A stretch of DNA of 39,580 nt from Hyphococcus sp. (GTDB taxonomy: Bacteria > Pseudomonadota > Alphaproteobacteria > Caulobacterales > Parvularculaceae). A program made the position numbers and the translations under genes. Below are positions 1 to 39,580 of the stretch, in pieces. Numbering within the stretch: the stretch's first letter is position 1; the number at the start of each line of letters is the position of its first letter. Under the pieces are notes generated by a model. That model was not told where the DNA came from, ran no database searches, and worked only from the letters and a program-made list of their open reading frames with translations. The stretch lies in assembly GCA_028285645.1 (NCBI GenBank), contig JANQOV010000103.1, positions 1 to 39,580 on the forward strand, read 5' to 3'.

Positions 1-1
1 G

Positions 2-1390
2 GAAGAGGAATTCGACAACTATATCCGCAAGCGAGGCCGCGTCGCCGTGCAAATCGGATTTTCGGATTCAGGGCGCTTCATGGGGCAAGCCGCCGCCAAC
101 CTTGCCATTGAACGCTTGCAAATTCTCATCGCTCGGGCGCTTGCCGAAAGGGACATTCGCGACGTTGATGTTGTCATCTTTAACACCCATGGGGAGTCCA
201 TGGGACGTGGCGGTTTTCCCGGTTCGCTGAAAGAACGCTTTGACTATTTAATGTCGCCCTGGACGCGCGCACGATACGCCCGCGAGCAGATCAACACCAA
301 ACCGGAATGCAGCTTTCAAGGCGGCGACGGCTTTTTACATTTCGAAACCGACGACCTTGCTGCGTCGACTGTTGCGGCCCTACTGCGGTGGAGTTTCGAA
401 AAGCACGAAGCTGATCGTCGGGATCGATACTATTCGGATCTTGATTATTCCTGGGACTTCTACCGCAGCATCAAGAACTGGCAGGAAGCGCTGTTTGAAA
501 ATCCTGACTACCACAAAACAATCGGCGCTTTTGCGCCCAATCTTTTATTTTCCACCGGCTCCCGCAAGGTCCGCCGGCAAAGCGGCGCAGCGATTACCGG
601 CCCCCGGTCTTTGCGCGCCATTCCCCACAATGCGATCCTGCAACAGTTAGCGGCGCCGGCGAATGTGTTTGGGGGCGTTGGCATGGCGGCGGGGCCTGAG
701 GGCGATCGGCTTGCAGATCACGTGCGCGGCTCTTCGCGCATGCAAGAAGTGATAGCGATTGTTCGCAACGCGCGGCGTCTCACCAGCCTACCGGCAATGC
801 GCGCTTATGCAATCCTGTTTGACGCAAGCTTTTGGATCAGTAAAGCGTCGCGGGAGCAAAACCCCGGCGCCGCAGCAGCGTGCGAAGAGATAGCCGCGCA
901 TTTAAGCGACCAGGAAACGCCAACAGCGATCCGCCGGCTTGCCAACCACTTCGCCGCTGATCTCGTCAAGCTTGATCGGATTTTCCTTGATCTTGACGGC
1001 GCCGCGCAACGGACCGAACGCCATGAAGATCGGCGTGGGATGCATGCGCTGCACGCCATAAGGCAAGCCCTGATCATGAAGGCGCTGATGTTGGTTGCAA
1101 CCTTGCCGTCCTTTTCGCAACGGCACGATGTTTCGCGCAGGACTTTATTTGAACTGGCGTTTCAGCTTCGTTTCGACGAACTCGCTGATCTCTCGGAGCA
1201 GATTTTTCCTGCAGTTGACGCAAGCGCGGCTGCGCTCTCCGGCATCGAAGAAGAGAGTGATGAATGGGAGGCGGCAAAACGCGGCTATCCTGAAATCCAC
1301 CGCAATGTCATTGAGCCTTTACGACAAATCCACCAGATCATCCGCGAAATTGGCGTCGGGTTGTCGCATCATTACCGCGCCTATGGCTGA
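2..1390 (+). CDS. Phosphoenolpyruvate carboxylase-like protein, C-terminal part (5' truncated by window edge)
   Basis: The frame is open from the first bases of the window, so the gene starts upstream; the in-frame GTG at 47 is internal. Motifs follow the C-terminal half of PEP carboxylase in order: GFSDSGR (usual GYSDSxKD), FNTHGESMGRGG (usual FHGRGGxxGRGG), then RSLRAIPH (usual ESLRAIPW) followed by a VFGGVGMA stretch (usual LPGWYGVG). Family members carboxylate PEP to oxaloacetate in the cytoplasm. Several normally invariant residues are changed: the Lys of SDSxK is Arg (codon 74-76), the His of FHGRGG is Asn and its first Arg is His (188-190). The second Arg (206-208) is kept. Membership in the family is well supported; PEPC activity is doubtful. 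The gene ends 66 bases before moaA and is not obviously linked to it in function. Confidence 0.72.
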   Translation, partial: EEEFDNYIRKRGRVAVQIGFSDSGRFMGQAAANLAIERLQILIARALAERDIRDVDVVIFNTHGESMGRGGFPGSLKERFDYLMSPWTRARYAREQINTKPECSFQGGDGFLHFETDDLAASTVAALLRWSFEKHEADRRDRYYSDLDYSWDFYRSIKNWQEALFENPDYHKTIGAFAPNLLFSTGSRKVRRQSGAAITGPRSLRAIPHNAILQQLAAPANVFGGVGMAAGPEGDRLADHVRGSSRMQEVIAIVRNARRLTSLPAMRAYAILFDASFWISKASREQNPGAAAACEEIAAHLSDQETPTAIRRLANHFAADLVKLDRIFLDLDGAAQRTERHEDRRGMHALHAIRQALIMKALMLVATLPSFSQRHDVSRRTLFELAFQLRFDELADLSEQIFPAVDASAAALSGIEEESDEWEAAKRGYPEIHRNVIEPLRQIHQIIREIGVGLSHHYRAYG

Positions 1391-1423
1391 CCGATTTCAA
1401 TGGCGCCGCGATCGGCGAGCCCT

Positions 1424-1429
1424 TATAAT
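1424..1429 (+). promoter_or_regulatory. Candidate -10 element for the moa operon
   Basis: A perfect TATAAT lies 28 bases before the ATG at 1457. No convincing -35 box sits 16-18 bases upstream, so this is a weak promoter call. It matters because a longer moaA reading frame would start at 1400, upstream of this element; if the -10 is real, the ATG at 1457 is the start. Confidence 0.35.
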
Positions 1430-1456
1430 AAAGTAGCCCGCGGTATTTTGAGTGAT

Positions 1457-2455
1457 ATGACAGCGTTAACAGACACATTTGGCCGGCAAATCACCTATCT
1501 CAGACTGTCCGTGACGGACCGTTGCGATTTGCGCTGCGCTTACTGCATGAGCGAGCATATGACGTTCCTGCCGAAGCGGGATGTGCTCTCCCTTGAGGAA
1601 CTGGAAACACTGTCCGGCGCGTTTATTGACCGCGGCGTTCGGAAAATTCGGATCACCGGCGGCGAGCCGCTGGTCCGCCGCGACATCATGAGTCTGATGG
1701 AGCGCCTTGGCGGGCGCCTGGGCGATGGCGGTCTTGACGAACTGACATTGACCACCAATGCAACCCAACTTGTGCGCTTTGCGGGTGATCTCAAATCCTT
1801 CGGCGTTCGGCGCATTAATGTCTCGCTTGATACGCTGGATGACGAAAAGTTCGAACGCTTAACGCGGCGTCGCGCGCTGTCCCGGGTGCTCGCCGGGATT
1901 GATGCAGCGCAAGCAGCGGGGCTCAAAGTCAAGATCAATGCTGTTGCGCTGAAGGGCGTCAATCAGGATGAACTACCGTCGATGATCGAATGGGCCCATG
2001 GGCGCGGCATGGACATGACGCTGATTGAAGTCATGCCCCTTGGCGAAATCGAAGAAGACCGGGTCGACCAATATCTCCCGCTAACGGAAGTGCGCGACGC
2101 CCTTGAAGCGCAATGGACGCTGACGCCGCTTGATATGCGCACAGGCGGGCCGGCGCGTTATGTCCGCGTCGAGGAGACCGACGGGACGCTTGGTCTTATT
2201 ACGCCGCTCACCAATAATTTTTGCGATGGCTGCAACCGCATGCGTGTCACTTGCACCGGGCGGATCTATATGTGCCTTGGGCATACGGACAGTGTTGACT
2301 TGCGCGCTGCGCTGCGCGGACCTCAGCCGATGAAGGCGCTGAATGACGCTCTTGATCGCGCGATGCTTAAAAAACCCGAGCGGCATAATTTCGACATCTC
2401 AACGCGCAATGCAACGCCGGCTGTGCCGCGGCACATGTCGATGACGGGAGGGTGA
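1457..2455 (+). CDS. moaA: GTP 3',8-cyclase MoaA
   Basis: Radical SAM enzyme that, with MoaC, turns GTP into cyclic pyranopterin monophosphate, the first step of molybdenum cofactor synthesis. The N-terminal radical SAM motif CDLRCAYC gives cysteines 23, 27 and 30. The second [4Fe-4S] site is visible near the C terminus as CDGC followed by a third Cys after 13 residues (CTGRIYMC). The protein ends in the conserved Gly-Gly needed for catalysis. The ATG at 1457 gives 332 residues, the usual length; an in-frame ATG at 1400 would add 19 residues unlike the family and would place the TATAAT at 1424 inside the gene. It is the first gene of moaA-D-E-B-C-moeA. Confidence 0.95.
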
Positions 2456-2457
2456 GC

Positions 2458-2709
2458 GTGGCCCGGCTTTTGTTTTTTGGAAAGCTTGCCGACCTTGCCG
2501 GCGCGAAGGCGCGGGAAGAGAAGCTTTCCGACGGCGCCCACAAGATTTCTGACCTCATTAATGCAATCGGTTTGAAAGATGAAACGCTTGCAGCGGCCTT
2601 GCGGGAAGAAACCGTGCGTTTTGTGGTCAATGAACAGATAGTCAGCGGCGACGTTCCTATTAGTGATGATGACGAAGTCGCATTTTTACCGCCCGTGAGC
2701 GGCGGTTAG
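2458..2709 (+). CDS. moaD: Molybdopterin synthase sulfur carrier subunit MoaD
   Basis: Small ubiquitin-like sulfur carrier that donates sulfur to cPMP as part of molybdopterin synthase with MoaE. The C-terminal VSGG tail ends in the Gly-Gly that becomes the thiocarboxylate. There are two possible GTG starts: 2452, which overlaps the moaA stop by four bases, and 2458. The Shine-Dalgarno GGGAGG at 2446-2451 is correctly spaced only for 2458, so that start is preferred (83 residues). The gene lies 10 bases before moaE. No MoeB-type activating enzyme is encoded nearby; it must be elsewhere in the genome. Confidence 0.9.
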   Translation: MARLLFFGKLADLAGAKAREEKLSDGAHKISDLINAIGLKDETLAAALREETVRFVVNEQIVSGDVPISDDDEVAFLPPVSGG

Positions 2710-2719
2710 GGCGCGAGAC

Positions 2720-3184
2720 ATGATCAGCGTCACAGACCAGCCCTTTGATCCGGCAAACGCGCTTTCAAAGTTTGAACAACGTGCGCGCGGCGCCGGCGCC
2801 ATTGTGAATTTTATCGGCAAGGTGCGGGAGGAGGCGGACGGCGATCCTGTTGAGGCGTTAGTGCTGGAGCATTATCCTGGCGTGACGGAACAGTCGATCG
2901 CCGAGATTGCCGCTGACGCGCAGGCACGATGGCCGATCAGCGCAGTTGATATCATCCATCGCGTCGGGCGGCTTTCACCGGGCGAGCCGATTGTCATGGT
3001 CGCTGTCGCCAGCGCCCACCGACGCGCAGCGTTTGAAGCGGCAGACTTCCTTATGGACTATCTCAAAACCAGAGCGCTGTTCTGGAAAAAAGAAATTCGC
3101 GCCAGCGGCGAAACATGGATCGAGCCGCGCGACGACGATTACAAACACGCAGCGCTTTGGGAAGACAAAAAGGAAGGCGCCTAA
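2720..3184 (+). CDS. moaE: Molybdopterin synthase catalytic subunit MoaE
   Basis: Catalytic subunit that converts cyclic pyranopterin monophosphate to molybdopterin using MoaD thiocarboxylate. At 154 residues it has the normal length. Typical elements are GAIVNFIGKVRE near the N terminus, LEHYPGVTE, the IIHRVGRL segment, AVASAHRRAAFEAADFLMD, and the active-site region FWKKE. It follows moaD by ten bases and precedes moaB by three, consistent with one transcript. Confidence 0.95.
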   Translation: MISVTDQPFDPANALSKFEQRARGAGAIVNFIGKVREEADGDPVEALVLEHYPGVTEQSIAEIAADAQARWPISAVDIIHRVGRLSPGEPIVMVAVASAHRRAAFEAADFLMDYLKTRALFWKKEIRASGETWIEPRDDDYKHAALWEDKKEGA

Positions 3185-3187
3185 CCA

Positions 3188-3718
3188 ATGCATGGCATCA
3201 ATGAAGAGCTCGAATTCAAGCCGGTGCGAATTGCTGTGTTGACCGTGTCCGACAGCCGCACGCCGGCGACGGATACGTCTGGCGATATCCTGGCAGAACG
3301 TATCAAAACCGCGGGACACAAATTAGCGGCGCGCGATCTTGTGACCGATGACATCGACGTGGTCGCGAAACGGGTGTCAGCCTGGATTGATGACGAGACG
3401 GTTGATGTTGTGATTTCAACCGGCGGCACCGGACTGACGGGCCGCGACATCACGCCGGAAGCTATCAAGCCGCTTTTCGACAAGGAGATCGAGGGCTTTT
3501 CGGTGATCTTTCACAAGGTAAGCTTTGAAAGTGTCGGGCTATCCACCTTGCAATCGCGCGCAGTGGCGGGCGTCGCCAGGGACACATTTATCTTCGCGCT
3601 GCCGGGTTCTAACGGCGCCGTCAAAGACGGCTGGGACAAAGTGATTTCCTACCAACTCGATAGCCGGCACAAGCCCTGCAATCTTGTTGAGATCATGCCA
3701 CGCCTGATGGAACAGTAG
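3188..3718 (+). CDS. moaB: Molybdenum cofactor biosynthesis protein MoaB
   Basis: Member of the MoaB/MogA family, which adenylylates molybdopterin before metal insertion. The 176 residues match MoaB rather than MogA in layout: RIAVLTVSDSR at the N terminus, the pterin-binding loop STGGTGLTGRD, STLQSRAVAGVA, and ALPGSNGAVKDGWD. Because no separate mogA is seen in the operon, this protein probably supplies the adenylyltransferase step feeding MoeA. That is an inference from context, since E. coli MoaB itself is not essential for this step. Confidence 0.93.
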   Translation: MHGINEELEFKPVRIAVLTVSDSRTPATDTSGDILAERIKTAGHKLAARDLVTDDIDVVAKRVSAWIDDETVDVVISTGGTGLTGRDITPEAIKPLFDKEIEGFSVIFHKVSFESVGLSTLQSRAVAGVARDTFIFALPGSNGAVKDGWDKVISYQLDSRHKPCNLVEIMPRLMEQ

Positions 3719-3726
3719 GGTCTTGC

Positions 3727-4209
3727 ATGGCCGATGACTTAACGCATTTCGACGAAGACGGCCGGCCGCGCATGGTCGACGTGTCCGACAAAAAAGAAAG
3801 CGCGCGGCGAGCCGTCGCGCAGGGACGGGTTAAATTTGCGCCTGATGCGTATGAAATCATCCGGCAAAAGGGCGTCAAAAAAGGCGACATTCGAAAAGTC
3901 GCGGAGCTTGCCGGTGTCATGGGCGCCAAACGCACGTCGGACCTTATTCCCTTGTGTCATCCCTTGCCGATCTCTGGCGTATCCATTTCCGTTGAGCCTG
4001 ATGACGCGGCAAGCGGATTTGTTGTAACGGCGGAAGTCAAAACGACGGCGCAAACCGGCGTTGAGATGGAAGCGCTGACAGCGGTGATGACCGCGTGCCT
4101 GACGATCTATGACATGGCGAAGGCGGTTGATAAGTCGATCATCATTGAAGATGTAAAGCTGCTTGAAAAAACCGGAGGCAAATCCGGCGATTTTAAGCGC
4201 GAAGGGTGA
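3727..4209 (+). CDS. moaC: Cyclic pyranopterin monophosphate synthase MoaC
   Basis: Acts after MoaA and closes the cyclic phosphate of cPMP. The 160-residue protein contains MVDVSDK near the N terminus, the signature GAKRTSDLIPLCHPLPI, TGVEMEALTAV and the YDMAKAVDK active-site segment (the family usually has YDMCKA; the Ala is a common variant). It sits eight bases after moaB, and its TGA overlaps the GTG start candidate of moeA. Confidence 0.95.
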   Translation: MADDLTHFDEDGRPRMVDVSDKKESARRAVAQGRVKFAPDAYEIIRQKGVKKGDIRKVAELAGVMGAKRTSDLIPLCHPLPISGVSISVEPDDAASGFVVTAEVKTTAQTGVEMEALTAVMTACLTIYDMAKAVDKSIIIEDVKLLEKTGGKSGDFKREG

Positions 4210-5417
4210 CCCGGTTCGCCATGTTGAGCGTCGATGAAGCCATTGTGAAAATTCTAGCCGGCGCGGAACCGCTCAGCGCGGAAACGGTTTCGCTTTCGGA
4301 TGTGAACGGGCGCATTGCGGCTGTCGACATTGCTGCGCGAATGACTCAGCCGCCATTTTCCGCCTCTGCCATGGACGGCTATGCAGTTCGGTTTGAGGAT
4401 GTGAATCCCGGTGCAAGATTGCGCGTCATCGGCGAGGCGCCTGCGGGGACGCCTTTTGCGGGCAGCATCAGCGAAGGCGAGGCCGTGCGCATCTTTACCG
4501 GCGGCGCCGTGCCTGAAGGCGCTGATCATGTTGTCATTCAGGAAGATGTTGCGCGCGATGGTGATGAGATTACCATCGAAAGCCCGCAGGAGCGCCCGAG
4601 AAACATTCGGCCGGCCGGCGTCGACTTTTCTGAAGGCGATATTCTGGTGAAAACGGGAGAACGGCTGCACGAATTGCACGGCTCCATTTTAGCCGCTGCG
4701 AATGCGCCGGAAGTCAGTGTACGGCGGCGCCCGAAAGTTGTTCTCTTTTCGAACGGCGACGAGTTGAGAGAACCGGGCGCTGATTTGAAACCCGGCGAGA
4801 TTATCAACTCCAATCACTATGCATTAACAGCGCTTGCGGACCATTGGGGCGGCGAAGCGATCTATCTCGGATGCGCCGCGGATGAGGAAAACGTCGTCAA
4901 ATCGTTTTTTGAAAAAGCACAAGGCGCGGACATTATTCTCCCTATCGGCGGCGCATCGGTTGGCGACTATGATTACGTCAAGCCGGCCTTTCGCGCTGCG
5001 GGCGGCGAAACCGTCTTTGAAAAGATTGCCGTCAAGCCCGGCAAACCCACATGGTTCGGTCGCCTTGCGCGCGCGTGCGTGGTCGGGCTGGCTGGCAATC
5101 CAGCGTCGGCGATCGTTTGCGCAGCACTCTTTGTGCAACCGCTAGTGCGGCGCCTGGCGGGAGAGGTGGGAGATGAGGCAGCGAGTTTTATGAAGGCCAA
5201 GTCGGAAACGCCCTTGTCAGCCAATGGCGGACGCGAAGCCTATTTGCGTGCAGAAGCGATTATAGCGGGCGAGGGTCCCTTGCGCGTGCGCGCTGCCGAC
5301 AATCAGGACAGTTCGCTTTTATCTCCCTTCACATCCGCAAATGCGCTGATCCGCCGGAAACCAAATGCGCCCGCTATCGCTGCCGGCGATGACGTTGAAA
5401 TCGTCCGCTTGCGTTAA
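4206..5417 (+). CDS. moeA: Molybdopterin molybdenumtransferase MoeA
   Basis: Inserts molybdate into adenylylated molybdopterin. About 403 residues, normal for MoeA. Visible elements are PPFSASAMDGYAV, the TGGAVPEGAD loop, the MPT-binding motif PIGGASVGDYDYVK, VKPGKPTWFG, and GLAGNPASA near the C-terminal domain. Two starts are possible: the GTG at 4206, which overlaps the moaC stop, or the ATG at 4221 (reading MLSVDEA), which matches other MoeA N termini; the ribosome site GAAGGG at 4201 does not settle it. The stop codon lies within a TTAA shared with the convergent permease gene. Confidence 0.94.
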   Translation: MTRFAMLSVDEAIVKILAGAEPLSAETVSLSDVNGRIAAVDIAARMTQPPFSASAMDGYAVRFEDVNPGARLRVIGEAPAGTPFAGSISEGEAVRIFTGGAVPEGADHVVIQEDVARDGDEITIESPQERPRNIRPAGVDFSEGDILVKTGERLHELHGSILAAANAPEVSVRRRPKVVLFSNGDELREPGADLKPGEIINSNHYALTALADHWGGEAIYLGCAADEENVVKSFFEKAQGADIILPIGGASVGDYDYVKPAFRAAGGETVFEKIAVKPGKPTWFGRLARACVVGLAGNPASAIVCAALFVQPLVRRLAGEVGDEAASFMKAKSETPLSANGGREAYLRAEAIIAGEGPLRVRAADNQDSSLLSPFTSANALIRRKPNAPAIAAGDDVEIVRLR

Positions 5418-6178
5418 AAGACTAATGCCGTCCAGCGCAGCAACAAGCGCGCCGCCACATAAAGGATGAGCACTGCCGTCAGACCTTTGATGATGTTGGG
5501 CCGCAAGCCAACGCTGCCGAGGCGCGATCCGATTTGTCCGCCAATGAGCACCGCCGGGAGCAACGCCCAATAAGCGCTCAAGCCGGATACAAGACTGAGA
5601 TCGCTGAGCTTCATGACTTGTCCGCCGAGCCCGAAAAGCGAATTTATAAGAATGAATAAGGAGCACGCGCCGGCGATTTCTCGCGGGTTTCCCCAACGGA
5701 GAAAATAAAGCACCGGCGCGAGAAAAATGCCGCCGCCAATGCCAGCCAGTCCCGACACAAAACCAATGCCGCCGCCGACGGCAAAGTTGACAACCATTGG
5801 CGCTTTGCGCGCCCGGCTTTCTTCGATCTTGGCGCGAGTCTCAAATGCAAGACGCAGCCCCGCAACCAGCAATGAAAAGCCGAGCACGCCGACAAACACC
5901 GTTTCCGATATTGGCAATCGTCCGCCGACCCAGGCGGCGGGCGCCGACGCCGCCATCCACGGCAAAAGGCGGTTGACGGGCAAATGACCTGCGCGCCAAA
6001 ACCGCCAGACGCCGCCGCTCACCACAATGATGTTACAGATCAGCGCGATCGATGGCAGGATGCGGTAATCAGCGCCATGAAGGACAAGGAGCGCGTTGTA
6101 GGTTGAACCGCCGCCAAAGCCGACAGCGGCGTATAAGAGTGCGGTGATAAAAAACAGGGCGGCAAGAAGCGCAGTCAT
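5414..6178 (-). CDS. TauE/SafE family sulfite exporter-like membrane permease
   Basis: Polytopic inner-membrane protein of the TauE/SafE family, which exports small anions such as sulfite or sulfoacetate; the substrate here is unknown. The 254 residues contain the two-half layout: GFGGG at the start of the first half (AAVGFGGGSTYN) and the paired GLAGIGGGIFLAPVL at the start of the second, with about eight hydrophobic segments. The ATG at 6178 is chosen because the upstream extension to 6337 has no hydrophobic or family-like sequence and runs into mobA on the other strand. The gene is divergent from mobA (55-base gap) and convergent with moeA. Confidence 0.85.
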   Translation of the reverse strand: MTALLAALFFITALLYAAVGFGGGSTYNALLVLHGADYRILPSIALICNIIVVSGGVWRFWRAGHLPVNRLLPWMAASAPAAWVGGRLPISETVFVGVLGFSLLVAGLRLAFETRAKIEESRARKAPMVVNFAVGGGIGFVSGLAGIGGGIFLAPVLYFLRWGNPREIAGACSLFILINSLFGLGGQVMKLSDLSLVSGLSAYWALLPAVLIGGQIGSRLGSVGLRPNIIKGLTAVLILYVAARLLLRWTALVF

Positions 6179-6233
6179 AATCCCAGTGTTGGTTGTGCGG
6201 TCAAACACAGTAGCAGGAATTGGACGAACGAGC

Positions 6234-6851
6234 ATGAGTAAAGAAGGCGCAAGCGAACGAATTGGCGTCATTCTCGCAGGCGGGGGCTCGCGCCGGATGG
6301 AGGGGCGCGACAAAGCGACCGTAGACCTTGCCGGCAAGAGACTTGTCGATCATGTGATCGATCGATTGGCGCCGCAGGCGGATCGCTTGTTGATCTCGGG
6401 CGCCCGTGATTATGTGACGGGACTTACATTCATTGCCGATAGGGACGACGGACCTTCCGGTCCGGCCGCAGGCCTTTGGGCGGCGGCGCATTGGATCGAG
6501 GAAGTAGCATCATCTGCAACCGGCTTTGTAACGGCGCCCGTTGACGGACCCTTTTTACCGACGGACCTGTTTGAGCAACTGGCGGGCGAGGGCGCCAGTG
6601 CTGTCGCCTGCACGAAGCAAGGCATTCACCCCACCTTCGCCTATTGGCAAATCGATGACCTGTTGCGCGTTTTGGGCGCTGTAGAAAAAGGAGAAGGGTT
6701 GGCGCTCCACGAGTTGGCGAAACGATGCAATGCAAGGCGGGTTTCCATTGAGAGCGAAGACGCCTTTTTTAACGTCAATGCGCCATCAGACCTTAAACGT
6801 GCTGAGGCGCTCGCTAAAACGCAGGTGACGGAGTCCGACTCCCGTGAATGA
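6234..6851 (+). CDS. mobA: Molybdenum cofactor guanylyltransferase MobA
   Basis: Transfers GMP to molybdenum-molybdopterin to make the MGD form used by DMSO-reductase family enzymes such as the formate dehydrogenase at 21.5 kb. The nucleotide-binding signature GVILAGGGSRRMEGRDKA is at residues 13-30, and an Asp loop PVDGPFLP stands where others have DxPFLP. FNVNAPSDLKRAE near the end is typical. The length is 205 residues with the ATG at 6234; a longer frame from 6144 overlaps the divergent permease. The last codons overlap the matB start by eight bases, so the two genes are probably co-translated. Confidence 0.92.
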   Translation: MSKEGASERIGVILAGGGSRRMEGRDKATVDLAGKRLVDHVIDRLAPQADRLLISGARDYVTGLTFIADRDDGPSGPAAGLWAAAHWIEEVASSATGFVTAPVDGPFLPTDLFEQLAGEGASAVACTKQGIHPTFAYWQIDDLLRVLGAVEKGEGLALHELAKRCNARRVSIESEDAFFNVNAPSDLKRAEALAKTQVTESDSRE

Positions 6852-8367
6852 TAATCTTTATGCATTGTTTCAAAAATCGTTTGAGCATGCGTTCGACAAG
6901 CCCTATTTGGTAACACCCAAGGGCACCGTCACCACCTATGGCGAACTGGACGAACTTTCGGCGAAATTCGCAGCGCAGCTTTTGGGTCTTGGCGTTGCGC
7001 CGGGCGACCGGATCGTTGCGCAGATAGATAAATCTGTTGGCGCGGTTGCGCTTTATCTCGGCGCTTTGCGCGCAGGCGCTGTCTTCGTGCCACTCAACAC
7101 GGCGTATACCGCAAATGAAGTTGCGTATTTTCTGGAAGACGCCGAGCCAAAACTGTTGGTATGCCGCCCGCAAGACATTGATGCGCTTGGACCCATTACG
7201 AAAACCTGCGGCGTCGCGAATGTCCAATCCATGGGATGGGCGGCAAGGCTGGACGATGCTTCCGATTTTTGGTCAACGGCTGCGGCGTGCTCGCCGGCGC
7301 ATGACATTGTCGCCCGCGCCGCCGATGACCTTGCATCCATTCTTTACACGTCAGGAACGACGGGGCGTTCAAAAGGCGCCATGCTGACCCATGAGAATTT
7401 GCGCTCCAACGCTTTGGCGCTCCACAAGCTTTGGGGTTTTGTTCCAAACGACGTACTTTTGCATGCGCTGCCGATCTTTCACATTCACGGGCTGTTCGTT
7501 GCGCTTCACACGGCGCTGATCAACGCCTCGACGATTCTGTTCCTTGAAAAATTCGATGTGGAACAAGTCCGCGCCGAGCTTTCCAAGGCAAGCGTCATGA
7601 TGGGCGTTCCCACTTTTTATACGCGGCTCCTCGCGGCTGGTCTTTCCAAGGCGGAATGCAATCACATGCGCTTGTTTATCTCGGGGTCAGCGCCGCTCAC
7701 CGCGCAAGCCTCCGACGAATGGGCGGCCCGCACCGGCCATCGCATCCTGGAGCGTTATGGCATGACAGAAGCGGGGATGATCACCTCGAACCCGCTGGAG
7801 GGCGAACGCATTGCCGGGACGGTGGGCTATGCGCTGCCGGGTGTAGAAGTGCGGGTAGCGGATGAGAAGGGCGATGAACAACCGCGCGGCGAGATTGGCG
7901 TCATTGAAGTCCGTGGACCGAATATTTTCAAAGGCTATTGGCGGATGTCGGAAAAGACCCGAGAGGAATTCAGGTCCGATGGTTTCTTTATTACCGGCGA
8001 CAATGGCGTCATGGCGCCGGATGGACGGGTTACCATTGTCGGGCGCGCCAAGGATCTCATTATCTCCGGCGGCTACAACATTTATCCCAAAGAAATCGAA
8101 GCCGTGCTTGATGACATCTACAGCGTCAAAGAAAGCGCTGTTGTCGGCGCGCCGCACAAGGATCTTGGCGAGGGTGTTGTCGCCGTGCTGGTCGCCGACA
8201 AGGAAAAGGTAAGCGATCACGAAATTGAAGCAGCGCTCAACGAGCGGCTTGCGCGTTTCAAACATCCCCGCAAGTTTTTTTGGGTGGACGAATTGCCGCG
8301 CAACGCTATGGGCAAGGTTCAAAAGACGACGCTGCGCAAAGCTTATCGCGACGTCTATAAAGCGTAG
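6844..8367 (+). CDS. matB: Malonyl-CoA synthetase (MatB-type acyl-CoA ligase)
   Basis: ANL-superfamily ligase making malonyl-CoA (or methylmalonyl-CoA) from the free acid, ATP and CoA. The P-loop YTSGTTGRSKGAML is near residue 170, HALPIFHIHGLFVA follows, then SGSAPL, the ERYGMTEAGMITSNP segment that in MatB proteins forms the substrate site, DGFFITGDNG, and the C-terminal catalytic lysine in PRNAMGKVQK. The match to the Rhodopseudomonas MatB pattern is strong along the whole 507 residues. The start is a GTG inside the end of mobA. It could supply malonyl-CoA for fatty acid synthesis upstream of the storage-lipid locus at 9-13 kb, which is an inference from position. Confidence 0.88.
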   Translation: MNDNLYALFQKSFEHAFDKPYLVTPKGTVTTYGELDELSAKFAAQLLGLGVAPGDRIVAQIDKSVGAVALYLGALRAGAVFVPLNTAYTANEVAYFLEDAEPKLLVCRPQDIDALGPITKTCGVANVQSMGWAARLDDASDFWSTAAACSPAHDIVARAADDLASILYTSGTTGRSKGAMLTHENLRSNALALHKLWGFVPNDVLLHALPIFHIHGLFVALHTALINASTILFLEKFDVEQVRAELSKASVMMGVPTFYTRLLAAGLSKAECNHMRLFISGSAPLTAQASDEWAARTGHRILERYGMTEAGMITSNPLEGERIAGTVGYALPGVEVRVADEKGDEQPRGEIGVIEVRGPNIFKGYWRMSEKTREEFRSDGFFITGDNGVMAPDGRVTIVGRAKDLIISGGYNIYPKEIEAVLDDIYSVKESAVVGAPHKDLGEGVVAVLVADKEKVSDHEIEAALNERLARFKHPRKFFWVDELPRNAMGKVQKTTLRKAYRDVYKA

Positions 8368-8407
8368 GAAAAAACAACAACAAATGTGATGAACAACGCT
8401 GTTGTTG

Positions 8408-8430
8408 CGCCGCACAATTGCGGCGTTTGT
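8408..8430 (+). terminator. Weak intrinsic terminator after matB
   Basis: CGCCGC and GCGGCG pair around a six-base ACAATT loop, followed by TTTGTT. A second small hairpin, AACAAC-GCT-GTTGTT, precedes it. The T tract is interrupted, so strength is uncertain. Confidence 0.45.
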
Positions 8431-8515
8431 TAACTGCTTTTTTCGGAATTAATCGCTTTCTTCACTGGCGGAACACTGTAAGATTCAAGTCAGTAGAAGT
8501 TCTTTTAGGTCCTTT

Positions 8516-9319
8516 ATGGCAGCCTCGCGAGTAGCACTTACCCGCCCCCATATTTCGCTGGCGTTTCTCGAAGTGGGGCGCGCGCTCGGGGAATTTTCGT
8601 TATTGCCGGCGGCTGAATTGCCGCTGCGTTTGGCGCCGGAAGGGGACGGCCATACGGTTCTTGTCTGTCCGGGCTTTTTAACGAGCGACGGCTCCACGGG
8701 ACCATTGCGCCGTTTCATTCGCAGCAAGGGATACAACGTCTACGGATGGAATCTTGGGCGCAATCTTGGGCCTGCGACAACGGGGTCGCGTCTTGAATTG
8801 CTGGAAGACCTCGTTGAGAGTTTGAAAAAGCAGTCGCACCGGAAAATTTCTATTGTTGGATGGAGCCTTGGCGGCGTCATGGCCCGCGAAATCGCCAAGC
8901 AACGGCCGGAGCTCGTGCGTCAGGTGATTACGCTAGGCAGCCCTCTGCACGGCCAGCCGGAAAGCTCCAATGTGAACTGGATTTACACCCGCGTTGCGAA
9001 GGACGCGCATCTGGAAGAAGAGATCGAGAAGATCCTGGAACAGTTGCATGAGCCGCCGGAGAAGGTGCCCTCAACTTCGATCTTTTCGAAGACTGACGGC
9101 GTCGTGCCCTGGCGCGGCTGCATTGAGCCGGAAACGCCGATCACCGACAATATTGAAGTCTACGCCAGCCATTGCGGTTTGGGCGTGAACCCCTTTGTCT
9201 ATTTCGCCATCGCCGACCGGTTGGCGCTGCCGGAAAATGACTGGACGCCGTTTGACCGGAACGCGTCGGCCTGGCGGCAGTTGGCTTATCCTTCGAGCGG
9301 GCACGGCTATAACGAATAA
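8516..9319 (+). CDS. Alpha/beta hydrolase
   Basis: Lipase-like alpha/beta hydrolase of 267 residues with no signal peptide or lipobox, so probably cytoplasmic. The nucleophile elbow is GWSLGG (Ser117). The likely acid is Asp194 in FSKTDGVVPW and the likely His is His219 in ASHCGLG, giving a full catalytic triad. The oxyanion region is probably CPGF at 51-54. The spacing and the TDGVVPW/SHCGL pair resemble proteins annotated as triacylglycerol lipase-like hydrolases. It faces the phasin gene across a bidirectional terminator, and may act on storage lipids or polyesters, but its substrate cannot be read from the sequence. Confidence 0.85.
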   Translation: MAASRVALTRPHISLAFLEVGRALGEFSLLPAAELPLRLAPEGDGHTVLVCPGFLTSDGSTGPLRRFIRSKGYNVYGWNLGRNLGPATTGSRLELLEDLVESLKKQSHRKISIVGWSLGGVMAREIAKQRPELVRQVITLGSPLHGQPESSNVNWIYTRVAKDAHLEEEIEKILEQLHEPPEKVPSTSIFSKTDGVVPWRGCIEPETPITDNIEVYASHCGLGVNPFVYFAIADRLALPENDWTPFDRNASAWRQLAYPSSGHGYNE

Positions 9320-9360
9320 AAAATCAGCGCGACCCTTTTGGGGGCCACGCTGATCATTTT
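9317..9360. terminator. Bidirectional terminator between the hydrolase and phasin genes
   Basis: ATCAGCG at 9323-9329 pairs perfectly with CGCTGAT at 9348-9354, and inner C and G runs extend the stem. It is flanked by an A run on the left (9318-9323) and CATTTT on the right, so it can stop transcription from both convergent genes. Confidence 0.75.
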
Positions 9361-9382
9361 GCTACGCAACAACTGTGACAAA

Positions 9383-9874
9383 CTAAGCGTTAGCAGAATT
9401 GCTTGCTTTCTTGCGAAGCGTAGACAGGAAGTCGGCAACCGGTTCCATGCTTTCGCGGCTGCTTTCTGCGGTCATCGAAGCAACGTCGCGGACTTGGCTT
9501 ACATTGCGCTCAATGCCTTCGCGAAGGGCGTCGCGTTGGATACGCAAGGATTCAGCAAGTGAGTCTGCATCCATAGCGTCCCGCAGGGCTTCAAATGTTG
9601 CGTCAGTGTTTTCCTGCGCATTTTCGATGATGGTCATGATCACTTCGCGTCGTTTTTCATCCATGATGTGACCGGACTCTTGAAGCGCTTCGCCGGCTTC
9701 TTTGAAGCCAGCCTGAATGCGCTGCAAGATCGATTCGACATGCGCATCCGCAGCTTCAGCCTGCTTCTTCACAGTTTTTGCAGCAGTTTTCTTCGGTGCC
9801 GCTTTTTTCGCCGTTTTCTTTTTCGCGGCGGTTTTTTTGGTCGTTTTCTTTTTCGTGGTTTTTGCTTCAGTCAT
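9383..9874 (-). CDS. Phasin-like granule protein with a lysine-rich, histone H1-like N terminus
   Basis: 163 residues in two parts. Residues 1-38 are nearly all Lys, Ala and Thr (16 lysines), resembling the AAKP-type DNA-binding tail of PhaF and histone H1. Residues 40-163 form an amphipathic helical domain with no cysteines and many Gln/Glu/Ala, typical of phasins that coat polyester or lipid granules. The ATG at 9874 has a strong AAGGAG six bases upstream. It is the last gene of the minus-strand cluster TetR - WS/DGAT - hydrolase - phasin. Likely a granule-surface protein that also binds nucleic acid; assignment to the phasin family rests on composition and context rather than a fixed motif. 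Confidence 0.7.
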   Translation of the reverse strand: MTEAKTTKKKTTKKTAAKKKTAKKAAPKKTAAKTVKKQAEAADAHVESILQRIQAGFKEAGEALQESGHIMDEKRREVIMTIIENAQENTDATFEALRDAMDADSLAESLRIQRDALREGIERNVSQVRDVASMTAESSRESMEPVADFLSTLRKKASNSANA

Positions 9875-9909
9875 TTCAAGCTCCTTTCAGTTCGCGTGGT
9901 GTAGACTGG

Positions 9910-10830
9910 TCAAGCCGCCTTGACCGAGGCGGTTTCTTTTTCGACCGACTTCAAATGGTCGGTTACGAATTCGAGTATTTTCGGCAGGTATTTCGGCGGC
10001 AGGTCATGGCCCATGCCGTCGATGATTTCAGCGCGCGCGCCACTGACATTAGCGGCGATATCCAGTCCGCCTTTGAACGGCGTTAACGGATCTTCAGCGC
10101 CGTGTACGACGAGCGTCGGCGCTTCAATTTTCTTCGTCCAACGGCGCAAATCACCGGTCGCGATGATGGCGGCGATCTGCCGGCGCACACCTTGGGGATA
10201 GGTGCACCGGTCAACAGCCGCTTCAAGCCGCTTGCGGAACTCAACAGGATCGTTGCCGCCGTCCTTGGTGCCGATGAGGCTCCACAAATGCATGGACCGG
10301 TCAACGAGTCCCTTGCGCGTTCGCGGCTGCGTGCGCGTAACGAAAAGTTCTTTGACAAGATTTTGATCCGCTTTCGGCAGGCTCGGATTATTCGTGGTCG
10401 ACATAATCGCCGTGAAGCTCTTAACGCGATCCTTGTCGTTCGCCGCAAGCACTTGCCCGATCATCCCGCCCATGGAAACGCCAATCACATGCGCTTTTTC
10501 GATTGACAGCGCGTCAAGCACGCCGGCGGTGTCCGCGGCCATATCGACGAGCGTGTAAGGGGCAAGTTTGCTAACGTTGACAAAACGCGACAGCGCCAGA
10601 TACGCCAGTGGGTTGAGCGCGCTTTTTGCGTGCAGCTTTTCAGAAAGGCCGATATCGCGGTTGTCGAAGGCAATGACGTAAAAGCCCGCCTTGACGAGAC
10701 CATCGATGAAAGCCGGCGGCCAATAGATAAGCTGACCAGCCAGTCCCATGATCAACAGAACAGGCGGGTTCGAGGGATCGCCATATTCCTCGACTTCTAT
10801 TGCAATATTATTGGCCAAAACGCGCGTCAT
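9910..10830 (-). CDS. Alpha/beta fold hydrolase in the lipid storage cluster
   Basis: 306 residues. Oxyanion segment LIMGLAGQ near residue 27, nucleophile elbow GVSMGG with Ser119, acid Asp247 in HGAEDPLTP, and His275 in DGMGHDLPP form a complete triad. The family includes esterases, monoacylglycerol lipases and polyester depolymerases. An AGGAA ribosome site precedes the ATG. The gene lies 19 bases after the WS/DGAT gene and 35 bases before the phasin gene, so it is almost certainly co-transcribed with them and probably mobilises or trims stored acyl esters. The exact substrate is not visible. Confidence 0.85.
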   Translation of the reverse strand: MTRVLANNIAIEVEEYGDPSNPPVLLIMGLAGQLIYWPPAFIDGLVKAGFYVIAFDNRDIGLSEKLHAKSALNPLAYLALSRFVNVSKLAPYTLVDMAADTAGVLDALSIEKAHVIGVSMGGMIGQVLAANDKDRVKSFTAIMSTTNNPSLPKADQNLVKELFVTRTQPRTRKGLVDRSMHLWSLIGTKDGGNDPVEFRKRLEAAVDRCTYPQGVRRQIAAIIATGDLRRWTKKIEAPTLVVHGAEDPLTPFKGGLDIAANVSGARAEIIDGMGHDLPPKYLPKILEFVTDHLKSVEKETASVKAA

Positions 10831-10849
10831 TGCGGTGGGTTCCTATTCG

Positions 10850-12403
10850 TCAGTGCAGGGCGGGTTTCGCCGCGCCGTTGCCATTTTCAGGCGCGTGCGT
10901 CGCCGCTTTCTTTTTTGGCTTCTTGGTTTTGCGTTTCTTCTTCGCCGGCGGCTTAACGGCTGCGGCGTAGAGTTCATCGAACGACGCCTGCAGGCATTCT
11001 GCATAGAATGCGGGGTCAGGCATCATCTTGCGGCAGGCCGTCACGGTGATGCAGATCTCGCCGCAATAGCTAGTCACCGCATGGAAGAGACCCATGGAGT
11101 CCATGACCGGGCCAACGCCGTAAGACCCAACCATGCGCGCGCCGGCCATGTAAAGCGGGATCGGCGGGCCAGGAACGTTGGTGACCACGGTGTTGAACAT
11201 CGGCCGGATGCGGTTGGCGAGGCCAAGGCGCGTATAGACCCGCGCGGCGACGCCGGTGACCATGGCGGGAGAAAGTTTCGACGCTTCCGAAAGTTCGCGC
11301 GCGCCGACAGCATTCGCCGTTTCCTTGGAATTGACCGCAGCTTCATGCGTGAAGTGAAGCCGCGCTAACGGATCGGCAATATGAGTGCCAAGCTGAATGC
11401 TCAGGGCCGAGACTTCATTACCGAGGGATTTCTTTTCCGATTGCGAACGAACCGAGATCGGCGCCATGGCAATCAGGGAATCCTGCGGCAGGTCTTCCTT
11501 GTCGAGAAGGTAACGGCGCAGGCCGCCACCGACGATAGCAAGGATGGCGTCATTGACGGTTGCGCCCGGAATGCGTTGCTTGATCTCTTTTACCTTGTTG
11601 AGATCAAGGGCGACGCCGTCGATGACGCGATGCGCAGAAACGGTGCCGTTAAAGCGGGTGCGCGGCACTTTTGCGCCCATCAGTTTGATGTCGCCGCGGC
11701 GAAGCCCTGCGAGATATTTGAGCGCGCCCGGCGCCATGCGCCGACCGACATTGATGGCGTGAAACGGTTTGGTCCATGCGTTGTAATTGGCGCGGGCCAG
11801 GAGTTCGACATTCCCGGGCTCGCGCGCCGATTTTGGCTTATCGGTCGGCGGCTCAACCGTATCTTCCGGCTGCAGACTATGAACGGCTTGCGCAATCTCA
11901 ACGCCCGATGCGCCGTCAATGGCGCAATGGTGTATCTTTGAAAAAATAGCGTAAGCGCCTTTCGGCACTCCCTTGATGTTGTCGAGCCCTTCGATGACGG
12001 TGAATTCCCAAAGCGGCTTTGACAGATCAAGCGGCCGCGCATGCAGCCGCGACGCCTGAATACAAAGCTGCCGCCAGTCGCCAGGCTGAGGCAGGGCGAT
12101 GTGGCGGATGTGGAATTCAATGTCGAACTCGGTATCGTCAACCCAGTAAGGGTGATCAACGCCGAAGGGCGCTTGCTTTAGTTTGCGCTGAAACGTTGTC
12201 GCGCGGTGAACCCTGTCTTCGACATATTGGAGAATATCTTTGAAGCGAACCTTGCCGCCGGCCGCAGTAGACGGATCATAAATGGCAATGGAGCCGATAT
12301 GCATCGGCGAGCGCGCATTTTCCAAATACAAAAACGCAGCGTCGAGACCCGTGAGCTGCTCGGGCGACCACTCCTTGATGAGATTGCCGATCTTTCCCGC
12401 CAT
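10850..12403 (-). CDS. Wax ester synthase/diacylglycerol acyltransferase (WS/DGAT)
   Basis: Bifunctional acyl-CoA acyltransferase that esterifies fatty alcohols or diacylglycerol, making wax esters or triacylglycerol at the inner membrane. The active-site motif HHxxxDG is KIHHCAIDGASG (His158, His159, Asp163). N-terminal LTGLDAAFLYLE and PLDLSKPLWE at 124-133 are family hallmarks, as are NVPGP and GVGPVMDSMGL in the C-terminal domain. At 517 residues it is longer than usual because of a C-terminal tail with ten Lys and one Arg in 16 residues (KPPAKKKRKTKKPKKK), followed by a Pro/Asn/Ala stretch. A GGGAGAG ribosome site supports the ATG at 12403. Promoter and candidate operator lie just upstream. 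Confidence 0.92.
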   Translation of the reverse strand: MAGKIGNLIKEWSPEQLTGLDAAFLYLENARSPMHIGSIAIYDPSTAAGGKVRFKDILQYVEDRVHRATTFQRKLKQAPFGVDHPYWVDDTEFDIEFHIRHIALPQPGDWRQLCIQASRLHARPLDLSKPLWEFTVIEGLDNIKGVPKGAYAIFSKIHHCAIDGASGVEIAQAVHSLQPEDTVEPPTDKPKSAREPGNVELLARANYNAWTKPFHAINVGRRMAPGALKYLAGLRRGDIKLMGAKVPRTRFNGTVSAHRVIDGVALDLNKVKEIKQRIPGATVNDAILAIVGGGLRRYLLDKEDLPQDSLIAMAPISVRSQSEKKSLGNEVSALSIQLGTHIADPLARLHFTHEAAVNSKETANAVGARELSEASKLSPAMVTGVAARVYTRLGLANRIRPMFNTVVTNVPGPPIPLYMAGARMVGSYGVGPVMDSMGLFHAVTSYCGEICITVTACRKMMPDPAFYAECLQASFDELYAAAVKPPAKKKRKTKKPKKKAATHAPENGNGAAKPALH

Positions 12404-12459
12404 GCCGTTTCTCTCCCGATTTTTATGGTTGCTGCTATTTCGCGATAGCTTGCTTCAGG

Positions 12460-12487
12460 AACATAGATAATCAATTAATAGAGTCAA
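12460..12487 (-). promoter_or_regulatory. Promoter of the WS/DGAT-hydrolase-phasin operon
   Basis: Read on the minus strand, TTGACT (12482-12487) and TATGTT (12460-12465) are separated by 16 bases, about 57 bases before the WS/DGAT ATG. The -35 box lies in the middle of the palindrome at 12473-12498. Confidence 0.5.
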
Positions 12488-12498
12488 GTCTAGTAATT
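12473..12498. promoter_or_regulatory. Candidate TetR operator overlapping the WS/DGAT promoter
   Basis: Two 10-base arms, AATTAATAGA and TCTAGTAATT, are inverted repeats with nine of ten positions matching and a six-base GTCAAG spacer. The palindrome covers the -35 box of the operon promoter, where bound repressor would block RNA polymerase. Its length and position fit a TetR-family dimer, and the adjacent TetR gene is the obvious candidate; binding is inferred. Confidence 0.5.
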
Positions 12499-12557
12499 TA
12501 TTGCGGCGCAATATTTCACAGTCCGCGCTGGGCGGAATCGCATAAATCCAAATAAAA

Positions 12558-13193
12558 TCAATCAACTAGAAATCGGGACCGATTGGCGGCACCATAAAGG
12601 ATGAGGTCCAGCGTCTGCCGATTAGCCCTGCGGGCCTCGTCGTCATCGCCGGATTTGGCCCATTGGGTGGCCGCCGCGCTCCAGCCCGCCATCAGGCATT
12701 GGGCGATGATTTCAGGGTCATAATCGCTTGAAAGTTCGCCGCTCGCCTGGCCTGAGCGGATGATGTCTTCCGCCAGTTGCATGAGGCTCGCATTCGTTCC
12801 GATGAGAGCGCCGCTATTTTGCGAGGCGGCGTCGGCCATGATCTGGCGGAGGAGAACGCTGCGTTGGCTCCACTCGTCAAGAATGATGGCGCGCAAGAGT
12901 TCCAGCTCCTCAAGGGCGCCTGCCGAAAAGCCGGAAAGCCGCTCTTTGACGACGTCGGCAACATGTTCATTGAAAGCGTCGATCAACGCCGCTTTTGTCG
13001 GGAAATGCAAAAAGAACGTTGCGTTGGCAATGTCAGCGCGATTGGAGATCTCTTCGATGGTGACGTCATCATAGCCGCGTTCGGCCATGAGTTCGAAAGC
13101 AGCCTCAAGGATGCGCATGCGGGTTTCGCGTTTTTTGCGCTCCCGGCGGGAAAGCGGAGCGCTGTCGGGGATCGGACGATCGAACTGGGACAT
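12558..13193 (-). CDS. TetR/AcrR family transcriptional regulator
   Basis: 211 residues. The N-terminal helix-turn-helix follows the family pattern: RRERKKRETRMRILEAAFEL, then MAERGYDDVTIEEISNRADI and ATFFLHFPTKAALIDAF (roughly residues 17-70). The remaining helical domain would bind a ligand and dimerise; its ligand is unknown, but acyl-CoA or a fatty acid would suit the location. It is the first gene of the minus-strand lipid cluster, separated from WS/DGAT by 154 bases that hold a promoter and palindrome, and its own upstream region has a second palindrome at 13221-13239, suggesting autoregulation. Confidence 0.9.
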   Translation of the reverse strand: MSQFDRPIPDSAPLSRRERKKRETRMRILEAAFELMAERGYDDVTIEEISNRADIANATFFLHFPTKAALIDAFNEHVADVVKERLSGFSAGALEELELLRAIILDEWSQRSVLLRQIMADAASQNSGALIGTNASLMQLAEDIIRSGQASGELSSDYDPEIIAQCLMAGWSAAATQWAKSGDDDEARRANRQTLDLILYGAANRSRFLVD

Positions 13194-13220
13194 GGGGTAG
13201 AACGGTCTCGTTACGCTATG

Positions 13221-13239
13221 GGGCTCTAAGAATAGACCC
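13221..13239. promoter_or_regulatory. Palindrome upstream of the TetR gene
   Basis: GGGCTCTAAGAATAGACCC is an imperfect palindrome built on TCTA and TAGA half sites around AGAA, 28 bases before the TetR ATG. The WS/DGAT palindrome also contains TAGA and TCTA elements, though in the opposite arrangement. A candidate autoregulatory operator. Confidence 0.35.
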
Positions 13240-13327
13240 TATATCATAAATTGACGCTAACAAGATGCGGTTGGTTTTGGGGTGATCGCGTAGCGTCTTT
13301 GCTGGAATGGAATTGTATTTCCGCTCT

Positions 13328-13402
13328 CCCCGGCGAAAGCCGGGGTCCAGAGCAAAGTCATCCGGCTTATCGGCTGGATCCCGGCCCGACCGCGAATGCG
13401 GT
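13328..13402. repeat. Dispersed palindromic repeat, degenerate copy
   Basis: Contains the hairpin CCCCGGC-GAAA-GCCGGGG followed by TCCAGAGC; a second arm, GGCTGGATCCCGGC, pairs with the GCCGGGGTCCAG part, and the hairpin GACCGC-GAAT-GCGGTC closes the element. It fills much of the gap between the TetR gene and btuD and belongs to the same family as the copies at 28.6, 37.7 and 38.0 kb. Confidence 0.65.
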
Positions 13403-13488
13403 CAATTAATAAATAGCGCGCCTTCGCGCGCGGGCGCCGGGAAGAACGGATTTAGAGAAGTGCGTTCACCCGAACTAATTCCTCCCCT

Positions 13489-14271
13489 TCAATCGCCGCC
13501 AACCGCATCATGCAGCGTGACGGCCGGCGCCGCGCCGTCAAACGAGATGCGCGCATCGACGTCGAAGACAGATTTCATGCGCTCGGGCGTTAGCGTCTCG
13601 CGAACTGCGCCGTCAGCGACGAGTTTGCCGTCTTTCAGCCAGACAAATCGGTCCGCAAACCGCGCCGCCAGATCGATATTGTGCAGGACTGCGAGCGCGC
13701 CGCCGCCATTGTCAACAAACTGACGGATGAGCCGCATGATCTGAAACTGATGTTTGGGATCGAGCGCCGCCACCGGCTCGTCGGCGATTAGGAGCGGCGC
13801 CTCAGCGGCGAAGCTCCGCGCGCAATGAACTCGCGCCAGCTCGCCACCCGAAAGTGTGTCCGTATGCCGATCCGTGAGATGTTTGAGATTGCAATCGCGC
13901 AGAGCCTTGTCGACAGCCTCGGCGTCGGCGCCTTTCGGTTTGCTGATGGATGCGCCGAAGGCGTAGCGGCCAAGGGCGACCACATCGCGAACGGTGATCG
14001 GCCAGACCAGCGGGCGGATTTGCGGCAGGTATGAGATGAGGCGCGCTCGTTCTGTCGGGACGAGGCTACTCACCGGCGCGCCATTGATCAGCGCCGCGCC
14101 GGTTGTAGGCGGCGTTAGCCCAAGCGCGCATTGCAGCAGGGACGTTTTGCCGGCGCCATTGGGACCGACAATGGCGACAAACTCATTGGTGGTAAGTTTG
14201 ACAGAGATGTCATCGAGAATGATCGCATCGCCAACGGTCAGCCCAATATGGTCAAGCGCAAGTTCAGCCAT
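13489..14271 (-). CDS. btuD: Vitamin B12 ABC transporter ATP-binding protein BtuD
   Basis: Cytoplasmic ATPase of a FecE/BtuD-type importer, 260 residues. Walker A GPNGAGKT near residue 36, Q-loop YLPQIRP, signature LSGGELAR, Walker B LLIADEPVAALDP and the switch His in AVLHNIDLAARFADR are all present, so it should be active. Its start overlaps the end of the permease gene by eight bases. B12 specificity is assigned from the operon, which starts with a cobalamin riboswitch and a BtuB-like receptor, not from this protein alone. Confidence 0.87.
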   Translation of the reverse strand: MAELALDHIGLTVGDAIILDDISVKLTTNEFVAIVGPNGAGKTSLLQCALGLTPPTTGAALINGAPVSSLVPTERARLISYLPQIRPLVWPITVRDVVALGRYAFGASISKPKGADAEAVDKALRDCNLKHLTDRHTDTLSGGELARVHCARSFAAEAPLLIADEPVAALDPKHQFQIMRLIRQFVDNGGGALAVLHNIDLAARFADRFVWLKDGKLVADGAVRETLTPERMKSVFDVDARISFDGAAPAVTLHDAVGGD

Positions 14272-15253
14272 TGGCGGGGCGCCTCTTCATGGCGATCCAG
14301 ACAAAGGCCGGCGCGCCGATCAGCGCAGCAACGACGCCGAGCTTTAGCTCCGAAGGCGTCGGAATGATCCGTACGCCAATATCAGCGAACACCAATATTA
14401 CGCCCGCCAAAAGCGCTGCTGGCGCAAAAGTCCGCGCCGGATCATAAGCAACCAATGGCCTGACGAGATGCGGCGCGACGATGCCTACAAAGGCGATGGC
14501 GCCGGCGATGGAGACAGCGGCGCCCGTTAAAAGACCGGCGCCGATGATGACCAGCATGCGCGTGCGGCGAAGGTTGACGCCAATGCCAAAGGCGGCCTCC
14601 TCTCCGAGGGTAAGGGCGGACAGCTCCCGGCGCGCGAATACAAGACAGGCCAAACCGGCCACAAGAAACGGCGACGCCAATGCCATATCATTGACGCTGC
14701 GGTTCGCAACTGATCCCAAAGTCCAGTTGATGAGATCAGAAAGCGTGAATGGGTTTGGCGCGAGGTTGAGCAAAAGCGCCATCAGCGCGCCGGAAAAACT
14801 TGTAAGGCCAACGCCGATCAAAATCAGCGTTACCATCGATGACGTATGCATGGCGGCGATGGCGAGGACGAGTGTTGCCGCAAGGGCGCCGACCACAGCA
14901 GCGATCGGCAACACAAAAGCCGACGCGCCGGCAAGTCCATAGAAAAGTGCAAGCGTTGCGGCTAACGCAGCGCAAGAGGAAACCCCAAGAATGCCCGGTT
15001 CGGCGAGGGGGTTCCGCAACAGTCCTTGCAAAGCGGCGCCGCTTAGCCCCAATGCTGCGCCTACAGTAAAGGCGGCCAGCGCCCGCGGCAGTCTGATTTC
15101 CCAAAGCACAAGCTGATCGCCGATCTCGCCGCCGCCGAAGAGCGCCGCCGCCAGTCTTGCCGGCGACAAGTTAACGGAGCCAAATGTGCAGGCGGCGAGG
15201 ATCGCGACAAGCGCCGCTCCGCAAAGCGATATAATCAGTGTACGGTCTGTCAT
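14264..15253 (-). CDS. btuC: Vitamin B12 ABC transporter permease BtuC (FecCD family)
   Basis: Inner-membrane permease of 329 residues with about ten hydrophobic segments. The family signature RLPRALAAFTVGAALGLSGA followed by LQGLLRNPLAEPGILGVSS is at about residues 54-92, and the second-half motif GAIAFVGIVAPHLVRPL, which docks to the ATPase, is near residue 260. It overlaps btuD by eight bases and the btuF stop region by four, a tight translational unit. Confidence 0.9.
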   Translation of the reverse strand: MTDRTLIISLCGAALVAILAACTFGSVNLSPARLAAALFGGGEIGDQLVLWEIRLPRALAAFTVGAALGLSGAALQGLLRNPLAEPGILGVSSCAALAATLALFYGLAGASAFVLPIAAVVGALAATLVLAIAAMHTSSMVTLILIGVGLTSFSGALMALLLNLAPNPFTLSDLINWTLGSVANRSVNDMALASPFLVAGLACLVFARRELSALTLGEEAAFGIGVNLRRTRMLVIIGAGLLTGAAVSIAGAIAFVGIVAPHLVRPLVAYDPARTFAPAALLAGVILVFADIGVRIIPTPSELKLGVVAALIGAPAFVWIAMKRRPANG

Positions 15254-16095
15254 TGCACGACCGGCGCGTCGCCGCCCGCCGCCAGCGCCTCAACCGCGTC
15301 AAGCAGGAACCACGCGCCGCAGGAGGTCCAGGCGCCGGGAAGGGAGACCGTCGGCGTTTCCTGTATTGCGCGTCTGACTAAGGGATGACGAGACGGCGTC
15401 CAGCGGTCAGTGGTCAAGTCGTTGGTGTCAAAAAAGCCGGCAGCGATCATGTCAGGCTGGTTATAGGCGAGGGACTCTAGAGGAATAGACGCCCAGCCGG
15501 GCCGTTCCTGAAAGTTCCGGTGGCCTGCCTTTTCCAGCAGGTCGCCGACCATGGTCCCGGTTCCGGCAACGGCGCCTTTGGAGGTGAGGTATAGCATGGA
15601 GGATGAAGACGTCCGCGCGGGGATGGCGGCAAGGCGCGCTTTCATTTCTGCAACGACCTCGGCGCCTTTTTCGGGTTCGCCAAGGTGTTCGGCTGTGTCG
15701 AGGGTGATCTGTTTGACGGCGTCCAGATCGTTCGCGTAGCCGATCTGCACGACTTCAATGCCGGCGCGCTCAAAAAACGCGACAGCGTTCGGCCCGCCGC
15801 CATAGGTCCGCACCACCATGTCTGGCTTTAGGAGCAAAATGTCTTCTGCGCGCGATCGCACCTTGGGAAAGCCGCGCGCTTCTTCTTTCATATACGAAAA
15901 GGTTGCCTCTGCATCGGGCGAGAGACCCGCAATGTTTTTAGGGTCAGCAAGCTTCAAAACATATTGATCGGCGCAATAATCGAGACTGACAATTCTTTGT
16001 GGACCGTTTTGCGCTGGCGTTTTGGCTGATGGCGAGCCGCTGCAGCCCGCCATCAAGAGTACTATGCCCGCAAGTATTGTCAGCTTGCCAATCAT
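15250..16095 (-). CDS. btuF: Cobalamin-binding periplasmic lipoprotein BtuF-like
   Basis: Substrate-binding protein of the FecB/BtuF family, 281 residues. A hydrophobic leader ends in the lipobox LMAGC, with Cys18 as the lipidated residue, so it is a lipid-anchored periplasmic protein. RIVSLDYCADQYVLKLAD, then ILLLKPDMVV and a C-terminal lobe ending in a Trp-rich segment (GAWTSCGAWFLLDAVEAL) match the family. It begins one base after the btuB stop. Binding of cobalamin rather than a siderophore is inferred from the riboswitch and BtuB. Confidence 0.85.
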   Translation of the reverse strand: MIGKLTILAGIVLLMAGCSGSPSAKTPAQNGPQRIVSLDYCADQYVLKLADPKNIAGLSPDAEATFSYMKEEARGFPKVRSRAEDILLLKPDMVVRTYGGGPNAVAFFERAGIEVVQIGYANDLDAVKQITLDTAEHLGEPEKGAEVVAEMKARLAAIPARTSSSSMLYLTSKGAVAGTGTMVGDLLEKAGHRNFQERPGWASIPLESLAYNQPDMIAAGFFDTNDLTTDRWTPSRHPLVRRAIQETPTVSLPGAWTSCGAWFLLDAVEALAAGGDAPVVQ

Positions 16096-16096
16096 A

Positions 16097-17935
16097 TCAG
16101 AAGGTCAGCCTCACGCCGCCATAGGCCGAAAGACCCGGCGTTCCGTATCCGGAAAGTTGTTGGTAGTCTTCATCGAAGAGATTTTCAATGCGCCCATAGA
16201 GCTGGATCGTATCGTTGAGCTGGTAGCTCGCCGCAACGTCAACGCGGATCCATTCGTCAACGTCCGACGCGAAAAATCCTTCGGTTTCATCGCCATTATA
16301 GCGCAGGACAATGGATCCGGCGAACGGCCCGTCGTTGCTATACAGCAAGGCGACATCGCCGGAATGACGCGGCACCCTGATCTGGCGTTCGCCTGTGGTT
16401 GCGTCTTTGGCGTCGATATAGGCGTGGTTGGCGGAAAGGCTAAGTCCGCCGATCAACGCGACGTCAAGCGCGGTTTCGACCCCTTGCGCTTCCGTTGCGT
16501 CGAGATTCTCGTAACGGAAGTTGGGCGCAAAGATGATGAGATTTTCCGTGTCGCGATTGAAATAGGTAACGCTCAAACGCGCCCGGTCGTTCGGCAAGGA
16601 AACGTCAAGCCCCACATCAAACGCTTCGCTTGTTTCCGGCTGTAAGTCGCCATTGGGTGGCAGGGCGCCAAAGGTCTGCGTCAGCTGGAAGATCGTCGGC
16701 GCTTTAAAGCCTTCGCCCCAACTGCCGCGCACGGTTAGATAATCCGTAACTGCAAATGAAGCGGCGGCGCGGGCTGTGGTTTCTGATCCAAAGCGGCTGT
16801 GATCGTCATTTCGAACACCGGCGGACAGCGTCAGCCGGTCGATTGGTTTGAACTCAACGAGACCGAAGAAGCCATTGATAGAGGTGTCATCGCCATTGGC
16901 TTCCGCCTCTTCGCGCTCGGCGCCAAAGGCTGCGCGCAACATCTCCGTTAGCTCGACCGTTCCCTGATAGCGAAGGATCAGCCGGTCGCCCGTATCAGTG
17001 GTTTCAAAGCCGCCGAAATTTCCTGTCCGTTCGATATCGGTGTAGCCGACCATGAAGTTGTTGGTAAAGCGGTCATCGAACAGCGGAACGAACAGCGTCG
17101 CAGCGCCGGTGAACTGTTCGGTTTCGGAAAAGTCTTCAGTATCGGCCAGCGAAAAGTTCGGCGGAGGAAAGCCGTCGATCTCGGTTTCGCCATTCATGTG
17201 GCGGGCCGTGAGGTCGAGCCTTGCCCCATAAGGAAGATTGAGCCCCGCGCGGCCTGCAAACGTAAGACCGTTATAGCTGTCAGTTTCCGTATTGCCGTCA
17301 TCTTCATCGGCTTTTGAAATGCCGTCGCTGGTAACACCGGAAACGGACAGGCGAAAATCACCGGTCTCATTGCCGCCGGTAAGCGACGCGCCGCCGCGGA
17401 ATGTGCCAAAGGAACCGCCCTCGGCGAAAAGCTTGCCGCCTAGGCCGTCTTCCGGGCGCTTGGAGACAATGTTGACGACGCCGCCAATGGCGTCCGATCC
17501 CCAGAGTGTTGACTGCGGGCCCTTGAGCACTTCGATGCGCTCAATGTCGTCAACGTCGAGGATCGAAAAATCATAGCCGCCGCCAACCGCGGTCGGATCG
17601 CCAATCGGCACGCCGTTGAGCAACGTCAACGTCTGGTCCGACGATGCACCGCGAATGCGTACGGTTGCAACACCGCCAAAGGCGCCGTTTTGATTGATGG
17701 TAACTCCCGGCGCTGCCGCAAGCGCATCAAGCGCGAAAGAATAGCCGCGCAGCTCTATATCTTCTGCTGTAATGACGGAAACGCTTGAGCCGGTTTCCGT
17801 GAGCGGCGTCGCCAGCCGCAAACCTTCGACGATGATTTCGTCTTTTTTTGTTTCATCCGCATCCTGCGCTGTGGCGATGCCGGGCAAACTCAACAGGGCG
17901 ATGCAAGGCAATCGCCAAACTCTTTTATCAACCAT
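16097..17935 (-). CDS. btuB: TonB-dependent vitamin B12 receptor BtuB
   Basis: Outer-membrane receptor of about 612 residues, the usual size for BtuB. A signal peptide (residues 1-23, ending ATAQ) is followed by a TonB-box-like DEIIVEG, then the plug domain with IRGASSDQTLTLLNGVPIGD and IERIEVLKGPQSTLWGSDAIGGVVNI, and a beta-barrel ending in the terminal aromatic GGVRLTF. The ATG at 17935 has a strong AAGGAG six bases upstream; an extension to 17974 reads through that site and is rejected. It is the first gene downstream of the cobalamin riboswitch and is followed after one base by btuF. Confidence 0.92.
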   Translation of the reverse strand: MVDKRVWRLPCIALLSLPGIATAQDADETKKDEIIVEGLRLATPLTETGSSVSVITAEDIELRGYSFALDALAAAPGVTINQNGAFGGVATVRIRGASSDQTLTLLNGVPIGDPTAVGGGYDFSILDVDDIERIEVLKGPQSTLWGSDAIGGVVNIVSKRPEDGLGGKLFAEGGSFGTFRGGASLTGGNETGDFRLSVSGVTSDGISKADEDDGNTETDSYNGLTFAGRAGLNLPYGARLDLTARHMNGETEIDGFPPPNFSLADTEDFSETEQFTGAATLFVPLFDDRFTNNFMVGYTDIERTGNFGGFETTDTGDRLILRYQGTVELTEMLRAAFGAEREEAEANGDDTSINGFFGLVEFKPIDRLTLSAGVRNDDHSRFGSETTARAAASFAVTDYLTVRGSWGEGFKAPTIFQLTQTFGALPPNGDLQPETSEAFDVGLDVSLPNDRARLSVTYFNRDTENLIIFAPNFRYENLDATEAQGVETALDVALIGGLSLSANHAYIDAKDATTGERQIRVPRHSGDVALLYSNDGPFAGSIVLRYNGDETEGFFASDVDEWIRVDVAASYQLNDTIQLYGRIENLFDEDYQQLSGYGTPGLSAYGGVRLTF

Positions 17936-18074
17936 TTCTTGCTCCTTGCCCGGTGTTCTCCGGGCTGCAAACACTGACCATGAGCCAAGGCGCTGTACCT
18001 TGACGCTCTCACAAGTGTCGCTTCAAAGGAGAAGTGTTCCTGTCCGGATGGCTTTCCCGGCCTCGAACGAGCGA

Positions 18075-18237
18075 CGCGGCGGCAGGTCTCCTGACTTGCG
18101 GGTCGCCGCCGCGGACCTCCTTCCCAGAACGGTGTGTTCCAGTGGATAATGGTCGTTGGCTCGCCGCTTACAGTTGCGGGAACAGCTCCGGATTTGCACC
18201 GGATTCCCTATTAAGCCCGGTTAAGGGCACCGTCTGG
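18075..18237 (-). promoter_or_regulatory. Cobalamin riboswitch controlling btuBFCD
   Basis: Read on the minus strand, the region has the classic AdoCbl riboswitch elements in order: GACGGTGCCC with its partner, GGGAATCCGGTGCAAATCCGG, AGCTGTTCCCGCAACTGTAA (B12-core), CCACTGG, and the GCAAGTCAGGAGACCTGCC closing segment. It lies between folD and btuB, 140 bases before the btuB ATG, so B12 should repress the uptake operon. The expression platform between 17936 and 18074 was not resolved; no clear terminator with a T run is seen, so control may be translational. A TTGACT at 18266-18271 (minus strand) may be the -35 box. Confidence 0.93.
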
Positions 18238-18287
18238 AACAAAAAGAGCCTTGAAATCAGAACGAAGTCAAGTCGGTCTGCGATCGC

Positions 18288-19199
18288 TTAAGTTGCACTA
18301 GCCGGAACCGCAACGCCATTCTGACGACATGCTGCGACCAGCGTATTGTGCATCAACAAAGCGATGGTCATGGGGCCGACGCCGCCGGGGACGGGCGTAA
18401 TGGCGCCGGCGACGGTTTTCGCCGCCTCAAAATCAACATCGCCGACAAGCTTGGTTTTGCCTTCGCCTTTTTCCGGCGCCGGCACGCGGTTGATGCCGAC
18501 ATCGATCACTGTTGCGCCAGGTTTGATCCAGTTCCCTTGCACCATGAGCGGACGCCCGACTGCAGCGACGAGAATGTCGGCGCTTTTCGCAAGCGTTTCC
18601 ATATCTTTGGTTCGGCTATGGGCGATGGTGACTGTGCAGTGTTCCGCAAGGAAGAGTTGCGCTGCCGGTTTGCCGACAATGTTGGAGCGGCCGATGATCA
18701 GTACGTTAAGACCGGAAAGGTTTTCGCCCAGCGCTGACTTGGCAAGGATAACAGACCCGGCGGGCGTGCAAGGGATGAGCGCCTGGTCAAGCTGCCCGGC
18801 GCCTAGCCGGCCCACATTGATGGGATGAAATCCGTCTACGTCCTTTTCCGGCTTGATCAGTTCGATGATCTTCGACTCGTTAACGTGATCAGGCAGGGGC
18901 AACTGCACCAGAATGCCGTTGACTAGGCTGTCGTCATTGAGCTGTTCGATCAGAGCGACGAGTTTCGCCTCGCTCACATCCGCAGGCAGTGTCTTCTGGA
19001 TTGAATGGAACCCGACCCTTTCTGCGACGCGGCCCTTATTGCGGACGTAAACGGCGCTCGCCGGGTTCTCGCCCACCAGCACGGTTGCGAGCCCCGGGAC
19101 CGCGCCCGATTGTTCTTTGAATGCAGCAGCGGCCTTTGCGACTTTTTCGATAGTCGCATCAGCGATCGCTTTGCCGTCGATGATCTTTGCCTCGGTCAT
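18288..19199 (-). CDS. folD: Bifunctional methylenetetrahydrofolate dehydrogenase/cyclohydrolase FolD
   Basis: Interconverts 5,10-methylene-, methenyl- and 10-formyl-tetrahydrofolate with NADP(H). 303 residues. The catalytic region has [14 protein letters not shown] (Tyr-x3-Lys), [12 protein letters not shown], the [14 protein letters not shown] loop, the Rossmann segment [15 protein letters not shown] and the C-terminal [15 protein letters not shown]. The ATG at 19199, with AGAGGA upstream, matches other FolD starts; the extension to 19301 does not. It is divergent from the formate dehydrogenase operon, while fhs lies at that operon's far end, so the two folate enzymes bracket the formate dehydrogenase genes. 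Confidence 0.95.
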
Positions 19200-19374
19200 G
19201 GGCGCGTCCTCTACTGGCGTGGTTTTAAAGTTGCAAGACGCCGATTGGGGTAGATCGTCAAGGGCGGACTTACTCTTTTTGGGGTAGCGCGCGCGCGTCA
19301 AAGGTAAACAACCGGTCGCTGACGGATTTTTTGGAATTTTCGGCGTCGGTTTTCGCCAAAAATCAACGCGAATG

Positions 19375-19383
19375 TGCTATCAT
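19375..19383 (+). promoter_or_regulatory. Candidate extended -10 promoter of the fds operon
   Basis: TGC followed directly by TATCAT matches an extended -10 element (TGnTATAAT) with no good -35 box. Transcription would begin near 19390, just before the AGGAG at 19391-19395, and would exclude the TTG at 19331 as a start for fdsG. Confidence 0.4.
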
Positions 19384-19414
19384 TCGCTTCAGGAGTCGCC
19401 ACATCAATAAAACC

Positions 19415-19870
19415 GTGAAGATCGCTGAAATCATTAACCCTTATGTGGGCGAGACGGGCGGGCTGATCACTGCCCTGCAGGCGGTGCAGGCGGCTCAGGG
19501 CTTTTTGCCGCCCGAGACGGAAGCTGTCGCCGCCGAGGCCTTTAATTTGACCAAGGCCGAGGTCAAAGGGGTGATCAGCTTTTACGCCGATTTCCATCGC
19601 GAGCCCCAAGGCGAGATCGTGGTGCGGCTTTGTGCGGCGGAGGCCTGTCAGGCGGCGGGCGGGCGCGACCTTGCAGCGGCCGTTGAGAAAAAGTTCGCCC
19701 TCAAATCTGGAGAGACCAGCGCTTCAGGGGACTTGACCCTTGAGCCGGTCTACTGCCTGGGGCTTTGCTCGGCTGCGCCGGCGGCGCTGGTGGGCGACAA
19801 ACTCGTTGGCCGCGCCGATGCGCAGCGCATTGAAGACGCTGTTGCTCGTCACGCGAAGGAGCGGGCGTGA
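19415..19870 (+). CDS. fdsG: NAD-dependent formate dehydrogenase gamma subunit FdsG
   Basis: NuoE-like [2Fe-2S] subunit passing electrons to the flavin subunit. Ligand pairs are visible as RLCAAEACQAAGG and VYCLGLCSAAPAA, the usual C-x4-C and C-x3-C layout. GGLITALQAVQAAQGFLPPE and the VKGVISFYADFHREP segment match the family. The start is uncertain: the GTG at 19415 gives about 151 residues but lies 19 bases from the AGGAG at 19391-19395; the TTG at 19331 would add 28 unlike residues; an ATC at 19403 has ideal spacing. It overlaps fdsB by one base. Confidence 0.88.
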   Translation: MKIAEIINPYVGETGGLITALQAVQAAQGFLPPETEAVAAEAFNLTKAEVKGVISFYADFHREPQGEIVVRLCAAEACQAAGGRDLAAAVEKKFALKSGETSASGDLTLEPVYCLGLCSAAPAALVGDKLVGRADAQRIEDAVARHAKERA

Positions 19871-21432
19871 TGGCGGAAGCGTTGAAACTTTTCTTGCCGC
19901 TTGATTCCGTTGCAGTCAGTCTTGGCGCCAATGAAGTTGCGGGCGCGCTCTTGGCTGAAGCAGCGCAACGCAACGTTGACATTCAGCTCACGCGCACTGG
20001 CTCCCGCGGTATGCATTGGCTTGAGCCATTGCTGGAAGTTGAGCGCGATGGCGAACGGCTGGGGTTCGGTCCGCTTGAGGAAAGCGACGTTGGCGGTCTC
20101 CTAGACTCGCTGCTCGACTCGAAAGCCAAACATGCAAAGTCGATTGGCCTTGCTGAAGAGGTTCCGTTTTTCAAAAACCAGACGCGGCTGATCTTCGCCC
20201 GCTGCGGCGTTACAGATCCGCTCTGCCTTGACGACTACGCCGCCCATGGCGGGCTTGCTGGTCTCGACGCCGCTATCAAAAAACAAGGCGCCGACATTTG
20301 TGAAGAGATTTTGGCGTCAGGCCTGCGCGGGCGCGGCGGCGCGGGCTTTCCCGCCGGCATCAAATGGAAGACGGTGGCGCAAGCGGAAAGCGACCAGAAA
20401 TATATCGTCTGCAACGCTGATGAAGGCGACAGCGGCACTTTCGCCGACCGCATGATCATGGAAGGCGATCCTTATCTCTTGATTGAAGGCATGGCGATCG
20501 CAGGCCTCGCCGTTGGCGCGACCAAGGGCTACATTTATCTGCGGTCGGAATATCCTATCGCCGCGAACATTCTCAACGACGCCATTGCCAAAGCGGAGAC
20601 GGCTGGGCTGCTTGGCGACAATGTGCGTGGGTCAGGCAAGGCGTTTCACCTTCAAGTCTTCATTGGCGCCGGCGCTTATATCTGCGGCGAAGAAACGTCG
20701 CTCTTAGAAAGTCTTGAAGGCAAGCGCGGGGAAGTGCGGGCGAAGCCGCCCTTGCCGGCGCTGGAAGGTCTCTTCGGCAAGCCGACGCTGGTTCACAACG
20801 TCATTACCCTTTGTTCCGTCCCCGTCATATTGGAGAAAGAGGCCGAATTTTACCGCGATTTTGGCATGGGTAAGTCGACAGGAACCATGCCGTTTCAGAT
20901 CGCCGGTAATGTGAAGCATGGCGGTCTTTACGAAACAGCGTTTGGCGTAACACTGGGCGAGCTGGTTGAAACCATCGGCGGCGGCGCCCGCACCGGCAAG
21001 CCCGTCCGCGCCGTGCAGATCGGCGGGCCGCTCGGCGCTTATTTGCCGCCGTCATTGTTTCATCTGCCCATGGATTACGAGGCTATGCTGGCGAAGGGCG
21101 CGGGCGTTGGTCATGGCGGGATCGTCATCTTCGACGAAAGCGTCGATCTCCTGGAACAGGCCCGCTACGCCTTCGAATTTTGCGTCGAAGAAAGCTGCGG
21201 CAAATGCACGCCTTGCCGTATCGGGTCCGTGCGTGGGGTTGAAGTGATCGACCGCATTCGCGGCCGCATCGATCACGACGACAATCTCGTTGTGCTAGAT
21301 GATTTGTGCGAACTCATGGTCGACGGATCGCTCTGCGCCATGGGCGGGATGACGCCCATTCCGGTGCAAAGTGCGCTAAAATATTTCCCGGAAGATTTCG
21401 GATTGCGCCCCGCGAAGCAAGCGGCGGAGTAG
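19870..21432 (+). CDS. fdsB: NAD-dependent formate dehydrogenase beta (flavoprotein) subunit FdsB
   Basis: NuoF-like diaphorase subunit that reduces NAD+ with electrons from FdsA through FMN and a [4Fe-4S] cluster. About 520 residues. The N-terminal ~120 residues are a thioredoxin-like extension typical of FdsB/HoxF. The FMN site LRGRGGAGFPAGIKW, the NADH site GAGAYICGEETSLLESLEGK and the C-terminal cluster ligands ESCGKCTPCRIGS plus a later Cys (SLCAMGG) are all present. ATG at 19870 is preferred over GTG 19867 because AAGGAG at 19857-19862 is then eight bases away. Confidence 0.93.
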   Translation: MAEALKLFLPLDSVAVSLGANEVAGALLAEAAQRNVDIQLTRTGSRGMHWLEPLLEVERDGERLGFGPLEESDVGGLLDSLLDSKAKHAKSIGLAEEVPFFKNQTRLIFARCGVTDPLCLDDYAAHGGLAGLDAAIKKQGADICEEILASGLRGRGGAGFPAGIKWKTVAQAESDQKYIVCNADEGDSGTFADRMIMEGDPYLLIEGMAIAGLAVGATKGYIYLRSEYPIAANILNDAIAKAETAGLLGDNVRGSGKAFHLQVFIGAGAYICGEETSLLESLEGKRGEVRAKPPLPALEGLFGKPTLVHNVITLCSVPVILEKEAEFYRDFGMGKSTGTMPFQIAGNVKHGGLYETAFGVTLGELVETIGGGARTGKPVRAVQIGGPLGAYLPPSLFHLPMDYEAMLAKGAGVGHGGIVIFDESVDLLEQARYAFEFCVEESCGKCTPCRIGSVRGVEVIDRIRGRIDHDDNLVVLDDLCELMVDGSLCAMGGMTPIPVQSALKYFPEDFGLRPAKQAAE

Positions 21433-21439
21433 GACCCGC

Positions 21440-21479
21440 CGCGAAGGCGGCAACAGAGTAAAAGTCGCGAAGGCGGCAA
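21440..21479 (+). repeat. 14-base direct repeat between fdsB and fdsA
   Basis: CGCGAAGGCGGCAA occurs at 21440-21453 and again at 21466-21479. The first copy also sits in a small hairpin, CCGCC-GCGAA-GGCGG. The pair fills most of the 61-base spacer just before the fdsA ribosome site. Confidence 0.7.
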
Positions 21480-21493
21480 ATGGAGAAGAAGCA

Positions 21494-24346
21494 ATGGCTC
21501 TCTTGAAGGAAAAAGACTTTGGAACCCCAAAGCCGAAGACCGACAAGAAAGTAACGGTCGAGATTGACGGGTTTGACGTCGAGGTCGAGGAAGGCGCCAG
21601 CATCATGCGCGCCGCTGCCGAGATCGGTGTTTCAATTCCAAAACTCTGCGCCACGGACCGGCTGAATTCATTCGGGTCCTGCCGATTGTGCCTTGTTGAA
21701 GTCGAGGGGCAGAAAGGAACGCCCGCCTCCTGCACGACGCCGGTCGCCGAAGGCATGAAAATCCGCACCCAGACGGATCGGCTCGCCAAGCTGCGCCGCG
21801 GCGTCATGGAGCTTTATATTTCTGATCACCCGCTTGATTGCCTGACATGCTCCGACAACGGCGATTGCGAATTGCAGGATATGGCGGGCGCCGTTGGCTT
21901 GCGCGATGTGCGCTATGGCTATGAAGGCGAAAACCATTTCGACCAGGAAAAAGACGAGTCCAATCCTTATTTCGAATTTGATCCTGAAAAATGCATTGTC
22001 TGTTCCCGCTGCGTGCGCGCTTGCGACGAAGTGCAGGGAACGCTGGCGCTGACCGTCGAAGGGCGGGGCTTTAACTCGAAGATCGCCGTCGGCGGCGCAG
22101 ACTTTTTTGATTCCGAATGCGTTTCCTGCGGCGCCTGCGTTGATGTTTGCCCGACAGCGACCTTGCAGGAAAAATCCGTCGTCGAGCATGGCGTGCCGGA
22201 CCGCACGGTCTTGACCACATGCGCTTATTGCGGCGTTGGCTGTTCGTTTAAGGCGGAGCTTAAGGGCGACCAGGTTGTGCGCATGACGCCGCTTAAAGAC
22301 GGCAAAGCCAATCACGGTCACTCCTGCGTCAAAGGTCGGTTTGCCTTTGGCTATGCAACCCACAAAGACCGCATCGCCAAGCCGATGATCCGTGAAAAGA
22401 TCACCGATCCATGGCGCGAAGCCACATGGGACGAGGCCATCGGCTTTGCAGCATCGCGCCTTAAAGCAACGCAAGAAAAACATGGGCGCAAATCAATTGG
22501 CGCGATCTCGTCTTCCCGCTGCACCATCGAAGAGGTCTGGGTGGTGCAGAAAATGGTGCGCACTGCTTTCGGCAACAACAATATCGATACTTGCGCGCGG
22601 GTCTGCCATTCGCCGACCGGCTATGGCCTCAAGCAGACTTACGGCACATCCGCGGGCACCCAGGATTTCGACAGCGTCGAAGAGACTGACGTCGTCCTCA
22701 TCATTGGCGCCAATCCGACGGATGCGCATCCGGTGTTTGCGTCGCAAATGAAGCGCCGCTTGCGCGAGGGCGCCAAGCTGATCATCGCCGATCCGCGCGC
22801 CATCGATCTGGTGCGCACGCCGCATATTGAAGCAGCGCATCATCTGCCCTTGCTGCCGGGCACCAATGTTGCGTTGATCAACGCCTTCGCCCATGTGGCG
22901 GCGGTTGAAGGATTGATCGACGAGGCATTCGTCAAAGAGCGTTGCGAAGAGACGTCCTTCAAAGACTGGTTGGACTTCATCCGTAAGGAAGAGAACTCGC
23001 CGGAGACAGTCGCGGCGATCACTGGCGTGCCGGCGGAAGACATTCGCGCGGCAGCAAGGCTTTACGCGGGCGGCGGCAAGGCTGCGATTTATTACGGCCT
23101 TGGGGTTACAGAACACAGCCAGGGTTCGACCATGGTCATGGGCATGGCCAATCTCGCCATGGCGACGGGCAATATCGGCCGCCGCGGCGTTGGCGTTAAT
23201 CCGCTCCGTGGGCAGAACAATGTGCAAGGCTCCTGCGACATGGGCTCGTTCCCCCATGAATATCCCGGCTATCGCCATGTGTCTGACGACGCAACGCGGG
23301 CGTCCTTTGAAAAAGCGTGGGGGCGGGAACAGGACGCAGAGCCCGGTTATCGCATTCCGAACATGTTCGACGAGTCTATCGCCGGCGGCTTTAGAGGTCT
23401 TTACGTGCAAGGCGAAGACATCGCCCAGTCGGACCCCAACACCCATCACGTTGAAGAGGCGCTAAAAGCCCTTGATGTCTTGATCGTGCAAGACCTTTTC
23501 CTCAACGAGACGGCGCGGTTTGCTCATGTCTTTTTGCCCGGCACGTCCTTCCTTGAAAAAGACGGTTGCTTCATCAACGCCGAGCGCCGGATCAATCGGG
23601 TGCGCCCCGCCATGCGATCCAAAACCGGCAAGGAAGAATGGGAAGCAACGCAAATGCTAGTCAACGCGCTTGGCTATGAAGAGATGGCGTATGAAAGCGC
23701 GTCGGAAATCATGGACGAAATTGCCTCGCTAACGCCGACCTTCGCGAATGTCTCCCACACGATGCTTGACGAACGCGGCAGCGTTCAATGGCCGTGCAAT
23801 GACGCAGCGCCTGACGGCACGCCGATTATGCATGTTGACGGCTTTGTGCGCGGCGAGGGTAAATTCATTGTCACCGACTATGTGCCAACAGAAGAAAAGA
23901 CGAACCGCAAGTTCCCGTTGATCCTCACCACGGGCCGGATCTTGTCGCAATATAATGTGGGCGCGCAGACCCGCCGCACCGCCAATGAAAACTGGCACGA
24001 TGAAGACGTGCTTGAAATTCACCCGAGCGATGCGGAAGCGCGGGGCGTGCGCGACGGCCATTGGGTGTCGATCCGCAGCCGCAAGGGTGAAACAACTTTG
24101 CGCGCGCAGATTTCCGAACGCATGACGCCGGGCGTTGTCTATACAACGTTTCATCATCCTGAGACCGGCGCCAATATCGTGACCACGGAAATTTCTGATT
24201 GGGCGACCAATTGCCCTGAATATAAAGTCACTGCTGTTGAGATCACGCCGGCGAACCATAAGTCGACCTGGCAGGAAGAATACGCCGCAACGACGCCGCA
24301 AATGCGTCGTATCTTGACGGACGGCGTTAAAGAGCCAGCCGAATAA
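21494..24346 (+). CDS. fdsA: NAD-dependent formate dehydrogenase alpha (molybdenum) subunit FdsA
   Basis: Catalytic subunit oxidising formate to CO2 at a bis-MGD molybdenum site, 950 residues. In order: an N-terminal [2Fe-2S] ferredoxin domain (CATDRLNSFGSCRLC and a fourth Cys), the His-Cys3 cluster HPLDCLTCSDNGDC, two [4Fe-4S] motifs (CIVCSRCVRAC; CVSCGACVDVC), the molybdopterin-domain cluster CAYCGVGC, and the Mo site ARVCHSPT, where Cys371 is the metal ligand and is followed by the catalytic His372. The C-terminal domain has the MGD-binding LTTGRILSQYN. Ligand is Cys, not selenocysteine. Cytoplasmic: no twin-arginine signal. GGAG eight bases before the ATG. Depends on MobA and FdhD. Confidence 0.95.
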   Translation: MALLKEKDFGTPKPKTDKKVTVEIDGFDVEVEEGASIMRAAAEIGVSIPKLCATDRLNSFGSCRLCLVEVEGQKGTPASCTTPVAEGMKIRTQTDRLAKLRRGVMELYISDHPLDCLTCSDNGDCELQDMAGAVGLRDVRYGYEGENHFDQEKDESNPYFEFDPEKCIVCSRCVRACDEVQGTLALTVEGRGFNSKIAVGGADFFDSECVSCGACVDVCPTATLQEKSVVEHGVPDRTVLTTCAYCGVGCSFKAELKGDQVVRMTPLKDGKANHGHSCVKGRFAFGYATHKDRIAKPMIREKITDPWREATWDEAIGFAASRLKATQEKHGRKSIGAISSSRCTIEEVWVVQKMVRTAFGNNNIDTCARVCHSPTGYGLKQTYGTSAGTQDFDSVEETDVVLIIGANPTDAHPVFASQMKRRLREGAKLIIADPRAIDLVRTPHIEAAHHLPLLPGTNVALINAFAHVAAVEGLIDEAFVKERCEETSFKDWLDFIRKEENSPETVAAITGVPAEDIRAAARLYAGGGKAAIYYGLGVTEHSQGSTMVMGMANLAMATGNIGRRGVGVNPLRGQNNVQGSCDMGSFPHEYPGYRHVSDDATRASFEKAWGREQDAEPGYRIPNMFDESIAGGFRGLYVQGEDIAQSDPNTHHVEEALKALDVLIVQDLFLNETARFAHVFLPGTSFLEKDGCFINAERRINRVRPAMRSKTGKEEWEATQMLVNALGYEEMAYESASEIMDEIASLTPTFANVSHTMLDERGSVQWPCNDAAPDGTPIMHVDGFVRGEGKFIVTDYVPTEEKTNRKFPLILTTGRILSQYNVGAQTRRTANENWHDEDVLEIHPSDAEARGVRDGHWVSIRSRKGETTLRAQISERMTPGVVYTTFHHPETGANIVTTEISDWATNCPEYKVTAVEITPANHKSTWQEEYAATTPQMRRILTDGVKEPAE

Positions 24347-24347
24347 C

Positions 24348-25148
24348 GTGACCGCGTCGCGTTCTCATGGGTCGCCGCCGCCGCCGTCTCGCGACATTGA
24401 TGTCGCTGCGGAAGATCAAAAAACGAAATGGCGTGTTCCGGAAGAAACGCCGGTTGCGTTCGTCTATAACCGCCGCAACTATGCGGTGATGCTTGCGTCC
24501 CCATCCGACATGGAAGATTTCGCTATCGGCTTTTCGCTGACCGAGCGGGTCGTCGATGCGCCGGAGGAAATTGCGGAGATCGATATTCACCAAAGCGAGC
24601 GCGGCATCGAGCTGCATATGAAGATTGATGCGGCGCGTTTGGAGCGCCTTGATATTCGCCAGCAGCGCCGCAATCTCATCGGGCGCGCCGGCTGCGGCGT
24701 TTGCGGGCTCGAAAATGCGGAGGTTTTCTTCGAAACCTTGCCGAAAGTCGGCAAAGAAAAAACAAAAATCGATCAAGCGGCGCTTTCCCGCGCATTTGAG
24801 GCTTTTCGCAATTTTCAACCACTAAACGCCGGAACAAAAACCGTTCATGGCGCAGCTTGGGTCGGATTGGGTGGTGAAATAGGTCTCGTGCGCGAAGATA
24901 TCGGGCGGCACAATGCGCTCGACAAATTGCTCGGCGCGCTGGCGGGGTCGGGCGCGCCCATGGATGACGGTTTTGTATTGATGTCGAGCCGTTGTTCCTA
25001 TGAAATCATTGAAAAGGCAGCGCGGTGCGGCGTCAGAGCCGTGGCTTGCGTTTCAGGGCCGACGGCGTTCGCTATCCGAAAGGCGGCGGAGGCCAATATC
25101 GCGCTTTATTGCCGCAACGAAAGCGGCGCCGTAGAGGTGTTGGGATAA
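24348..25148 (+). CDS. fdhD: Formate dehydrogenase accessory sulfurtransferase FdhD (FdsC)
   Basis: Inserts the sulfur ligand into the molybdenum cofactor of formate dehydrogenase. 266 residues, with the catalytic motif GRAGCGVCG (Cys116 and Cys119) and the family segment REDIGRHNALDKLLG; LMSSRCSYEIIEKAA and SGPTAFAIRKA near the end also match. The GTG start is one base after the fdsA stop, so translation is probably coupled. In fds operons the gene in this position is usually called fdsC. Confidence 0.93.
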   Translation: MTASRSHGSPPPPSRDIDVAAEDQKTKWRVPEETPVAFVYNRRNYAVMLASPSDMEDFAIGFSLTERVVDAPEEIAEIDIHQSERGIELHMKIDAARLERLDIRQQRRNLIGRAGCGVCGLENAEVFFETLPKVGKEKTKIDQAALSRAFEAFRNFQPLNAGTKTVHGAAWVGLGGEIGLVREDIGRHNALDKLLGALAGSGAPMDDGFVLMSSRCSYEIIEKAARCGVRAVACVSGPTAFAIRKAAEANIALYCRNESGAVEVLG

Positions 25149-25306
25149 CAATAAAAAACTGAGCAATCAGGGGGCGGATCGTTTCAGCGTAACAACAAGA
25201 AAATGATAGCTTTGCCGCATCAACCGGTGAATAGCGCCGGGCTGTGCGGTTGCGTTTGGGAAGTCAAAAAAACAGGGAGATCGGCGCAAAGCCGTCGACA
25301 ATAATA

Positions 25307-27004
25307 ATGACAGACAATCTGCCGAAACCGGGCGCCCCGGACATTGAAATCGCACGGGCAGCTAGAATGCGGCCGATCATTGAGCTCGCGCGCGATCGAT
25401 TGGACTTGCCGACGGAAGCGCTGCTTCCCTTTGGTCATCACAAGGCGAAGTTGGCGCTCGATCATCTGTCAGCCGCGAAAACGAAACCAAAAGGCAAGCT
25501 CGTCCTGGTAACAGCAACAACGCCGACGCCCGCCGGCGAAGGCAAAACGACAACCAGCGTTGGCCTTTGCGACGGCCTAAACAAGATCGGCGTTGATACG
25601 ATGGTGTGTTTGCGCGAACCGTCGCTTGGGCCTTGCTTTGGCATGAAGGGCGGCGCCGCTGGCGGGGGGCGCGCTCAAGTCCTGCCTATGGAAGACATTA
25701 ACCTGCATTTTAATGGCGACTTTCACGCTATAACCTCAGCACACAGCCTTTTGTCGGCAATGATCGATAATCACATCCATTGGGGCAATAAGCAGAATAT
25801 TGATCCGCGCCGGGTCGTGTGGCGGCGCGTTGTCGACATGAATGACCGCGCCCTGCGTAACATCACTGTTGGGCTCGGCGGGCCGGCGCACGGCGTGCCG
25901 CGCGAAGATGGTTTCGATATTACTGTTGCGTCGGAAGTGATGGCGATCTTTTGCCTGGCGCAGGATTTTGCGGACCTTCAGCGCCGGCTTGGCGAAATCA
26001 TCGTTGCCCGGCGCTATGACAAAACGCCGGTGACCGCGAAAGACATCGGCGCCGACGGCGCCATGGCTGTGCTCTTAAAAGATGCGCTTGCGCCAAATCT
26101 CGTGCAAACGATTGAGCACAATCTTGCCTTCATCCATGGCGGGCCTTTCGCCAATATCGCCCATGGATGCAACAGCGTTGTCGCGACCAAAACAGCGCTT
26201 GGTCTTAGCGATGTTGTGGTCACTGAAGCAGGTTTCGGCGCTGATCTTGGCGCGCAGAAATTTCTCGACATTAAATGCCGGCAATCAGGGCTGTGGCCTG
26301 ACGCCGTGGTGCTGGTCACCACCATTCGCGCTTTAAAAATGCAGGGCGGCGTCGCGAAGGCCGACCTTGAAGCCCCGAACCCTTCGGCAGTCGAGAAAGG
26401 CGCCGTTAATCTCGTGCGTCACATCAACAATCTTAGGCAATATGGATTTACGCCGGTTGTCGCTATCAACCATTTTGTGAAGGACACGGACGAAGAAGTG
26501 CAAGTGGTTGAGAGCGTTTGCGCCAAAGAGGGCGTGCGCGCCGCGGTCGCTAAACATTGGGAGAAAGGCGGCGCGGGCGCTGTCGCTCTCGCGGAAGCGG
26601 TGAAGGCGCAACTCGGCGAAGGCGCGTCAGAGCCGGCCTTGCTTTATCCCGACAAGATGTCTCTCGCAGAAAAAATCAATGCGGTCGCAACGAAGATTTA
26701 TGGGGCGGCGAATATCTCCCTTTCGACGGCGGCGGCGCGCGCGCTCCGCGAGTTCGAACAGCTTGGCTATGGCGACCTGCCGGTCTGCATCGCCAAGACG
26801 CAATACAGCTTTTCGACCGACCCGGCGTCGCTGGGCGCGCCCGAGGGGCATACGCTCGGCGTGCGCGAGGCGCGGCTTTCCGCCGGGGCTGGGTTTGTCG
26901 TTGCGATCTGCGGCGACATCATGACCATGCCCGGCCTGCCGCGAAAGCCGGCGGCGCTTGAGATCGGCCTCGACGCCGACGGGGAGATTGTCGGGCTTTC
27001 CTGA
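25307..27004 (+). CDS. fhs: Formate-tetrahydrofolate ligase Fhs
   Basis: ATP-dependent enzyme that joins formate to tetrahydrofolate, giving 10-formyl-THF. 565 residues from the ATG at 25307. The ATP-binding loop [14 protein letters not shown], then [63 protein letters not shown] and the C-terminal [15 protein letters not shown] are all family signatures. The start has no good ribosome site (GGGAG lies 27 bases upstream), and a GTG at 25244 would add 21 residues unlike the family. It follows fdhD by 158 bases, putting formate assimilation next to formate oxidation. Confidence 0.95.
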
Positions 27005-27030
27005 GCCGAAGACGGCGCCTCATCTTGCCA

Positions 27031-27058
27031 TTGCGGCGCGGAAGGAATGATCTATAGT
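27031..27058 (+). promoter_or_regulatory. Promoter of tRNA-Pro
   Basis: TTGCGG (27031-27036) and TATAGT (27053-27058) are 16 bases apart, followed by a GC-rich start region. Transcription should begin near 27065, about 55 bases before the tRNA. Confidence 0.55.
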
Positions 27059-27069
27059 CCGCGCCGCCC

Positions 27070-27109
27070 GCGGCTAAGACGCTGAGCGGGCAGGGAGCGG
27101 CTTAGACGC
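27070..27109 (+). repeat. Imperfect 13-base direct repeat in the tRNA-Pro leader
   Basis: GCGGCTAAGACGC at 27070-27082 and GCGGCTTAGACGC at 27097-27109 differ at one base. They lie in the 5' leader of the pre-tRNA. Confidence 0.6.
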
Positions 27110-27119
27110 CGTCCCGGGT

Positions 27120-27196
27120 CGGAGCGTGGCGCAGTCTGGTAGCGCACTTCACTGGGGGTGAAGGGGTCGCTGGTTCGAGTCCAGTCGCTCCGACCA
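27120..27196 (+). tRNA. tRNA-Pro (anticodon GGG)
   Basis: A full cloverleaf of 77 bases: acceptor CGGAGCG with CGCTCCG, D arm GCGC/GCGC, anticodon stem CTTCA/TGAAG, loop CTGGGGG with GGG at 27154-27156, T arm GCTGG-TTCGAGT-CCAGT, discriminator A and an encoded CCA. Reads CCC proline codons (and CCU by wobble). An imperfect copy of its T-arm region lies 49 bases downstream of its end. Confidence 0.96.
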
Positions 27197-27226
27197 TTAA
27201 AATCAATGACTTAGCGGTTTCAAGTT

Positions 27227-27244
27227 AAGTGGTCCCTGGTTCAA
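27227..27244 (+). repeat. Partial, imperfect copy of the tRNA-Pro T-arm region
   Basis: These 18 bases (AAGTGGTCCCTGGTTCAA) match tRNA bases 27161-27178 at 15 positions. Such partial copies can be left by an integrating element, and the neighbouring sequence turns AT-richer here. Too short to be certain. Confidence 0.3.
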
Positions 27245-27288
27245 TGGAGCCGTTTGATCTCCAACACCGCAATTGTCTGCCACGGCCC

Positions 27289-27768
27289 TCAATTGAACAG
27301 CATGGTGTAGGTAAAATTGATATTACCTGCGTCGGTGAGATCATGAGAAACCATAATGGCAACCCGACTATCATCCGCAAAGCTAACGCTTGCACCTGAA
27401 TCGCAGTCACCCGGTCCTGTCAGGGTGCAGGTCAACAATGTAGGTTGTCCATTGACACGAACCATTATTGTAAAGGCACCGCTTGTCGGTATCGAATCCG
27501 TGTCTACGTGTACACGCAATGTGCTCAATGCTCCTTTAGGCATTCGCTGCTGCGCGGCAGTTTCATTTGGAGTAAAGAAATGATTTGAGGGCGAATAGAA
27601 AATGCCCGGCGTAGCTGTAAAAACGCCCCCCGCGCCACCGATGACTTGAGGTTTGTTTTGCGAGCCAACGGATTGAAGATAATCATCAATGAGCTGGTGT
27701 GTGAAGTAACAACAAAGTGCAATTGCGACGATTGCCAGAAAAGTAAGAATACGGAGTAATATTGTCAT
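27289..27768 (-). CDS. Unknown membrane-anchored protein in an AT-rich patch
   Basis: 159 residues from the ATG at 27768, which has GAGGG upstream. Residues 2-20 form one hydrophobic segment, so the protein is anchored in the membrane with most of it outside. The C-terminal part is beta-rich (STLRVHVDTDSIPTSGAFTI, VRVNGQPTLLTCTL, SGASVSFADDSRVAI) and resembles the short beta-sandwich repeats of exported or appendage proteins, with a cysteine pair (TCTLTGPGDC) that could form a disulfide. No named family is recognised. Its codon and base use is more AT-rich than its neighbours, and it lies next to tRNA-Pro, so it may have come in by transfer. Confidence 0.6.
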   Translation of the reverse strand: MTILLRILTFLAIVAIALCCYFTHQLIDDYLQSVGSQNKPQVIGGAGGVFTATPGIFYSPSNHFFTPNETAAQQRMPKGALSTLRVHVDTDSIPTSGAFTIMVRVNGQPTLLTCTLTGPGDCDSGASVSFADDSRVAIMVSHDLTDAGNINFTYTMLFN

Positions 27769-28118
27769 TTGAGCCCTCGCGATCTCCCGATGCTCAGAGG
27801 TTACTAAATCCAATAAGCGGCTTCAAATTTAGCACTATTGGTCTGTGTGAGCCGTATTTGCAGCCCCCAACCTTCAATGAGTTCGATCAGGCCGGTGACG
27901 CCTTGGTGTTCCTTGCCGTTGCCTTTTGCCCGGCCGGTCATAGAGATAGAGTGAGCGCTCACTCACATCGTGCTGACCGCCAATCAATTGGGCGTCGCGC
28001 AGTTGAGAATCCATCCCCGCCCGGCTGTCCTGCGGTGATTTCCTGCTTAGGCCGCGCCCGCGACAAGGCCGGCAAATGGTGCTAGCGTTTGGGTCGCGGT
28101 GTTGACGTGGAGTTGTGC
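27769..28118. other. Gap without a convincing gene
   Basis: No reading frame here looks coding. The plus frame at 27762-28085 and a short minus frame starting near 28010 have no ribosome site or recognisable motif. The only clear element is the 16-base perfect palindrome at 27949-27964. Confidence 0.5.
27949..27964. promoter_or_regulatory. 16-base perfect palindrome, operator-like
   Basis: GAGTGAGCGCTCACTC is perfectly symmetrical, with no spacer. GTGAGCGCTCAC-type palindromes are typical operators of TetR-family regulators. No regulator gene is adjacent, so the protein that reads it is unknown. Confidence 0.4.
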
Positions 28119-28538
28119 GTGGGGACGAAAGACAGAAAACGGCGCGAGGGGCCTAAGTTCAGCGACCTGCCGGACGCGGTTGCGCCGACAAACGAAAAGC
28201 CGGCAACTGCTAGCTTGAGCGCGGGAGCGCCGACGGGCGGCAATAGCGCGTGGTCGGTGCCGGATATGGCGACGCCAAGCTTTGCTTCTGTGCGCAAGCG
28301 GTTTGATTCAAAGGCGCGTCGGGTGGTGCGCGAGGAATATGAAGAACTCGTCGATGATGACGATGATGCGCCGCGGCCGCCGCGCAAAAAGTCGCCGCCG
28401 CCAAGTTATGTCTGGCCCATCGCCGTTGCGGCGATTTTCATTTCGATCATTTCACTGATGGTTGCGCTGGCTGACGACAGCGTGCCGCTCTGTTCCGAGC
28501 AGCCGGAGTGGAACCAGTATAATTGCCGCGCGGGTTAG
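28119..28538 (+). CDS. Small unknown protein with a C-terminal membrane segment
   Basis: 139 residues from the GTG at 28119, chosen because GGAG lies seven bases upstream; a TTG at 28089 would add ten residues. The N-terminal 90 residues are hydrophilic and low in complexity, with a basic stretch (RKRFDSKARRVVREEYEEL), a run of five Asp and a Pro/Lys segment. Residues 97-118 form one membrane helix and the last 20 residues carry two Cys. It looks like a single-pass protein with a large cytoplasmic region. Family not recognised. GC content and codon use are like the core genome. Confidence 0.6.
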   Translation: MGTKDRKRREGPKFSDLPDAVAPTNEKPATASLSAGAPTGGNSAWSVPDMATPSFASVRKRFDSKARRVVREEYEELVDDDDDAPRPPRKKSPPPSYVWPIAVAAIFISIISLMVALADDSVPLCSEQPEWNQYNCRAG

Positions 28539-28622
28539 GGGCGCCGATCGCAAATTTAACCTGCTTCACTCACGGCGAATTTCTATAAGTTTGTATTAGG
28601 AAAAATCGGTTCCTAATCCGTT

Positions 28623-28695
28623 TTCCCGGCGAAAGCCGGGATCCAGAGCGACGGGCAATGCGTGTGATGTTCTGGATTCCGGCTTTCGCCGGAAA
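28623..28695. repeat. Dispersed palindromic repeat, long inverted copy
   Basis: A 25-base arm at 28623-28647 is repeated inverted at 28671-28695 with two mismatches. Each arm holds its own hairpin (CCGGC-GAAA-GCCGG) and the TCCAGA/TCTGGA box. The 23-base centre is unrelated. It sits between two genes of different direction and could also act in RNA as a stem. Confidence 0.75.
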
Positions 28696-28780
28696 GAGCG
28701 GGGATGATAACTTCGCTATGTACTTTGTCTTGAGCGCTTGAGCAGTCGTTCTTACAGTTCAAGCAGAGCGTTTTTCCGCT

Positions 28781-29605
28781 CTAAGCCGCGTCTTCTTTTT
28801 CTTCTGTCTCTGACGACGAGCTCGAGCGCGTCTCATCGCGCTCGGCGAGGATTTTCTTGTACGCATAATTGACGCGCTGGGTCGCCTGCAGGGCGGCGCG
28901 CTTTAGCTCCTCGTCGAGGCCAAGGCCGGCCACTGTGTCCGGATGCACGGCCTTCATGCGCGCTTTATAGGCTGTGCGAACTTCTTCCGTTGTGGCCTCC
29001 GGCTTGATGTGCAAGGCTGCATATGGATCAAATGACTTTCGCGGTTTGAATTGGGGCTCTTTGTCGGCGCTTTCCTGATCGTCCGCATCCTTGGTTTTCT
29101 TGCGCCTGGTTCGCCGGGTTCTCTTCGTTTTCGGGCGCTCTTCCTTGGCGCTGGTCTTCTCGTCGTCAGCGTCCTTTTTGCCGGCGTCTTTTTCGTCTTC
29201 GTCTTTCGCGACTTCGTCCTTGGCGTCCGTCGCTTCTGCGTCCGCAGCCTCGGCGTCAGCGTCCTGCGCGTCTTTGTCTTTCGCTTCCGGTTCTTTGTCC
29301 GCGTCGTCTGTGGATTTTCCTGATTGCGTGCTTGCTGCCTCAGACAAGTCCTCGGTGTCGCCTATGAGCGGTTCCTCGTCTTCTGTTTTTTCGATGATCG
29401 AGGCGATTTGCGTTTTGGCGACAATGATTGTTTCACCATCGGATTTAACGGCGGGGATGAAGGCGCGGTCGTCATTCAAGAGGTCGATCAGTCGTTCATT
29501 GATCGTCAGGAAGACAATCGCTTCCATGGGCGCCTGGCCCAGAAGCGTCATCACGACCTTCTGTTTGTTCTTGTGACGGCTCGCGCCATTGCCTTTGCCG
29601 ATCAT
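28781..29605 (-). CDS. J-domain protein with a long charged linker
   Basis: 274 residues from the ATG at 29605 (AAGG upstream). The N-terminal ~80 residues (MTLLGQAPMEAIVFLTINER, FIPAVKSDGETIIVAKTQIA) are compact and not recognised. A linker of about 100 residues is almost only Asp, Glu, Lys, Ala and Ser, turning basic at KTKRTRRTRRKKTK. The C-terminal J domain (about residues 191-253) starts DPYAALHIKPEATTEEVR and keeps the HPD motif (KAVHPDT) that stimulates DnaK ATPase. Glycine-rich and zinc domains of DnaJ are absent, so this is a class C J protein, probably recruiting Hsp70 to a particular client. Confidence 0.82.
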   Translation of the reverse strand: MIGKGNGASRHKNKQKVVMTLLGQAPMEAIVFLTINERLIDLLNDDRAFIPAVKSDGETIIVAKTQIASIIEKTEDEEPLIGDTEDLSEAASTQSGKSTDDADKEPEAKDKDAQDADAEAADAEATDAKDEVAKDEDEKDAGKKDADDEKTSAKEERPKTKRTRRTRRKKTKDADDQESADKEPQFKPRKSFDPYAALHIKPEATTEEVRTAYKARMKAVHPDTVAGLGLDEELKRAALQATQRVNYAYKKILAERDETRSSSSSETEEKEDAA

Positions 29606-29729
29606 GCAGAAACCTTGCGCCAAAACCTTCAGTATCGCCGCCGGCTTCTCTCGGGGGCGATGGACCCATTGGAGATTACTAAAGGACGCTTAAAAACCCG
29701 TTTCGGATGCAAGGATTAAGTTGGGGCCG

Positions 29730-29963
29730 TTAGTCCCTGTCCCGATCTGGCGCAGTCGTTGCGGCGCGGGGCTCAGCATTCATCCAAAGCATGAGGTATT
29801 TCACAGGAAACGCCCAGGCGACGCCGGCCACGAGATAGAATGCGACCTTCAGTAATTGATTGTCCGGCACCCTGTCGCCGAGCGCAGCCGCGCCGCCCAC
29901 ATAGACAACGAGCGCCGGCAGGAGCGCCATAAAGCCGATCAGTTTTTTGATGCGCGGTTTCAT
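29730..29963 (-). CDS. DUF2842 small membrane protein
   Basis: 77 residues with two hydrophobic segments (IGFMALLPALVVYVGGAAAL and VAFYLVAGVAWAFPVKYLML), the length and layout of the alphaproteobacterial DUF2842 family, whose members begin MKPR/MRPR-x-KKLIG and end with a short tail after LIRWM-like sequence. Function unknown. The ATG at 29963 is chosen because the upstream frame is antisense to ctaA. It is divergent from ctaA. Confidence 0.8.
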   Translation of the reverse strand: MKPRIKKLIGFMALLPALVVYVGGAAALGDRVPDNQLLKVAFYLVAGVAWAFPVKYLMLWMNAEPRAATTAPDRDRD

Positions 29964-30045
29964 GGGGCGTTCGGCTCGGTTCCTTAGGTGTCCCGCGACG
30001 CGGGGTCGCGCGCGCGAGTTCGCGTTTTCTCGTAAAGAAAGCGCC

Positions 30046-31110
30046 ATGGCCTCTAGCAGTTCCGCAACCACGATGCAAAACGCCCCCGCAACGCCGCAAG
30101 CGACCTCGACCCGCGCGATTGCGGTTTGGCTCATTGTTATGTGCGGGCTTGTCGCCGCCATGGTGATCGTCGGCGGCGCAACGCGGCTGACGGATTCAGG
30201 GCTTTCGATTACCGAGTGGCGCCCGGTGACTGGCGCGATCCCGCCTTTGAGCGAAGCCGCCTGGCTGGCTGAGTTCGAAAAATACAAACAGATCCCCGAA
30301 TACCAACATATCAATTTCGGCATGAGCCTTGAGGAGTTCAAAGTCATTTACTGGTGGGAGTGGGGGCACCGGTTTTTGGGCCGGCTGATCGGGATCGCCT
30401 TTTTTGTTCCCATGGTTTTCTTCATGGCGACGGGGCGAACGACAAAGCCGCTGGCGCTGAAACTGTTCGGCTTGTTTGTGCTTGGCGGGCTGCAAGGGGC
30501 GCTTGGCTGGTGGATGGTGACGTCAGGTCTTGCTGACAGGGTAGATGTCAGCCAATACCGGCTGGCGGCGCATTTAAGTCTTGCGGTTATCCTCTTTGGG
30601 CTGATGTTTTGGCTGGCGCTCGATCTTTGGCCCGCGGCGAAAACGCGAGCGCCAAAGCGCGGGCTTTTTATCGGCGCAATGGCGCTTTCCGCCGGCGTCT
30701 TTGCACAGATGATGCTGGGAGCGTTCGTTGCCGGGCTGCGCGCAGGGCGCACGTTCAACACTTGGCCGTTGATGGACGGTAAATTCTTTCCTGACGGATA
30801 TTTTTACGGGGCGCCCGGTTTTAACGATCTCTTCGAGACTATCGCCGCCGTTCAATTCAATCACCGGATTGGCGCTTATCTTCTGGCGGCGGGCGCCGTC
30901 TGGTTCTGGCTCGCCGCGCGCAAGACAGATGCTGAACCGCGCGCGCGATTGGTGCTGGCGGCGGTTGGGTTGCAGATGGTTTTAGGCGTCTGGACCGTTT
31001 TGGCGGCGACGCCGATTTCTCTCGGTCTTCTGCATCAGGCGGGCGCTTTGCTTGTCTTTGCCGCAGCGCTTTATTCGGCGCATGGATTGGCGCCGGACCG
31101 GTCCGAGTGA
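30046..31110 (+). CDS. ctaA: Heme A synthase (COX15/CtaA)
   Basis: Oxidises the methyl group of heme O to give heme A for cytochrome c oxidase. 354 residues with about eight membrane helices, as in type 2 (COX15-like) enzymes of alphaproteobacteria and mitochondria. Heme-binding histidines are in WEWGHRFLGRLIG, YRLAAHLSLA, QFNHRIGAYLL and LLHQAGALL; GGATRLTDSGLSITEWRPVTGAIPP is the N-terminal signature. The ATG at 30046 gives a normal length; the longer frame from 29947 is antisense to the DUF2842 gene. Confidence 0.95.
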   Translation: MASSSSATTMQNAPATPQATSTRAIAVWLIVMCGLVAAMVIVGGATRLTDSGLSITEWRPVTGAIPPLSEAAWLAEFEKYKQIPEYQHINFGMSLEEFKVIYWWEWGHRFLGRLIGIAFFVPMVFFMATGRTTKPLALKLFGLFVLGGLQGALGWWMVTSGLADRVDVSQYRLAAHLSLAVILFGLMFWLALDLWPAAKTRAPKRGLFIGAMALSAGVFAQMMLGAFVAGLRAGRTFNTWPLMDGKFFPDGYFYGAPGFNDLFETIAAVQFNHRIGAYLLAAGAVWFWLAARKTDAEPRARLVLAAVGLQMVLGVWTVLAATPISLGLLHQAGALLVFAAALYSAHGLAPDRSE

Positions 31111-31184
31111 CGCAGAACCGTATCCGTTCCTTCTTGAATTAGGGCATTCGCGGCGTCCAGGGCTTGCGTGCGATGGCTTAAATA

Positions 31185-31213
31185 TGCAATTAATTGTACA
31201 ATAAGTTGTATAA
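31185..31213. promoter_or_regulatory. AT-rich operator-like palindromes upstream of the MarR gene
   Basis: CAATTAATTG (31187-31196) is a perfect palindrome. ATTGTACAAT (31193-31202) overlaps it, and TTGTAYAA occurs twice, 12 bases apart, ending 12 bases before the MarR ATG. The layout fits an autoregulated MarR operator. Confidence 0.45.
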
Positions 31214-31224
31214 ATGGCGAGGCC

Positions 31225-31776
31225 ATGCAAACTCAATCATTCATCGACGCCCACGAAATGCACGATGCATTCCTCGGCAACAAGCTTGGCCGGTTGGTGG
31301 ATCTCATCGCCGAACAGGGGGACGCGCTCATTCAAGATGCGGGTCTTAGCTTTCCGTCGCGGGCGTCATCGACAATTCTACTTGTCAGCGAACGCGGCGA
31401 CATCTCCGCCGCCGATGTCGCGCGCGAATTGCAACAACCCCATCAGCTGGCGAGCCAGCGCATTGAGGCGCTCATAAATCTGGGGCTTATGAAGCGCAAA
31501 GACGATCCCGGAGACGCAAGACGAAAAACACTAACCCTAACGGCAAAGGGAAAACGCGAGGCGGCTGTATTGAAAAAAGTGCTGGCTGACGTGCAAGGCG
31601 CGTTCGAAGGTGTCTATAAGGAAATCAGCGTTGATTTGTCCGACATCGTCATCCGCGCAATGGATGCTCTGAACAAGGCGCCGTTGAGCGAACGCGTCGC
31701 AGGCGCCAAACGCAAACCAAAGAAAACAAAACACGTGCAAAAACACCAAGCAGGCCGGAGGCTATCTTATGGCTGA
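31225..31776 (+). CDS. MarR family transcriptional regulator
   Basis: 183 residues. The winged helix is visible from about residue 45: SRASSTILLVSERGDISAADVAREL (helix 1-2), PHQLASQRIEALINLGLMKRKDDPGDARRKTLTLTAKGK (recognition helix and wing with the conserved D-R pair). The C-terminal tail is Lys-rich. Start at ATG 31225; the extension to 31168 would cover the palindromic upstream region. The end overlaps the S41 peptidase gene by eight bases, so the regulator and that lipoprotein are made together, and the palindromes just upstream suggest it controls the pair. Confidence 0.85.
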   Translation: MQTQSFIDAHEMHDAFLGNKLGRLVDLIAEQGDALIQDAGLSFPSRASSTILLVSERGDISAADVARELQQPHQLASQRIEALINLGLMKRKDDPGDARRKTLTLTAKGKREAAVLKKVLADVQGAFEGVYKEISVDLSDIVIRAMDALNKAPLSERVAGAKRKPKKTKHVQKHQAGRRLSYG

Positions 31777-33118
31777 ATTCTTGAACCACATCGGCGTTGC
31801 CGTTGGCGCGACATTGCTCAGCGCCTGTGCGACGCCACTAAACTACGCCCCTGCGCAAATGGACGAGCCGCTGTTCACCGAGCGCCAAGCGCAAGAGGAT
31901 TTTGATGCTTTTTTGGATTTCGTCAGGGAAACCCATCCGAAGCTTGATTACTCCGCTGATCTCGACGAACTCGATGTAGCCGCGGACCGCGTTCGCGCGT
32001 CATTGCGGGAGGGAATGACCGCGCGGGAGATTTGGATGGCTTTTGCGGTAATGAATCCCAAGTTTGCCGATGCACATGTAGGACTTCGTCGACCGGTCGC
32101 TGCGCTTGAAACCTTTGAGAAGAGCGGCGGCAAACTTTTTCCGGCGCCAATTGTGATCGACAGCGATGAGCGCATGCGCATCGGTGAAGCGAGTGCATCG
32201 TGGCCGGGCGTTGCGCCAGGCGATGAAGTGCTATCGATCAATGGGATCGCGTCGCGAGACATCATTAGCGCGGTCAGCCCGCGTATGCGCGGTGAAACCG
32301 AAAAGCTCGGCCGGCTCGTCATGGAGCGCTACTTCGCGGAATATTTCTGGATCGCTTATGGGGCGTATGATCAATATGTGGTGCGCGTTAAGAACAAAGA
32401 CGGCGCTGTTCGGATCGTCGCGTTGGATGCTGCCAGCGAAGGCGCCGCAGCCGAAGACATCTACGCCCATCGCGTGCTGGAAGGAAATGTCGGCTATTTG
32501 GACGTTCCATCCTTCAATATCCGTTATCAAAAACGGTTCGCTGCTTTCCTTGAAACGGCCTTCACCGATTTTAAAAACAAAGATGTGGACAGGCTCGTCA
32601 TCGATTTGCGTGAAAACACAGGCGGTGCCCATGACGTAAGCGACCTTCTGATGGCCTATTTGACCGACAGACCCTATTCGGCAATTTCGGGCGTTACCGC
32701 GCGCATTACAGAAGAAAATATCGCGCTCATTCCCGGCGCAAGCCTTGGCGACGTGATCAGCGTGCCCTTTCAGCAGACAATCACGCCGCAGGAAAATTTC
32801 CCGCTGCGGTTTGAGGGCGAAGTCTACGCATTGATCGGCGGCTTGACCTATTCGCAGGCGATCGCCTTTGCGACCACCTTGCAGGATTATGAAGTTGCAA
32901 CGCTCGCCGGCGAAGAAACGGAAGGTCCTGGCAATCAAACCGGTCAGGTTCAACTATCGCCGTTGCCCAATACCGGGATCGAGGCGCTGGCGCCGATCTA
33001 TATTTTCGTGCGCGCCAATGGCGATAAATCCCGCAGCCCGGTTGTGCCTGACATTGTAATTAAAGACGATTCGTTTGACGCCATGGCGAGCGTCAACGCG
33101 TTGCTGAAAAAGATGTAG
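31769..33118 (+). CDS. S41 family peptidase, lipoprotein
   Basis: 449 residues. A hydrophobic leader ends in LLSAC, with Cys20 as a lipidation site. A PDZ-like region (GVAPGDEVLSINGIASRD, about residues 150-170) is followed by the S41 tail-specific protease domain: VGYLDVPSFNI, RLVIDLRENTGGAHD and the nucleophile segment GGLTYSQAIAFA with Ser362. The catalytic Lys/Glu arrangement of CtpA-type enzymes was not traced, so activity is likely but not certain. GGAGG lies eight bases before the ATG. The target is unknown. Confidence 0.85.
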   Translation: MAEFLNHIGVAVGATLLSACATPLNYAPAQMDEPLFTERQAQEDFDAFLDFVRETHPKLDYSADLDELDVAADRVRASLREGMTAREIWMAFAVMNPKFADAHVGLRRPVAALETFEKSGGKLFPAPIVIDSDERMRIGEASASWPGVAPGDEVLSINGIASRDIISAVSPRMRGETEKLGRLVMERYFAEYFWIAYGAYDQYVVRVKNKDGAVRIVALDAASEGAAAEDIYAHRVLEGNVGYLDVPSFNIRYQKRFAAFLETAFTDFKNKDVDRLVIDLRENTGGAHDVSDLLMAYLTDRPYSAISGVTARITEENIALIPGASLGDVISVPFQQTITPQENFPLRFEGEVYALIGGLTYSQAIAFATTLQDYEVATLAGEETEGPGNQTGQVQLSPLPNTGIEALAPIYIFVRANGDKSRSPVVPDIVIKDDSFDAMASVNALLKKM

Positions 33119-33125
33119 CCTACTT

Positions 33126-34058
33126 TTATTCCGGCGTTACCGGCGCAATGATCAAGCTGTCATCCTCTTCGGGCGCTGCGGCGACGCCCCGCGGTTCGAC
33201 AGCGTCCGTTTGATCGAGCTGTAACGCATTAAGCACGCCCCCAACGGAGATAAGCCGAAGCGTCGGCGCTTCTTCGCCAACAGCATCAACGCCAAGCGCG
33301 ATGACCCCATGACGGTAAAGCCCGCCGAGATTGGCGCTGACGGCGCCCATGACCGAGGCTGAAGAAACGCCCTCAAGGTCGTCCGTTGGCACAATGCGCA
33401 CGGCGCCGGCGGCGTGGCCGTCTTCCCGGTCGAACAGGTGCACGACGCCGTCGGCCTGGTCGAGGAGGGCGATTAATCCGGTAACGGAAGGTTCTGCGCC
33501 TTCTTCAGCATGAAAGGCAAGCGCTGCAATGTCGCCGGCCGCTTGGGTTGGCGCAATGGCGACGCCGCTGACTTGATCGTCGCCCGGCGCTAGCCGAAAA
33601 ATCTGACCGTCCGGCGCAGCGAGCAGAACCGAACCGTCAACGATGTCGACAGCGCATTTTTCAGTTGCGTCAGGGATCGCGATGGGCGCCGCTGCGGTTG
33701 TTGAGATGGCGTCGCCGTCTTCCGCAAACTCATGCGCTGTCAATTCGCCCTTTTGCACAACATAAAGCGACGGCGCGGATGCGTTCATGGCGCGCCCGAA
33801 GCAAAAGCCGCGAACATTGCCGCGCACGGGGATTTCTGTCGCGATCTCGTTCAAGTCGCGGGTCACATTGTCGATATCGTAGAACTTGAACACGTTCCGA
33901 TCCGCATAGAGGAACGCCAGAACGCCGCGCGCGCTATCGCCTTTGCCGAAATAGCTGACGCCGGCGCCTGCCGCATTAACCCCGGGCAGGGACGAGGCTT
34001 CATTGCCGTCTTCCATATTGTACGCGGTAACGCCCGCCGCGCTCGCAACGATGAACAT
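33126..34058 (-). CDS. Phytase-like beta-propeller domain, downstream part of the split gene
   Basis: The open part downstream of the TAA; the first ATG is at 34058, 31 bases after the stop, and it has no ribosome site, so independent translation would lose the export signal. Sequence blocks follow a beta-propeller phytase: MFIVASAAGVTAYNMEDG (first blade), FLYADRNVFKFYDID, RGFCFGRAMNASAPSLYVVQ, EKCAVDIVDGSVLLAAPDGQ and the DLEGV segment. Phytases of this kind use a calcium-rich centre to cleave phytate, but most homologues with such weak motif conservation have no tested activity. If inactive, the protein would be a structural propeller. Confidence 0.6.
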   Translation of the reverse strand: MFIVASAAGVTAYNMEDGNEASSLPGVNAAGAGVSYFGKGDSARGVLAFLYADRNVFKFYDIDNVTRDLNEIATEIPVRGNVRGFCFGRAMNASAPSLYVVQKGELTAHEFAEDGDAISTTAAAPIAIPDATEKCAVDIVDGSVLLAAPDGQIFRLAPGDDQVSGVAIAPTQAAGDIAALAFHAEEGAEPSVTGLIALLDQADGVVHLFDREDGHAAGAVRIVPTDDLEGVSSASVMGAVSANLGGLYRHGVIALGVDAVGEEAPTLRLISVGGVLNALQLDQTDAVEPRGVAAAPEEDDSLIIAPVTPE

Positions 34059-34289
34059 GGAGTTGAAGGAAAGCGTCGGGTGCGTCCATTAAGCGATGCC
34101 GCTTGCCGGCGCGGTAAGGCCCGGCAGGTTGTCGCTCGCCGGCACTTCAACGATGGGGGCAGGGCCGGTTTCGATATCCGCTGCGTCAGGCGGCGCTTCG
34201 CCGGTTTCCGCGGGCGCCGGGTCGCCGCTGTCGCGCCCGCAGGCGGCAAGCATGGCTATAGCAGAAAAGCAAAGCACGAATTTTCGCAT
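33126..34289 (-). pseudogene. Beta-propeller phytase-like lipoprotein gene interrupted by an in-frame TAA
   Basis: One continuous frame runs from the ATG at 34289 (GGAG seven bases upstream) to the stop at 33126, broken only by a TAA at 34089-34091 (codon 67). The first 66 residues are a lipoprotein leader (lipobox LAAC, Cys17) plus a Pro/Ala/Glu linker ending GLTAPASGIA. Directly after the stop the same frame reads WTHPTLSFNS and continues into the propeller domain. In beta-propeller phytases the matching segment reads like A-I-W-V-H-P, so the stop replaces one hydrophobic residue. No frame change is needed. It may be a real nonsense mutation, a sequencing error or a read-through site. TAA is not used for selenocysteine or pyrrolysine. 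Confidence 0.72.
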
Positions 34290-34321
34290 CAAACGCTCCG
34301 TTAGCGGATTAAATCTGGCCG

Positions 34322-34912
34322 TCAGTCTTTCTGACGTTTCCAGGTGTATACCCGTCTCGGTTTGCGTTCGCCATCGACGATATCGAAACTTTCCGTAACA
34401 TGGGTGTCGGCGTCGGGATTGTGCGAGGCGTGAGCGGTTTCGCTGACGCCGCCATCGGGGGCGTAAAAGGTCTGCACCATCTGGTTGACGCCGCTGGCGT
34501 GTTTGAGCGCGCCAACGCCGATGGCGCCGCCGGCGCCGAATTGTTCGAGCACCGCTTCGCCCTTGCCGGGATGCCAATATTGCCGGAACTGCCAGAAGTC
34601 GCCGGTCTCTTCGCCGTTTTGGACGCCGTAAAGCCGCCCGGTCATGGAGTTGGCGAAGCCGAGTTTCCACTCAAGCCCGTAAGCGTCATAGGGTTCCATG
34701 TCGGACTTGTAGTCGGCGTTAGAGGCGATCCAGCGCCCGCCCTCGCGCGTTAAAAACGACACGTCCTCCAAGAACCATTGCGGCGCGGGAACCGCCGGCG
34801 GCGCTTCAAGCGCGCGCTCCACCGGGTGGATTTGTGGGTTCTCGCTTTTGTCCTGCGCAACAGCGCCGCTGGCCATCATCACTGCAGCCATCCCGGCAAG
34901 AAAAATTCTCAT
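34322..34912 (-). CDS. Unknown exported protein
   Basis: 196 residues from the ATG at 34912 with GGAGG six bases upstream. Residues 1-19 are a signal peptide (MRIFLAGMAAVMMASGAVAQ, cleavage after AVA), so it is periplasmic or secreted. The mature part is rich in aromatic residues (PQWFLEDVSFLTREGGRW, GDFWQFRQYWHPGKGE, RRVYTWKRQKD) and looks like a small beta-barrel or lipocalin-like fold, though no family is recognised. It precedes the phytase-like gene by 32 bases in the same direction and could be co-transcribed with it. Confidence 0.7.
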   Translation of the reverse strand: MRIFLAGMAAVMMASGAVAQDKSENPQIHPVERALEAPPAVPAPQWFLEDVSFLTREGGRWIASNADYKSDMEPYDAYGLEWKLGFANSMTGRLYGVQNGEETGDFWQFRQYWHPGKGEAVLEQFGAGGAIGVGALKHASGVNQMVQTFYAPDGGVSETAHASHNPDADTHVTESFDIVDGERKPRRVYTWKRQKD

Positions 34913-35033
34913 GGCGACCTCCCTTGAAGATCGTCGTTCCAATCCGTCCGCGCCCGATCGTTGTTGTGGCTTGACAAGGGGGAGATATCAAGGGGGCGGG
35001 CGATGTGCTTTCTGCGCAGCACCATGAGATGTG

Positions 35034-35402
35034 CTAAGAAACTCTGAAAATAATAATATCGGGCCATCGTAGTTCATTTGCAGAAACACGAATTTGCGTT
35101 TCTTCGTTGGTGGGTAATGAGAGTAGTCGCTGATTGTCGGTATTGAATACCGATACAACATTCGATGGCGTGGCAATTGTGCCTTCAAATAATGTGTGAA
35201 GGTTGCTGGTTTCATCAAGATGTTCATTCGTCAGCTTTATATGCGTCGGCCCATCAACGGCTGGAAGCGTACCTACAACAACACAACTGTCGGTGGCTGC
35301 AATAGTGTTCCCACGCATGTCGCTTGGAATCTCCGCCTCGTCCGAGTCCATAACAAGGACAATTGAATGAGGCACAATAAGTTGTATTTCGTTAGTAGTC
35401 AT
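35034..35402 (-). CDS. Unknown protein in an AT-rich patch
   Basis: 122 residues from the ATG at 35402; a TTG four codons upstream is also possible. No signal peptide or membrane segment. Mostly short beta strands with many Asn, Thr and Ser (IQLIVPHSIVLVMDSDEAE, CVVVGTLPAVDGPTHIKL, VVSVFNTDNQRLLSL). Family not recognised. Base composition is clearly more AT-rich than the core genes on either side, which suggests recent acquisition. No good ribosome site, so the gene call itself is only moderately sure. Confidence 0.5.
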   Translation of the reverse strand: MTTNEIQLIVPHSIVLVMDSDEAEIPSDMRGNTIAATDSCVVVGTLPAVDGPTHIKLTNEHLDETSNLHTLFEGTIATPSNVVSVFNTDNQRLLSLPTNEETQIRVSANELRWPDIIIFRVS

Positions 35403-35454
35403 TTTCGAACTCAATCATGCCAACAACAGTATGTAGCACAATCCTTGGGTAGGT

Positions 35455-35560
35455 CGGGATGAATTCCCGGTCTCCTCACGGCTTGTTTGTCCGACTCCCC
35501 ACGGCTTCACTGTGGGTACATTCTTGGGATCCGAGCGCATTACGCCGTCGCGTAATGCGC
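35455..35560. repeat. REP-like hairpin region with an 11-base perfect stem
   Basis: At 35535-35560 GCGCATTACGC pairs perfectly with GCGTAATGCGC around a CGTC loop. Upstream, CGGGA/TCCCG pair at 35455-35469. GCGCATTACG hairpins next to a GTAGGTCGGG-like sequence (35450-35458) recall REP-like intergenic repeats found in many proteobacteria. The 65-residue frame over this stretch is not coding. Confidence 0.6.
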
Positions 35561-35698
35561 CGTACTTGCTCGTCGGACACGGTCACAATGATGTGGGGAC
35601 TATTTCCCTTTGAAGTTGAAAAGCGAAGTCCCGTTTCGCTATTGACCTATGAGTAGATTGTCGATTTGTTACCAACAACAAAGAGTTGAGAGCATTCA

Positions 35699-36325
35699 AT
35701 GTTGAAGTTTGTTACTTATAGCATCTATTCGCTTTTGCTATCGTCAACTGTACTTTTATCATATATTGAAAAAGCGAATGCCGCAGTCATTACATTCAAC
35801 GCAATTGAAACCGAAAGCGGAGTGCTGTTCGAAGGCTCCGGATCAATCGATTTAACTGGGCTGATTAGGCTTGGTACAGGAGGAGTTGTTCCGCAAATTG
35901 ACCCTTCCGGCGGAACGTTAGTGGCATCTATTGGCGGTACTTCCCTTGGATCCGGAGATCGATATCAAGTAGATGGCCGTTTCCCTTCGTTTGGAACAAG
36001 TGCACTTGCGATTACAAACATTGATGTTTTTACTGGAACTGGGGCATTTGGACTTCAGGCAAATCCACCCTCTTCGCAGTTATATGTACCATTTGGATAT
36101 CAATCGCTGGATCCGATCAATGGGTCTATCGTATTTTTAGATGAAACATTTGCCAGTCTTGGTTTGATCGCGGGATTGTATGAGTTTGAATTTGGGAACA
36201 ATCAGTGGTTCCTTAACATTGATGAGCCTAATCCCATCCCTCTTCCAGCGGCTTTCTGGTTTTTTGGTTCTGGCGCTATAGCAATGATAGTTGGTCGACG
36301 CAGAGCTAAGGCGACCACAGAATAA
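35699..36325 (+). CDS. VPLPA-CTERM (PEP-CTERM type) surface protein
   Basis: 208 residues. An N-terminal signal peptide of about 28 residues (ends ANAA) leads to a Gly/Ser/Thr-rich beta domain. The C terminus has the sorting signal IPLPAAFWFFGSGAIAMIVG followed by the basic tail RRRAKATTE: a conserved Pro-containing box, one membrane helix and Arg residues. Such proteins are cut by an exosortase-type transpeptidase and placed on the outer surface, often with exopolysaccharide. No exosortase or polysaccharide genes are in the window. The gene is AT-rich compared with its surroundings and probably acquired. The ribosome site is weak (GAGAG). Confidence 0.8.
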   Translation: MLKFVTYSIYSLLLSSTVLLSYIEKANAAVITFNAIETESGVLFEGSGSIDLTGLIRLGTGGVVPQIDPSGGTLVASIGGTSLGSGDRYQVDGRFPSFGTSALAITNIDVFTGTGAFGLQANPPSSQLYVPFGYQSLDPINGSIVFLDETFASLGLIAGLYEFEFGNNQWFLNIDEPNPIPLPAAFWFFGSGAIAMIVGRRRAKATTE

Positions 36326-36666
36326 CACTTTGCGCTGTATGGCGGTCCTAGGTGCGCTGATTTGTGGTTGTTGATTGACGGCCGACGGACTCAAGGTTTG
36401 GTCTCTCAGATATTCGAATTCGGCACCATCGGCTGCCATGCTGAATGCGGGCTAAATCCCGCTCTGGATTTTAATCGGCTAATTTCAACCGGATGCAATC
36501 GGTAGCAAGTGGCGGTAAAATAATACCACATAAATATCCCCCTGTTTTCAAAGAATTTATTTGAAAGTTGTTGACGCGAATGTGCGGATCGGCTACCTCC
36601 CGCCAGACTTGGGTTGCAGCGCGCCATAATCAGCGCCAGCGGCCCCATGAATTCAGGATTTAAGAC
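36326..36666. other. Gap between the CTERM gene and rplM
   Basis: 341 bases. The only structured parts are the rplM promoter near the right end and, on the minus strand at about 36360-36440, a short frame reading ADGAEFEYLRDQT that resembles the start of an HTH regulator and may be a gene remnant. The rest is AT-rich sequence with no coding signal. Confidence 0.45.
36571..36599 (+). promoter_or_regulatory. Candidate rplM-rpsI promoter
   Basis: TTGACG at 36571-36576 and TACCTC at 36594-36599 are 17 bases apart, about 68 bases before the rplM ATG. The -10 box is poor, as in many alphaproteobacterial ribosomal promoters. Confidence 0.45.
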
Positions 36667-37134
36667 ATGAAAACCTACGCCATGAAACCGGCGGATGTTG
36701 AAAAGGACTGGACTCTCATCGACGCCGAAGGGCTCGTTGTCGGCCGCCTTGCCTCCGTCATTGCAACGCGCCTGCGCGGCAAACATAAAGCCACCTTCAC
36801 GCCGAATGTGGACACCGGCGACAACATCGTCGTCATCAACGCCGACAAGGTCGTCTACACCGGCAAGAAGCGCACCGACAAGAAGTTCTATTGGCACACG
36901 GGCTATCCCGGCGGCATCAAAGAGCGGACCATGGAAAAGCTGCTCGGTGGCAAGCATCCGGAGCGCGTCTTGAAGAAAGCAGTCGAGCGCATGATGCCCA
37001 AGGAAAGCCCGCTGGCGCGCAAGCAGATGACCAACCTCAAAATCTATGCGGGCGCTGAACACCCCCATGAGGCGCAAAACCCCAAAGTGCTGGACGTCGC
37101 CGCCATGAACCCGAAGAACAAGAAGGACGCTTAA
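36667..37134 (+). CDS. rplM: 50S ribosomal protein L13
   Basis: 155 residues. [20 protein letters not shown] at the start, [29 protein letters not shown] and [14 protein letters not shown] all match L13, an early-assembly 50S protein. The ORF is full length and starts at the normal MKTY. It is followed after three bases by rpsI, the standard bacterial pairing, and the two share one promoter and terminator. Confidence 0.98.
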
Positions 37135-37137
37135 CCC

Positions 37138-37626
37138 ATGAGCTCCACAGGATTTGAAGAACTAAAAGACGTCGCAGCGGAAGCGGGCGTTGTTGTTGAG
37201 CCGGAAGTTGAAGAACTGCCGGAACCAAAGATCGATGAGCTTGGCCGCGCTTACGCAACGGGCAAGAGGAAGACCGCGGTGGCGCGGGTCTGGATCAAGC
37301 CGGGCGCGGGCCGCATCATCGTCAACAAAAAAGACCATACTGAATATTTTGGCCGCGCGGTCTTGCAGATGATCATCAAACAGCCGCTGGTCGCCGCCGA
37401 GCGCAATGATCAGTATGATGTTTATTGCACGGTGACGGGTTCTGGTCCGTCGGGGCAGGCGGGCGCCGTGCGTCACGGCATCGCCAAGGCGCTGACCTAT
37501 TATGAGCCGAGCCTGCGGTCTGGTTTGAAAAAAGGCGGGTTCCTGACACGCGACAGCCGCGTCGTTGAACGCAAGAAATATGGCCGCAAAAAAGCCCGCC
37601 GGTCATTTCAGTTTTCGAAGCGCTAG
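37138..37626 (+). CDS. rpsI: 30S ribosomal protein S9
   Basis: 162 residues. The N-terminal ~35 residues are an acidic extension often found in alphaproteobacterial S9. The core starts [21 protein letters not shown] and ends in the basic tail [23 protein letters not shown] followed by FQFSKR, which reaches the decoding P site. AAGGA lies before the ATG. A strong intrinsic terminator follows after 30 bases. Confidence 0.98.
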
Positions 37627-37650
37627 ACAGCGTTTCACAACACCCAAACG

Positions 37651-37684
37651 AAAAAGCGCCTCCGGTTTCGGAGGCGTTTTTTTT
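37651..37684 (+). terminator. Intrinsic terminator of rplM-rpsI
   Basis: CGCCTCCG and CGGAGGCG form a perfect eight-base stem with a four-base loop (37657-37676), followed by eight T residues. An A run on the left would also let it work on the minus strand. Confidence 0.9.
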
Positions 37685-37711
37685 GTTTCGGATGCTTAGC
37701 GCATCTTCTCT

Positions 37712-37820
37712 CGTCATCCCCGCGTAAGCGGGGTCCAGGGATGCGGTCCCTGGATTCCAGATCTAACATGCGTTTGCCAAAACCTTACAGTTTTGGACGC
37801 ATGTAACGTCTGGAATGACG
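37712..37820. repeat. Palindromic MITE-like element with three nested hairpins
   Basis: Ends are CGTCAT and ATGACG, inverted. Inside are three hairpins in a row: CCCCGC-GTAA-GCGGGG (37718-37733), TCCAGGGA-TGCGG-TCCCTGGA (37734-37754), and ATGCGT...CCAAAAC paired with GTTTTGG...ACGCAT (37768-37802). It carries no gene. It belongs to the dispersed repeat family seen at 13.3, 28.6 and 38.0 kb. Confidence 0.75.
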
Positions 37821-37837
37821 GTTCCTTGTGGTTAACT

Positions 37838-37867
37838 CCGTACACGTCGTACGGGAATTTCTCCCGT
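37838..37867 (+). other. Two mutually exclusive hairpins
   Basis: CCGTAC/GTACGG (37838-37854) and ACGGGA/TCCCGT (37851-37867) share the bases ACGG, so only one can form at a time. This is the geometry of an attenuator, but no gene start lies close downstream. Confidence 0.4.
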
Positions 37868-38007
37868 TAAACACGAAAATCTCCATAAATCCGCATTCGG
37901 GGGATAGTTATCCATCACCCCCTTGGCCGGGTGTATGATTGGTCTTGATCAAAACGAATGAAAGATGAGCGGCCAATCGGTTTTAACATCGCATAGGCGA
38001 TCTTGTT

Positions 38008-38035
38008 CGTCATCCCCGCGAAAGCTGGGATCCAG
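38008..38035. repeat. Partial copy of the dispersed palindromic repeat
   Basis: CGTCATCCCCGCGAAAGC followed by TGGGATCCAG matches the left end of the element at 37712, but the right half is missing. Confidence 0.7.
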
Positions 38036-38361
38036 TGCGCCGGCCTCGGAACCCGTCGCTGCGACCAGCCGCATCGAAGAAACGCACCGACATAAACCTG
38101 CAAACGGTTGGATGAAAAAACTAGAGTTTAATCGAGCGCGGGCCGTGCGGCGATTCTGGTCCGGTAACTTCGGCTTAAATGCTGAGCACGCCGCCCAATT
38201 GGTCCGAAACAGAGTGGTCCAATATTCAAGCCGCGCACGCGCGTTCACAAAACCGTGCGGCGCCATTTCGCCATGCTTTCGCCGCGCAAACCGCACGGGA
38301 ACGGCCGACCCTTTTCCATGTGAACGGGCTTGGGCGCGCCGCAGTGTTTGGAGAGTGCATC

Positions 38362-38859
38362 ATGGCGACGAGCATACGAGGACGAGGAGCCGCATACGAT
38401 ATTCGTCCGGTGGAAGGCCGACCCGGTCTTTTCGATCATTTCTTCGGCGGGCCGGTCGGCGGCCTTATAGGCGCCGTCAAAGACGCCTGCCAGGGCGCCT
38501 GCGCCGGGCTGTTGGGCTTGCTTGGCGCCAGCCACATGTCAGCCAGCGCAACGCCAGTTGCAACAAGTTCGATCGCCGCCGGCGAAGGCTGGGCCTCGAT
38601 CCCCGCCATTCTCGAAAGCATGGCGTCGGGCGGTCTTGCAGGGCCGATCGAGCTCCTTGGCGGCATCGTCCTCTTTCTCGCGGCGCGTCGCACCATCTCG
38701 CGCACCCTTGGGCTTTTGGTCTTCGTTGGCTTCGTGGTGGCGTTGGCCAATGGTTACGAATTGCCGGAGATGCTTTCGGCGCTGTCGGACCTGCTGACAA
38801 AGGCGGCTGGCGCGCTGGAGCGGGTGGCGGCCATCGCAGCAGGTCGCTCCGCCAGCTAA
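38362..38859 (+). CDS. Unknown small membrane protein
   Basis: 165 residues from the ATG at 38362, which has GGAGAG six bases upstream; a longer frame from 38179 lacks a ribosome site and its first 61 residues look non-coding. The region IELLGGIVLFLAARRTISRT and TLGLLVFVGFVVALANGYEL gives two close membrane segments, and the region before them is Gly/Ala rich. The C-terminal 30 residues form an amphipathic helix (LPEMLSALSDLLTKAAGALERVAA). Family not recognised. It precedes metG by 85 bases. Confidence 0.65.
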   Translation: MATSIRGRGAAYDIRPVEGRPGLFDHFFGGPVGGLIGAVKDACQGACAGLLGLLGASHMSASATPVATSSIAAGEGWASIPAILESMASGGLAGPIELLGGIVLFLAARRTISRTLGLLVFVGFVVALANGYELPEMLSALSDLLTKAAGALERVAAIAAGRSAS

Positions 38860-38944
38860 ATCGCAACGCAAACGCCTCGTGGGTCTGTTGGCTTGGGCCT
38901 AAACTCGCTATAGAGCGGCCTCTTGAATTACAAGGGAGACCCGC

Positions 38945-39580
38945 GTGGCGCGCATCCTGATCACGTCAGCTTTGCCCTATATCAACGGCGTCAAACATCT
39001 GGGCAATCTCGTGGGCTCGATGTTGCCGTCGGATGTCTATGCGCGGTTCAAGCGGGCGCAAGGCCATGAGGTCCTCTTCATCTGCGCCACCGACGAACAC
39101 GGCACGCCGGCGGAGCTCGCGGCCCGCGCCGCCGGTCAGCCGGTTGAGGTCTATTGCGCCGAGCAGCACGAGATTCAAAAACAGGCTGGCGACGCCTTCG
39201 GGCTGTCTTTTGACCATTTCGGCCGGTCATCCAATCCGCCGAATCATCGCCTGACGCAGCATTTCGCAGCGGTGCTGGAAGACAATGGGCATATCGAAGA
39301 GCGCGCCGACAAGCAGGTTTATTCGATCGACGATGAGCGCTTCCTGCCGGATCGTTATGTGGAGGGAACATGCCCCCATTGCGGTTATGAAAAGGCCCGC
39401 GGCGACCAATGTGACAATTGCGGGCGGTTGCTCGATCCTGTGCAATTGAAAGAGCCGTACTCGGCGATTTCGGGGTCGAAGAACATCGAGCTCCGCGAAA
39501 CCCGTCATCTTTATCTCCTGCAGGAGAAAATGCAGGACCGGATCGCCGCCTGGGTCGACAGCCACGAAGACTGGCCGCAT
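38945..39580 (+). CDS. metG: Methionyl-tRNA synthetase, N-terminal part (runs off the window)
   Basis: Charges tRNA-Met. The GTG start is preceded by GGGAG. The class I signature is [12 protein letters not shown] (HLGN in place of HIGH), followed by [11 protein letters not shown]. The zinc-binding knuckle [18 protein letters not shown] is present, which puts it in the MetG1-type group with a zinc domain. 212 residues are visible; the KMSKS loop and anticodon-binding domain lie beyond the edge. Confidence 0.95.

Follow-up and report, generated by a model that had tools for sequence, protein, structure and literature searches.

A 2025 review (PMC13052382) attributes DNA binding to a histone-like domain in PhaM and PhaF and to a helix-hairpin-helix (HhH) in PhaH, and states that polyester granules are disturbed in their organisation when these proteins are lost. 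PhaF of Pseudomonas is a granule-coat protein (PF05597) with a C-terminal tail rich in lysine and alanine and made of AAKP repeats. PhaM of Ralstonia eutropha (Cupriavidus necator) tethers granules to the nucleoid and also binds and activates the synthase PhaC, coupling synthesis to the tether (PMC13052382). PhaH of Caulobacter (Salinas et al. 2023) is a phasin that carries the HhH, as described in PMC13052382 and PMC12028471. PhaC of Haloferax mediterranei has a disordered C-terminus and an HhH, the function of which is unknown and which its authors compare with PhaH (PMC12028471).

Similar tails are known from proteins on other kinds of inclusion. The lysine-rich C-terminus of MLDS in Rhodococcus jostii binds DNA, an ability abolished by a K-to-E change (PMC5504291), and the KPAA tail of AlgP in Pseudomonas aeruginosa is required for the spacing of polyphosphate granules (PMC9239181). 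A metagenome study found wax ester/triacylglycerol synthases (WS/DGATs) encoded near PHA and phasin genes and an SCP-2 C-terminal domain on the WS/DGATs of Bacteroidota (PMC10351704). A search limited largely to the open literature turned up no open paper that describes a lysine-rich tail or an HhH at the end of a WS/DGAT. Nor did the literature searched contain anything on the placement and sharing of wax-ester or triacylglycerol bodies in proteobacteria, a matter worked out there only for MLDS in Rhodococcus.

The DNA considered in this study, 39,580 nt from Hyphococcus sp. (henceforth the window), contains a cluster in which both a WS/DGAT and a phasin carry lysine-rich tails. The reading I favour, with a probability of roughly 0.5, is that the tails on the synthase and on the coat act as tethers to the nucleoid, a polyanion, with DNA the presumed partner by analogy with the proteins just described. 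What is new, on the best reading, would be that a known tether between granule and nucleoid has been moved onto the lipid synthase.

The cluster and its two tails

The sequence-only reading had described a gene order TetR - WS/DGAT - hydrolase - phasin at 9383-13193, and both order and coordinates are correct. All four genes lie on the minus strand and are given here in order of transcription, each with the features inside it.

12558..13193, minus strand: TetR-family regulator (FadR/ScbR-like); TetR_N PF00440, 1.4e-15
10850..12403, minus strand: WS/DGAT, full length; WS_DGAT_cat PF03007, 2.9e-63, and WS_DGAT_C PF06974, 3e-32
11912..11932, minus strand: catalytic motif HHxxxDG of the WS/DGAT, here HHCAIDG, residues 158-164, read in the translation
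10853..10960, minus strand: basic C-terminal tail of the WS/DGAT, predicted disordered, residues 482-517, net charge +11
10907-10954, minus strand: densest part of that tail, residues 484-499, KPPAKKKRKTKKPKKK, 10 K and 1 R
9910..10830, minus strand: alpha/beta hydrolase (Abhydrolase_1) with nucleophile motif GVSMGG; PF00561, 1.3e-26
9383..9874, minus strand: Phasin_2 protein, 163 aa; PF09361, 4e-10, 40.2 bits (cut-off 24.9)
9761..9874, minus strand: lysine-rich N-terminal tail of the phasin, residues 1-38, 16 K, net charge +15

The regulator scores below the cut-offs of the NCBIfam equivalogs and is presumed to control the cluster. The WS/DGAT scores 451 bits against TIGR02946 (cut-off 310), its residues H158, H159, D163 and G164 are invariant in an alignment of 19 rows, and its AlphaFold model is a confident WS/DGAT fold, for which the top Foldseek matches are 6chj (a Marinobacter WS/DGAT, 2.4e-32) and 7nxg. 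No second WS/DGAT is encoded in the genome (an assembly 86.6% complete), and the product of the enzyme would presumably be wax ester or triacylglycerol. The hydrolase is a candidate lipase or esterase for the stored lipid, and orthologues 50-65% identical to it are found directly 3' of the WS/DGAT gene in L001-L009 (close relatives, see below) and in four further loci (L073, L116, L117 and L119). The gaps between the genes for WS/DGAT, hydrolase and phasin, as calculated from the coordinates, are 19 and 35 bp, which suggests a single transcript for the three.

The phasin, presumed to be the coat of the inclusion, falls short of the narrower equivalog TIGR01985 (29.9 vs 99.7) and matches PF09361, not PF05597, the granule-binding domain of PhaF/PhaI. 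There are three Phasin_2 genes in the genome, two of them outside the cluster, and the PHA synthase PhaC is encoded elsewhere. That PhaC itself starts with a lysine-rich N-terminal stretch.

The counts on which the sequence-only reading was built, ten lysines and one arginine in 16 residues of the WS/DGAT tail and 16 lysines in the first 38 residues of the phasin, are exact. The WS/DGAT tail is short, ending 36 aa past the core, and its predicted disorder is reflected in pLDDT values below 50 over residues 488-517. The phasin outside residues 1-38 has a net charge of -10. It has no other early Met, and AAAGGAG lies just 5' of its ATG, so its tail is very probably translated. The tail is of a KKTAK/KKTT-like motif type and is encoded in part by a degenerate 15-bp repeat (9804-9855, 64% matches). 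A DNA microsatellite was considered as the origin of the tails and rejected: this degenerate repeat in the phasin is the only one, and there is none in the WS/DGAT tail.

The locus shares with PhaF a coat protein of the phasin kind and a lysine tail, but the phasin of the window is of family PF09361, its tail is N-terminal and without the KPAA/AAKP repeat, a second tail lies on the synthase, and the granule material differs, that of the window being presumed neutral lipid. Whereas PhaM is a separate protein acting on polyester granules, the basic tail of the window is on the synthase polypeptide. AlgP likewise has a histone H1-like tail on a protein of storage granules, but the granules are of polyphosphate, its KPAA repeat region takes up 154 aa as compared to 36 aa in the window, and it has no enzymatic domain. 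The synthase of Haloferax mediterranei differs in being an archaeal PHA synthase, with no neutral lipid and no lysine-rich phasin reported there. The sequence-only reading had also drawn a parallel with MLDS. The parallel holds for the tail, since both are lysine-rich, C-terminal and on a protein of neutral lipid, but MLDS is a non-enzyme of another family, and its operon encodes a regulator with an HTH of the xenobiotic-response-element type rather than a TetR (PMC5504291).

Tails in other WS/DGATs and in neighbouring genes

The distribution of tails was assessed in 124 distinct WS/DGATs, unselected for tails and collected by searches with the catalytic profile, with the core only or with the whole protein (conserved core peptides), Gammaproteobacteria being covered through a search of the phylum. 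Basic tails are found in 55 of them, an HhH in 5 and neither in 64, and by parsimony the tail must have been gained or lost no fewer than 14 times. Nearly all of the sampled actinobacterial WS/DGATs are tail-less, a further difference from the MLDS system. The wide spread of the basic tail, as well as the HhH variant, goes beyond what the sequence-only reading had described.

The tails are rare in other genes. In a sample of 88 loci with WS/DGAT genes, a stretch of 20 residues with 7 or more lysines lies within the final 60 residues in 23 of 80 WS/DGATs, as compared to 2 of the 806 other genes in these loci, and such a stretch lies within the first 45 residues in 1 of 806 neighbouring genes. 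The gene calls were mechanical, and the rows are not independent of one another in phylogeny. The maximum at the N-terminus is 11 lysines per 20 in the phasin of the window and 7-8 in those of its relatives L001-L004, all five thus reaching 7, a value reached (within the first 60 residues) by 1 of 32 alphaproteobacterial Phasin_2 proteins unselected for WS/DGAT.

The composition of the 55 tails, when pooled, is 19% K, 23% A and 11% P, with 7.9% hydrophobic residues as compared to 32.7% in the cores, and so resembles that of the H1/PhaF/AlgP type, rich in lysine, alanine and proline and low in hydrophobics. This bears on the idea that the tails attach their proteins to anionic phospholipid by charge, the WS/DGAT being fixed to the inner membrane or to the droplet monolayer, the coat being held in the same way and no DNA being involved. 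WS/DGATs are generally peripheral membrane enzymes, anionic lipid is bound by polylysine segments, and the tails occur on lipid-facing proteins of different families, all of which speaks for such an anchor. The scarcity of hydrophobic residues, together with the predicted disorder in the window, is however unlike an amphipathic membrane helix, the HhH that relatives have at the same place is not a known membrane binder, and the 64 of 124 WS/DGATs without such a tail indicate that an anchor is not generally needed. I consider the phospholipid anchor unlikely.

Base composition can be judged from the choice of basic residue. The ratio of lysine to arginine in loci of GC>60% is 1.82 in the tails and 0.47 in the cores, and over all loci the share of lysine is higher in the tail than in the core in 52 of 55 WS/DGATs. 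A bias that runs against base composition likely reflects selection for lysine. Chance or base composition as the source of the tails is ruled out by this bias in GC-rich genomes together with the base rate in neighbouring genes. A different proposal is that the cluster serves ordinary neutral-lipid metabolism, the tails being drifting low-complexity appendages of use in solubility or crowding, and that the phasin may serve the organism's own PHB granules. It draws on the presence in the genome of a PhaC with its lysine-rich start, on the frequent gain and loss of tails (the changes counted above), on the degenerate repeat behind part of the phasin tail and on published WS/DGAT neighbourhoods, some of which contain PHA or phasin genes (PMC10351704). 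The preference for lysine described above runs counter to drift, as do the base rate in neighbouring genes, lower about a hundredfold, and the retention of basic character in both proteins by all five members of the cluster, and I regard drift as very unlikely.

Phasin genes, belonging to two unrelated families, were found within ~3 kb of the WS/DGAT gene in 17 of the loci that were inspected. Both proteins are tailed in the window and in two Woeseiaceae sequences (L007 and L009), where the phasin is of an unrelated family, the PF05597 type. In two genomes (G686 and G660) an untailed WS/DGAT adjoins a phasin of the same PF05597 type with a lysine-rich C-terminus, in two others (G184 and G288) the WS/DGAT is tailed and the adjacent phasin untailed, and in G100 neither protein has a strong tail. 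Some of the pairs, descriptively, look complementary in their tails.

Close relatives and the HhH domain

The WS/DGAT of the window falls in a group (support 100) with nine sequences from MAGs, four of them (L001-L004) of Parvularculaceae-type Alphaproteobacteria and five (L005-L009) of Woeseiaceae, and with a genome of the same genus (G024, with WS/DGAT locus L049/L073). All four genes of the cluster are kept in L002-L004, where the TetR homologues are 56-58% identical and lie upstream of the WS/DGAT gene (~3.4 kb upstream in L002), and L001 keeps the WS/DGAT, hydrolase and phasin. The sequence-only reading had made its case depend on whether both tails are present in close relatives. For the most part they are: the phasins of L001-L004 are lysine-rich at the N-terminus and their WS/DGATs have a basic linker, so that basic character is retained in both proteins throughout the five cluster members. 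The exceptions are L005 and L008, which are tail-less. Most congeners have either no WS/DGAT at all or only untailed ones, which belong to another clade. From the tail-less L005 and L008 and the mostly untailed enzymes of the genus, it follows that the tail is dispensable for WS/DGATs in general.

An HhH domain follows the basic linker in the WS/DGATs of L001-L004 and of G024. The match to HHH_5 in L001-L004 has E-values of 9e-6 to 2.4e-4, slightly under Pfam's 27-bit cut-off, and an in-house HMM finds the domain in all five WS/DGATs, including that of L049, with 103-110 bits. In its predicted model the domain folds into a small unit of helices (pLDDT about 81-87 over residues 31-90). The protein of the window lacks it. 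No remnant lies past the stop codon, where there is no room, the next gene beginning 19 bp beyond. The last residues are nonetheless alike, ALH in the window and TVH, TIH or SVH in the relatives with the HhH, which together with the tree suggests that the domain was lost in the window rather than gained late. Repeated gain may be an alternative.

The five HhH-fused WS/DGATs recall PhaH, with the differences that the domain is missing from the protein of the window, that PhaH is a phasin and not a synthase, and that the HhH domains are likened by description only, from PMC13052382 and PMC12028471. The domain is near neutral (net charge -1 to +3), and a search for its fold, run with the predicted model, brought no significant match. 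Among solved structures the closest to it in sequence are a subunit of complex I and the O chain of a reaction centre, neither of them a DNA-binding protein, followed by topoisomerase V and NusA. With the fold search non-significant and the sequence matches led by subunits of complex I and the reaction centre, I do not count the HhH as proof of DNA binding.

A PhaH-like protein was sought in the window's genome by way of its HhH type, and the search returned only ribosomal protein L21 and a weak match to an apparent DNA polymerase IV. L21 ends in KPKQTAKKPAKKKAAPKKEAS... and an HhH, the same module of basic linker and HhH, and in G024 the L21 gene is the divergent neighbour of the HhH-bearing WS/DGAT gene. 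The sharing of the module with L21 in these genomes may mean that it is an RNA-binding, a general polyanion-binding or even a protein-binding unit. The tails could then bind RNA, ribosomes or polyphosphate and link the lipid bodies to translation or to polyphosphate granules, as the L21 of the genome itself, the adjacency in G024 and the occurrence of the KPAA tail of AlgP on polyphosphate granules as well as DNA might lead one to suspect. WS/DGAT, however, is no translation protein, and the known granule proteins with such tails are tied to DNA and the nucleoid. A partner of this kind seems to me quite unlikely.

The proposed tether and the control of the cluster

The tether to the nucleoid is supported by tails that are far above the base rate, biased towards lysine and recurrent, by the conservation of the cluster with its lysine-rich phasin, by the HhH in relatives, by the complementary look of some pairs of WS/DGAT and phasin and by the precedents of MLDS and AlgP. 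It is weakened by an HhH that is near neutral and whose best solved matches are non-DNA-binding, by the module in L21, by the untailed members of the clade and of the genus, by G100 and by the shortness of the tail in the window.

If the reading is correct, the cluster would be an operon dedicated to storage of neutral lipid, in which TetR would control the WS/DGAT, the hydrolase and a Phasin_2 coat. The WS/DGAT would make wax ester or triacylglycerol with its core seated on the membrane or on the growing lipid body, and the hydrolase would probably mobilise the stored lipid. The polycationic tails, C-terminal on the WS/DGAT and N-terminal on the phasin, would bind the backbone of nucleoid DNA with no sequence specificity, and the lipid bodies would then be held along the chromosome from their synthesis on, spaced from one another and partitioned between the daughter cells, in the way that polyester granules are by PhaF, PhaM and PhaH. 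The tether on the synthase would consist of basic linker and HhH in the closest relatives, and in the window of the basic part alone. The activity of the enzyme, the neutral-lipid nature of the inclusion, DNA as the partner and the role in segregation are all presumptions. A broader version, in which synthases across the Proteobacteria serve as their own chromosome tether, with lysine tail and HhH as interchangeable modules on synthase and coat and with bodies born attached to the nucleoid, I put forward tentatively, at somewhat less than even odds.

Were the tails tethers, lipid bodies too would be served by modules familiar from granules of polyester and polyphosphate, and the synthase itself would bear them, so that synthesis would be joined to chromosome position. 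This would amount to a strategy for the segregation of inclusions in which the synthase, and not the phasin alone, is the anchor. The sequence rule, a basic tail or HhH on a WS/DGAT or on an adjacent phasin, yields a list of candidate genomes.

Control of the cluster may be exerted at a site between the genes for TetR and WS/DGAT:

12473..12499, minus strand: operator-like site AAATTACTAGACTTGACTCTATTAATT, tetR-WS/DGAT intergenic region, conserved across species

The site has the form ACTRGAC-N4-CTCYAKT with AT-rich flanks and overlaps a promoter-like pair, TTGACT/TATGTT. Taken purely as a palindrome it does not reach significance, being equalled by 102 of 1000 shuffles. A very similar site, with small deviations, is found in L001-L004, and in these as in the window it lies ~100-120 bp upstream of the WS/DGAT gene. 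I take it as an operator because it is kept across five species, not because of its palindromy, and it is a plausible candidate for the site at which the TetR protein would bind.

Woeseiaceae members of the WS/DGAT clade and the HhH module

The clade formed by the Parvularculaceae (Alphaproteobacteria) relatives (L001-L004) encloses the WS/DGAT and hydrolase of Woeseiaceae (Gammaproteobacteria; L005-L009, from metagenome-assembled genomes), and this nesting of the pair suggests that it moved by horizontal transfer. In two of the Woeseiaceae loci (L007 and L009), a different phasin family, PF05597, appears to have been recruited beside the pair.

A basic linker with a helix-hairpin-helix (HhH) domain, resembling the module on the relatives' WS/DGATs, is also present on ribosomal protein L21:

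L165:1075-1710, L21, own genome (G000:C90)
L073:7170-7844, L21, same-genus genome G024

In G024, the HhH-bearing WS/DGAT adjoins the L21 gene in divergent orientation. L21 is a possible source of the WS/DGAT module.

Basic tails on other lipid and storage enzymes

G024 also has a second WS/DGAT paralogue (L074:5656-7242), whose tail, KKAKKKKKKDKKKNKKKNKKNRK, is denser still, with 16 Lys/Arg in 20 residues. In the window's own genome, the PHA synthase PhaC (L043:541-2475, G000:C8) begins with a Lys-rich stretch, MTQAKDAAATPKTKAKPAPVRKKKAVSKMAAPKPSAEKPK, and a second storage synthase of the same cell therefore has a basic tail. Near a WS/DGAT lies a fused HAD and PlsC-type acyltransferase (L174:2388-4001) with the C-terminal tail KPKSKKAAAKKPAAKKKAAP; like WS/DGAT a lipid-synthesis enzyme, it is one of only two among 806 background genes of the sampled loci with such a C-terminus (at least 7 Lys per 20 residues).

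Surroundings of the lipid cluster

Features of the window outside the four cluster genes
1400-6851 and 21494-27004, molybdenum cofactor genes (radical SAM/Mob_synth_C, MoeA, MobA-like), formate dehydrogenase-like molybdopterin oxidoreductase, formate-tetrahydrofolate ligase
6844-8364, plus, malonyl-CoA synthase (NF005702, 738 bits against 558)
8516-9319, plus, second alpha/beta hydrolase
12473-12499, operator-like site upstream of WS/DGAT, kept in five species
13489-17974, minus, TonB-dependent receptor, periplasmic binding protein, membrane protein, ABC ATPase

The malonyl-CoA synthase and second hydrolase are convergent with the lipid cluster and might supply it with precursors. The operator-like site overlaps a TTGACT/TATGTT promoter-like pair. 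Upstream of TetR lies the cobalamin/siderophore-type uptake set (13489-17974), and the molybdenum cofactor, oxidoreductase and ligase genes form a formate/C1 module that shares the window with the lipid cluster.
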